This document shows positions 1 through 64,000 of a DNA stretch of 64,000 nt, in pieces (position 1 is the first letter of the stretch; each line of letters starts with the position of its first letter). Source of the stretch: Spongilla lacustris (Eukaryota > Porifera > Demospongiae > Spongillida > Spongillidae); contig OX442418.1 in the NCBI GenBank assembly GCA_949361645.1, forward strand, positions 10,016,632 through 10,080,631, given 5' to 3'. The notes under the pieces are model-generated. The model saw nothing but the letters and a program-made list of their open reading frames with translations, made no database searches and was not told the origin of the DNA. The position numbers were made by a program, and so were the translations under genes.

Positions 1-3000
1 CATCTGTGTGGTTAAGAGTCATCTCTATATACCTTATGTATGTGTCGTTAGGGGGTCACCTGTACACCTTACGTCTGTGTGGTTAAGAGTCATCTCGGTA
101 TACCTTATGTATGTGCTGTTAAGGGGTCACCTGTACACCGTACGTCTCTGTCGTTAAGAGTCATCTCTGTATACGTTATGTATGTGTCGTTAGGGGGTCG
201 CCTGTACACCGTACGTCTCTGTCGTTAAGAGACATCTGTACACCTTATGTATGTGTCGTTAAGGGGTCACCTGTACACCTTACATCTGTGTGGTTAAGAG
301 TCATCTCTATATACCTTATGTATGTGTCGTTAGGGGGTCACCTGTACACCTTACGTCTGTGTGGTTAAGAGTCATCTCTGTACGCCTTATGTATGTGTCA
401 TTAAGGGGTCACCTGTACACCGTACGTCTGTGTGGTTAAGAGTCATCTCTGTACACCTTATGTATGTGTCGTTAAGGGGTCACCTGTACACCGTACGTCT
501 GTGTGGTTAAGATTCATCTCTGTATGTGTCGTTAAAGAGTCACCTGTGCACCTTACATCTGTGTCATTAAGGGTCATCTCTGTACACCTTATGTATGTGT
601 CGTTAAGGGGTCACCTGTACACCTTACGTCTGTGTGGTTAAGAGTCATCTCTGTACACCTTATGTATGTGTCGTTAAGGGGTCACCTGTACACCTTACGT
701 CTGTGTGGTTAAGAGTCATCTCTGTACACCTTACGTATGTATCATTAAGGGGTCACCTGTACACCGTACATCTGTGTGGTTAAGAGTCATCTCTGTATAC
801 CTTATGTATGTGTCGTTAAGGGGTCGCCTGTACACCGTACGTCTCTGTCGTTAAGAGACATCTCTGTAGACCTTATGTATGTGTCGTTAAGGGGTCACCT
901 GTACACCTTACGTCTGTGTGGTTAAGATTCATCTCTGTATGTGTCGTTAAGGGGTCACCTGTGCACCTTACATCTGTGTGGTTAAGAGTCATCTCTGTAT
1001 ACCTTATGTATGTGTCGTTAAGGGGTCACCTGTACACCGTACGTCTCTGTCATTAAGAGACATCTCTGTAGACCTTATGTATGTGTCGTTAAGGGGTCAC
1101 CTGTACACCTTACGTCTGTGTGGTTAAGATTCATCTCTGTATGTGTCGTTAAGGGGTCACCTGTGCACCTTACATCTGTGTGGTTAAGAGTCATCTCTGT
1201 ATACCTTATGTATGTGTCGTTAAGGGGTCACCTGTACACCGTACGTCTCTGTCATTAAGAGTCATCTCTGTATACCTTATGTATGTGTCGTTAAGGGGTC
1301 GCCTGTGCACCGTACGTCTCTGTCGTTAAGAGACATCTCTGTACACCTTATGTATGTGTCGTTAAGGGGTCACCTGTACACCTTACGTTTGTGTGGTTAA
1401 GATTCATCTCTGTATGTGTCGTTAAAGAGTCACCTGTGCACCTTACATCTGTGTGGTTAAGAGTCATCTCTGTACACCTTATGTATATGTCGTTAAGGGG
1501 TCACCTGTACACCTTACATCTGTGTGGTTAAGAGACATCTCTGTACACCTTATGTATGTGTCGTTAAGGGGTCACCTGTACACCTTACATCTGTGTGGTT
1601 AAGAGTCATCTCGGTATACCTTATGTATGTGCTGTTAAGGGGTCACCTGTACACCGTACGTCTCTGTCGTTAAGAGTCATCTCTGTATACGTTATGTATG
1701 TGTCGTTAGGGGGTCGCCTGTACACCGTACGTCTCTGTCGTTAAGAGACATCTGTACACCTTATGTATGTGTCGTTAAGGGGTCACCTGTACACCTTACA
1801 TCTGTGTGGTTAAGAGTCATCTCTATATACCTTATGTATGTGTCGTTAGGGGGTCACCTGTACACCTTACGTCTGTGTGGTTAAGAGTCATCTCGGTATA
1901 CCTTATGTATGTGCTGTTAAGGGGTCACCTGTACACCGTACGTCTCTGTCGTTAAGAGTCATCTCTGTATACGTTATGTATGTGTCGTTAGGGGGTCGCC
2001 TGTACACCGTACGTCTCTGTCGTTAAGAGACATCTGTACACCTTATGTATGTGTCGTTAAGGGGTCACCTGTACACCTTACATCTGTGTGGTTAAGAGTC
2101 ATCTCTATATACCTTATGTATGTGTCGTTAGGGGGTCACCTGTACACCTTACGTCTGTGTGGTTAAGAGTCATCTCTGTACGCCTTATGTATGTGTCATT
2201 AAGGGGTCACCTGTACACCGTACGTCTGTGTGGTTAAGAGTCATCTCTGTACACCTTATGTATGTGTCGTTAAGGGGTCACCTGTACACCGTACGTCTGT
2301 GTGGTTAAGATTCATCTCTGTATGTGTCGTTAAAGAGTCACCTGTGCACCTTACATCTGTGTGGTTAAGAGTCATCTCTGTACACCTTATGTATGTGTCG
2401 TTAAGGGGTCACCTGTACACCTTACATCTGTGTGGTTAAGAGTCATCTCTATATACCTTATGTATGTGTCGTTAGGGGGTCACCTGTACACCTTACATCT
2501 GTGTGGTTAAGAGTCATCTCGGTATACCTTATGTATGTGCTGTTAAGGGGTCACCTGTACACCATACGTCTCTGTCGTTAAGAGTCATCTCTGTATACGT
2601 TATGTATGTGTCGTTAGGGGGTCGCCTGTACACCGTACGTCTCTGTCGTTAAGAGACATCTCTGTACACCTTATGTATGTGTCGTTAAGGGGTCACCTGT
2701 ACACCTTACATCTGTGTGGTTAAGAGTCATCTCTATATACCTTATGTATGTGTCGTTAGGGGGTCACCTGTACACCTTACGTCTGTGTGGTTAAGAGTCA
2801 TCTCTGTACGCCTTATGTATGTGTCATTAAGGGGTCACCTGTACACCGTACGTCTGTGTGGTTAAGAGTCATCTCTGTACACCTTATGTATGTGTCGTTA
2901 AGGGGTCACCTGTACACCGTACGTCTGTGTGGTTAAGATTCATCTCTGTATGTGTCGTTAAAGAGTCACCTGTGCACCTTACATCTGTGTGGTTAAGAGT

Positions 3001-6000
3001 CATCTCTGTACACCTTATGTATATGTCGTTAAGGGGTCACCTGTACACCTTACATCTGTGTGGTTAAGAGTCATCTCTGTATACCTTATGTATGTGTCGT
3101 TAAGGGGTCACCTGTACACTGTACGTCTCTGTCGTTAAGAGTCATCTCTGTATACCTTATGTATGTGTCGTTAAGGGGTCACCTGTACACCGTACGTCTC
3201 TGTCGTTAAGAGACATCTCTGTACACCTTATGTATGTGTCGTTAAGGGGTCACCTGTACACCTTACATCTGTGTGGTTAAGAGTCATCTTGGTATACCTT
3301 ATGTATGTGTCGTTAAGGGGTCACCTGTACACCTTACGTTTGTGTGGTTAAGATTCATCTCTGTATGTGTCGTTAAAGAGTCACCTGTGCACCTTACATC
3401 TGTGTGGTTAAGAGTCATCTCTGTACACCTTATGTATATGTCGTTAAGGGGTCACCTGTACACCTTACATCTGTGTGGTTAAGAGACATCTCTGTACACC
3501 TTATGTATGTGTCGTTAAGGGGTCACCTGTACACCTTACATCTGTGTGGTTAAGAGTCATCTCGGTATACCTTATGTATGTGCTGTTAAGGGGTCACCTG
3601 TACACCGTACGTCTCTGTCGTTAAGAGTCATCTCTGTATACGTTATGTATGTGTCGTTAGGGGGTCGCCTGTACACCGTACGTCTCTGTCGTTAAGAGAC
3701 ATCTGTACACCTTATGTATGTGTCGTTAAGGGGTCACCTGTACACCTTACATCTGTGTGGTTAAGAGTCATCTCTATATACCTTATGTATGTGTCGTTAG
3801 GGGGTCACCTGTACACCTTACGTCTGTGTGGTTAAGAGTCATCTCGGTATACCTTATGTATGTGCTGTTAAGGGGTCACCTGTACACCGTACGTCTCTGT
3901 CGTTAAGAGTCATCTCTGTATACGTTATGTATGTGTCGTTAGGGGGTCGCCTGTACACCGTACGTCTCTGTCGTTAAGAGACATCTGTACACCTTATGTA
4001 TGTGTCGTTAAGGGGTCACCTGTACACCTTACATCTGTGTGGTTAAGAGTCATCTCTATATACCTTATGTATGTGTCGTTAGGGGGTCACCTGTACACCT
4101 TACGTCTGTGTGGTTAAGAGTCATCTCTGTACGCCTTATGTATGTGTCATTAAGGGGTCACCTGTACACCGTACGTCTGTGTGGTTAAGAGTCATCTCTG
4201 TACACCTTATGTATGTGTCGTTAAGGGGTCACCTGTACACCGTACGTCTGTGTGGTTAAGATTCATCTCTGTATGTGTCGTTAAAGAGTCACCTGTGCAC
4301 CTTACATCTGTGTGGTTAAGAGTCATCTCTGTACACCTTATGTATGTGTCGTTAAGGGGTCACCTGTACACCTTACATCTGTGTGGTTAAGAGTCATCTC
4401 TATATACCTTATGTATGTGTCGTTAGGGGGTCACCTGTACACCTTACATCTGTGTGGTTAAGAGTCATCTCGGTATACCTTATGTATGTGCTGTTAAGGG
4501 GTCACCTGTACACCATACGTCTCTGTCGTTAAGAGTCATCTCTGTATACGTTATGTATGTGTCGTTAGGGGGTCGCCTGTACACCGTACGTCTCTGTCGT
4601 TAAGAGACATCTCTGTACACCTTATGTATGTGTCGTTAAGGGGTCACCTGTACACCTTACATCTGTGTGGTTAAGAGTCATCTCTATATACCTTATGTAT
4701 GTGTCGTTAGGGGGTCACCTGTACACCTTACATCTGTGTGGTTAAGAGTCATCTCTGTACGCCTTATGTATGTGTCATTAAGGGGTCACCTGTACACCGT
4801 ACGTCTGTGTGGTTAAGAGTCATCTCTGTACACCTTATGTATGTGTCGTTAAGGGGTCACCTGTACACCGTACGTCTGTGTGGTTAAGATTCATCTCTGT
4901 ATGTGTCGTTAAAGAGTCACCTGTGCACCTTACATCTGTGTGGTTAAGAGTCATCTCTGTACACCTTATGTATGTGTCGTTAAGGGGTCACCTGTACACC
5001 TTACATCTGTGTGGTTAAGAGTCATCTCGGTATACCTTATGTATGTGCTGTTAAGGGGTCACCTGTACACCATACGTCTCTGTCGTTAAGAGTCATCTCT
5101 GTATACGTTATGTATGTGCCATTAGGGGGTCGCCTGTACACCGTACGTCTCTGTCGTTAAGAGACATCTCTGTATACCTTATGTATGTGTCGTTAAGGGG
5201 TCACCTGTACACCTTACATCTGTGTGGTTAAGAGTCATCTCTATATACCTTATGTGTGTGTCGTTAGGGGGTCACCTGTACACCTTACATCTGTGTGGTT
5301 AAGAGTCATCTCTGTACGCCTTATGTATGTGTCATTAAGGGGTCACCTGTACACCGTACGTCTGTGTGGTTAAGAGTCATCTCTGTACACCTTATGTATG
5401 TGTCGTTAAGGGGTCACCTGTACACCGTACGTCTGTGTGGTTAAGATTCATCTCTGTATGTGTCGTTAAAGAGTCACCTGTGCACCTTACATCTGTGTGG
5501 TTAAGAGTCATCTCTGTACACCTTATGTATGTGTCGTTAAGGGGTCACCTGTACACCTTACATCTGTGTGGTTAAGAGTCATCTCTATATACCTTATGTA
5601 TGTGTCGTTAGGGGGTCACCTGTACACCTTACGTCTGTGTGGTTAAGAGTCATCTCTGTACGCCTTATGTATGTGTCATTAAGGGGTCACCTGTACACCG
5701 TACGTCTGTGTGGTTAAGATTCATCTCTGTATGTGTCGTTAAAGAGTCACCTGTGCACCTTACATCTGTGTGGTTAAGAGTCATCTCTGTACACCTTATG
5801 TATGTGTCGTTAAGGGGTCACCTGTACACCTTACATCTGTGTGGTTAAGAGTCATCTCTATATACCTTATGTATGTGTCGTTAGGGGGTCACCTGTACAC
5901 CTTACGTCTGTGTGGTTAAGAGTCATCTCTGTACGCCTTATGTATGTGTCATTAAGGGGTCACCTGTACACCGTACGTCTGTGTGGTTAAGAGTCATCTC

Positions 6001-8243
6001 TGTACACCTTATGTATGTGTCGTTAAGGGGTCACCTGTACACCGTACGTCTGTGTGGTTAAGATTCATCTCTGTATGTGTCGTTAAAGAGTCACCTGTGC
6101 ACCTTACATCTGTGTGGTTAAGAGTCATCTCTGTACACCTTATGTATATGTCGTTAAGGGGTCACCTGTACACCTTACATCTGTGTGGTTAAGAGTCATC
6201 TCTGTATACCTTATGTATGTGTCGTTAAGGGGTCACCTGTACACTGTACGTCTCTGTCGTTAAGAGTCATCTCTGTATACCTTATGTATGTGTCGTTAAG
6301 GGGTCACCTGTACACCGTACGTCTCTGTCGTTAAGAGACATCTCTGTACACCTTATGTATGTGTCGTTAAGGGGTCACCTGTACACCTTACATCTGTGTG
6401 GTTAAGAGTCATCTTGGTATACCTTATGTATGTGTCGTTAAGGGGTCACCTGTACACCTTACGTTTGTGTGGTTAAGATTCATCTCTGTATGTGTCGTTA
6501 AAGAGTCACCTGTGCACCTTACATCTGTGTGGTTAAGAGTCATCTCTGTACACCTTATGTATATGTCGTTAAGGGGTCACCTGTACACCTTACATCTGTG
6601 TGGTTAAGAGACATCTCTGTACACCTTATGTATGTGTCGTTAAGGGGTCACCTGTACACCTTACATCTGTGTGGTTAAGAGTCATCTCGGTATACCTTAT
6701 GTATGTGCTGTTAAGGGGTCACCTGTACACCGTACGTCTCTGTCGTTAAGAGTCATCTCTGTATACGTTATGTATGTGTCGTTAGGGGGTCGCCTGTACA
6801 CCGTACGTCTCTGTCGTCAAGAGACATCTCTGTACACCTTATGTATGTGTCGTTAAGGGGTCACCTGTACACCTTACATCTGTGTGGTTAAGAGTCATCT
6901 CTATATACCTTATGTATGTGTCGTTAGGGGGTCACCTGTACACCTTACGTCTGTGTGGTTAAGAGTCATCTCTGTACGCCTTATGTATGTGTCATTAAGG
7001 GGTCACCTGTACACCGTACGTCTGTGTGGTTAAGAGTCATCTCTGTACACCTTATGTATGTGTCGTTAAGGGGTCACCTGTACACCGTACGTCTGTGTGG
7101 TTAAGATTCATCTCTGTATGTGTCGTTAAAGAGTCACCTGTGCACCTTACATCTGTGTGGTTAAGAGTCATCTCTGTACACCTTATGTATGTGTCGTTAA
7201 GGGGTCACCTGTACACCTTACATCTGTGTGGTTAAGAGTCATCTCTATATACCTTATGTATGTGTCGTTAGGGGGTCACCTGTACACCTTACGTCTGTGT
7301 GGTTAAGAGTCATCTCTGTACGCCTTATGTATGTGTCATTAAGGGGTCACCTGTACACCGTACGTCTGTGTGGTTAAGAGTCATCTCTGTACACCTTATG
7401 TATGTGTCGTTAAGGGGTCACCTGTACACCGTACGTCTGTGTGGTTAAGATTCATCTCTGTATGTGTCGTTAAAGAGTCACCTGTGCACCTTACATCTGT
7501 GTGGTTAAGAGTCATCTCTGTACACCTTATGTATATGTCGTTAAGGGGTCACCTGTACACCTTACATCTGTGTGGTTAAGAGTCATCTCTGTATACCTTA
7601 TGTATGTGTCGTTAAGGGGTCACCTGTACACCGTACGTCTCTGTCGTTAAGAGACATCTCTGTACACCTTATGTATGTGTCGTTAAGGGGTCACCTGTAC
7701 ACCTTACATCTGTGTGGTTAAGAGTCATCTTGGTATACCTTATGTATGTGTTGTTAAGGGGTCACCTGTACACCGTATGTCTCTGTCGTTAAGAGTCATC
7801 TCTGTATACGTTATGTATGTGTCGTTAGGGGGTCGCCTGTACACCGTACGTCTCTGTCGTTACGAGACATCTCTGTACACCTTATGCATGTGTCGTTAAG
7901 GGGTCACCTGTACACCTTACATCTGTGTGGTTAAGAGTCATCTCTGTATATTTTATGTATGTGTCGTTAAGGGGTCACCTGTACACCGTACGTCTGTGTG
8001 GTTAAGAGTCATCTCTGTATGTGTCGTTAAAGAGTCACCTGTGCACCTTACATCTGTGTGGTTAAGAGTCATCTCTGTATACCTTATGTATGTGTCGTTA
8101 AGGGGTCACCTGTACACCGTACGTCTGTGTGGTTAAGAGTCATCTCTGTACACCTTATGTATGTGTCGTTAAGGGGTCACCTGTACACCTTACGTCTGTG
8201 TGGTTAAGAGTCATCTCCTTACACCTTATGTATGTGTCGTTAA
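1..8243. repeat. Satellite T: 71-bp tandem array with higher-order duplications
   Basis: The whole stretch is a tandem array. The basic unit is a 71-bp dimer of two related halves of about 36 and 35 bp. One half contains TTAAGAGTCATCTCTGTA and the other TTAAGGGGTCACCTGTACA, and each starts at GTTAAG. Occasional half-units are shortened, for example where TTAAGATTCATCTCTGTATG runs straight on to TGTCGTTAAAGAG. Larger blocks are duplicated: roughly 1-430 recurs at 1,798-2,228, 2,230-3,000 recurs at 4,181-4,950, and 2,858-3,640 recurs at 5,983-6,770. The many small open frames here arise from the repeat and are not genes. The array continues beyond the left edge and stops abruptly at about 8,243 against module A. 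Confidence 0.95.
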
Positions 8244-10290
8244 GCCCCCATGGCCCTATTTCCCACTACCTATCCTCCTTTACTGCAATTTGTATTCTTT
8301 ACTGCAAGTTGTATCTGAGGCCCAGGCCATCCCCTACTCAATAGCACTCTCAGTCTCCACACAACCAGCCCTCCCACCCACCCACCCCTAAACACCCCTC
8401 GTACATATGGTGTAATCAGACTGCCAACAGGCCGGAGAGCTGCCAGCTGCCACATTACCAGGATTGAATGGGGTCATCACAAAAGTAGACCCCAGCATGT
8501 GGAGTGGAACATTGAACTGGAGCCGGCCCCAAACACTGGGGCCAGCCACAATGGCCCCGTATCCTAGCCCCACACAGTACTAACACCAGCTCCTCACTGC
8601 AAATGCATATGAAGCCACTACCTGTGAAACCATTAACCCCCACACTACAAGAGGACTTAATGGTAGGGGAACCATCAACTACAAGTGGAGCTACCAGCTC
8701 GCATTGGACAAATGGAATACCACCACTGAAGCAGCCTCCATTTGTAGAGTGTACATACGTGCCTACGTTTGTCTCTTCACACATTTTGTGTTGTAGATCT
8801 GAACTACTGTAGACATGTACTTGTACAGAGTAAAATTTTATCAGTGTGGATGCATTTAGTGGTGAATATGGTTACCTGCCCTATCGGTACTGATTGCGGT
8901 GGGTCTGCACCCGTGGTTGGTTTATATAGACAACAGAGGGCGTTTTGCCCTACTGGGAACTACTGCACGCAAGTAGCAAAACACGTAGATCTACGTGCCG
9001 TTTTGAATGTCACATAAATTGCACGCACAGTCACAGCTACAATGTGGCACGATGAAGACATCAGAATTCATGACCACTCAAGTGAAGTTAGCAGACCCTA
9101 CACTGTCAGAGATGTCAACAGATCTAGACATTACCAGTGTAACCCAGTTTCACCTGTGCCCCACGGCCGCTATATACACTAGCACATACATTTTAGCAGA
9201 TATACAACAGCCTAGGGCTAGCTATAGGTATACGCAAGTACGTAGTTGATGGCTAACTCCACTTGTGTGGTAGTGAATTCTGATGTCTTCATCGTGCCAC
9301 ATTGTACATTGTAGCTGTGACTGTGCATGCAATTTATGTGACATTCAAAACGGCACTTACGTACTCGTACAGTACAGTAGTTCCCAGTAGGGCAAAACGC
9401 CCTCTGTTGTCCATATAAACCAACCACGGGTGCAGACCCACCGCAATCAGTACCGATAGGGCAGGTAACTATATTCACCACTAAATGCATCCACACCAGA
9501 TAAAATTTACTCTGTACATGTACAAGTACATGTCTACAGTAGTTCAGATCTACAACACAAAATGTGAGAAAAGACAAACGTAGGCATGTATGTACACTCT
9601 ACAAATGGAGGCTGCTTCAGTCCATGGTGGTTCCATTTGTCCATTGTAAGCTGGTAGCTCCACTTGTAGTTGATGGTTCCCCTACCATTAAGTCCTCTTG
9701 TAGTGTGGGGGTTAATGGTTTCACAGGTAGTAGCTTCATTTGCATTTGCAGTGAGGAGCTGGTGTTAGTACTGTGTGAGGCTAGGATAGGGGGGCCATTG
9801 TGGCTGGCCCCAGTGTTTGGGGCCGGCTCCAGTTCAATGTTCCACTCCACATGCTGGGGTCTACTTTTGTGATGACCCCATTCAATCCTGGTAATGTGGC
9901 AGCTGGCAGCACTCCGGCCTGTTGGCAGTCTGATTACACCATATGTAAGAGGGGTGTTTATGGGTGGGTGGGTGGGTGGGTGGGTGGGAGGGCTGGTTGT
10001 GTGGAGACTGAGAGTGCTATAGAGTAAGGAATGGCCTGGGCCTCGGATACAACTTGCAGTAGAGGAGGATAGGTAGTGGGAGATAGGGACATGGTGGCGA
10101 ATGCGGCATGCCCAGTGTGAGAGCTGCATTAATGTGGGAGCCCCCAATGACCCTGTAGGATTTTTTAGTACCTGGTTGCTCCCTTGCTGGCAGTCTACTG
10201 GTGCTAACTGGACATGTAGTGTGGGGCTATTAAGTTAACTTGCATTAATGGTTCTGTCCGCATCAAGTGAGGGAGCTGACCTGATTCGAC
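8244..10290. repeat. Inverted repeat A / A' (centre of element 1)
   Basis: The two arms are reverse complements. For example, the text at 8,246-8,400 (CCATGGCCCTATTTCCCACT and on) returns inverted near 9,900-10,100, and the AATGTGGCACGATGAAGAC text near 9,045 returns inverted near 9,280. The unpaired centre is about 9,100-9,250. Each arm carries a decayed tandem pattern of ACCAGCCCTCACACTGCAAGTGG-type words and a TTTATATAGACAA box near 8,920. Small open frames on either strand mirror one another across the centre and are taken as products of the repeat. Confidence 0.85.
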
Positions 10291-13200
10291 CCTCGGCCAA
10301 TACAGGGTGTAAATGGGACCAATGACACACATACAGAGTGTAAATGCGGGGATCATTCATTTGGCCCCACAACAGACACAAGCACAGGGTGTAAATGGGA
10401 TCATGGATTTGAACACAAGTACAGGGTGTAAATCGCACCAAGGATTTGACCCCACAACAGACAAAAGTACAGGGTGTAAATGGGACCATGGATTTGATCA
10501 CAAGTAAAAGGGGTGTAAATCAGACCATGGATTTGACCCACAACAGACACAAGTACAGGGTGTAAATGGGACCATATATTTGATTACAAGTACAGGGTGT
10601 AAATCAGACCATGGATTTGACCCCAGAACAGACAAAAGTACAAGGTGTAAATGGAGCATGAGTTTGACCCCACAACAGACACGAGTACTCAAGTACAGGA
10701 TGGGACCATGGATTTGATCACAAGTACAAGGTGTAAATCAGACCATGGATTAACCCCACAACAGACAAAAGTACAGGTGTAAATGCGAGCATGAGTTTGA
10801 CCCCACAACAGACAAAAGTACAAGGGTGTAAATGGGACCAAGCATTTGACCCCACAACATACACAAATACAGGGTGTAAATGGGACCATGGATTTGATCA
10901 TAAGTACAGACTGGGTATAAATGGGACCATGGATTTGATCACAAGTACAAGGTGTAAATCGGACCATGAATTTGATCACAAGTACAGTGTGTAAATGAGA
11001 CCATGGATTTGATCACAAGTACAGGATGTAAATGGAACCATGGTTCTGACCCCACAACAGACACAAGAACAAGGTGTAAAAGGGACCATGAATTTGACCC
11101 CACAACAGACACACGTAAAGGGTGTAAATGGGACCATAGTTTTGACCCTAAAACATATTTAAGTACAGGGTGTAAATGGAACCATGGATTTGACCCCACA
11201 GCATAAACAAGTACAGGGTGTAAATGGGACCATGGATTTGATCTTAAAACAGACTCAAGTACAGGGTGTAAATGGGAGCATGAGTTTGACCCACAACAGA
11301 CACAAGTACAGGGTGTAAATGGGACCAATGAATTTACCCCACAACAGACACAAATACAGAGTGCAAATGGGACCATGGATTTGATCAAAAGTACAGGGTG
11401 TAAATGGGACCAATGAATTGACCCTAAATAAACTCAAGTACAGGGTGTAAATGGGACCATAGGTTTGACCCTAAAACAGACTCAAGTACAGGGTGTAAAT
11501 GGGACCATAGGTTTGACCCTAAAACAGACTCAAGTACAGGGTGTAAATGGGAGCATGAGTTTGACCCACAACAGACAAAGTAAAGGGTGTAAATGGGACC
11601 ATGGATTTCATCACAAGTACAGGGTGTAAATGAGACCATGGATTTGACCCCACAGCATACTCAAGTACAGGGTGTAAATGGGATCATGGATTTACCCCAC
11701 AACAGACACAAGTACAGGGTGTAAATGGGACCATGGATTTCATCACAAGTACAGGGTGTAAACCAGACCATGGATTTGACCCCACAACAGACAAAAGTAC
11801 AGGTCTAAATGGGAGTATGAGTTTGACCCCATAATAGACACAAGTACAGGGTGTAAATGGGACCATGCATTTGACCCCACAACAGACAGAAGTACAGGGT
11901 TAAATGGGAGCATGGATTAGATCTCACAACAGACACAAGTACAGTGTGTAAATGGGACCAAGGATTTGATCACACGTACAGGGTGTAAATCGGACCATGG
12001 ATTTGATCACAAGTACAGGGTGTAAATCGAACCATGGATTTGATCACAAGTACAGGGTGTAAATCGGACCACAGATTTGAACCCACAAAAGACACAAGTA
12101 CAGGGTGTAAATGTGACCATGGATTTGATCACAGGTACAGGGTGTAAATGGGACCATGGATTTGACTCCGCAACAGACACATACAACATGTATATCCCAC
12201 AATAGACACAACAAGTACAGGGTGTAAATGGGACCATGGATTTCATCACAAGTACAGGGTGTAAATCAGACCATGGATTTGACCCCACAACAGACAAAAG
12301 TACAGGTCTAAATGGGAGTATGAGTTTGACCCCACAACAGACACAAGTACAGGGTGTAAAAGGAACCATGGATTTGACCCCACAGCATACTCAAGTACAG
12401 GGTGTAAATGGGACCATGGATTTGACCCCACAATAGACACAAGTACAGGGTGTAAATGGGACCATGCATTTGACCCCACAACAGACAGAAGTACAGGGTT
12501 AAATGGGAGCATGGATTAGATCTCACAACAGACACAAGTACAGTGTGTAAATGGACCAAGGATTTGATCACACGTACAGGGTGTAAATCGGACCATGGAT
12601 TTGATCACAAGTACAGGGTGTAAATCGGACAATGGATTTGATCACAAGTACAGAGTGTAAATCGGACCACGGATTTGAACCCACAACAGACACAAGTACA
12701 GGGTGTAAATGTGACCATGGATTTGATCACAGGTACAGGGTCTAAATGGGACCATGGATTTGACTCCGCAACAGACAAAAGTACTGGGTGTAAATGGGAC
12801 CAATGAATTGACGCTAAACAGACTCAAGTACAGGGTGTAAATGGAACCATAGATTTGACCCTAAAACAGACTCAAGTACAGGGTGTAAATGGGACTATGG
12901 ATTTGACCCCACAACAGACACAAGTACAGGGTGTAAAAGGAACCATGGATTTGACCCCACAGCATACTCAAGTACAGGGTGTAAATGGGAGCATGGATTT
13001 GACCCCACAATTGACACAAGTACAGGGTGTAAATGGGACCATAGATTTGAGCCTAAACAGACTCAAGTACAGTGTGTAAATGTGATCATGCATTTGACCC
13101 CACAACAGACACAAGTACAGGACCATGGATTTGACCCCACAATAGAAACACCTACAGTGTGTAAATGGGACCATGCATTTGACCCTAAACAGACACAAGT

Positions 13201-13425
13201 ACAGGGTGTAAATGGGACCATGGATTTGACCCCAAGTACAGGTTGTACATATAAATGGACCATGGATTTGATCCCACAACAGAGGATGTAAATGGACCAT
13301 GGATTTGATCCCACAACCCAGGATACGATGTAAATGGATCATGGATTTGATCCCACAACAGAGGATGTAAATGGACCATGGATTTGATCCCACAACAGAC
13401 ACAAGTGCAGGGTGTAAATGGGACC
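10291..13425 (+). repeat. Satellite S, plus orientation (48/37-bp units)
   Basis: This is a tandem array of ACAAGTACAGGGTGTAAATG units. The long unit is 48 bp and ends GACCCCACAACAGAC. The short unit is about 37 bp and ends GATC, lacking 11 bp. Almost every unit carries CCATGGATTTGA, hence a CCATGG palindrome. The plus-strand text here is the reverse complement of the array at 15,682-19,068. Because 48 is a multiple of three and the unit has few stops, it yields open frames of up to about 150 residues with a 16-residue period. These are not treated as genes. Confidence 0.95.
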
Positions 13426-14121
13426 ACCGTCGTCACTGTACTAGCATAAATCTAGTAACCTTTCTCACGATCGTCGTATTCGCACCGCTCGAACTTCACG
13501 TCCGCCGATTGAAACTCTTATGACCTTGTCTTCAGTTGACGGCGCCATAAAGTTTATGTACGCAGAAGATAACGAAATAGGGATCGAATAGTATAACAAC
13601 TGCATGTGAGTCCGACCGGGAGATGGATTCACGTATCCAGCGCAGAGTAGGTGTGGCTCTAAGTTATCCAAGTGTCAGCCCACAGGAAGTAGTTGCATAT
13701 TCATGTATTTGGTGCATGGAAGCGGGTCACGCACGTACAACGGCGCGATTCGAGCGGGAAACTTGTAGCAACTTTGCGCCGCTGTATCTCCGTAACGGAT
13801 GACATAAAAATTAACGAACAGAACAAATCGATAGGTATACGACCTCTCTACCTACAAACCGAATTTGAAGCGATTTGATTACTCCTACAGAAAGTTATGG
13901 CAGGTTTGAACCCACAGGGGTATCGGACGTTGCAATACTGGCACGGAGGAAGTACAAGACCCCAAAATGTATTTTACCATAGAGAAATGGTGTAGTATAA
14001 AGTGTTAAAAATAAGAAGTTGATAGCTTCAACCGTTCGGAAGATATAGCGATTCAAAAGAGAAGCATTTTTATAACATTTTATATATATAAGCGAAGGGC
14101 CATTTTCGTGGAAACTGTCCC
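13426..14121 (-). repeat. Head module B of element 1 (terminal about 700 bp)
   Basis: Read from the terminus inward on the minus strand, it starts GGGACAGTTTCC at 14,121. It passes a GGCCCTTCG block, an AT-rich stretch, a conserved region around AACGAACAGAACAAATCGAT, and the small frame at 13,465-13,548, then ends where satellite S begins at about 13,425. The same module occurs inverted at 14,982-15,681 and in the same orientation at 28,947-29,641, with only scattered differences. It looks like the transposon end plus a promoter-like leader. Confidence 0.85.
13465..13548 (-). other. Conserved 27-residue frame in head module B, copy 1
   Basis: An ATG opens a short frame starting MAPSTEDKVIRVSIGG and ending in a basic run (RIRRS). 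Two other copies in the window (15,555-15,638 and 28,985-29,068) keep the same length and stop, and both begin MATSTEDKI. The frame ends in TCGTGAGAAAG, so the stop overlaps a good 5' splice site (GTGAGA). It may be the first exon of an ancestral gene of the element rather than a complete peptide. The function is unknown, and non-coding status is equally possible. Confidence 0.35.
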
Positions 14122-14137
14122 AATTATATATATATAT

Positions 14138-14957
14138 GGGACAGTTTCCGAGAAAATGGCCCTTCGTTTATTATTATAAAATCTTATAAAATTGCTTTGC
14201 ATTTGAATGGTAAAAACTTCCGAACGGTTAAGGCTATCGACTTTCTATTTTCAACACCACATACCACACCATTTCTCTACGGTAATATACATTTTGGAGT
14301 CTTGCACTTGCTCCGTGCCAGTATTGCAACGTCCGATACCCCACCGGGTTCAAACCCAACATAACTTTCTGTAGGAGTTATGAAATCGCTTCAAATTCGG
14401 TTTGTAGGTAGAGAGGTCCTATACCTATCGATTTGTTCAGTTCGTTGAATTTTATGCTATGCATTACGGAGATTCAGTTGAACAAACTTCGTGCACATTT
14501 TCGCGCTCGATTCGCGCCAATGATTTGAGCAAGTTGCGTTCCGCTCAATGTATGGGGAGGCGGGGATTATAACATTGGCGCGAATCAAGCGGGAAAACGT
14601 GCACGTAGTTTGCTCAACTGTATCTCCGTAACGGATAACATAAAAATTAACGAACAGAACAAATCGATAGGTATAGGACCTCTCTACCTACATACAGAAT
14701 TTGAAGCGATTTCATAACTCCTACAGAAAGTTATGTCGGGTTTAAACCTGATGGGGTATCAGTCGTTGCAATACTTGCACGGAGCAATTGCAAGACTCCA
14801 AAATGTATTTTACTGTAGAGAAATGGTGTGGTATGAGATGTTGAAAATAGGAAGTCGATAGCCTTCAACGTTCGAAAGTTATTACGATTCAAATGCAAAG
14901 CAATTTTATAACATTTTATTATAATAAACGAAGGGCCATTTTCTCGGAAACTGTCCC
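14138..14957. mobile_element. 820-bp miniature foldback element
   Basis: It begins GGGACAGTTTCCGAG at 14,138 and ends with the inverted form (CTCGGAAACTGTCCC) at 14,957. The whole unit is nearly palindromic about 14,548, where the centre holds TATGGGGAGGCGGGG between two GGCGCGAATC/GATTCGCGCC blocks. It shares the outer several hundred bases of head module B (AACGAACAGAACAAATCGAT, the GCAATACTTGCACGGAGC region) but lacks S, A and the small frame. It is flanked by AT-rich spacers of 16 bp (14,122-14,137) and 24 bp (14,958-14,981), which place it between elements 1 and 2. It has no coding capacity and must be non-autonomous. Confidence 0.85.
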
Positions 14958-14981
14958 ATATAATTATAATTATAATTATAT

Positions 14982-15681
14982 GGGACAGTTTCCGACAAAA
15001 TGGCCCTTCGTATATATATATAAAATGTTATAAAAATGCTTCTCTTTTGAATTGCTATATCTTCCGAACGGTTAACACTATCAACTTCCTATTTTCAACA
15101 CTTTGTACTACACCATTTCTCTATGGCAAAATACTTTTTGGGGTCTTGCACTTGCTCCGTGCCAGTATTGCAACGTCCGATACCCCTGTGGGTTCAAACC
15201 TGCCATAACTTTCTGTAGGAGTAATCAAATCGCTTCAAATTCGGTTTGTAGGTAGAGAGGTCGTATACCTATCGATTTGTTCTGTTCGTTAATTTTTATG
15301 TCATCCGTTACGGAGATACAGCGGCGCAAAGTTGCTACAAGTTTCCCGCTCGAATCGCGCCGTTGTACGTGCGTGACCCGCTTCCATGCACCAAATACAT
15401 GAATATGCAACTACTTCCTGTGGGCTGACACTTCGATAACTTATAGCCACACCTACTCTGCGCTGGATACGTGAATCCATCTCCCGGTCGGACTCACATG
15501 CAGTTGTTATACTATTCGATCCCTATTTCGTTATCTTCTGCGTACATAAACTTTATGGCGACGTCGACTGAAGACAAGATCATAAGAGTTTCAATTGGCG
15601 GACGTGAAGTTCGAGCGGTGCGAATACGACGATCGTGAGAAAGGTTACTAGATCTATGCTAGTACAGTGACGACGGTAATA
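14982..15681 (+). repeat. Head module B' (left end of element 2)
   Basis: This is the reverse complement of the modules at 13,426-14,121 and 28,947-29,641. It starts with the 13-base terminal word GGGACAGTTTCCG and then the GGCCCTTCG block. Near 15,320 it has the AAGTTTCCCGCTCGAATCGC text, then the small frame at 15,555-15,638, and it ends GACGACGGTAATATCCATGG where S begins. The copies differ by a handful of substitutions, so they are of recent common origin. Confidence 0.85.
15555..15638 (+). other. Conserved 27-residue frame in head module B, copy 2
   Basis: The frame starts MATSTEDKIIRVSIGGREV and ends RIRRS with its stop inside TCGTGAGAAAG. It lies about 570 bp from the element terminus and points inward, where the first exon of a transposon gene would be expected. 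It is the same length as the copies at 13,465 and 28,985. What follows is satellite, so no second exon can be found in this copy. Confidence 0.35.
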
Positions 15682-18600
15682 TCCATGGTCCCCGTTGTGG
15701 GATCAAATCCATGGTCCATTTACATGTACATCCTGTACTTGTGTAGTTTGGGGTCAAATCCATGGTCCCATTTACACCCTGTACTTGTGTCTGTTTAGGG
15801 TCAAATGTATGGTCCCATTTACACACTGTAGGTGTATCAATTGTGGGGTCAAATCCATGGTCCTGTACTTGTGTCTGTTGTGGGGTCAAATGCATGATCC
15901 CATTTACACCCTGTACTTGAGTCTGTTTAGGGTCAAATCTATGATCCCATTTACACCAGCACTTGTGTCTGTTGTGGGGTCAAATCTATGGTCCCATTTA
16001 CACCCTGTACTTGTGTCTATTGTGGGGTCAAATCCATGATCCCATGTACACCCTGTACTTGAGTATGCTCCATGGTTCCATTTACACCCTGTACTTGTGC
16101 CTGTTGTGGGGTCAAATCCATGGTCCCATTTACACCCTGTACTTGTGTCTATTGTGGGGTCAAATCCATGATCCATGGTTCCATTAACACCCTGTACTTG
16201 TGTCTGTTTTGGGGTCAAATCCATGGTCCCATTTACTCCCTGTACGTGTGATCAAATCCATGGTCCCATTTACACCCAGCCTATACTTGTGATCAAATCC
16301 ATGGTCCCATTTACACCCTGTATTTGTATCTGTTTAGGGTCAATTCATTGGTCCCATTTACATCCTGTACCTTTGTCTGTTGCGGGGTCAAATCCATGGT
16401 CCCATTTACACCTTGTACTTGTGATCAAATCCATGGTCCCATTTACACCCTGTATTCGTGTATGTAGTGGGGTCAAATCCATGGTTCCATTTACACCCTA
16501 TAATTGGTCTGTTGTGAGATCTAATTCATGGTCGCATTTACACCCTGTACTTGTGTCTGTTGTGGGGTCAAACTCATGCTCCCATTTACACCTAGAACTT
16601 GTGTCTGTTGTGGGTTCAAATCCATGGTCTGATTTACACCCTGTACTTGTGATCAAATCCATGGTCCCATTTACACACTGTACTTGTGTAAGTTGTGAGA
16701 TCTAATCCATGGTCCCATTTAACCCTGTACTTGTGTCTGTTGTGGGGTCAAATGCATGGTCCCATTAACACCCTGTACTTTAGTCTGTTTTAGGGTCAGA
16801 TCTATGGTCCCATTTACACTCTAAATGTGTGTATGTTTTGGGGTCAAATCATTGGTCCCATTTACACCCTGTACTTGTTGTGTCTATCGTGGGATATACA
16901 TGGTGTATGTGTCTGTTGTGGGATCAAATCCATGGTCCCATTTACATCCTGTACTAGTGTCTATTGTGGGATCAAATCCATGATTCCATTTGCTTTACAC
17001 CCTGTACTTGAGTATGCTGTGGGGTCAAATCCATGGTTCCATTTACACCCTGTACTTGTGTCTGTTGTGGGGTCAAACTCATGCTCCCATTTACACCTAG
17101 TACTTGTGTCTGTTGTGGGTTCAAATCCATGGTCCGATTTACACCCTGTACTTGTGATCAAATCCATGGTCCAATTTACACCCTGTACTTGTGATCAAAT
17201 CCATGGTCCCATTTACACACTGTACTTGTGTCTGTTGTGAGATCTAATCCATGGTCCCATTTAACCCTGTACTTGTGTCTGTTGTGGGGTCAAATGCATG
17301 GTCCCATTAACACCCTGTACTTTAGTCTGTTTTAGGGTCAGATCTATGGTCCCATTTACACTCTAAACGTGTGTATGTTTTGGGGTCAAATCATTGGTCC
17401 CATTTACACCCTGTACTTGTTGTGTCTATTGTGGGATATACATGGTGTATGTGTCTGTTGTGGGATCAAATCCATGGTCCCATTTACACCCTGTACTTGT
17501 GTTTGTTGTGGGGTCAAATCCATGGTCCTATTTACATCCTGTACTAGTGTCTATTGTGGGGTCAAATCCATGATTCCATTTGCTTTACACCCTGTACTTG
17601 AGTATGCTGTGGGGTCAAATCCACGGTTCCATTTATACCCTGTACTTGTGTCTGTTTTAGGGTCAGATCCATGGTCCCATTTACACCCTAAACTTGTGTA
17701 TGTTTTGGGGTCAAATCATTGGTTCCATTTACACCCTGTGCTTGTGTCTATTGTGGGATATTTGTGTCTGTTGTGGGATCAAATTTACACACTGTACTTG
17801 TGTCTGTTGGGAGGTCAAATCCATGGTCCCATTTGCACCCTGTACTTGTGTCTATTGTGGGGTCAAATCCATGATCCCATTTACACCCTGTACTTGAGTA
17901 TGCTGTGGGGTCAAATCCATGGTTCCATTTACACCCTGTTCTTGTGTCTGTTGTGGGGTCATATCCATGGTCTGCTTTACACCTTGTACTTGTGATCAAA
18001 TCCATGGTCTGCTTTACACCTTGTACTTGTGATCAAATCCATGGTCTGCTTTACACCTTGTACTTGTGATCAAATCCATGGTCTCATTTACACCCTGTAC
18101 TTGTGATCAAATCATCCATGGTCCGATTTACACCCTGTATATGTGATCAAATCCTTGGTCCCATTTACACCCTGTACTTGTGTCTGTTGTGAGATCTAAT
18201 CCATGGTCCCATTTAACCCTGTACTTGTGTCTGTTGTGGGGTCAAATCCATGGTCTGCTTTACACCCTGTACTTGTGATCAAATCCATGGTCCCATTTAC
18301 ACCCTGTACTTGTGTATGCTGTGGGGTCAAATCCATGGTTCCATTTACACCCTGTACTTAAATCTGTTTTAGGGTCAAATCTATGGTTCCATTTACACCC
18401 TGTACTTGAGTCTGTTTAGGGTCAATTCATTGGTCCCATTTACACCCTGTACTTTTGTCTGTTGTGGGGTCAAATCCACGGTCCGATGTACTCCCTGTAC
18501 TTGTGATCAAATCCATGGTCTCATTTACACCCTGTACTTGTGATCAAATCCATGGTCCGATTTACACCCTGTACTTGTGATCAAATCCATGGTCCCATTT

Positions 18601-19068
18601 ACACCCTGTACTTGTGATCAAATCCATGGTCCCATTTACACCCGGTATTTGTGTCTGTTGTGGGGTCAAATGCATGGTCCCATTTACACTCTGTACGTAT
18701 GTCTGTTGTGGGGTCAAATCCATGGTCTGCTTTACACCCTGTACTTGTGATGAAATCCAATGGTCCCATTTACACCGTGTACTTGTGTCTGTTGTGGGGT
18801 CAAATGCATGGTCCCATTTACACCCTATACTTTTGTCTGTTTTGGGGTCGAATCCATGGTTCCATTTACACCCTGTACTTAAATCAGTTTTAGGGTCAAA
18901 TCTATGGTCCCATTTACACCCTGTACTTGAGTCTGTTTAGGGTCAGTTCATTGGTCCCATTTACACCCTGTACTTTTGTCTGTTGTGGGGTCTAATTCAT
19001 GCTCCCATTTATACTCTGTATGTGTGTCTGTTGTGCGGTCAATTCATTGGTCCCATTTATACCCTGTA
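15682..19068 (-). repeat. Satellite S, minus orientation (left arm of element 2)
   Basis: The array is the inverted counterpart of the arrays at 10,291-13,425 and 21,410-28,946, with plus-strand units reading CAAATCCATGGTCCCATTTA and CACCCTGTACTTGTGTCTGT. Long (48 bp) and short (37 bp) units are mixed without a simple order. Blocks are internally duplicated: about 16,780-17,000 and 17,320-17,560 share the TTTGGGGTCAAATCATTGGT ... GTGGGATATACATGG series. Open frames up to about 200 residues are repeat products. Confidence 0.95.
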
Positions 19069-21409
19069 ATGGCCCTGGGTCTAACCAGGTCCGCTCCCTC
19101 ACTGCAAGTGGACAGAACCATGTATTAATGCAAGTTACCTTAATAGCCCCACACTACATGTCCAGTTAGAACCAGTGCATGGGGCACATGCAGAAGGAGT
19201 TATCAAACTGCCAGCAAGGGAGGAACCAGGTACTACAAAATCCTACAGGGTCATTGGGGGCCCCCACAATAATGCAGTTCTCACACTGCGATAGGAATCG
19301 GCGCCCCCCCCCCCCCCCCCCCCCCCCACCCCATTCGCCCCCATGGCCCTATCTCCCACTACCTATCCTCCTTTACTGCAATTTGTATCCTTTACTATCC
19401 GAGGCCCAGGCCATCCCCTACTCAATAGCACTCTCAGTCTCCACACAACCAGCCCTCCCACCTACCCACCCACCCCTAAACACCCCTCTTACATATGGTG
19501 TAATCAGACTGCCAACAAGGGAGCTGCCAGCTGCCACATTACCAGGATTGAATGGGGTCGTCACAAAAGTAGACCTCAGCACGTGGAGTGGAACCTTGAA
19601 CTGGAGCCAGCCCCAAACACTGGGGCCAGCCACAAAGGCCCCCTATCCTAGCCCCACACAGTACTAACACCAGCTCATCACTGCAAATGCAATAGAAGCC
19701 ACTACCTGTGAAACCATTAACCCCCACACTACAAGAGGACTTAATGGTAGGGGAACCATCAACTACAAGTGGAGTTACCAGCTCGCTGCATTGGACAAAT
19801 TGGAATACCACCACTGAAGCAGCCTCCATTTGTAGAGTGTACATACGTGCCTACGTTTTTCACTTCTCACATTTTGTGTTGTAGATCTGAACTACTGTAG
19901 ACATGTACATGTTTGTGCATGTACGGAGTAAATTTTATCTGCTATTAGTGGTGAAATAGTTACCAGCTGCCCTATCGGTACTGATTGCGGTGGGTCTGCA
20001 CCCGTGGTTGATTTATATAGACAACCAAGGCGCCTTGCTTTGCCTAAGCACTGTACGATCGCGAGTAGCAAAACACGGAAGTGCCATTTTGAATGTCACA
20101 TAAATTGCACGCACAGTCACAGCTACAATGTGGCACGATGAAGACATCAGAATTCATGACCACACAAGTGAAGTTAGCAGACCCTACACTGTCAGAGATG
20201 TCAACAGATCTAGACATTACCAGTGTAACCCAGTTTCACCTGTGCCCCACGGCCACTATATACACTGGCACATACATTTTAGCAGATATACAACAGCCTA
20301 GGGCTAGGTATACGCAAGTACGTAGTTGATGGATCCATTACATTTGTAGGGTCTGCTAGCTCCACTTGTGTGGTAATGAATTCTGATGTCTTCATCGTGC
20401 CACATTGTAGCTGTGACTGTGCATGCAATTTATGTGACATTCAAAATGGCACTTACATGTTTTGCTACTCGCGTACAGTAGTTCCCAGTAGCAGTAAGAG
20501 CAAAACGCCCTCTGTTGTCTATATAAACCAACCACGGGTGCAGACCCACCGCAATCAGTACCGATAGGGCAGATAACTATTTCACCACTAACAGCATCCA
20601 CACCAGATAAAATTTACTCTGTACATGTACATGTCTACGTACAGTAGTTCAGATCTGAAGAGACAAACGTAGGCACGTATGTACACTCTACAAATGGAGG
20701 CTGCTTCAGTGGTGGTATTCCATTTGTCCAATGCGAGCTGGTAACTCCACTTGTAGTTGATGGTTCCCCTAACAGTAAGTCCTCTTGTAGTGTGGGGTTA
20801 ATGGTTTCACAGGTAGTGGCTTCATTTGCATTTGCAGTGAGGAGCTGGTGTTAGTACTGTGTGGGGCTAGGATAGGGGGCCTTTGTGGCTTGCCCCAGTG
20901 TTTGGGGCCGGCTCCATTTCAAGGTTCCACTTCACATGCTGGGGTCTAGTTTTGTGACGACCACCCCATTCAACCCTGGTAATGTGGCGGCTGGCAGCTC
21001 TTCTGTTGGCAGTCTGATTACACCATATGTACGAGGGGTGTTTAGGGGTGGGTGGGTGGGTGGGTGGGTGGGTGGGTAGGCTGGTTGTGTGGGGACTGTG
21101 AGTGCTATAGAGTAAGGGGTGGCCTGGGCCTCGGATACAACTTGCAGTAAAGGAGGATAGGTAGTGGGAGATAGGGCCATGGTGGCGAATGCGGCATGTG
21201 TGAATCATTAATGAGAGAGCCCCCAATGACCCTGTAGGATTTTTTAGTACCTGGTTGCTCCCTTGCTGGCAGTCTGATAACTCCATCTGCAATTGCTCCA
21301 CTGATGCACTGGTGCTAACTGGACATGTAGTGTGGGGCTATTAAGTTAACTTGCATTAATGATTCTGTCCGCATGAAGTGAGGGAGCTGACCGGATTGGA
21401 CGCAGGGCC
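19069..21409. repeat. Inverted repeat A / A' (centre of element 2)
   Basis: Left arm text such as GCAAGGGAGGAACCAGGTAC near 19,215 and GGTCATTGGGGGC near 19,250 returns inverted near 21,220-21,270. The unpaired centre is about 20,178-20,352 and includes CCACGGCCACTATATACACT. It is closely similar to 8,244-10,290. The left arm has a poly-C run at about 19,303-19,327, and the right arm has a GGTGGGTGGGTGGG run near 21,050. No convincing gene is present. The open frames on the two arms are mirror images. Confidence 0.85.
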
Positions 21410-24400
21410 ATAACAGGGTATAAATGGGACCAATGAATTGACCGCACAACAGACACACATACAGAGTGTAAATGGGACCATGGATATGATCACAAGTACA
21501 GGTGTAAATGGGATCATGGATTTGAACACAAGTACAGGGTGTAAATCGCACCAAGGATTTCACCCCACAAGAGACAAAAGTACAGGGTGTAAATCAGACC
21601 ATGGATTTGACCCACAACAGACACAAGTACAGGGTGTAAATGGGACCATATATTTGATTACATGTACAGGGTGTAAATCAGACCATGGATTTGACCCCAC
21701 AACAGCCAAAAGTACAGGGTGTACAAGTGTAAATGGGAGCATGAGTTTGACCCCACAACAGACACGAGTACACAATTACAGGATGGGACCATGGATTTGA
21801 TCACAAGTACAGGGTGTAAATCAGACCATGGATTGACCCCACAACAGACAAAAGTACAGGTGTAAATGGGAGCATGAGTTTAACCCCACAACAGACAAAA
21901 GTACAAGGGTGTTAATGAGACCATGCATTTGACCCCAAAACAGACACAAATACAGGGAGTAAATGGGACCATGGATTTGATCACAAGTACAGGCTGGGTG
22001 TAAATGGGACCATGGATTTGATCACAATTCCAGAAGTAAATCGGACCATGGATTTGACCCCAAAACAGACACAAGTACAGGGTGTAAATGGAACCATGGA
22101 GCATGAATTTGACCCCACAACAGACAAAAGTACAAGGGTGTTAATGGGACCATGCATTTGACCCCAAAACAGACACAAGTACAGGGTGTAAATGGAACCA
22201 TGGAGCATGAATTTGACCCCACAACAGACAAAAGTACAAGGGTGTAAATGGGATCATGCATTTGACCCCAAAACAGACACAAATACAGGGTGTAAATGGG
22301 ACTATGGATTTGATCACAAGTACAGGCTGGGTGTGAATGGGACCATGGATTTGATCACACGTACAGGGAGTAAATCGGACCATGGATTTGACCTCAAAAC
22401 AGACACAAGTACAGGGTGTAAATGGAACCATGGATCATGGATTTGACCCCACAATAGACACAAGTACAGGGTGTAAATGGGACCATGGATTTGACCCCAC
22501 AACAGACAGAAGTACAGGGTGTAAATGGGACCATGCATTTGACCCCACAACATACACAAATACAGGGTGTAAATGAGACCATGGATTTGATCACAAGTAC
22601 AGGCTGGGTGTAAATGGGACCATGGATTTGATCACAAGAACAGGGAGTAAATCGGACCATGGATTGACCCCACAACAGACAAAAGTACAGGGTGTAAATG
22701 GGACCATGCATTTGACCCCACAACATACACAAATACAGGGTGTAAATGGGACCATGGATTTGATCACAAGTATAGGCTGGGTGTAAATGGAACCATGGAT
22801 TTGATCACACATACAGGGAGTAAATCGGACCATGGATTTGACCCCAAAACAGACACAAGTACAGGGTGTAAATGGAACCATGGATCATGGATTTGACCCC
22901 ACAATCGACACAAGTAAAGGGTGTAAATAGGACCATGGATTTGACCCCACAACAGACAGAAGTACAGGGTGTAAATGGGACCACAGATTTGACCCTAAAG
23001 CAGACAAAAGTACCTGGGTGCAAATGGGAGCATGAGTTTGACCGCATAACAGACACAAGTACAGGTTGTAAATCGGACCATGGATTTGATCTTAAAACAG
23101 ACTCAAGTACAGGGTGTAAATGGGAGCATGAGTTTGACCCCATAATAGACACAAGTACAGGGTGTAAATGGGACCATGGATTTGACCCCACAACATACAC
23201 AAATACAGGGTGTAAATGAGACCATGGATTTGATCACAAGTACAGGCTGGATGTAAATGGGACCATGGATTTGATCACAAGTACAGGGAGTAAATCGGAC
23301 CATGGATTTGACCCCAAAACAGACACAAGTACAGGGTGTAAATGGAACCATGGAGCATGAGTTTGACCCCACAACAGACAAAAGTACAGGGTGTAAATGG
23401 GACCATGCATTTGACCCCACAACATACACAAATACAGGGTGTAAATGGGACCATGGATTTGATCACAAGTATAGGCTGGGTGTAAATGGAACCATGGATT
23501 TGATCACACATACAGGGAGTAAATCGGACCATGGATTTGACCCCAAAACAGACACAAGTACAGGGTGTAAATGGAACCATGGATCATGGATTTGACCCCA
23601 CAATAGACACAAGTACAGGGTGTAAATAGGACCATGGATTTGACCCCACAACAGACAGAAGTACAGGGTGTAAATGGGACCACAGATTTGACCCTAAAGC
23701 AGACAAAAGTACCTGGGTGCAAATGGGAGCATGAGTTTGACCGCATAACAGACACAAGTACAGGTTGTAAATCGGACCATGGATTTGATCTTAAAACAGA
23801 CTCAAGTACAGGGTGTAAATGGGAGCATGAGTTTGACCCCATAATAGACACAAGTACAGGGTGTAAATGGGACCATGGATTTGACCCCACAACATACACA
23901 AATACAGGGTGTAAATGAGACCATGGATTTGATCACAAGTACAGGCTGGATGTAAATGGGACCATGGATTTGATCACAAGTACAGGGAGTAAATCGGACC
24001 ATGGATTTGACCCCAAAACAGACACAAGTACAGGGTGTAAATGGAACCATGGAGCATGAGTTTGACCCCACAACAGACAAAAGTACAAGGGTGTAAATGG
24101 GACCATGCATTTGACCCCACAACAGACAGAAGTACAGGGTGTAAATGGAACCATGGATTTGATCACAAGTAACAGGCTGGGTGTAAATGGGACCATGGAT
24201 TTGATCACAAGTAACAGGCTGGGTGTAAATGGGACCATGGATTTGATCATAAGTAACAGGCTGGGTGTAAATGGGACCATGGATTTGATCACAAGTACAG
24301 GGAGTAAATCGGACCATGGATTTGACCCCAAAACAGACACAAGTACAGGGTGTAAATGGAACCATGGATCATGGATTTGACCCCACAATAGACACAAGTA

Positions 24401-25431
24401 CAGGGTGTAAATGGGACCATGGATTTGACCCCACAACAGACAGAAGTACAGGGTGTAAATGGGACCACAGATTTGACCCTAAAGCAGAAAAAAGTACCTA
24501 GGTGCAAATGGGAGCATGAGTTTGACCGCATAACAGACACAAGTACAGGTTGTAAATCGGACCATGGATTTGATCACAAGTAACAGGCTGGGTGTAAATG
24601 GGACCATGGATTTGATCACAAGTACAGGGAGTAAATCGGACCATGGATTTGACCCCAAAACAGACACAAGTACAGGGTGTAAATGGAACCATGGATCATG
24701 GATTTGACCCCACAATAGACACAAGTACAGGGTGTAAATGGGACCATGGATTTGACCCCACAACAGACAGAAGTACAGGGTGTAAATGGGACCACAGATT
24801 TGACCCTAAAGCAGACAAAAGTACCTGGGTGCAAATGGGAGCATGAGTTTGACCGCATAACAGACACAAGTACAGGTTGTAAATCGGACCATGGATTTGA
24901 TCACAAGTAACAGGCTGGGTGTAAATGGGACCATGGATTTGATCACAAGTACAGGGAGTAAATCGGACCATGGATTTGACCCCAAAACAGACACAAGTAC
25001 AGGGTGTAAATGGAACCATGGATCATGGATTTGACCCCACAATAGACACAAGTACAGGGTGTAAATGGGACCATGGATTTGACCCCACAACAGACAGAAG
25101 TACAGGGTGTAAATGGGACCACAGATTTGACCCTAAAGCAGACAAAAGTACCTGGGTGCAAATGGGAGCATGAGTTTGACCGCATAACAGACACAAGTAC
25201 AGGTTGTAAATCGGACCATGGATTTGATCTTAAAACAGACTCAAGTACAGGGTGTAAATGGGAGCATGAGTTTGACCCCATAATAGACACAAGTACACGG
25301 TGTAAATGGGACCATGGATTTGACCCCACAACATACACAAGTACAGGGAGTAAATGGGACCATACATTTGACCCTAAACAGACTGAACTACAGGGTGTAA
25401 ATGGGACCATGGATTTGACCCCACAACAGAC
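21410..25431 (+). repeat. Satellite S, plus orientation (right arm of element 2, outer to the hAT insertion)
   Basis: These are 48/37-bp S units in plus orientation. Multi-unit blocks are tandemly amplified: 22,790-23,250 and 23,490-23,950 are near-identical (offset about 699 bp), and the block with AAGTAACAGGCTGGGTGTAA is repeated near 24,160-24,280, 24,575 and 24,905. The block near 24,640-24,900 recurs at 24,967-25,230 (offset 327 bp). This shows recent unequal exchange within the arm. Confidence 0.95.
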
Positions 25432-26635
25432 TAGGGTGTGTAACCTCCCCTGAATAATGAAAATCGATTTTTCCGAATACTTTTAAAACACTAATCGATT
25501 TTTCAGGTTTTTCTGGATCTGAAAATCGATTTTTCCGAATACTTGAAAAAAGAAAATCGATTTTTCCGAATAGGTTTTGACAATTTGCCAGCCGAATACC
25601 TAGGTTATTCAGGTTTTCTGCTCATTGAGCCACCTAAATGTACACATCACACCAGAGACCCTCCTACAGCTACCCACATCACACCAGATACCCTCAGCAC
25701 ACAAACACACCTATCCCCATCACACCAGATGCTCTCAGCACACAAACACACCTACCCCCATCACACCAGATACCCTCATGAGACACACAACCATAGCTTC
25801 CCCCATCACACCAGATGCCCTACTACAACTATCCACATTACACCAGATCAGTACCCTCAGCATGCATCCACAGCTACCCACATCACACCAGATGCACTCA
25901 GCACACAACCACAGCTACCTACATAGGCCTAAATCGCTTGGCCTAACCACATACCTAGTTGGGCGTGTCCCGACCTAAGTTAGCGTGGCCACGCTGAGCT
26001 TTACCAGTACCTACAGTCTACAGATGTACACATCGCACTTGATGCCAACAGAATAGAACCACAGATGACGTTTACGCACTACCAGCCATGCAGCCTCCAT
26101 TTTACCATCGCGAGTTTTGAAAATACTAGTAACTAAGTAGGCCTTAGTACGATCGCGGCAACATCAGCTCAGAGAGATTGATGCAAGAAGCCAGCTGGTT
26201 CAAAATACACTAAGCGAACTGACTTTGATTTGTAGCTGGAGCTATCCGTCGCCATGACACGTGGAAGAGGGAGATCTCGTTTGGCTACATGTAGTTCGAA
26301 TTACTGCCCGTATTTGATCTCGTCCCCACGTATATATTTATAGTAACAGCAGTGACGTTATAACTTTAAATTAGAAGTAATTATTGTCGTACATGTAATA
26401 TCGTAAACGCGTATCCGGATATCGTCATAAAAATGTATTCGAATAATGAGCGAATTGTCGATGCGGACGACGAATACCTAAGTACCTCCGAATGGAGATT
26501 CACAAACCGGTTATTTCGAATAGAACAAATCCAATAATCGATTTTTCCGAGTAATGCTAAATCACTATTCGAGCGGATAGGTTTTTGCGAATATCCGAAT
26601 AACCCGAATAACCTGATAACCGGTTACACACCCTA
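25432..26635. mobile_element. Non-autonomous hAT-like element in satellite S
   Basis: The termini are inverted: TAGGGTGTGTAACC at 25,432 and GGTTACACACCCTA ending at 26,635. The 8 bp CAACAGAC occur directly on both sides (25,424-25,431 and 26,636-26,643) and belong to the S unit, so this is a perfect 8-bp target duplication, the hallmark of hAT transposons. The element is 1,204 bp. Inside are repeats of AAAATCGATTTTTCCGAATA near the left end (25,459-25,580), a diverged tandem series of CACATCACACCAGATACCCT words (25,640-25,920) and CCGAATAACC words near the right end. No transposase frame is visible. Confidence 0.88.
25640..25925 (+). repeat. Degenerate tandem repeat inside the hAT element
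   Basis: About seven imperfect copies of a CATCACACCAGATACCCTCA-type unit (roughly 40-45 bp) follow one another. They give threonine/histidine/proline-rich open frames of 117-127 residues in two phases at once, which is expected from a repeat and not from a gene. Confidence 0.8.
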
Positions 26636-28946
26636 CAACAGACACAAGTACAGGGTGTAAATGGAACCATGGATTTGACCCCACAGCATACTCAAGTACA
26701 GGGTGTAAAGCAAATGGAACCATGGATTTGACCCCACAGCATTCTCAAGTACAGGGTGTTAAGCAAATGGAATCATGGATTTGATCCCACAATAGACACT
26801 AGTACATGATGTAAATAGGACCATGGGTTTGACCCCACAACAGACACAAGTACACATGTACAGGGTGTAAATGGAACCATGGAGCATGAGTTTGACCCCA
26901 CAACAGACAAAAGTACAAGGGTGTAAATGGGACCATGCATTTGACCTCAAAACAGACACAAATACAGGGTGTAAATGGACCATGGATTTGATCACAAGTA
27001 ACAGGCTGGGTGTAAATGGGACCATGGATTTGATCACAAGTACAGGGAGTAAATCGGACCATTGATTTGACCCCAAAACAGACACAAGTACAGGGTGTAA
27101 ATGGAACCATGGATCATGGATTTGACCCCACAATAGACACAACTACAGGGTGTAAATGGGACCATGGATTTGACCCCACAACAGACAGAAGTACAGGGTG
27201 TAAATGGGACCATAGATTTGACCCTAAAGCAGACAAAAGTACGCAGTGCAAATGGGAGCATGAGTTTGACTGCATAACAGACACAAGTACAGGTTGTAAA
27301 TCGGACCATGGATTTGATCTTACAACAGACTCAAGTACAGGGTGTAAATGGGAGCATGAGTTTGACCCCATAATAGACACAAGTACACGGTGTAAATGAT
27401 GGATTTGACCCCACAACATACACAAGTACAGGGTGTAAATGGGATCATGGATTTGACCCCACAACATACACAAGTACAGGTATAAATGGGACCATACACT
27501 TCACCCTAAACAGACTCAACTACAGGGTGTAAATGGGACCATGGATTTGACCCCACAACAGACACAAGTACAGGGTGTAAATGGAACCATGGATTTGACC
27601 CCACAGCATACTCAAGTACAGGGTGTAAAGCAAATGGAATCATGGATTTGATCCCACAATAGACACTAGTACAGGATGTAAATGGGACCATGGATTTGAT
27701 CCCACAACAGACACATACGCCATGTATATCCCACAATAGACACAACAAGTACAGGGTGTAAATGGGACCAATGATTTGACCCCAAAACATACACACGTTT
27801 AGAGTGTAAATGGGACCATAGATCTGACCCTAAAACAGACTAAAGTACAGGGTGTTAATGGGACCATGCATTTGACCCCACAACAGACACAAGTACAGGG
27901 TTAAATGGGACCATGGATTAGATCTCACAACTTACACAAGTACAGTGTGTAAATGGGACCATGGATTTGATCACAAGTACAGGGTGTAAATCGGACCATG
28001 GATTTGAACCCACAACAGACACAAGTTCTAGGTGTAAATGGGAGCATGAGTTTGACCCCACAACAGACACAAGTACAGGGTGTAAATGCGACCATGAATT
28101 AGATCTCACAACAGACCAATTATAGGGTGTAAATGGAACCATGGATTTGACCCCACTACACACACGAATACAGGGTGTAAATGGGACCATGGATTTGATC
28201 ACAAGTACAAGGTGTAAATGGGACCATGGATTTGACCCCGCAACAGACAAAGGTACAGGATGTAAATGGGACCAATGAATTGACCCTAAACAGATACAAA
28301 TACAGGGTGTAAATGGGACCATGGATTTGATCACAAGTATAGGCTGGGTGTAAATGGGACCATGGATTTGATCACACGTACAGGGAGTAAATGGGACCAT
28401 GGATTTGACCCCAAAACAGACACAAGTACAGGGTGTTAATGGAACCATGGATCATGGATTTGACCCCACAATAGACACAAGTACAGGGTGTAAATGGGAC
28501 CATGGATTTGACCCCACAACAGGCACAAGTACAGGGTGTAAATGGAACCATGGAGCATACTCAAGTACAGGGTGTACATGGGATCATGGATTTGACCCCA
28601 CAATAGACACAAGTACAGGGTGTAAATGGGACCATAGATTTGACCCCACAACAGACACAAGTGCTGGTGTAAATGGGATCATAGATTTGACCCTAAACAG
28701 ACTCAAGTACAGGGTGTAAATGGGATCATGCATTTGACCCCACAACAGACACAAGTACAGGACCATGGATTTGACCCCACAATTGATACACCTACAGTGT
28801 GTAAATGGGACCATACATTTGACCCTAAACAGACACAAGTACAGGGTGTAAATGGGACCATGGATTTGACCCCAAACTACACAAGTACAGGATGTACATG
28901 TAAATGGACCATGGATTTGATCCCACAACGGGGACCATGGATATTA
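26636..28946 (+). repeat. Satellite S, plus orientation (right arm, inner to head B)
   Basis: The array resumes in the same phase after the hAT insertion. The final kilobase (about 27,760-28,946) mirrors 15,682-16,820 of the left arm almost unit for unit, down to the same small frames in reverse. The outermost part of the two S arms is therefore a faithful inverted copy, while the inner parts have diverged in unit number. Confidence 0.95.
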
Positions 28947-29641
28947 CCGTCGTCACTGTACTAGCATAGATCTAGTAACCTTTCTCACGATCGTCGTATT
29001 CGCACCGCTCGAACTTCACGTCCGCCGATTGAAACTCTTATGATCTTGTCTTCAGTCGACGTCGCCATAAAGTTTATGTACGCAGAAGATAACGAAATAG
29101 GGATCGAATAGTATAACAACTGCATGTGAGTCCGACCGGGAGATGGATTCACGTATCCAGCGCAGAGTAGGTGTGGCTATAAGTTATCGAAGTGTCAGCC
29201 CACAGGAAGTAGTTGCATATTCATGTATTTGGTGCATGGAAGCGGGTCACGCACGTACAACGGCGCGATTCGAGCGGGAAACTTGTACCAACTTTGCGCC
29301 GCTGTATCTCCGTAACGGATGACATAAAAATTAACGAACAGAACAAATCGATAGGTATACGACCTCTCTACCTACAAACCGAATTTGAAGCGATTTGATT
29401 ACTCCTACAGAAAGTTATGGCAGGTTTGAACCCACAGGGGTATCGGACGTTGCAATACTGGCACGGAGCAAGTGCAAGACCCCAAAAAGTATTTTGCCAT
29501 AGAGAAATGGTGTAGTACAAAGTGTTGAAAATAGGAAGTTGATAGTGTTAACCGTTCGGAAGATATAGCAATTCAAATGAGAAGCATTTTTATAACATTT
29601 TATATATATATACGAAGGGCCATTTTGTCGGAAACTGTCCC
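28947..29641 (-). repeat. Head module B (right end of element 2)
   Basis: This is the near-exact inverse of 14,982-15,681. It ends CGAAGGGCCATTTTGTCGG then AACTGTCCC at 29,641, and AT-rich sequence follows. A single base change relative to copy 1 (near 29,288) is among the few differences. Confidence 0.85.
28985..29068 (-). other. Conserved 27-residue frame in head module B, copy 3
   Basis: It has the same frame and length as at 15,555-15,638, starting MATSTEDKI and ending RIRRS at a TGA that overlaps a GTGAGA splice-donor-like site. The match in both arms of element 2 is expected if the arms are homogenised by gene conversion, so conservation alone does not prove coding function. Confidence 0.35.
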
Positions 29642-29700
29642 ATATATATATATACCGGTATATATTATAATTATAATAATTTATATATATAATTATATAT
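29642..29700. other. AT-rich junction between elements 2 and 3
   Basis: About 59 bp of TATATA/ATAATT text with one ACCGGT palindrome. Like the spacers at 14,122-14,137 and 14,958-14,981, it separates two element ends that face each other. It may be the target sequence the family prefers. Confidence 0.6.
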
Positions 29701-30223
29701 GGAACGTTCTATGAGATTTTGATGCTTGTGAATTTTATATATATAGCATCCAATTCAAAGCGCTATATCTTCAAAAGGGTTTGCACTATTGACTTTCTAT
29801 TTTCAGCACTTCATACTACACCATTTCTCTATGCTAAAATATATTTTGGGGTCTTGCACTTACTCCGTGCCAGGATTGCAACGTCCGATACCACACCGGG
29901 TTCAAACCCGACATAACTTTAGGTAGGAGTAATCAAATCGCTTCAAATTCGGTTTGTAGGTAGAGAGGTCCTATACCTATTGATTTGTTCTGTTCGTTAA
30001 TTTTCATACAAACCGTTACGGAGAAACAGCTGTGCAAAGTAAGTACACGTTTCCCGCTCGAATCGCGCCTTTATATGTACACGGAACAGTTTCCATTCGC
30101 CGGAGTGCATGAATATTCAACTATTCCTATAGGGCGTGATAACCACACCTATAAGGTCACCAAACAAACGGGCGGCTGAATTGTAGTGCTTGTTACGGTT
30201 GTTTTTCGGTGTAGATAAACGAT

Positions 30224-30472
30224 ATGGTGACGTATAACACGAGTGAAGGCGAGCTCGTCGAGTCACTGAATCAGTCGGCGGATGAGTTCGAACTATACGA
30301 ATACGACGATCGATATTCAAGCTCGATACATTGGACGAGGATGGAGAGATTGAGAAAAGTAGCGATGGCGGTCGTACCACTGACGTTGGTGGTTGTATTA
30401 GTGATAGGGAGTGAGCAGCCCCTGAATTACCAAAAGAGCCACCAGCCCCACCCCCACATAGCCAGGGGCTAA
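30224..30472 (+). CDS. Short membrane-type protein frame in left arm of element 3
   Basis: An 82-residue frame starting MVTYNTSEGELVESLNQ. Residues about 1-45 are acidic and polar (DEFELYEYDDRY), then a basic WTRMERLRK stretch leads into a hydrophobic run of about 18 residues (VAMAVVPLTLVVVLVIGS), and then it enters the arm repeat and stops. This is the shape of the N-terminal cytoplasmic tail and signal anchor of a type II membrane protein. The same protein is encoded, without change, in the opposite arm (36,273-36,521). It occupies the position of the small frame in head B of elements 1 and 2, and both contain GAATACGACGATCG. It may be a captured or ancestral first exon. The function is unknown. 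Confidence 0.4.
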   Translation: MVTYNTSEGELVESLNQSADEFELYEYDDRYSSSIHWTRMERLRKVAMAVVPLTLVVVLVIGSEQPLNYQKSHQPHPHIARG

Positions 30473-30479
30473 TGGGGCT

Positions 30480-33240
30480 AGGCCCTTCACTACAAGTTCG
30501 CTCAGCAGCCCTGGGGCCAAAGAGGCCATCCCCACACAGCAGAACCACAAGCCCCCTCACTGCAAGTGCACACTATATACCTTTGGAACCATTATGCCTC
30601 ATGCTGCAATTTAAATTAATGGCCTCACATTCCAAATAGTGGAGCCATCAAGTGGAATTAACAGGCCCCATACTTCCAGCAAGGGAGCCACCAGCTAACC
30701 TGGCCAATGGAGCTAACATCCACAATGCCAGTGGAGACACCAGCCCTCTCGCAGATAGATCATCAGACACCCACACTGCCAGCAGGGATGTGGCCCCCAC
30801 AATAATGCCAGTGGAGATGCCAGCCCTCAGGCTGCAAATGGAATCAGCATCCCCAACAATTTCAGGGGAGCAATGAACTACATGTACCAACAACACGTGA
30901 TGACCTCACTACCAGATCAATCATTAACCCTCACTCCACAAGTGGTCTTAACAGGCTCCACACATTGGGACCAACCCCCCCCCACTATCTTTCTTTCAAT
31001 ACAGGTTGAGTCAACTGGGATCCCCCACACAGTAGAACCACCAGCCCCCTCACCCCAAGCTCATGAACAATACCAGTGGAACCTGTAAAGTCTACACTGC
31101 AACTGAACTTAATAAATAAAGCCTCACACTGCAGCCAGCAGCCCATGGAACCATTCTTACAGAACACCCTCAGCTACCCAGGGCCAATGGGGTAGCCTCC
31201 ACAAAGTCAGTGAAGATGCCACCCCAAGTTGAGTAGCAGCCCCCACACAAACAAGGGCCAATAGGGCCAGCCCCACACAGTACAACTACCAGCCCCTCTC
31301 TGCTCACTTCAAATAGAGCCACTAGACCCTCTACCAGTACACACTGCAAGTCCAGACAGCAGGCCACATGAGTGGAGCCCTCTCACCGATGGATCGAGCC
31401 CAGCAAGGAAGTACCAGCTGCCACACAACCAGTGGTTAATCGAGCCCCCAGAATAATGCCAGTGGAGAAACCAGCCCTCGCACTGCAAGTGGATTCAGCA
31501 ACCCCAAAAATTTCAGGGGTACATGTAAATGTACTTGAGGGGGAAAAGAAAACTACACATGCCCTCTTCAAGCACTACAACAGAACAAGTGGAACTTTAA
31601 GCCCTCATAGTTAATATGTAGCAGTCCCCACAGCCCTCCCCCCTACTAACAATGAAAGAGGGGCCAATCAGCCAATGGGACAGTACAACCACCAACCCTC
31701 TTCATTGGTCAGGGGACATATACCATGAACACATGCCGTCACAACCAGTTGAACCTCAATGCAAGTGGACTTAACAGACCCACCACACACTGGTGCCAGC
31801 CCTCCCCCCCCCCCCCCTCAGCCCCCCTCTGCTCACTACGTGTCCTTCACTGCAAGTTGCGTCAGCTGTCCATGAGCCAATGGGAGCCATAGAACTACCA
31901 CTCCGCCTCACTGTAATCACACACTACCTTTGGAACCAACCATTAACCCCCATACTGCAAGTGAACTCAATACTGCAAAACCTGACCCCCACACTGCCAG
32001 CAAGGGAGCACCAGCTGTCATACAACCAGAGTGTCAATGTGGCCCCCACTTAATGCCAGTGGAGAAGGCAGCCCTCACACTGTAAATGGAGTCAGTAGCC
32101 CCATGCAACAATTTCAGTGGACATGTGCATGTACCAATGGAATCACACATGCCTCCTTCAAACACTACCAGTGGAATGTTTAGCCCTCACAGCAAGTGGA
32201 CTTATTCCTTAGCAGCCTCCACAGCGCCCACCCCCCCCCCCCCCCCACTACCTGTCCTTTACTGAAAGAGGGGGTTAATGGGACCATCCCCACACAGTAC
32301 AACTACCAGCCTTCCTCATTGCAAGCCAATGGAACCTCTGCTCAAACATTGGAGCTACCAGCCTTCTCACAAATAGAGTTATCATACCCCCACACTGCTA
32401 GCAGAAATGTGGCCCCCACAATAATGCCAGTGGAGATGCCAGCCATCACACAGCAAATGGAGTCGGCATCCCCACCAATTTTAGGGGAGCCACTAACTAC
32501 ATGTATCGATAACACATGCCCTCACTACCAGATGAGCCATTAATCCTCACTCCACAAGTGGACCTAGCAGGGCCCCCGCTACCTTTCTATTGCTGCATAT
32601 AAGTTGAGTCAGCATTTGAGGGGCCACCACCAGCCCCCTCACCTCAAGCTCGTGAACAATACCAGTGGAACCTGTAAAGTGTTCCCTACAACTGAACTTA
32701 ATAGCCTCACATGTCCATGCCCATGCACAACTTATGGAACCATTCCAGAGCCGATGGGGTAGCCTCCACAAAGCCAGTACCCAAGTTGAGTCAGCAGCCT
32801 CCACACAAACAGGAGCCTGTAGGGCCAGCTCCGCACAGTACAACCACCAGCCCCTCTCTGCTCACTTCAAATGGAGCCACTAGGCACACTGCAAGTCCAG
32901 TCAGCCATCAGCTGCCACATAACCAGGCGTCACCCCACAATAATGCCAGCCCTCTGAACTACATGTACCAATGGACCCACACATTCCCTGCTCCTAACAC
33001 AACACATGGAACCAGTGGAACCATTAGCCCTCACTGCAATTGGACTTATATTAGCACTGGGGCCAGCTCCTGTCCTTTACAATCAACGGTCCAGAGCCCC
33101 CCCCCCCCCCCCCCAAACTGCATATGGACTTGGCACCCCGACAGTTTTAGACAAGCCATCATCTACCAGTGGAGCTACTAGCCCCCACACTATGTGTAAA
33201 TTACCAGTCCCTATTGGAGCCACTGTATACCTGTTTTCTG
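30480..33240. repeat. Left arm of element 3: degenerate short tandem repeat
   Basis: Repeated words are CCAGCCCTCACACTGCAAGT, AGTGGAGCCACCAG and GGGGCCAATGGG, spaced roughly 30-60 bp with strong drift. Poly-C runs lie near 31,806, 32,231 and 33,097. The inner part (about 30,868-32,210) is repeated in the same direction at about 34,240-35,640. Open frames are proline, serine and threonine rich and differ between copies by small indels, so no gene is called. Confidence 0.8.
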
Positions 33241-33690
33241 TGCACACAATTTTATCTGAGGTGAAGTGAAGCCTTGTTATTGGTGGGTGAAATCATTACC
33301 TGCCCTATCAGTACTGATTTAGGGTGGTAGTTGGTTTATATAGGCAAGCAAGGCATACAAGAAGGTTTGAGTTGTACATCTAAAATGTACATGTACCCTC
33401 TTGCTGGAAACTAGTGCTTTATGTACATGGAGCAATAAGTACCATTTTAAATGTCATAAAAGTAACATGTGGAATATACAACTGCATGTAAATTGCACAC
33501 GTAGGCACAGTCCATAAAGGCAACAATATTATGCATCACACCTTCCCAAGTGAAGTTAGCAGACCCCACACTGTCAGCAAAGTCACCAGCCTCCTCACTA
33601 CCAGTGTAACCCACACATGAAGGGGAACCATTTGTAGAGTATGGGCATTATTATGGGGGCTCCATTGACGGCTGGCAGTGAACGGTTTGA
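33241..33690. repeat. Centre of element 3 (related to the A centre)
   Basis: CCTGCCCTATCAGTACTGAT near 33,300 and GGTTTATATAGGCAA near 33,330 correspond to CCTGCCCTATCGGTACTGAT and GGTTTATATAGACAA near 8,880-8,930 in module A, and AAGTGAAGTTAGCAGACCCC near 33,550 to the same words at 9,080. This shows that elements 1, 2 and 3 are one family at their centres. Confidence 0.75.
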
Positions 33691-34240
33691 TAACACTACA
33701 TGTGGAAGGGCTGGTGGCTCCACTGGTTGTGCAGCGCTTTTGACTGGACTTGCAGTGTGAGGTTACTAAGTTCAATTGCAGCTTGGGAGTTAATGGTTCC
33801 ATTGACTTGCAATGAGGAAGGCTGGTAGTTGTACTGTGTGGTGATGGTCCCATTAGCCCCCTCTTTCAGTGAAGGACAGGTAGTGGGGGGGTGAGGGTGG
33901 GCGCTGTGGAGGCTGCTAAGGAATAACACATGTCCCACCAATGGAACCATGCAGTGGAACTTTTAGCCCTCACAATAAGTGGACTTATTACTTAGCAGCC
34001 CCCACAACCTGTCTTTCACTGAACAAGGGGGCTAATGGGACCATCACCACACAGTACAACTACCAGCCTTCCTCATTGCAAGCCAATGGAACCTCTGCTC
34101 AAACATTGGAGCTACCAGTCTTCTCACAAATAGAGCTATCATACCCCCACACTGCTAGCAGAAATGTGGCCCGCACAATAATGCCAATGGAGATGCCAGC
34201 CCTCAGGCTGCAAATGGAATCAGCATCCCCAACAATTTCA
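33690..34240. repeat. Secondary palindrome and right arm start of element 3
   Basis: Sequence at about 33,790-33,925 (CTTGCAATGAGGAAGGCTGG, GGACAGGTAGTGGGG) returns inverted at about 33,990-34,110 (the CACAACCTGTCTTTCACTG and ACCAGCCTTCCTCATTGCAA region). The mirror point is near 33,945. The arm therefore switches direction a second time inside element 3. Confidence 0.65.
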
Positions 34241-35640
34241 GGGGAGCAATGAACTACATGTACCAACAACACGTGATGACCTCACTACCAGATCAATCAT
34301 TAACCCTCACTCCGCAAGTGGTCTTAACAGGCTCCACACATTGGGACCAACCCCCCCCCCCCCCCCCCCCCCCCACTATCTTCACTATCTTTCTTTCAAT
34401 ACAAGTTGAGTCAACTGGGATCCCCCACACAGTAGAACCACCAGCCCCCTCACCGCAAGCTCATGAACAATACCAGTGGAACCTGTAAAGTCTACACTGC
34501 AACTGAACTTAATAAATAAAGCCTCACACTGCAGCCAGCAGCCCATGGAACCATTCTTACAGAACACCCTCAGCTACCCAGGGCCAATGGGGTAGCCTCC
34601 ACAAAGTCAGTGAAGATGCCACCCCAAGTTGAGTCAGCAGCCCCCACACAAACAAGGGCCAATAGGGCCAACCCCACAAAGTACAACCACCAGCCCCTCT
34701 CTGCTCACTTCAAATAGAGCCACTAGACCCTCTACCAGTACACACTGCAAGTCCAGACGGCAGGCCACATGAGTGGAGCCCTCTCACCGATGGAGCCCAG
34801 CAAGGAAGTACCAGCTGCCACACAACCAGTGGTTAATCGAGCCCCCAGAATAATGCCAGTGGAGAAACCAGCCCTCGCACTGCAAGTGGATTCAGCAACC
34901 CCAAAAATTTCAGGGGTACATGTAAATGTACTTGAGGGGGAAAAGAAAACCACACATGCCCTCTTCAAACACTACAACAGAACAAGTGGAACTTTAAGCC
35001 CTCATAGTTAATACGTAGCAGTCCCCACAGCCCCCCCCCCCCCCCCCCCTTCCCGCTACTACCTGTCCTACATGTACAATGAAAGAGGGGCCAATCAGCC
35101 AATGGGACAGTACAACCACCAACCCTCTTCATTAGTCAGGGAACATGTACCAAGAACACATGCCGTCACTACAAGTTGAACCTCAATGCAAGTGGACTTA
35201 ACAGGCCCACCACACACTGGTGCCAGCCCTCCCCCCCCCCCCCCTCAGCCCCCCTCTGCTCACTACGTGTCCTTCACTGCAAGTTGCGTCAGCTGTCCAT
35301 GAGCCAATGGGGGCCATAGAACTACCACTCCGCCTCACTGCAATCACACACTACCTTTGGAACCAAACATTAACCCCCATACTGCAAGTGAACTCAATAC
35401 TGCAAAACCTGACCCCCACACTGCCAGCAAGGGAGCACCAGCTGTCACACAACCAGAGTGTCAATGTGGCCCCCACTTAATGCCAGTGGAGAAGGCAGCC
35501 CTCACACTGTAAATTGAGTCAGTAGCCCCATGCAGCAATTTCAGGCGACATGTGCACGTATACACATGTACCAATGGAATCACACATGCCCCCTTCAAAC
35601 ACTACCAATGGAACCAGTGGAACGTTTAGCCCTCACAGCA
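34240..35640. repeat. Direct duplication of 30,868-32,210 in element 3
   Basis: Long runs match at an offset of about 3,376 bp at the start and 3,427 bp at the end. The growing offset comes from longer poly-C runs (34,351-34,374 and 35,032-35,049 against shorter runs in the first copy). It is a large direct repeat within an element otherwise organised as an inverted repeat. Confidence 0.75.
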
Positions 35641-36272
35641 AGTGGACTTATTCCATTGGTACATGTGCGTACATGCACATGTCCCCTGAAATTGTTGGGG
35701 CTACTGACTCCATTTCCAGTGTGAGGGCTGCCTTCTCCACTGGCATTAAGTGGGGGCCACATTGACACTCTGGTTGTGTGACAGCTGGTGCTCCCTTGCT
35801 GGCAGTGTGGGGCTTAAAGTTCCACTTGTTCTGTGATGAGGTCATCACGTGTTGTTGGTACCTGTAGTTCATAGCTCCCCTAAAATTGTTTGGGATGCTG
35901 ATTCCATTTGCAGCCTGAGGGCTGGCATCTCTACTGGCATTATTGTGGGGGCCACATCCCTGCTGGCAGTGTGGGTGTCTGATGATCTATCTGCGAGAGG
36001 GCTGGTGTCTCCACTGGCATTGTGGATGTTAGCTCCATTGGCCAGGTTAGCTGGTGGCTCCCTTGCTGGAATTATGGGGCCTGTTAATTCCACTTGATGG
36101 CTCCACTATTTGGAATGTGAGGCCATTAATTTAAATTGCAGCATGAGGCATAATGGTTCCAAAGGTATATAGTGTGCACTTGCAGTGAGGGGGCTTGTGG
36201 TTCTGCTGTGTGGGGATGGCCTCTTTGGCCCCAGGGCTGCTGAGCGAACTTGTAGTGAAGGGCCTAGCCCCA

Positions 36273-36521
36273 TTAGCCCCTGGCTATGTGGGGATGGGGC
36301 TGGTGGCTCTTTTGGTAATTCAGGGGCTGCTCACTCCCTATCACTAATACAACCACTAACGTCAGTGGTACGACCGCCATCGCTACTTTTCTCAATCTCT
36401 CCATCCTCGTCCAATGTATCGAGCTTGAATATCGATCGTCGTATTCGTACAGTTCGAACTCATCCGCCGACTGATTCAGTGACTCGACGAGCTCGCCTTC
36501 ACTCGTGTTATACGTCACCAT
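36273..36521 (-). CDS. Short membrane-type protein frame in right arm of element 3
   Basis: This is the mirrored copy of the 30,224-30,472 frame, with an identical 82-residue translation including the hydrophobic segment. Surrounding arm sequence does carry differences, for example around 36,296 and 36,353, so the arms are not wholly identical. Identity of the protein may reflect recent duplication, gene conversion or constraint. Both copies point toward the centre of the element. Confidence 0.4.
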   Translation of the reverse strand: MVTYNTSEGELVESLNQSADEFELYEYDDRYSSSIHWTRMERLRKVAMAVVPLTLVVVLVIGSEQPLNYQKSHQPHPHIARG

Positions 36522-36617
36522 ATCGTTTATCTACACCGAAAAACAACCGTAACAAGCACTACAATTCAGCCGCCCGTTTGTTTGGTGACCTTATAGGTGT
36601 GGTTATCACGCCCTATA

Positions 36618-36790
36618 CACACCCAGGAAAGTTTATTTTGTATCAAATATGTGCCCATATATGTATCAAAACAATTCCCTCATATTTGGAACATCGATCT
36701 TAGCAAGCAGACACGTATCAAATATGTGAAATCCATTCGCCGCACAATAATGTTCTCATATATGGCACAAATATGTGGTTCCCAGTATGG
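36618..36790. promoter_or_regulatory. Left subterminal repeat region of the Plavaka-type element
   Basis: Repeated hexamer-to-octamer words (CATATATG, CAAATATGTG, CATATTTG) occur several times within about 160 bp. In plant CACTA elements comparable subterminal arrays are binding sites for the accessory protein. The role here is by analogy. Confidence 0.5.
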
Positions 36791-36791
36791 C

Positions 36792-37024
36792 GGTACAGTG
36801 CTCCCTCGATTATACGGAAAAGTAGCACCTCGATTATACGGAAAGTAAAGCACAATCATTGGGTGTTAGGAAAACTATCCGTGTACTTAGTGGTAAGATA
36901 TATAAACCGGTTTACATATCTTACCACTAAGTACACGGATAGTTTTCCTAACACCCAATGATTGTGCTTTATTTTCCGTATAATCGAGGTGCTACTTTTC
37001 CGTATAATCGAGGGAGCACTGTAC
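36792..37024. mobile_element. Pogo/Tigger-like palindromic MITE
   Basis: Starts TACAGTGCTCCCTCGATTAT and ends with its reverse complement (GAGGGAGCACTGTA). The rest is an almost perfect hairpin about AAACCGGTTT near 36,910. The TA at each edge fits a TA target duplication, and the CAGTGCTCCCTCGATTATAC terminus resembles pogo/Tigger ends of the Tc1/mariner group. No coding capacity. It lies inside the left part of the Plavaka-type element and so inserted after it, or travels with it. Confidence 0.75.
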
Positions 37025-37863
37025 GGACCCACCTTCCCCTATCCTTGGCCTCGTGTTTTATAATTGACAAGAAATTTTTAAAAACATTTTTTTCCCTAGT
37101 ACATGTACAGCAGCAAATGCAAAGCAAAGAGATATCTGGAGCAGCTCCACAAAGACTGGTGGTTCGGTGTTCCAGACTGCGTGCTATGTATAAATAAAAA
37201 CTTTGTTGTTTTTTTTTTACATACACCGTATAAGTAGGACTTACAGTCATAAACTGAACACGGCTCGGACAGCTAGAGAAGAGAAACATCCACATCCGGA
37301 TCATATACGTGGATATAGCAACTAACTAACCTTACGACTTTTGCTCATAGTTGCACATTTTTAGGGGGGAGGGGGGGGGGGGGAGAGAGAGAAGACAACC
37401 GCACGACAATTTCGGCAACTTACGAACAGATGGATCATGTAGGCACTGTCTGTTAAAAACCATTGCCTTGCATGGATGAAGTCAGTTCAAATTCAATGTC
37501 TTCATAATCGTTCTACCCGCCAAAAAAAGACATTGATTATCTACGTACCGGGCTAGTTAGTTCAATATCTTCGTCTTCCGCTTTTCTTCCACTAATCATA
37601 ATTCATCTGGTTAGACTAATCTAAAAAAGACGATCGATTACTAGTACCGGGGTATGAACATACCAGGCTAGTCTATCGTTCGTCGTCTTCCGCTTTTCTC
37701 TCTTCATCAGAACTCATCTGGTTTGACTCACCTAAAAAAAGACGATCGTTTATCCACTTACCGGGCACTAAGAGCATCCATGTCAACACCATCACAATGA
37801 ATTTTTTAAAATGCACGTGTTTCGCGACGTGTAATTGGAACAAACAGGACATCTGCAGTATCC
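37025..37863. other. Leader region before the plus-strand transposon gene
   Basis: No supported exon. There is a GGGGGGAGGGGGG run at about 37,364-37,384 followed by GAGAGAG, and a diverged repeat of AAAAAAGACGATCGATTA-like text three times (near 37,525, 37,625 and 37,735) alternating with GTCTTCCGCTTTTC. These three repeats may be regulatory for the gene that follows. Confidence 0.45.
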
Positions 37864-38961
37864 ATGGCTTCGCCGCAACCAATCGATTTAATACAACCAT
37901 CAGCGCGATCTGCTTGTATCACTGGTATGTTTGTAATATGTCCTCGAAATATGCGTTAATCTTAAGATGCATCCTTAGGTCCACCGCGCGTATCCCGTCT
38001 GTCTATACGAGTGGTATTACAGGTACCTCTAGTAGTACCGGTAGTGTCGCCGCAGACTCTCGTAATGAAGAAAGTTCGGGGGCAGTGACACACAGGATAG
38101 AAGCAGTAGAAAAACAAGTAGTTCATCTAAATGCTACTGTTCAGGAAATGCATAAGCTGTTGACCAAAATGGCACAGGAAACGTTTCGTATTGCAGGGAG
38201 TATGTATGAGGTAACTTATTGACCCACGATTGACGAATTTATAACATATCTTTTCGTATAGGCACCTTTGAAGCTCGAACTAGCTAAAGCCTTCTGTATG
38301 TCACTTAAACGTGACATATCTGAAGAACAGCTGCAGGTAAGTACTATAAAATATTATTATAGTTGCAATGTAATACATTTATAAAATGAATTAATAGGCC
38401 ATTGTGAGAGGCGTTTTAAAAAACGAAGACAAAGATATAACAAAACACCAGTGTGCCATGACTTATGGGAGAGCCAGCTTCTCCAAGTTTAGAGCTGAAG
38501 AAAGGAGAAAGGTCAACAGTTAATTATGCTACACATGCCGCATGAAATGTAATATTACAAATAGGTCATTGGAAAAAAGCCATATGCTCTATTCAAGTTT
38601 CTCCCAGCCGAAGAACTGGCTGAGAGAATAATCAAATCAATGAAGGCACCCAAAGATGTGAAGTTGCAATATACTAAACATATTGCAATTCTTGTAAGTA
38701 ATCTCATGTATAGATCATGCAGAATCTGAATCTTTGGGGGTTTTTTCTTTTCTTTTATTAAAATTTCAGCGTAATTTCATCAGACATGGAGGTGATACTG
38801 CCAATTTATATGAGAAGTTTAAAGAGTGGCTATGTGATGACAGAGATATTGACTGGATGTCAATTATGGAGGAGGATAGCCATATCCCCGCAGGTGCCAG
38901 TCAGCTTCGCATTTCTGATGGTCTTGAGATCCAAAATCAAGATCGCATAGCTGGCAATTAA
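37864..38961 (+). CDS. Second transposon-borne gene: unrecognised coiled-coil-like protein
   Basis: Six exons fit with every junction in phase: 37,864-37,924, 38,023-38,210, 38,262-38,336, 38,398-38,511, 38,565-38,693 and 38,770-38,961. They give 252 residues from MASPQPIDLIQ to RIAGN. Introns are 51-98 bp with GT-AG ends; the fourth has a weak donor (GTCAAC). Residues about 20-40 are Ser/Gly/Thr rich. About 45-80 are a heptad-like helix (RIEAVEKQVVHLNATVQEMH), probably a coiled coil. The rest is charged and basic (KFRAEERRK, KSMKAPKDVKLQYTKH) with an acidic C-terminus. I do not recognise the family. Its place beside the transposase, tail to tail inside the same termini, suggests an accessory role like that of TnpA in CACTA elements, perhaps DNA binding. 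That role is inferred from position only. The 5' end could include an earlier exon. Confidence 0.7.
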
Positions 38962-39209
38962 GTGCTGGGATGATGATCAATGAGCTGACCACTGCCTACA
39001 TGCCTACATTACAATCTTGCAGTCTGATTTCACCTATCATTTTAGATTGTTGGACATTTTATCATTCACAATTCAATTTCTTTCAACATACAAATGATTT
39101 CAAGCTATGAAGTGATTTTATAATACATGTACATGGAAAAACGAGCATGTTAACATAGAAGAATGATTGGGATGCCTAACAATGAATACACATCTACATA
39201 TATAACATA

Positions 39210-42200
39210 CTAGCTATTACTCATACAGAATATGTTAAAGGCATACATATTATTTGTCCAATCATGCACATATGTTATTTTTCCATTGCCATGTTCCTTA
39301 TATGTGCACGTAGGCCCACACTCATGGCAGATTGAGATAGAATTCTCTACAGATGAGGATGGCACAATCACTAGATCATTCGTCAACAACATCAGAAGAC
39401 AGTTCAGACTGTTTTGAACACCCAGCAGTTCAAATGTGTTGAGAATACAGTACCACTGTGGGTTGCTTTCTGTCACAAAAGTAGCCATAAAAATTCCATG
39501 CATTTCCTAAAATGTTGAAAGAATAATTAATTAATACACTTATCAAGTAAAATAAGTGGCTTAATTCACCTTGCCATCATACATAAATGTGACATAATCT
39601 TGTACTTTCACTTTCTCATCCCCTCTTCTGCCTGCACATGAGTTGCTGCAGTAGACCATACAGTCCAGCCTTAAAGGAGCCACTCCCATAAGTTGACACT
39701 CTTCTCCTTTAAGTATAGAGTCAACTGTGCCAATTAATCCATCCACTCTTTGTATCTTAATACTGGATAACGTTGTACTTGTCTGGTTAGTGTACATATG
39801 TGTACAAAAGAAAAAAGTGTTGTTAAACCATTTATTATTTCATCAATATACATACCTTCTTTATGCTAAAGTTTGGTTTTGATTGCTTTTCACCACCATA
39901 CATAAATTGTTGCACTTCAGGTGATTTAAACAGCCTCAGTATATCACTGCTACACCTGCATGTAAAACAGTGCAACTAGGCTAAATATTATAGCAATGGT
40001 TGGGAATAATATACCTGTCATTATTTGGTCCATAGAGTCCACCAGATACTATGTGTTCAAACTGTTCACGTACAGCAAAACCAACTGCTATATCGTGGCT
40101 TGGTGAATGGCGGTGAGAGTGAATGTTCCTCTCTCTTACTAGAGAATTGAATGCCTCGCACCTGTACAGGTTATTTATGGATAAGTGGATAGCTTTAAAA
40201 ATTCGTACCTCTCAGTATTGTAACTTGATGGTGGGCCATAATCACGAAGACATTGAGGTAGGTGAAGCAGAAGGTGAATTTTGTACTTCCTCAAAAGAGA
40301 TGGGTCGTGTGTTTTTACAGCTTGTACAAAGGCATTGCAAGCCACTTCGTAATCACTTATGCAACTTTGCCTCACCACGTCGCAATAAACAATCCTAAAC
40401 ACCTTTAAAAGCAGAAAACAGTGATCAATTTAAGTTCATCGTTTAACAGCCTTACATTAATCAGTGTTGTCCACATCTCCATCTCTCTGATTGTTAAATA
40501 TGGTTGGAGAGCGAACAGTGACATCTGAGCAAAAGCTTTCAGATCTCTGCCAACCAGGGAACCCGAATATCGGCATATTCGCTTTGCCCTAGGCTTCACA
40601 TGAAATCCAGAATAATTGAAGGCCTCCATAAAAGCCTGAAGCCTCAGTTTGTCTTTGCTCTTCAATTTACCCAGAAGGGTGCGAACAAAGTATTTGAGTG
40701 GTCCCAGCAAAAGTGTGTGCAATGCCTCAAGAGGAATACACCTGTATATTTTTAAAAAGAGATAAAAATTATATATTATACATTGCAAACTTACCGAAAA
40801 GCATCAATCGATAGCTCTAATATTACTGTTTGCTGATCACACAGCCCAGATGCAGTCTTCAGCTCAGTTCGTCGTTCCCCGCGTGCCGAAGCAATTTTCT
40901 GAAATTCAGAGATGCTTGCCTCCTTACTTCGCATAATCCCTATCACATCAGGTGAGTCATTTACATTGGCCTATAAGGTTGAATGAACAGTATAGCAGGT
41001 TGGAATTAAATGACTGTACATACCTTACACACTCTGCAGAACATTATTGGTCCTCCAGTCATGTGGCCAAGAATTTGTGATGCTCTGGGATTGTCACAGA
41101 GTATCGCAAGCACTGGAGCAATAACAAATACATTCTGGTTGGACTTGGCATCAAACATCTCCACTCCCTTTTCCAGCGTGCAAAGATCTTTGACAACAGC
41201 ACTCATCATGTCAACAGCTGTTGCGGTATTAGATGCACACAACAGATGAATGTGACGGAGTTGATGGTTTAGCTTTTTTGGAAGACCAGCCAAAAGCAAG
41301 CACCATACATCAAACAGATTCCATTGCTTGCTGCGGTTTCCACTGAGATCATCAGAGTACAGCAATAATGGAGCAACAACCACAGCCATTCCTTTGGCTT
41401 TCTCCTTTATGGGATGTGGAGAGGTGAAGCATTTTGTTTCCTATTTGCAGAAAAGGATAATAGTAAATCACTGTATTACATGTAATGCTATGAAGATGAA
41501 CCTCTGAATCCATCTGATACCAGATATAAGATCTCTGTACCAGAATTGCAACAGCATTGGGCACAGGCAGTACTCTGACAATCTGATGTTCCTTTATAGT
41601 GACTTCATCACCAAGGAAAAGAGTATCATCTTCTGCTGTTAAAGTAAGTGATGCACTGGGAAACAGCTTGGAATACTGCCACATATTGTACAGGGGGAGA
41701 ACTGACACACGAATCTCCTTATCATGTGCCTAGAATTAAATTTAAATGTATACAAATGTACAATGTCATGTATTAGATGAGCTTACATCAATGCAATATC
41801 GCTGTACTTTAGCTACCACTGGTTCAGATCCAAGGTAATCATTATGAAATTCGATGAAGTCATTGACATATATGACCTCGCCCTTGTACTGAATTGTAAC
41901 AGCTTGATAGACTGCCTCCTTGTTCCATTTATCAGCCTCCCACATCTCACTATGAATTATACACTTGTAAAGTATTTCATCGAAACTAAAAGATCGGAAA
42001 TACGACTTACGATACAACATCCGTGTGTGATACTGGCAACCTTTGTATAGAGCTGCTGATATCAGGATTTCTAAAACAACGCCGCACAACATCAATGGGC
42101 CCATTTAGATAAAAGGGTTCTCCAGCCTCAGTATGCATCTAAATGGAATGTTGGCAGTCTGTATAAGATCTATAATTGTGTGATAAAATAATTACACGGC

Positions 42201-42898
42201 ATACCAGTGATGGTGCTGTATAGCCAGGCAAGTTAAATTTCTTTAACTGATACATAGATGGTGATGAAGGATTGTCCATTTTGAAAATGTGGCAAATAAA
42301 CTTCACATTTCTTTCCCCCTAACGGTATAAATGCAAATCCAATTACTGTCGATTCATCACTTCCAAAGCACAACATACTGGAGGACGAGTACTGTGAAGA
42401 AATGCATATAGAAGTGCAAACCGTTCAGAAGGAAATGGTTCTGTATCACGATCTGTACCACTTTCCAGATGCTGCAATACACCTGAATACAAGAAGATTT
42501 AACTATATAATTTCCAGCAGCAAGTTTTAACTTACTTGTCATTGCCACGGTAGAGTCTTCACATTCAGATTCAGACTGAATATCTGATTCTGAGTCAGAA
42601 CCCCCTGATGCAATGCTTTCACATGCTGACTCCTCTGCAGTTGGTACTTCAGGGCAGGGCACTTCAGGGCACATGGAATCTAAATTGACATCATAGTCTG
42701 CTCCGTCTATATTAAACTGCATAGGTGAAATAGTGTGGATATTTATATTGTACTTGCACCGGGCATCATGTACCTCATTTGTCTCATGAGACTCAAGAGC
42801 TGTAGCAAACTCTCTGTGGCTGCTGGATAGTTGATGACGACGAAGTTCTGACGGATATTCAAATTGAACATTGCAAATTCTGCAATATCTATCAACAC
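39210..42898 (-). CDS. Plavaka-type (CACTA/tnp2-related) transposase, multi-exon, open throughout
   Basis: Fourteen exons can be chained without a stop or phase error, from the 5' side: 42,898-42,536, 42,482-42,361, 42,318-42,205, 42,138-42,011, 41,949-41,787, 41,729-41,502, 41,440-41,024, 40,970-40,795, 40,741-40,456, 40,402-40,209, 40,161-40,015, 39,955-39,856, 39,782-39,570 and 39,506-39,210. Introns are only 42-73 bp. The sum is about 980 residues. The first exon has a C2H2 finger (CRIC, then 12 residues, then H-x5-H) followed by an acidic Ser/Glu region. The core has APLLLYSDDLSGNRSKQWN and the following LAGLPKK, typical of Plavaka and fungal tnp2-like transposases, and near the C-terminal third the EAFNSLVRERNIHSHRHSPS motif of the same family. 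The last exon has CHECGPTC. A DDE transposase cutting at the element's ends is expected. The start codon is not fixed; an upstream exon near 43,213 (starting MYSLRLALYKELKK) runs into a poly-G tract and is uncertain. Confidence 0.88.
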
Positions 42899-43480
42899 CT
42901 GTGGGGCATAATTTGTATCAATTGCAACATAAAATACTGGACATGCATTGGGCTCCGTTATTAATAATAAACGAAATGCTTGAGCTTATATCCCATGAAT
43001 AAAAACATCCAGTGTAACAGATACGCCCACTCCCGCACAGGCAGGTTCATATTGAAAGACCTTTGTATACACTAACAGCCAAAGTCCAAAGACATAGAAG
43101 TCAAAGATAGCCCCCCCGGCCCCCCCCCCCCCCCCCCCCCCCCCCACTGCGAAATCATCTTTCGCGCCCGACTTTTTAAGCTCCTTATATAGAGCCAAAC
43201 GTAAAGAATACACAGCTAGCGGGCATAAAACGCTACGGCCTCAGTGGAACGTAACAGTCTGTACACTGGTACATGTACCTGTTGCACTATTATTCATGAC
43301 GTCAAAGAAGATCACGTGATTTGAGTGTGAATCGTGGGTGCATTTATAGCAGACACTTAAAGATATTTAGACGACTTATGTACACGCATCAGTGCAAGTA
43401 TGTCTCTATAGCCGATCGCGAAACTAGAGCCCGGTGAACCTCATAGCCTATTAACAGGTTTATATTATAATAGTGGAATC
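42899..43480. other. Upstream region of the transposase gene with a poly-C run
   Basis: It contains a C run at about 43,118-43,145 (interrupted by GG at its left edge), which on the coding strand would be poly-glycine if translated. A possible first exon at about 43,213-43,146 on the minus strand begins MYSLRLALYKEL and reaches the run. I could not place its donor site. The rest shows no feature I can name. Confidence 0.45.
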
Positions 43481-43726
43481 GTATACTGGCGCCATTTTGT
43501 TAGTGCCAATATGGGCGTCATATGTTTCACATATTTGTTCCATATGTTACATTTGTAACGTATATGTGGCTCATATGTGCTCCATATATGCGCTGCAATA
43601 TTTGGTACATATATATTACTAAATATATGTTCCAGATGACATATGTGTATCATATATGTTCCCATATATGATACATTGATGTGCGCTAGTTCATATTTGA
43701 TACATTTTTGGAATTGCCTGGGTGTG
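43481..43726. promoter_or_regulatory. Right subterminal repeat region of the Plavaka-type element
   Basis: About ten CATATG / CATATATG / CACATATTTG words occur in both orientations across about 240 bp and stop at the terminal CCTGGGTGTG. The matching left end has the same kind of words. It is probably the binding platform for an element protein; this is an analogy with CACTA elements. Confidence 0.5.
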
Positions 43727-44374
43727 TAGTTCCTTGCAATAACGGTGGGTTTGTACCATTGTATAAACGAACACTTAGAAATCCAATTAGTGTTGAAACG
43801 CTATCATGTTCCACGTCTAGCCATAAATGTACCTCGTAAACTGACTGTCTGTGTAATACAACACGCGCGGGTTAACTAGGATTTGAAGGCTACATGTTTC
43901 ATTGGACTTGTCAGTATTGCAAACGCGGACAAAGTATTCGGGGGGGGGAGGGGGGGGTGGGGCATATTACCGCATAAACGCCCAGGAAAAAATGGGGGAC
44001 AATAATTCCTAGAAGGGACATTCATTCCTAGGCACCAATGTCCGGGGGGGAGGGGGGGGGGGGGGGGGGGGGGGACTTCCAGGCGGACATCCATATCATG
44101 CCTCCAACACCGTATTTATATCGCAATAGCATTTTTTTTTTTTTTTTGTTGCCCCATGCAATGTTAACATTCTCCTGACTCAATGTTATGCACAAACTTC
44201 ATAAAACACTAATCTATAAGTGGTACGCAATCAGCAGAATGTATTGAATACTGTTCGTGGCATATAAAAAGATACAAAAAATAAACATTCTAACCAAGAG
44301 TGAGGATATCGCAGCGCGGCTTATTATATCAATTGCATCTAAACTATGGCCACAATGAATAAACTAATGCTAAG
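43727..44374. other. Spacer between transposon and receptor gene; G runs
   Basis: Two long G-rich runs (about 43,938-43,958 and 44,043-44,074) and a T run (about 44,133-44,149). Between them AATTCCTAG and ATTCCTAGGCA repeat. No exon was found. The part from about 44,150 may be the 3' untranslated region of the minus-strand receptor gene. There is no trace of the missing outer right end of foldback element 3. Confidence 0.5.
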
Positions 44375-45559
44375 TTATACACATGCGTTTTTGTCAAAGC
44401 ATTGCTGTAGCTTGCTTTCAAACATGGAGTCGTCATCTCGTATGGACACCACCCCACTGATTATGGGTGGAACGGTATTGCAGCTATCGCACAAAATGGA
44501 AATGATCCTTCCGTCCATTAGACCAGGGTCTTTGGAGACAGAATGAAGGAGCTCATACTGGCACCACGGGGAATGTTCGTACCCCGGGGAGCACACAATC
44601 AACACCTTATCGGCCTTCAGTATCAGCCTCATCCTCTCCTCGGAGATCGGGTGGCCCGCGATCATGTCGTCATTGTGTACGGTCACCTCGCTACCAAGGA
44701 TCAGGTTCTGAATGAGCGGTTTGAGATACCCACTGACCCAACTCGATTTTTCATTCGAGTAGCTTATATATACGCGTACATTGTCTTCCTTCACCTTTCG
44801 ACTCGTCTCGATATCCGACATGCTTTTCACCTTGCGATTTAAGTCAAGAAGCGAGGTGGTAGTAGATGTGGAAGGTGTCATTCCTGAATTTAGCAAGATT
44901 GCGTTGGAGTTCGACATGTTTAGCGCGTCGATGCTTGTACTTGATGAATGCCATTCAGTAGATGCGATACCATTTCTCTTTGGCATGGTGCTGAGGGTTT
45001 GAAGTATTACAATCATCACCTGTTCCATGAATGTGTGGCTTATTTCGCTTCAGACACGCCAGAACAATCACAAGAATAATGGCGCCGATGAGGATTACTA
45101 GAATTCCGGATACTAATCCTCCGACCAAAGCTAGTGGATATTGTGCATTCAAAGGAGAAGGGGTATTCAAAACCGGTATCACATGTGCATCATAGTTAGG
45201 TGAAATAATTAAATTGGTTGCGTTGCTCCACTGGATGGCATCCGAATACCAAAGGGAGCACGTCACCTGAGAGTTATTAAACACCACAGACAGGATGGAT
45301 AAGGTCAGTGTGGCAACATGTATGCGAGCAGCTGCGTCTATCTGTAATGTATTGCTGAGTACCAGCTCGCTATCGCCTGAGCATGAAGAGGAATTGCAAA
45401 TAGCAGTGTAGCTTGTTCCGTTGGCCAAGAGAAGATTGACGACGGCAGCTGCTAAGTCATCATTAGAGCTATACTTGCATTGAAATACCGCCTCTTCTCC
45501 AATCGAAATCTTGGGTTCCACAGGAGGGATCAGTTGTGCATAGAGCCCACTGCTGTAGT
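44375..45559 (-). CDS. Ig-transmembrane-TIR receptor (IgTIR-like), 3' two exons
   Basis: Exon 45,559-45,020 encodes an Ig-like region (FQCKY to VTCSLWYSD, the cysteine pair) followed by a membrane segment of about 25 hydrophobic residues starting near PLALVGGLVSGILVIL and a CLKRNK stop-transfer. Exon 44,883-44,375 encodes a Ser/Thr linker and a TIR domain: VRVYISYSNE (box 1), then IVCSPGYEHSPWCQYELL (box 2 with the conserved Trp-Cys and Glu), ending near FDKNACV. The junction is a 136-bp GT-AG intron (45,019-44,884), phase 1, with a TTGCTAAATTCAG acceptor. Without it the two frames overlap out of phase. Receptors of Ig domains plus TIR are known from the sponge Amphimedon, where they are thought to signal like IL-1R/Toll proteins. 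The glutamate in the SPWCQYEL motif is the position used by NADase-active TIRs, but activity cannot be judged here. Upstream exons are given separately. Confidence 0.85.
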
Positions 45560-45869
45560 CTGAAATGTATGTGCATGCATGCATGTAGTTAATATATCGT
45601 ACACGCGTGTATGGTTCTAACAATCCAAACCTACAATCATGTAATATGTTAAATGTTATATAGCATGTGCAATTAAAAGTTGGCAGGGACAATACTGCCG
45701 CTTAGTCTGTAAAAGCATATGCATCTGGTTTTTAGTATACTATGTATGCACGTGGTTTTATTTTATTAAGGCATTACACGTGCAAAATTCACATAAAATA
45801 AACCTTTTAAAGAAAAAAACTTTATACATGTATATCTTGTCCATTCAACACCTTAGGGCTATGCCGGTG

Positions 45870-46085
45870 TCAACAACCATATATATAATTATAATTATAT
45901 ATTATTATTATAATTATTATATTATTATAATTATATATAATAATTATAATTATAATTATAATATTATATTATAATAATAATTATAATTATAATATAATAT
46001 AATAATTATAATATATACATATAGTATCTTATAACGTATCATAATTATAATTATAATTAATATAATAATATATTATATATATATA
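45870..46085. repeat. AT-rich simple repeat (TAATTATAAT type)
   Basis: About 200 bp made of TATAAT, TAATTA and ATATAT words with extensive self-complementarity. It lies in the intron between the Ig exon and the 48-kb exon. Confidence 0.85.
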
Positions 46086-46440
46086 CGCTGCGTGCATGCT
46101 GAAATAAACGTTGTAATGTAAATTAAATCCCACACATATGCACATTGGTCACTATGTTTCACCGTTGCCACATGGCGGGATTTCATGCATGAGAGCATCC
46201 TAATTATACAGCTCAAATAATTCTGTGTGTGTGTGGGGGGGGGGGGGAACTTCTTGCTGAAAGGAACTGAATATCTTAGAGTGCCTGTAATTGTGATCAG
46301 AATCAATTGTACACCCTCACTTCCAGGATGCTAGACAGTTCAATAACTCTGGCAGAGAGTTGCAATGATCACAATAATATTTATCCCCTTGCACATGCAG
46401 TTTTATGCCCTAAGTCTAATAATAACACAACTTGCATGAA

Positions 46441-46583
46441 ACAGGTTGGCAGGTTGTGCATGGTCTAAAGGCACTGGATAACACACTAGCTATATAGTTT
46501 ACTGATGAATTTTAGGTATATTCATTGAGTTGGACGCCTATATACAGTTAAGATCACCTTTAGACCATGCAGAACCAGACAAC
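46441..46583. repeat. Short inverted repeat, MITE-like
   Basis: ACAGGTTGGCAGGTTGTGCA and TGGTCTAAAGG at 46,441-46,474 return inverted at 46,548-46,583 (CCTTTAGACCATGCAG ... ACAACCTGT). The loop is about 70 bp. It has no coding capacity and is probably a small non-autonomous element in the intron. Confidence 0.6.
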
Positions 46584-46599
46584 CTGTCTCGTAATAGGT

Positions 46600-47998
46600 A
46601 CACAAAACTTCTCACGCTGATAAAAGGGAAAGCCTCTAAAGAAATGCACTTAGCTATACATGTATATCCTTATCAGTTTTACAATTTTAAAGATTTGTTT
46701 TCGTTTTCTTTTTTATCATAAAGTTCAACTTATTTAGTGCTAGTAAGCTCTTACTGCCACCATTTGCGCAATCCAGCTACATGTAGGGATTGTCCAGCGC
46801 AAACCCTGGATCCATGGTTTAGTTTGCGCAAACTCGAGATTGCCCTTTTATTTTTTTAACCCAATCAACTCGTATCCAGAGCTTGGCAAAGGTTAAGCCG
46901 TACGTTGCGCGTACGCACAAATAAGTTGAGATAACCTGTCGGTCTACCTATTTCGGCTTTTCAAGACGGTAAGTTGAGTGGTGGGCATTATTAATAGCGG
47001 ATCGATTGATGTAATTGCTACAGGGGGCGGAACTCAAACATAGAACGGGGGGTCTCGCTACGGGCCTGATTTGTGTTCTATTCGTTTGCTACGTATTATC
47101 GTCAATAAAAAAAAAAAAATACCATGCTAGCCCTGTTAGGAAAGTAGTGTATATGGAAAAAAAAATTATGACAGTGTCAACGAGGTCATGTATATGTATA
47201 ACATATGTTATTTTTAAAAGCTGTTACAGTGGAAATTGTTTCATATAGACATCACAGTTATACATGTGTATGTACAAGATTTCATGCAGCATTCCTTGAA
47301 TGTCTTCCGCGGTCTGCAGTGCAACTAATTAAAATTTTGATATAATATATATCAGCAGATACTGCATGGTGATGGTAAGGAAAAGCGATATCTCAGGGGA
47401 AATGTATTTCATATTTGGGAGCAGTAGCGAAGGCTCGCTGCCAAGCAAAAGTGCAATGGGAGACACGAAGGACTGCTCACAAGACGTGATGAACCTGACC
47501 ACATTTTCAAGAGTTCTGCGGAACCATGGCGCAGTTCACTGTGCTTGGTGACTCATCTATCGAAAACAATTGTATTTGTACACCATATAGGCCTTTTATG
47601 TGTACTTCAAACGCATGTTATTTTATATCATGTACTTATATCAGAGATACATTCGTTACCCATTGCTATAACATACATATTGCACATCCGTGCTATCCGC
47701 ACAAGCAATCCCAGGATTGCCCTGATCCATGCTTTGCACACGAACAATTCCAGAATTGTCCTGATCCAATCCATATGGTTTGTACCACAAACCATGGATC
47801 CAGTGTTTGCACAGGACAACCAATGGATTGCAAATCCATGCTTTGCGCATAACAGATCCATTTCATTGTTGTTACTCCATACGATTACATCACGATAACG
47901 CAATGCACTTTTACTAGTTTTAGGGACAAACAGTATTCAAACTATACATGCATACAATTTATCCATATTGAAGCTGCATTTGCATTCATTGCACTTAC
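46600..47998. other. Intronic stretch with scattered small palindromes
   Basis: No supported exon. Words of the type CAATCCCAGGATTG, CAATTCCAGAATTG, TGGATCCA and TTGCGCAA recur at 46,780-46,850 and 47,700-47,850, forming several small hairpins that look like one old MITE family in two pieces. The open frames here overlap these palindromes and differ in every phase. Confidence 0.5.
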
Positions 47999-48146
47999 AA
48001 AATATCTGCGTAAAGCTGACATTGGCAACTGCTTCTGGAATATAATTGGTAGTAGCAGTAACCAAGATGGCCACCTTCGGTTCGTAGCCGTACCCCACGT
48101 AGTTCACGATGTACGGGATTTTTGCGTTTGATCCGGATGCGATGGT
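47999..48146 (-). CDS. Probable ectodomain exon of the IgTIR-like gene
   Basis: A 148-bp open block lies between an acceptor (TTATCCTATAG) and a strong donor (GTAAGT). It reads TIASGSNAKIPYIVNYVGYG and continues to SFTQIF. It starts in phase 0 and ends in phase 1, and the Ig exon at 45,559 needs exactly phase 1 input. The text looks like beta strands of an extracellular domain and has no cysteine. Assignment to this gene rests on phase, strand and order, without transcript support. The 2.4-kb intron to the next exon contains AT-rich sequence and small inverted repeats. Confidence 0.6.
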
Positions 48147-48506
48147 CTATAGGATAAATAAACATGCGTGCTTTCGAAAATAATGCGTGTCTACATTGCA
48201 TGCATGCGTGCATCTACAGTACAAACATAGACCCAATGTTGCCGTCGTCGTGTCGAACAGGACCAGAATTCATTAGTACTACTTGGAAGTTTCACTACAT
48301 TGCCCTTGGTGTTTTTTTACTGTTGCCAAAACTTTTTATAAGTAGAGGCTTTTGTCACTTATTGCAGAAAAGCATGCACGATCAGCCGTACAACCTAACC
48401 CCTAATAGGCTTCGAGGTTTTCGTTGCTACGTTCTGTAGTCATGCATGCATGTGCCTTCGTGGCTCAAGATTGTCATACGATAGAGGTGCATGCTCTCCA
48501 CTTGAC
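48147..48506. other. Start of the long receptor intron
   Basis: No feature beyond CATGCATGCATG palindromic runs near 48,195 and 48,440. It leads to the inverted-repeat boundary at 48,507. Confidence 0.4.
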
Positions 48507-49612
48507 CATCCCGGGTGGAAAAAATCGCGATAATATCGCGATATTTTTAATCGCGGCGATTATCGCGATAATCGCCGACAAATCGCGCTAAACCCTAGCA
48601 CTGTTCTGTAAAGATGGCGTATAATACCGTATGTCATTAATGCCTCGCCCCCAGGAGGGCGTATCACAAATCACGAGATTCATGTAGCACAGTGCAGTCG
48701 TAACTTGAGCTAGGAGTAAGCTCGATCGATAAGTGCGTTAGACTAGTGTGTGCATGTGCGCGCGCGCGACATGTACTCAACTAGCTGTTGTAATACGTGT
48801 GGTTTGTGTACAGGTATCAATACGTTGTTCTTTGCTTCTGGGTGCATGCAGCTGCAGCGTGTCTTGTTCTATAGGCTATAGCTAAATGCTTATCTTCGAA
48901 CCAGTGCTAATGGAACACCGAATATAAAAAGGCAGAATGCCAATATTGGCAATAAATAATGTGTGCTTGCGTAGGACAAATGATGTTCACTCTTCTATGA
49001 AACGGAACTCAAAAAGACTATGATCTACTTGTATACATGTAAGTGTCCATTGCAACTCTATACCGGTGTAGGTATTGCATTTAGCTGGGATGAATGAATT
49101 TGTGTTCTGTTTCTGTGTTGTGTATGTGTGCACACCATAATACAGTTTTGACCTACAATGCACCTAATACATTACAGCTGTAATAGCACAGATCCATGCA
49201 TGTGGTGTTAGCGGGGCCGGGGCCATGTCTTCACGTTTGTCAGAATGTCTATATATGCAAGCCTTGTCATTGTTGGCTACATGTTTGTGTGTGTGAATGT
49301 GTATGTGTGCTTGTGTCCCTGTGAGTTGTGTGCATGTGTGAGGTGTCTGGTATGCTTGTATGTGCTGTGTGTATAGCTCGTAAGCTGTGTGTGCATGTGT
49401 ATGTGTGCATGTGTATGGTGTCACATATTACAGTGCATGTGTGTGTGCCCAGGCCCTATATTGGAGGGGTCTAAAATAGGGCCTGGTGTCCACTGGCAAG
49501 GTCCTATAGCGCACATGTGCTAGAACAACAGCCTGGGACAAGGAAACAATAGAGCTTTTTAACAAGAGCTAACAACCACTTTCTATTTAGTACATATCTG
49601 AAGATGAAAGTG

Positions 49613-49649
49613 GACAGGACGGTGAACAGTTTCCTGTTCACCGTCCAAA
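49613..49649. repeat. Perfect short hairpin
   Basis: GGACGGTGAACAG, a TTTC loop, then CTGTTCACCGTCC. Isolated and with no adjacent T run; the role is unknown. Confidence 0.6.
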
Positions 49650-50889
49650 GTGTAGATCTGATCGTATTTAACATGGGAAAAAAATTCACCTTTTTTTTTC
49701 TTCATATTATGTACATGTAGTACTGTCTGAGTTTCTACACACCCTGGATTTAAGAAACAATGCTGAGCAGCTTCTCACCACGAAATGTGCTGCTCCAAAG
49801 AGACCTTGAAAGGCAGCTGGGCATTTGACTCAGGACTCTCCTCCATCTGAGCACCAAATTGGACTTTGTGCACAGATTATTAATGAACAGTACTGTGATT
49901 TTGCAATTACTATATTAATGCATTTCCAAGCAGAGGTTGAAATGAAATCATATATCAACAAACACACACACACACCCAGAGTATGTGTACCTCATGTGCA
50001 TGTGTAGATCATTATATCTTAAGCATGAGATCATATGGTATCAAATGATCTTACAGCTGGTCAAAGTAGAAACATAGTACACAGCAAGCCATACATGTAC
50101 ATGGAAATAATGGGTGCATGAGCACATTCATTAGGAAGATCTCATTCTGGTTCTGGAATGTGACAGCAACTCTAACATTTTAGCCTTTATCCAGCGACAA
50201 TCCATGCTCGGACAATACAGTGTTTGGGAGCTATGCTATGCATGATATTACCACTGCAGTACAAGTAAGAAACACTAGACGTGCCCTCCCCCACTGCAAA
50301 CATTACATGACCATGAACGAATATATACATTTTTAAAAGCATGCACTCCAAATACAATATAATACATGCATATACATATCTTATTAAGTTTAATGTGGAC
50401 AGCCACATTTTCTTAATACAATACCTGGACAAAATCAAATCTGGCTGAGTAATGAGTATATTTGATTTCAAAGTTTTTAACAGATACTTACATGTACATA
50501 TAATTATAATATTATATAATATTATTTATATATAATATAATTATATTTTCATGAAGTGATATCTCTCAGTGATAATATATCCTTCATAGCTTATATTTAC
50601 CTGAAGTGATGTAGATATTTATTGATGTTCACCCCTCCCCCTAGCTGCAATGATATGCCCCCTACATGTTGTTGTAGTGACACGATCCATCAACATTGCC
50701 ATCCTATTCTACCTGTGACCCTGATGACTGTAAAATATTGTCTAAGGCATGGGTATAGTCAAGTAATATTATAAAAGACCCCTCCCCCTTAGCTGAAGTT
50801 ATATGCCCACAAGTTTCATGTCCATCAACATTGCCATCCTACAAAACACCACATGTATATGTACGTGTACATATATATGCTAAGGTATA

Positions 50890-51046
50890 TTATGGACTAC
50901 ACAGCTTAAAAATTTCATAATGTATCAGCAGTGATGGGACAAAATATAGCGTAGCAGTGATGATATACTCAATATATCATCACTGCTACGTTATGTTTTT
51001 CCCATCACTACTGATACATTATGAAAATTTTAAGCTGTGTAGTAGG
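50890..51046. repeat. Inverted repeat with about 65-bp arms
   Basis: The left arm ACACAGCTTAAAAATTTCAT ... GATGGGACAAAATATAGCGT returns inverted as ACGTTATGTTTTTCCCATCA ... AAATTTTAAGCTGTGTAGT. The centre is near 50,968 (ATATACTCAATATAT). A miniature foldback element is likely. Confidence 0.75.
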
Positions 51047-51377
51047 GAAAGGGTTTTTTTTAATGCCCAAACCACATCTTAATGTCTTATGCTACATGTA
51101 TCTTATATACCGCTTGTTGATATCTTATTTAGTAGTGTTGCCATGTCACTGAGGTACAAACAAAATTGATCTCATCTTTTTAAGCACAATTACAAGATTG
51201 CACAGCAAAATCTGTTCTTGAATACTGACAAATTGATTGCAGTTTTAGCTTGAGTGAGATTGTGAAATCTTTATCCTTCCTTCCTCCCTACCCTGGTGAT
51301 CAGCTCCAATCTGCCAAAATGAATAACAACCAATTGTAATATTGGGTGACAACACACACATGCACGCACGCACACAT

Positions 51378-51456
<79 letters not shown>
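51378..51456. repeat. (CA)n microsatellite
   Basis: About 39 perfect CA dinucleotides, preceded by a CACGCACGCACACATG stretch. It produces Val-Cys frames on the minus strand that are not genes. Confidence 0.97.
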
Positions 51457-51457
<1 letters not shown>

Positions 51458-51595
51458 CAGTCGACATCCACCACTGGCACATGCACACAGACGTATACGT
51501 ATTAGGAGTTTAGGATGAATAGTAGCACCTGGCACTGTGAACTGCCCTCAGAGGATGGTCCCCTGCCACTCGAAGGATGGTCCCTACTGTGGTCC

Positions 51596-51930
51596 CCTGC
51601 TGCTCAGAGGATGGTCCCCTGCTGCTCAGAGGATGGTCCCCTGCTGCTCAGAGGATGGTCCCCTGCTGCTCAGAGGATGGTCCCCTGCTGCTCAGAGGAT
51701 GGTCCCCTGCTGCTCAGAGGATGGTCCCCTGCTGCTCAGAGGATGCTCCCCTGCTGCTCAGAGGATGGTCCCCTGCTGCTCAGAGGATGGTCCCCTGCTG
51801 CTCAGAGGATGGTCCCCTGCTGCTCAGAGGATGGTCCCCTGCTGCTCAGAGGATGGTCCCCTGCTGCTCAGAGGATGGTCCCCTGCTGCTCAGAGGATGG
51901 TCCCCTGCTGCTCAGAGGATGGTCCCCTAC
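51596..51930 (+). repeat. 22-bp minisatellite
   Basis: About 15 near-perfect copies of a 22-bp unit (GAGGATGGTCCCCTGCTGCT plus CA) with a single G-to-C change near 51,745. Diverged units flank it (51,550-51,595 and 51,930-51,965). Twenty-two is not a multiple of three, yet the unit has no stop in any plus frame, so all three frames read the same 22-residue cycle. No start or splice context suggests that it is used. Confidence 0.95.
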
Positions 51931-52545
51931 TTTGGTCCCCTGCTGCTCAGAGGATGGTCCCCTTCCCCAGTATGGCTCCATCACACATCAGACCAGCATT
52001 TAACATGATACTACTTGAAAGGGCAATGTCAAAAGGTTGATATTCACTGAGCCCCTAAGATCCGCCAGTTCCATTGATGTTTTCCAGTAACCACGGCTAC
52101 CATGGCAGCCATATACAACAGTGAACAGCACACCATGATGCACACAGCACTTGCGAAGGAGGGATGTGCCTTAGAACTACTGTGCCGTCCACTCACAAGT
52201 TCACACCTGCTCGTGGTCAACTCACAAGCAACTCGCGAGTGACTCACAATCTGTACTCACTTCGAGCAAGTTGAATGTACACGTATATTTGGAAGGAAAA
52301 AATCAAAGTTAATATAGCGCTTCTCGAACTAATAAATTGCTCACTAGAAACTACGTATAGTAAGTAGGAGACGTAACAACACTTCGAACCACCAGGCCAC
52401 CGTACTATAGCATACCAGTGCCATATATATATCCGTCTTACTGTGACGATCGAAGAGTCATTGTAAACCACTGCATGTTGCTTAGTTATGAATGGTTAAT
52501 TTTAATATGAAATCAAATGCTTATATGTACATCTCTACACACACA

Positions 52546-52970
52546 CCCTCCATCTCACCACTACACACACACACCCTCCATCTCACCACTACACACACAC
52601 ACCCTCCATCTCACCACTACACACACACCCTCCATCTCACCACTACACACACACACCCTCCATCTCACCACTACACACACACACCCTCCATCTCACCACA
52701 CACCCTCCATCTCACCACTACACACACACCCTCCATCTCACCACTACACACACACCCCCTCCATCTCACCACTACACACACATACCCTCCATCTCACCAC
52801 TACACACACACACCCTCCATCTCACCACTACACACACACCCTCCATCTCACCACTACACACACACACCCTCCATCTCACCACTACACACACACACACCCT
52901 CCATCTCACCACTACACACACACACCCTCCATCTCACCACTACACACACACACCCTCCATCTCCCTACAC
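52546..52970 (+). repeat. Minisatellite of CCCTCCATCTCACCACTACA plus (CA)n units
   Basis: About 15 units of 26-31 bp. Each has a constant CCCTCCATCTCACCACTA part and a variable CA run, so the length difference is a nested microsatellite. His/Thr/Pro-rich open frames in two phases are repeat products. Confidence 0.95.
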
Positions 52971-54260
52971 CATCACTACACAATCCAGCACCGCAAATCA
53001 AATACATGTATGACTACATGTAGCAGGAGGAGGGCTATATTAAATCATTCAAAAGGAAGGTGGAAGCTGTTTGGGGACAATGTATCAATTGGGAGAAGGG
53101 GAGGGATAAACCATGTAGGAATTTTTAAAAAGGCATTTAGAGGCACTAACACATTCACATTCTAAGCAGGAGTGGCCATAAATGTGGAGAAGCAGTTCAA
53201 AATATGCCCTTCCATATATGGGCTTCAACACAACTCATGTACATGTACACACCTTGTTAACAAGACCATACCAGCTGCAAACATCTAACCTGCTACACTC
53301 CACACTCCTCACTCATCGACCACACCCATACACCCTCACAAAACCACACCCATCGGCCCTCGTAGCAGCAGTCATTAACCCCACAACTTCTCACTCACTG
53401 GGCACACCCATAGACCCTCTTAGTGGCAGAGTACATTAACCCCACAACTTCCTAGATTTTTTGACATCTGTCAAAAAAAAACTTCACTGCTGCAACAATT
53501 CATGCAATTCCCTTCCCCCTCCCACCCCCAAAGACTCTAAAATGGTGGATTTCCCTGAGCGTTGTTAGCACCTACACACCCCTTCACTAAGTACACATGT
53601 CTTCACTAGGTACACACATCTCTACAAGTACATACCTATTCACATACAAGTACACACATATCTTCTCTACGTATACATACATGTATCTTTACTAAGTACA
53701 CATCCACTCACCTACATGTACACTGTAACAGTATGATAAAAACAGGCCATTTTTTTCCTGGTATGTGCTGACAGTGATAGTTATAACAAGCTGAACCCAG
53801 GTGTTTAGTATGACGTTGAAAACAGCAGTCCCTGTAGGTCAGTGCACAAGCATAGGGTTAACTTGTATACCTTGTCTCAATCCCTCACCCACGCACATAT
53901 TTGCATCTTCATCTCTCCTTTGGGACAATCTGGCCCAACCAACATTTCGACAATACCATGTCAAATGTCTTCCTAACTTTACATACATGTACATGTACAC
54001 TCTAGCAGGCCCCAACAGGTTGCCATAATTCAAATAATCATGCACTGTCAGGACAATATGACCTCTCAAAGTGGTAGACCTTTTGTATTTTTTGTACTGT
54101 GCTTCCTCTTTTGTACAAACTACAGCTGTTGCATCCTTGTAATCTACTCAAAAATTTTAGTATCAATAACATGCAGTTATTAAGTAGCTGAGTTTGCTGT
54201 CCCACCATTTGTATGCATCAACTTCATAGTATGAGAAAGTGGTGTGGCAATAAAATCCCT
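52971..54260. other. Low-complexity stretch without a supported gene
   Basis: Weak CACACC and CTACAAGTACACAC type repeats (53,290-53,440 and 53,570-53,720). No exon with sensible splice sites was found on either strand. Confidence 0.4.
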
Positions 54261-54267
54261 GAATCAA

Positions 54268-54772
54268 GTTGGGCATTTCTAACAAACCACGAAGCCATAC
54301 TGTATAAACTGTTTACATCAGCTGCTTGTTATCTTGGTGTGTAATATGACAACTTAGTTGCTGTGTTGCATCATCCCTTGGATGTGTCAGGGTCAACAGA
54401 TGTCTGCAAGTCACTGATGTGCAATGTTAAAATGTCTGGTGTGTTGGGATAGTGGAACAAATTGCTGGGACCTTGGGAGTGGAGAAATATCCTGGTGACT
54501 TCTTGCGGGGTATGTCACAAAAACAGACCATTCTCACAAGGACATTTCTCCACTCGCATGGTCCCAGCAGTTTGTATCACTATCTCAACACACCAGACAT
54601 TTTAACATTGCACATCAGTGACTTGCAGACATCTGTTGACCCTAACACATCCAAGGGATGATGCAACACTGACAAAACTCTGAAAAGTTGGTGCTCTACA
54701 AAGATAACAGTTAGCTGATCATCATGTAAACAGTTTATACAGTATGGCTTCATAGTTTGTCTTTGCCCCCTA
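54268..54772. repeat. Large inverted repeat, foldback-like
   Basis: The arms match over about 210 bp with gaps. ACTGTATAAACTGTTTACAT near 54,298, ATCATCCCTTGGATGTGTCA near 54,370 and CAATGTTAAAATGTCTGGTG near 54,422 all return inverted near 54,735, 54,650 and 54,595. The centre is near 54,515. The arms differ by small indels, for example an extra TAATATGACAACTTAG stretch on the left. A 69-residue frame on one side (54,452-54,661) is not supported. Confidence 0.8.
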
Positions 54773-55059
54773 TGACAAAGAAGTGGCACACCAGTTTGAG
54801 GTCATATTGTTCCAACAATGCAAAATTAAAGATTGATCATTTGAATTTGGCAACCTGTTGGGGGCTGCTAGCAGCATGTAAAGTAAGGAAGAAGTTTGAC
54901 ATGGTAGTGCAAAATATGGGTACACTTGGGCCTTTCCCCTCTCTCAACTCTCTCCACCTTCACCTTACCTCGTTACAATTGTATACACACATCACCCTCT
55001 CCCTACACCCTTATATCTTCCTCCTTAGCCTCATATTCACGCAGCACACATCACTCCCT

Positions 55060-55290
55060 CCCTAACCCTAACTCCCTTAGGGGTGTGTAAATTAGATGTG
55101 TGTGTGTCACTGTGATAAGGGAGTGTGTGCAGTGGGTGGATGTGCATGGGGTAGTCATGCTGTGAGGGGATTGCAATGTGGAAGGTGGGTGTACATTGGT
55201 GTGTACAAGAGGAGTGTGAAGACGACAAGGAGTGTATGTACAGTTGGATTGGTGTGTGCAGGCGGTGTGCATATGGGTGAGTGACAAGGA
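55060..55290. other. GT-rich stretch
   Basis: Repeated GTGTGTGCA / GGTGTGTACA / GGAGTGTG words. No gene supported. Confidence 0.4.
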
Positions 55291-55779
55291 GTCTGCAGTA
55301 ATTTGTTACAAAAGCAAGTTATCATACACACCATGCACATGTCTTCCTTCAAGGGCTTTAATAAGAATTATCAATTATGAATCCCTCAATGGCAGTGTCG
55401 CAAAAAACACTCTTCTGCACAATCCGCGTGGACAATAGGATTGTCTAACACTTAGTTTCACTCCCAAGTACTTACTTTATAATAAAGCGTCAACAGTTTT
55501 CCGCGGCCGCTTGACAGCGTCCATGTCAACGACAGCGTCTTAACGAAGAGATCCAAGCGCTAGTTGCATGGTTTGCATTAGAGCGCCGGCATTATAACGT
55601 GTACCAGCGTATCAACTGATATTAAACTGATGAGACCGATTTTTAAAAATATTTCTCACATGCACACGATCGACAGGTGATAGCATCTAAATTAACTCAA
55701 AACAATAATTCCTACGTTTATACAACTGCATGACTTTTGAGTTATTTAGTGTGGTATTACCACTTGCATTTACTGTTAT

Positions 55780-56115
55780 GCCAAACTGTACGTGTTTTCC
55801 TGGTGTATGAATTTACATGTAGTTGCCAAGTGGGTATGCTTGGCTTCTATTATAGTGTGGTGGTATATAGGAGTCTCAAGCAAGGTCACCTTGTAGGCCT
55901 ATTTGACACATCCCTTATGACATGACTATTATAATAAACCATGCCAAACTGTTATCCTGGTGTATGAGCATAGTTATCAAGTGGGTATGGCATTGGGAGA
56001 AGCTTGGCTTCTGTTACAGTATAGTATAAAGGGGTCTCAAGTAAGGTCTGGGGACCTCGTAGGCCTTCCCTTACGACATACTGTTACAGTAAACCATGCC
56101 TAACTGTTCTCCTGG
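55780..56115 (+). repeat. Tandem duplication, about 160-bp period
   Basis: CCAAACTGT ... CCTGGTGTATGA starts at about 55,780 and again at about 55,943, and a third partial start (CCTAACTGTTCTCCTGGTGT) is at about 56,098. Shared internal words include AAGTGGGTATG, CTTGGCTTCT and GTCTCAAG. The copies are diverged by roughly a fifth. Confidence 0.75.
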
Positions 56116-56326
56116 TGTCTGAATATATTTACCAATTAAGTGCCTTGGTACCTAAACACCAAAAACTGTTCTATCCATGTTCCTGAGTAGGGTAAGTCAG
56201 CTGATAAAAATTTTAAGTCAGTTGGGTTGTACCCTCATCTCTACTATATGTATTTACACCTATGTACGTTTAGATAAACATACTTAGATGGCCAGTGGGT
56301 ATAGGGGCTTACTATGTAGGGCACAT

Positions 56327-56328
<2 letters not shown>

Positions 56329-56373
<45 letters not shown>
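56329..56373. repeat. (AC)n microsatellite
   Basis: About 22 perfect AC dinucleotides. Confidence 0.97.
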
Positions 56374-56375
<2 letters not shown>

Positions 56376-57010
56376 CAGGTGATCCAGCATATGGCTGGTA
56401 GCCACACTACAAAAACTTATGTTTCACCAGTGCACATGTGCCTCCGTCATAATGAAACTTATATGCATTCGCTGAGAGCCTTTTTATTATGATGATTCAA
56501 AAACATTAGACAACCTTGTTCAATATAAATGTGATGCCTAAAAAATAATATTCACAAAAAGGCAATAAGATCAAACTACTGATTTTCACAAATGTTTATA
56601 TATAGCTTGTAATGTCAATGAGCACATCGTAGCTGAAGCATCCACCAGAAGGTCAGATTGGAGCCTATTGAGGGGAAGCAAGGAATAGAGCAGTAAATGA
56701 AAGGGCATACACAGACATCCAGTGTCACACATGTCACACACACACCACATACACATGTGTGTGGGAAGGATGCTTTGTGTGGGAAGTTAGGCGCTGTGTG
56801 TGGAGAAAGGGTATCATCCCACCCACCTAAATCTGAACTGATATACTGGTTACCAAGTTTGCCTCAAAATGGCTGGCTGAAGTCTGATACTGGGAAAGTC
56901 AGTGTGCCCATTGAAAAGGGCATATTGGATAATGATCTATTAAGTGGGAAGGAGAGGATAAATGAAATGGCACATATGCCAATAATACAACATCGATGGA
57001 TGGCATGGGC

Positions 57011-57011
<1 letters not shown>

Positions 57012-57091
<80 letters not shown>
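57012..57091. repeat. (CA)n microsatellite
   Basis: About 40 perfect CA dinucleotides, bounded on each side by AATGAAATGGCA text (56,960 and 57,091). This suggests that the run expanded inside a small direct repeat. Confidence 0.95.
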
Positions 57092-57092
<1 letters not shown>

Positions 57093-57164
57093 TGAAATGG
57101 CATCCAGTGTCATCGTGTGTGAAGGGTGCTTTGTGGGTGAAGGGTGTTGTGTGTGGGAAGTGTA

Positions 57165-57592
57165 CACATTAATGTCTAATGTCCTGGGCTTGCTCTGAGG
57201 TGCATGTATGTACATCGCAAGGTACGCAAAGCAGAGTTTTTTTTTTGCATCCTAGTGAAGTTTGACTGCTTTACCACATTGTATAACACCCCGAAGCTTT
57301 GAAGGCCTAATACCTTTTGCTGCTCTTACAGCAACTCAACATAGTGGAGGTACGAGAAACTTCCAGTACATAAGTTAAAATATCCATGTATGCCGTATAG
57401 TGTACCTCCACTGTGGCGAGTTGCTGTAAGAGCAGTGAAAGGTCTTAGGCCTTTTGCCCAAACAGATAAGGTCTTATGCAATGTGGCAAAGCAGTCGAAC
57501 TTCTCTAGGATGCAAAAAAAACTCTGTTTTGCGTACCTTGCGATGTACATACTTGCACCTCAGAGCAAGCCCAGGACATTAGACATTATTAA
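57165..57592. repeat. Large inverted repeat, foldback-like
   Basis: The left arm TAATGTCTAATGTCCTGGGC ... TGCATCCTAG ... CTCTTACAGCAACTC returns inverted as GAGTTGCTGTAAGAG ... CTAGGATGCAAAAA ... GCCCAGGACATTAGACATTA. The arms are about 190 bp, the centre is near 57,379, and A/T runs at matching positions differ in length. It is probably a MITE. Confidence 0.8.
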
Positions 57593-57807
57593 TAACACAT
57601 ACACACACATGCACAAAAACACACACACTGATCTATTGATTAGCAAAAGGCAACCCCAAGTAAGGAGAGGTCATTGGACCAGTACAAACCACTCAGACAA
57701 GCTGGACTGATGGGGGATCATGGTGAGGGTCTCCACTTTCATGCAGTGCAGATTATTAACAGAAATGTTCAATGACTTATGCGTGCCCATACCCTTCCAC
57801 TAATATC

Positions 57808-57824
57808 CCCCCCCCCCCCCCCAC
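57808..57824. repeat. Poly-C run
   Basis: About 16 C residues. No other feature is attached to it. Confidence 0.9.
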
Positions 57825-58449
57825 TTCCCCTTCCCTTGCAGTGTGGAAGGATTGAGTTGAGGAGAAGGTTGGTGTGTGTAGGGAAAGGGGTGGAAAAGGG
57901 TGGTGGGTATGGATCAGAAGTGTTACCAGGGAGAAGGGTGGCATGGATTGAAGTACATGTATCAAGGCATCATAATAAGTATGGATTCCCTTTTCGGTAC
58001 TCTCCTACAATGCATATCACATCAGCATAATGTCCGAATTGTACACCCCACCCACCTACATATACGAACACTGTACCCTGGGCATCTGGGTGACTTACAG
58101 AATGAAGATGAGGACAGGAAATACATTTGTAGTGTTACACATGTATCTCGAGATTTCCAATAGTCACATTCAGGGTGCTGTTTTGGACAAGCAGGTTTGG
58201 CTGCTGCCTGGTAGACAACATACATGTACAAGTAAATGATCAAACTCACCACCCCAGTACTTCTCCATTGTCCCAGTCTTCCGTACATACACACACCGTT
58301 TCACTACATGTACATGTAGGTAAAAACGTACAAATTGTAAGAAAAGTAGTAAATGTAAGTAGACCAATGTGAGGTGAATGTGGAAATGTGCTTCGTGCAT
58401 GTGTGTAGGCCTATGCAATAGCCCACGTGACAGTATTACTATATCTTAC

Positions 58450-58770
58450 CCCATTTTAAAATCGTGATCGCTCCTCTGCTTTCGCGGTCTGAAACAGTGT
58501 TTGCCTTCATGCAGGTAGCGCACCAGCTCAAGCACCGGCTTACTAGTAGAGACATAGTTGGAGCACCGTATGCGGATAGCGTCTTCGCTGTGACACATGA
58601 TACACATCACATAAACATATAGATCGACACAATATGCCTGCTCGTTTATCGCTTGCATACAGAGAATGTCTACATTTGTAGCGCGAACCGAGTCACCATC
58701 GATATGTGCTACGGCTACGTCCGCTCCCTCGTATAATAGTAACTGTTACATTGTAGTGGCTATACCGGCT
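58450..58770 (-). other. Possible exon near the right end of the 10.5-kb segment
   Basis: An open stretch on the minus strand runs from an acceptor-like AATGTAACAG (near 58,745) to a donor-like ATGGGGTAAGAT (near 58,450). The first part reads LLLYEGADVAVAHIDGDSV, which resembles the turn and helix pattern of an ankyrin repeat. The rest (CSNYVSTSKPVLELVRYLHE and on) is ordinary protein-like text with several cysteines. It could be part of a gene carried by the segment or a stray exon of another gene. One ankyrin-like stretch alone is weak evidence. Confidence 0.3.
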
Positions 58771-59047
58771 ACCAAGTATACGGAGAACCGGATTTAGTAG
58801 GCCTATATTGAGTTCCCTCTCCGACCAGCTCCATCTTTAATATTAGGGGATAATCCAGGCCTATTTTATTAATATTCCTAAAATAACAAATTTACTATCG
58901 TCCAAATACATGTAATTGGATATCATATCGTCATAGAATGGTTGTCATGACAATTGACTTGACACGTTTACGTCATTTCTGTCCGGCGATTAATCGCCAT
59001 AATCGCCAACTATCGCGATATTATCGCGATTATTTCCACCCGGGATG

Positions 59048-59620
59048 CCATTGATTTGTCTTGCTCAGCAGGCAGGAATGCTTAAGGTTTGTGTTTATTT
59101 GTGTGCCCTAATATTTGTGCATGTAATACTACAGATGATATTTATAGTATCTCAGTTGCTTCATATTTTAAATACATTAATGCGTATGTAGTTGAGATTA
59201 ACTTACGTGTCTTGATTTTAGTAAATAGGTGCTTATTTCGCATATTATATAATATTCCAATCAATATTTAGAGTATATAATAAAACATGTTTGAAATTCA
59301 ATGTGGATAAAAACAACAGGATGACCGTGTATGTACGGGCCATTTCTGGATATGGTGCAGATTGCGTCTTACTCAGTTGATGTATATAATTAAGCTACAT
59401 CGATCGATTCAGGCGTAAAGAATTTCTATAACATTATAAAACCAATTACAATATTCATCAAATTATTGTGCTTTATATATCCAGCTGCATTGCATTCCTA
59501 ATGAGAGTAGTATACCACTAGTCGAAGAGTATGGTGCATGCAGAAAGGAAGCCAATCAATGCTTACTACCCGTCTTGCCATAATATCGGGGGTGGAGAAG
59601 GGGGTGGAAAGTCACACAGC
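59048..59620. other. Intronic stretch, nothing recognised
   Basis: AT-rich text with a GGGGGTGGAGAAGGGGGTGG patch near 59,588. No exon or structured repeat seen. Confidence 0.4.
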
Positions 59621-59629
59621 AAAAAAACT

Positions 59630-59752
59630 CGTCAAATCAATTATTGATTCACAATTGATTTCACAGTAATATCAATCGCAAATCAAGTGCACTTGATTTT
59701 ACTGTGAAATCATGTGTTGATTCAATAATTGATTAAAAACTCCGTTGTGAAA
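59630..59752. repeat. Palindromic MITE-like repeat (AATCAATTATTGATT)
   Basis: AAATCAATTATTGATTCACA ... GATTTCACAGTAA ... CAAGTGCACTTG ... TTACTGTGAAATC ... TTGATTCAATAATTGATT forms a hairpin centred near 59,691, about 270 bp downstream of the 60-kb receptor exon donor. An extra GTGAAATCAATAATTG follows near 59,748. Confidence 0.7.
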
Positions 59753-59969
59753 TCAATAATTGCGTTTTTTCTTAATGCTGTGTAAGCTGTGCTATCTGAG
59801 CTGTATGGCAGGCTCAACCTGAATTTGTCGAGGGCAAAGGCGACATCAATCCTATCCAGGTGCATGGATCCCTTCTTAAAGTTTGTTACATGTATATGAA
59901 TGGCACTGCATGTGAATATAAATCTTCCCCTAATGTATAATCAATAAATGAATGCATTATACCACTCAC

Positions 59970-60187
59970 ATATGCAATGCTTTGGTTACTGTCACGTGTC
60001 ACTCGAAGATCCAAGTCAACTCCGACATGGTTGGCCCACTGTACGTCGAAAGTAATACTGCAATTCACACAGTAGACGTTGAAAGCGTAGGGAGGCGGAG
60101 TAAAATAATTCATACCGCAGCCAAATGAACCACTGGGAAGTGTGATGAATTCCTGCTCCTCACATTGAAGGCCAATGACTGGCGTGC
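59970..60187 (-). CDS. Probable upstream ectodomain exon of the IgTIR-like gene
   Basis: A 218-bp open block between acceptor ATGTTACATGCAG and donor GTGAGT. The protein begins GTPVIGLQCEEQEF and has four cysteines (LQCEE, GCGMN, VYCVNC) and an end VGVDLDLRVTRDSNQSIAY. It ends in phase 0, which fits the phase-0 start of the exon at 48,146. Together the two would form one folded domain that I do not recognise as Ig. The intervening intron would be 11.8 kb, far longer than the others, because it holds the 10.5-kb repeat-bounded segment. The exon starts in phase 1, so at least one further exon, presumably with the signal peptide, lies upstream or beyond the window. Confidence 0.5.
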
Positions 60188-60223
60188 CTGCATGTAACAT
60201 GGGGTTTGGATGCTCGTAAATTA

Positions 60224-60508
60224 TATACTGTAGGGGAGGAATCGGTTAGTTGATTAGGATTAGGTTTTTACTGCCTCTGGGGTTTGGTATTAAGTAGACG
60301 TTAATAGTCTGATATTAAGGAGCATCATTATTAAAAATCAAGGGATCTCAAATGGCACAACTTACCCAGTCTCTAACATTTCTACGACATGTATCCAAGT
60401 GATGCCCCTTTACATCAGACTATCATTTTTAATACCAAACCTCAAAGGCAGTATAAACCTAAACCTAAAAAGTGGCTCAACTAACCCATGCACTCCTCCC
60501 CTACAATT
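60224..60508. mobile_element. Palindromic MITE just upstream of the 60-kb exon
   Basis: TGTAGGGGAGGAATCGGTTA ... AGGATTAGGTTTTTACTGCC ... GTTTGGTATTAA returns inverted as TTAATACCAAACCTCAAAGG ... CCTAAACCTAAAAAGTGGC ... CACTCCTCCCCTACA. The arms are about 100 bp around a loop of about 70 bp. AT-rich flanks could fit a TA target duplication. Confidence 0.75.
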
Positions 60509-60699
60509 AACAGCCAGCTGCAGCTAAATAGAACACTCAGCCAACATTTCAAAATAACTTCATTTTAAGGGTCTAGATTTATACATATGTATAGACACAC
60601 CAAACACTAACCCAAAAATCTTCACAATGGTAGAACCTTTTCCTTTCATATTTTGCACACATGTTACACATCATTTCCCTATGTTCATTTCCATTTTAG

Positions 60700-61331
60700 A
60701 ACTCTAATTATTTTCTATGCCGTCAGTGCAATGATCGCTAATCCAACAGGTTAGAATTTCCCATCTCGCCATGTACGAATGTTGAAAAGGCGTCAAATTC
60801 GGAGTGTACATATAGGAGTCCTGTAGCTATTAAATTGTCCTGTTCGTTAATTCTTGTATCATCCGTTACAGAGATAGAGTTGAGCAAACTACATGCAGGT
60901 TTTTCCGCGCCAAAGATATAATCACCGCCTCCCCATACAGACGCAATTTGCAAAAATCATTGGCGCGAATCAAGTGGGAAAACATGCACGTAGTTTGTTC
61001 AACTGTATCTCCGTACTAGATGATAAAGAAATTAAACGAACAGGACAAATCAATAGCTATAGGACTCCTCTAAATACAACCCAAATTTGAAGCGTTTTCC
61101 ACACTCGTACATGGAGAAATGTTGAATTCTAACCCATTGGGTTAGCGTGGAAAAGGATTAGAGCCCCAAAATCGATTTCCACATAGATAGATGATGTGAG
61201 AACAAGTGTACAAATGTTTAAAGGAATAGGTTGTAGCGTTGCAAAGATGTGTTGATTAGTGTAACATGCAATTTTTACAGTGATAAAATTATAACCTCAC
61301 AAGCCCGATTTTGCTGGACACTGTCCCATAT
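60700..61331. mobile_element. Diverged copy of the miniature foldback element
   Basis: It shares blocks with 14,138-14,957 in order: GTCCTGTTCGTTAATT, CGTTACAGAGAT, GAGCAAACT, the ACCGCCTCCCCATACA centre, TTGGCGCGAATCAAG, GTAGTTTGTTCAACTGTATC, and a right end GATTTTGCTGGACACTGTCCC ending near 61,327. The left terminus is not preserved in a recognisable form. The word TATAGACAC occurs near 60,590 and again near 61,332, which might be a flanking duplication, but the left copy is not next to a clear terminus. Confidence 0.7.
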
Positions 61332-61374
61332 ATAGACACAAAATGTACATGTAATAACGCACTGAAAAACCCAT

Positions 61375-61700
61375 TCACACCCCTCCCCCCCCCCTAAAAG
61401 TCAGTACTGGAAGGGGAAAAAGTGTTCCTATTATGGAGGCAGCATTGCCACTTTGTATAGCCACTGAAAGACGTTGGAGCAGGTAGCTGTAATTTTTTGT
61501 GTCAACAGTTGTGGCTGAGAGCCTGTGACCTAGCTCCTTCAGGAAGATCAGGGAAAGAGGGCCAACTACACCTGATGTTTCATAGGTAATAGGGGTGAAA
61601 CATATGCCTGGGTGTCCCTCCAGATATACCTTTTTCTGGTCATCTGCCTGACTGGCGACAGCACCTGCTGCCATAGTGAACCGGCTGTGCCAGGTGAGAT
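61375..61700 (-). pseudogene. Reverse transcriptase C-terminal remnant
   Basis: A minus-strand open stretch reads FTPITYETSGVVGPLSLIFL, then an LLQRLSVAIQSGNAASI block. This is the pattern found at the extreme C-terminus of many metazoan reverse-transcriptase polyproteins (F-P-x-ET-G, then QR-S-A-Q-GNA). The reverse transcriptase core is absent, and the frame ends in a poly-C/G run at about 61,380-61,395. It is a degraded fragment of a retroelement without function of its own. Confidence 0.6.
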
Positions 61701-61739
61701 GGAGCATAGGTGCCAGAGCAGGTGGCATTGCAAACCAAA

Positions 61740-62860
61740 AGGTTCCTAATATTATCCTGTGAAACCTGGTCGTAGGCATGGTTGTCCCAAGCACCGCTGT
61801 CCCCCGGACATTCGTTCCTAGGCAGACAATTATGCCTAGACATGCATATATATGTCCACAGGGGACATCTATGCCTACGAATAAATGACCTACCATGGGC
61901 ACCAGTACAAAAAGAAAAACAGGTTACATTGGTACCTAGGATAGGACGTCCTACGTACATGTATGTGGGGTTTTTTTTAGTATAGTATATATGTAACTAT
62001 TATATTCAATAACTGTACTGAATAATGAAATTGGTTCGATACATACATGTACGTGCATGCCTTACATGTATTTCATTGTCACATGCTTATGCCTGCATGC
62101 GTGCGAATTGGTTATCAATTAATCCCGCTGAGAATGGAAGATGCATATTCTCCGTAAAATCTAATCAGAATAGTACACAAGTCAAGATATATGCTTATTG
62201 TGGGGGTATTTATGTTACATACAAAGCAGCTTATTGCTAGATTTACAAGGATCGCATTGCGATGAAAAGCATGCGTGCCTAAAATTATCAATATCACAAA
62301 AACCATGCATGCTTCATGTATCAGACTGGTTGCTGCATTAAGTGCAGAGCCATTTATCATCATCCATCCAAATTGCATTCATCTGTCACTTCTCAGTTGG
62401 CACTTGCATACATGCTAGATCAACAGATACTTGTACATATGGATATGATTCATCCTAGCCTAGCGCATGTCGTACTTGTCCTTCAAGGCATACATTTGTG
62501 CAAGCTAAAATGTGTGTGCTTGTGGGCATGAAAAAGACTGCATAATCATTTCAACCTCTCTGAATGGAATTTAAGGCTTAGCTGAGTTAGCTGAGTGGTG
62601 CTATAAAATAGATAGAAGTAATTTGCTCTTTTTTCTACTTGGCAAGGATTTGTCTAACCAACTGTCAAAAATATTGACCTCTCTGAAACAAAACATTCAC
62701 CAAGGATTGCAGCTATCATAGAAAATGCTTTCTTTAAAATAAATCAGTTGTATGCATGGCCTGCATCCAATAGCCACCTATACACATGTATCAAGATGGT
62801 TCTTTTCATGTAAAGTACATGCACACCCTAGTTCTCCTACTTTTACCACTAAACACTAAA
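61740..62860. other. Non-genic stretch at the right
   Basis: A cluster of CCTAGG / GCCTAGACATG words near 61,815-61,890 resembles text near 44,010. Otherwise there are only CATGCATG runs and no supported exon. Confidence 0.4.
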
Positions 62861-62863
62861 ATG

Positions 62864-64000
62864 AGGAGGAGGAGGAGGAGGAGGAGGAGGAGGAGGAGGA
62901 GGAGGAGGAGGAGGAGGAGGAGGAGGAGGAGGAGGAGGAGGAGGAGGAGGAGGAGGAGGAGGAGGAGGAGGAGGAGGAGGAGGAGGAGGAGGAGGAGGAG
63001 GAGGAGGAGGAGGAGGAGGAGGAGGAGGAGGAGGAGGAGGAGGAGGAGGAGGAGGAGGAGGAGGAGGAGGAGGAGGAGGAGGAGGAGGAGGAGGAGGAGG
63101 AGGAGGAGGAGGAGGAGGAGGAGGAGGAGGAGGAGGAGGAGGAGGAGGAGGAGGAGGAGGAGGAGGAGGAGGAGGAGGAGGAGGAGGAGGAGGAGGAGGA
63201 GGAGGAGGAGGAGGAGGAGGAGGAGGAGGAGGAGGAGGAGGAGGAGGAGGAGGAGGAGGAGGAGGAGGAGGAGGAGGAGGAGGAGGAGGAGGAGGAGGAG
63301 GAGGAGGAGGAGGAGGAGGAGGAGGAGGAGGAGGAGGAGGAGGAGGAGGAGGAGGAGGAGGAGGAGGAGGAGGAGGAGGAGGAGGAGGAGGAGGAGGAGG
63401 AGGAGGAGGAGGAGGAGGAGGAGGAGGAGGAGGAGGAGGAGGAGGAGGAGGAGGAGGAGGAGGAGGAGGAGGAGGAGGAGGAGGAGGAGGAGGAGGAGGA
63501 GGAGGAGGAGGAGGAGGAGGAGGAGGAGGAGGAGGAGGAGGAGGAGGAGGAGGAGGAGGAGGAGGAGGAGGAGGAGGAGGAGGAGGAGGAGGAGGAGGAG
63601 GAGGAGGAGGAGGAGGAGGAGGAGGAGGAGGAGGAGGAGGAGGAGGAGGAGGAGGAGGAGGAGGAGGAGGAGGAGGAGGAGGAGGAGGAGGAGGAGGAGG
63701 AGGAGGAGGAGGAGGAGGAGGAGGAGGAGGAGGAGGAGGAGGAGGAGGAGGAGGAGGAGGAGGAGGAGGAGGAGGAGGAGGAGGAGGAGGAGGAGGAGGA
63801 GGAGGAGGAGGAGGAGGAGGAGGAGGAGGAGGAGGAGGAGGAGGAGGAGGAGGAGGAGGAGGAGGAGGAGGAGGAGGAGGAGGAGGAGGAGGAGGAGGAG
63901 GAGGAGGAGGAGGAGGAGGAGGAGGAGGAGGAGGAGGAGGAGGAGGAGGAGGAGGAGGAGGAGGAGGAGGAGGAGGAGGAGGAGGAGGAGGAGGAGGAGG
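62864..64000 (+). repeat. Giant (GGA)n trinucleotide array, runs off the window
   Basis: Uninterrupted GGA from 62,864 to the last base: 1,137 bp, about 379 copies, with no single interruption. It is a pure purine strand that can form triplex and G-rich structures. The true length is unknown because the array passes the edge. Confidence 0.97.

Follow-up and report, generated by a model that had tools for sequence, protein, structure and literature searches.

A giant foldback element in Spongilla lacustris, probably the non-coding partner of a gene-bearing class that shares its ends

Introduction

Many foldback elements are known solely in forms that lack a transposase gene, Tetris of Drosophila virilis being an example (PMC4079207). 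As described in that source, Tetris is built, in mirror image, of an end domain, internal tandem repeats in variable number and an inner domain, shares its ends with a short partner, DAIBAM, and carries repeats that have seeded satellite DNA, while its target site duplications (TSDs) measure 8–10 bp and no transposase was found (PMC4079207). MuTAnT of Medicago truncatula combines foldback arms with insertion into TA microsatellites, and is described as having a 9-nt TSD, a mudrA-type transposase and elements of ~0.2–1.6 kb (PMC4486113). Galileo, a member of the P superfamily in Drosophila, also has long inverted arms with internal repeats, and occurs in gene-bearing and two-arm-only forms; the transposase is of P type, arms reach ~1.26 kb in D. 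mojavensis, and the mean length of nearly complete copies is 5.2 kb (PMC3573991). Sola2 elements have AT-rich 4-bp TSDs (AWWT, including ATAT) and, in one family, an 888-aa transposase; those described have TIRs of 12–21 bp and no foldback arms (PMC3627910).

Here, we analyze a complete foldback element in a 64,000-nucleotide window of the Spongilla lacustris genome, together with its relatives elsewhere in the assembly. Its mirrored, repeat-filled arms resemble those of Tetris and Galileo, its giant copies share ends with a short relative as Tetris does with DAIBAM, and insertion into TA-rich DNA is held in common with MuTAnT. In contrast to Tetris as described, the sponge family has a 4-bp TSD, arms of 4–9 kb and a gene-bearing class (PMC4079207), and its arms are several times longer than those described for Galileo (PMC3573991).

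Structure of the window element

The coordinates of the element and its neighbors are given in Table 1. The identical inverted ends claimed in a preliminary description of this DNA were recovered as GGGACAGTTTCCG at 14,982 (plus strand) and its complement at 29,629–29,641, and the mirrored order of head B, satellite S and module A about 20,265 was likewise borne out by both heads, both modules and the opposite orientation of the S arrays. The unequal arms, put at 5.3 and 9.4 kb, measured 5.2 and 9.4 kb to the core and held 72 and 134 S-core matches, respectively. The hAT said to lie in one arm is a 1.2-kb insert whose hAT-like label rests on an 8-bp TSD, CAACAGAC, and on inverted termini that agree at 14 of 16 bases. 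hAT elements have 8-bp TSDs; the insert agrees with this, but the foldback itself, with 4 bp in its AGAT and ACAT copies, does not.

Left head B also holds an ATG (head position 574), followed by the decayed first ~120 bp of a transposase-like ORF, and probably includes a promoter-like stretch. A coding role for module A was dropped, as neither of two ORFs in the A region (window 20,870–21,337 and 19,170–19,664) had a Pfam match.

Table 1. Features of the foldback element and its neighbors (window positions)
Feature	Position	Strand	Remarks
Neighboring giant foldback, right half	8,244–14,121	-	A, S and head B with end GGGACAGTTTCCACG
Complete palindromic short member	14,138–14,957	none	820 bp; two ~380-bp B-like arms; end to end between two giants
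Left target duplication	14,978–14,981	none	ATAT; 4 bp, sized from AGAT/ACAT copies
Window element, complete foldback	14,982–29,641		14.7 kb; two mirrored arms and GGGACAG inverted ends
Left head B	14,982–15,677	+	Terminal inverted repeat at outer end
Left satellite S array	15,677–19,068	-	~48-bp unit plus ~37-bp variants
Left module A	19,069–20,187	+	Mirrored by A'
Central spacer	20,188–20,344	none	~157 bp between A and A'; within "mid" (20,150–20,399)
Right module A'	20,345–21,411	-	~82% identity to left module A (21,411–20,345 against 19,069–20,188)
Right S array, inner section	21,413–25,431	+	S repeat matches
hAT-like insert within right S array	25,432–26,635	none	TSD CAACAGAC at 25,424–25,431 and 26,636–26,643
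Right S array, outer section	26,636–28,945	+	S repeat matches
Right head B	28,946–29,641	-	99.6% identity to left head (29,641–28,942 against 14,982–15,681)
Right target duplication	29,642–29,645	none	ATAT; matches left copy
Decayed foldback, other end subfamily	29,701–36,617	none	GGAACGTTC...; inverted repeat 30,128–30,908 / 35,837–36,617, 98.8%

Family copies and target sites

In a genome search for copies and their flanks, the 11 copies read all had 4-bp TSDs and the plan B-S-A-mid-A'-S-B between the same ends, which supports the giant foldback family proposed in the preliminary description; as to its being undescribed, no already described match was found in the open-licence literature covered by our search. 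Across the genome, the end pattern had 1,208 and 1,188 matches versus 0 for a reversed-pattern control, and these matches are not due to chance. Two of the elements (E1 and E4), both 13,095 bp long and located 12.4 Mb apart, were 99.99% identical, differing at ~1 base, and had unlike flanks; the same size was found at five places. A 4-bp direct repeat flanked 24 of 25 elements examined (the exception being L047) as well as 11 of 11 giants, that is, 35 of 36 elements. Target duplications were mostly ATAT in TA-rich DNA, and the window element's own, sitting in a TA tract, gives no TSD length alone; the length is settled at 4 bp by copies flanked by AGAT/AGAT and ACAT/ACAT. None of the 36 elements had 9 bp common to both flanks, and 21 had 6 bp, as expected for TA tracts. 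Judging from sequence, complete elements flanked by 4-bp TSDs occur as exact units at different places in the genome, and the window element belongs to a young mobile family.

Exact end pairs (n = 38) enclosed a coding core (17.6–23.0 kb) in 20 cases, the mid core in 17 and neither in one, and 24 of 100 listed ends were unpaired. Conversely, 34 copies of mid were considered, namely those on fully listed contigs among the best 40 of 356 candidates; 17 lay within an exact end pair and seven more had one inward end. B, S and A are therefore mostly not found apart from each other, the situation that the preliminary description had set against its own proposal, although the remaining 10 of 34 mid copies had no exact end nearby. 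Among 100 listed S matches on C1, complete pairs contained 37, and a further 35 were no more than 15 kb from a selected listed end; of the other 28, 21 were enclosed by ends of another subfamily (C1:4,836,492–4,857,969) and seven were near no listed end.

For each of the 20 arms compared (E4 being left out as a copy of E1), the S array of the mate was on average more distant than the same-side arrays of other elements. The S arrays of an element's two arms are thus shown to be separate lineages rather than fresh copies of one another, and we rejected the idea that arms are re-copied from each other at every transposition, given the closer likeness between same-side arrays of different elements. 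The window copy is a possible local exception. Its arms were alike at 99.3% over their outermost 2,133 bp in a single stretch (counting pieces of at least 97% identity), whereas the next longest outer match among the 11 copies was 1,312 bp, with none listed for E6, E7 and E8; given this unusual similarity, arm-to-arm conversion may happen.

The other satellite, S2, is related to S, their score of 39 being reached in 0 of 500 shuffles (maximum of 22). S occurs beyond the window element's subfamily, and large members of two other subfamilies (L029 and L030) are without it. A derivation of S from head B was unsupported, with a score of 19 versus a shuffle mean of 17.4 and 83 of 300 shuffles scoring as high.

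Gene-bearing relatives

The same terminal 38 bp bound the window element and the 17.6–23 kb class. In the one gene-bearing element that was read whole, others being placed by coordinates, an intact 891-aa DUF7869 ORF lies 596 bp inside one end, the opposite arm holds a deleted copy of the gene, and the arms carry a satellite different from S. In the 18-kb copy, the left arm equals the right one except that it lacks 1.67 kb of the gene. The 891-aa protein scored 58 bits against DUF7869 (PF25273; curated cut-off of 26), and among 25 ends chosen for a nearby DUF7869 match, that match lay 2,035 bp inside the end in 24 and 2,041 bp in one. Window head B aligns with the gene-bearing end up to and just past the start codon, the first 84 bp being identical, which gives the window element the look of a non-coding partner of that class. 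An autonomous relative of the kind that the preliminary description suggested looking for, in which two B-type heads flank a transposase-like gene, hence seems to exist, and the giant foldback reading is refined accordingly: the window copy would be the non-coding partner rather than the gene-bearing form, with S shared with another subfamily.

Two further end subfamilies show the same gene placement. Based on 44 DUF7869 matches, a match was present in 15 and absent from five of the 20 large TTTCCACG pairs that came from the first 100 among 263 places; for large TTCACGAC pairs (drawn from 83 of 100 listed of 137 places), 17 of 35 held one, all at 1,964 bp from an end, and 18 did not.

Pfam lists DUF7869 among its domains of unknown function, and no paper using the term was found in the open-licence literature searched. 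We infer that the protein is a transposase. DDE transposases are recognized by an RNase H fold with an acidic triad; two structure prediction attempts for the core of the 891-aa protein gave mean pLDDT values of 53 and 32, too poor for fold comparison, and a search of solved structures by sequence gave weak matches only (best E of 0.022). The motif DNCVGQNKN was noticed in the protein by eye. Two plus-strand ORFs in the 18-kb core, considered as a possible second gene, had no Pfam match.

The CtIP/Sae2-like core gene

The core of the 17.6–23 kb class contains a CtIP/Sae2-like gene. CtIP, Ctp1 and Sae2 are cofactors of the Mre11 complex, CtIP/Sae2 being the hairpin-cutting cofactor. The element gene has their C-terminal PF08573 domain in common, matched in its last exon at 26.5 bits (cut-off of 19.8; profile positions 74–110 of 110). 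All 42 PF08573 candidates in the genome were scored, comprising 41 nearly identical matches above the cut-off and one lower-scoring host-like gene at C9:9,181,445, and no PF08573 domain was found outside the element class and this host-like locus. Compared to the host-like gene, exon 1 of the element gene carries a frameshift and stops, and the CxxC exon has no counterpart, meaning that the intact N-terminal coiled coil and CxxC motif of CtIP are both lacking. Downstream, a 119-aa frame is still open; its three exons have splice-like borders, it has a stop, and it depends on one weak donor site.

We lean towards the gene being a passenger, that is, a captured and already broken copy riding in the core of a successful element. 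Beyond the damage to exon 1 and the absence of another exon, the order of exons and some intron segments agree with the host-like gene, so the gene was probably taken up as DNA, and 35 of 40 scored cores (87 candidates) were identical over 2,001 bp including the frameshifted exon 1, and thus share the break. Less easily accommodated are the restriction of the domain in this genome to the element class and one host-like locus, and the third-position bias in the coil and last exons (5, 6 and 16 differences by codon position in the former; 6, 5 and 25 in the latter), which points to constraint through much of the gene's history.

Alternatively, the gene could be a working helper, its product activating Mre11-Rad50 at hairpins and either processing transposition intermediates or enabling cells to survive and replicate giant palindromes. 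In yeast, MRX/Sae2 acts at the hairpins of palindromes (PMC8053094), and the above-threshold domain, its 41 genomic matches and the open 119-aa frame are consistent with such a role. Over 54 codons, the last exon differed from that of the host-like gene by 36 bases and 10 residues, with 25 of the 36 at third positions (dN of 0.11; dS of 2.1, near saturation; ratio of 0.05), and a number of residue changes this low arose in none of 5,000 simulations under full neutrality. However, neutrality since capture is only loosely opposed by this result: when only half of the changes were assigned to a neutrally evolving element lineage, as few residue changes came out in 7.3% of simulations, and 4.7% were also stop-free, and the constraint may predate capture and have been kept in a host paralog. 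The near-identity of the copies is recent and carries no information on selection, and a protein search with the CtIP-like exon found no homolog. Together with the broken first exon, the missing CxxC exon and the reliance of the frame on a single weak donor site, this makes a helper role possible but unlikely. That a giant-palindrome transposon acquired and uses a CtIP/Sae2-derived host gene, thereby editing the repair response to its own structure, is to us distinctly doubtful.

Origin and classification

Considering the results as a whole, the window element is best explained as a non-autonomous giant foldback DNA transposon, a reading to which we assign a probability of roughly 0.87. It has the features of FB-type elements, namely long inverted arms at a short spacer, tandem repeats in variable number within the arms, and mobility as a unit with a TSD, the last as read from sequence. 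The DUF7869 protein would bind the shared heads, excise or copy the element, and insert it at ATAT-like sites, commonly into TA tracts beside resident members, which would produce end-to-end chains. The element probably originated by gaining two inverted transposase-bearing arms, after which one gene may have been deleted in the gene-bearing class (left arm) and both lost in the window class, with satellite arrays expanding within the arms.

P and Galileo elements have TSDs of 7–8 bp, and neither these nor a P-type transposase were found here. Sola2 termini are of the GRG type, and the ends of the sponge family begin with GGG. The 4-bp TSD, AT-rich as in Sola2, fits that group and argues against Mutator (TSD of 8–11 bp, Mutator-type transposase, neither of which was observed). 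At 891 aa, the DUF7869 protein is also close in length to the transposase of one Sola2 family (888 aa). Arms filled with satellite, a foldback form, short relatives and insertion into TA tracts are all described in Mutator-linked foldbacks (PMC4486113, PMC4079207), and would suit a Mutator-like foldback of the MuTAnT or Tetris kind that targets TA microsatellites. Such an assignment is nonetheless very unlikely, given a 4-bp TSD with no 9-bp repeat at any of 36 elements and a resident DUF7869 gene in whose 891-aa product a Pfam scan at E up to 1 detected no Mutator transposase domain. Least credible is an immobile palindrome produced by replication-fork template switching or misassembly, with B, S and A as independent repeats: fold-over synthesis or faulty long reads can create large inverted repeats, but against this stand the recurrence of the same ends at dozens of loci, the 4-bp TSDs of 35 of 36 elements with flanks read, S arrays on average nearer to same-side arrays than to mates in 20 of 20 arms, and two 99.99% identical 13-kb elements with differing flanks.

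Gene-bearing and non-coding partners with shared ends coexist in this one genome and, together with the near-identical 13-kb copies, make the tolerance and copying of 4–9-kb inverted arms by the cell testable. DUF7869 gains a mobile-element setting, and a CtIP-like gene within a palindromic element poses a direct question on transposons and hairpin repair.

Neighboring elements

A 907-aa DUF7869 frame 3.4 kb to the left of the window may be the gene of the giant foldback whose right half lies nearest to it in Table 1. Family members often adjoin other members end to end: 15 junctions of at most 100 bp were counted among 215 listed ends on C1–C4, compared to a random mean of 0.012 and a maximum of 1 in 1,000 runs.

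Structure and copies of the giant foldback element

As the preliminary description had claimed, the element is a complete foldback: both ends are exact inverted copies, and the arms mirror each other, with heads (B) 99.6% alike, satellite (S) arrays opposite in direction, and inner modules (A) placed face to face around a spacer of ~157 bp. The arms (5.2 and 9.4 kb) are unequal because S copy number differs (72 vs. 134 S-core matches) and a hAT-like insert is present in one, also as proposed. The 248.6-Mb genome was searched with head B, and ten copies with both heads among the best 40 of 3,149 candidates were read; these and the window element (11/11) share the order B-S-A-mid-A'-S-B and the same ends, with the central region (mid) occurring in both orientations. 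Two copies, E1 and E4, align over their full length at 99.992% and have different flanks. S arrays were closer to same-side arrays of other elements than to their mate in 20/20 arms; left-arm and right-arm arrays are separate lineages passed on jointly, and movement therefore preserves the whole molecule. A relative of the window element has a left-arm ORF that matched 23 proteins, two of them labelled by name or code as Ephydatia muelleri (75%–76% identity, spanning 49% and 25% of the query), which makes a freshwater sponge the probable host.

Locations of family members and other features
Feature	Location	Details
Chain member 1	Window 8,244–14,121	
Chain member 2	Window 14,138–14,957	
Chain member 3	Window 14,982–29,641	Element under study
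Chain member 4	Window about 29,701–36,617	
hAT-like insert	Window 25,432–26,635	TSD CAACAGAC
E1, E4	C1 at 10.92 and 23.37 Mb	13,095 bp each
Gene-bearing copy	C2:8,523,687–8,541,706	18,020 bp; read whole, in three pieces
Possible second gene	L052 4,431–5,815 (+)	Repeat-rich; last ORF W/P/R-rich
71-bp satellite	Window 3–8,244	~118 copies; adjoins module A of left neighbor element
Finger/transposase fragments	Window 40,405–42,917 (−)	C2H2-like finger, weak Transposase_21 (0.001); all under cut-off
TIR-domain ORF	Window 44,378–45,701 (−)	TIR_2, 2.6e-11; overlapped by second ORF
22-bp tandem repeat	Window 51,590–51,928	15.4 copies, 99% matches
(GAG)n	Window 62,863–64,000	379 units, 100% match; runs to window end
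Short palindromes	Window 36,793–37,024; 54,282–54,760; 57,170–57,588; 60,604–61,262	

A gene-bearing class with the same ends

The exact 38-bp end of the window element has 72 + 65 matches in the genome, and pairing inward-facing ends among the first 100 of these 137 places gave 38 pairs, with 24 ends left over. Among the places listed, 20 of the 38 pairs, of 17.6–23.0 kb, enclose a coding core, 17 enclose the non-coding mid core (16 of 10.3–15.4 kb and one of 22.7 kb), and one encloses neither. A gene-bearing copy between B-type heads, which the preliminary description suggested seeking, was thus found: with the shared 38-bp ends, its right arm carries an intact 891-aa ORF that starts 596 bp inside the end and encodes a protein matching PF25273 (DUF7869; 1.3e-15), with C2H2-like fingers under curated cut-offs. 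Apart from a loss of 1.67 kb of the gene, the left arm equals the right, and both hold S2, a 58-bp satellite that is related to S by sequence. The window head B aligns along its length with the end of this copy (first 84 bases identical), including the ATG and ~120 bp of decayed coding sequence. The 18-kb core may hold a second gene, two ORFs of which had no match in a Pfam scan.

End subfamilies and chains

The general end pattern TGGGAMAGTTYMCGVSAAAA had 2,396 genome matches (control, 0); it does not catch the TTTCCACG end type, which had 263. Pairs from the first 100 listed TGGGAMAGTTYMCGVSAAAA places comprised 24 of 797–827 bp, 10 of at least 8.3 kb, and one of 572 bp. B-like arms, inverted and ~380 bp long, occur in the short elements checked, that of the window and chain L031. 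Three large elements of other subfamilies were examined: L029 and L030 are 96%–98% palindromes without S, and mirroring in L051 is limited to the outer 2.2 kb (93%). End-to-end junctions of ≤100 bp numbered 15 among 215 listed ends on contigs C1–C4 (random mean, 0.012), and the window itself carries a four-member chain. Two short elements 48 kb apart (L039 and L040) have identical flanks over the 45 bp compared on each side and are therefore probably part of a duplicated segment.

Target sites and a candidate transposase

A 4-bp direct repeat flanks 24/25 elements in one flank-read set (exception, L047) and all 11 giants. ATAT within TA tracts is commonest, and a 2-bp duplication is excluded because AGAT/AGAT (L037) and ACAT/ACAT (L050) are present. 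Six flank bases are shared in 21/36 elements, as TA tracts permit, and nine in none of the 36.

In the genome search for DUF7869 (150 of 239 candidates scored), 40 matches had a common 61.6-bit signature, with open frames of 889–896 aa and one of 659; 14 control genomes gave zero matches. Such a gene lies upstream on the same strand at 37/41 coding cores. Among 25 ends chosen for nearness to DUF7869 genes, the distance to the match was exactly 2,035 bp in 24 and 2,041 bp in one. With 44 of the listed DUF7869 matches used, one fell inside 15/20 large TTTCCACG pairs (1,969–2,034 bp from the end in 14, 2,814 bp in one) and 17/35 large TTCACGAC pairs (all 1,964 bp); the latter were built from 83 of 100 places listed. 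Given both limits, absences in the two subfamilies carry little weight.

The sequences show ends common to both classes, a resident gene at near-fixed distance, exact unit copies, a 4-bp TSD, and chains. We infer that the DUF7869 protein, in which an aspartate-bearing motif (DNCVGQNKN) was spotted by eye, is the transposase; it would cut members of either class and insert them at sites resembling ATAT. Tetris (PMC4079207) and Galileo (PMC3573991) are alike in form to the giant foldback, MuTAnT (PMC4486113) in target choice, and Sola2 (PMC3627910) in TSD. Mutator and P disagree with it in TSD and domain.

CtIP-like gene in the coding core

The core of the 18-kb copy contains an exon matching PF08573 (SAE2/CtIP C-terminus; 26.5 bits vs. 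cut-off 19.8). Genome-wide there were 41 such matches and one below cut-off in that search, at C9:9,181,445, an exon that by itself scores 22.0 and sits in a host-like gene whose exon order matches the element copy. Over 54 codons, the two exons differ at 36 bases, 25 at third positions (dN 0.11, dS near saturation), and 7.3% of half-neutral simulation runs gave as few residue changes. In the element gene, exon 1 has a frameshift and stops, the CxxC exon of the host-like gene has no counterpart in the element copy compared with it, and a downstream 119-aa frame is still open. Of the 40 coding cores scored, from 87 candidates, 35 show no difference across 2,001 bp, suggesting a recent burst; this identity is silent on selection. 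Yeast MRX/Sae2 attacks hairpins of palindromes (PMC8053094). The CtIP-like gene is more likely a passenger than a helper.

Other features of the window

The 71-bp satellite may lie inside the left neighbor element, and the finger/transposase fragments are probably an old transposon of a different kind. The TIR-domain region, whose second ORF looks membrane-bound by eye, resembles an animal receptor gene. The palindrome near 61 kb includes ~150 bp similar to head B.
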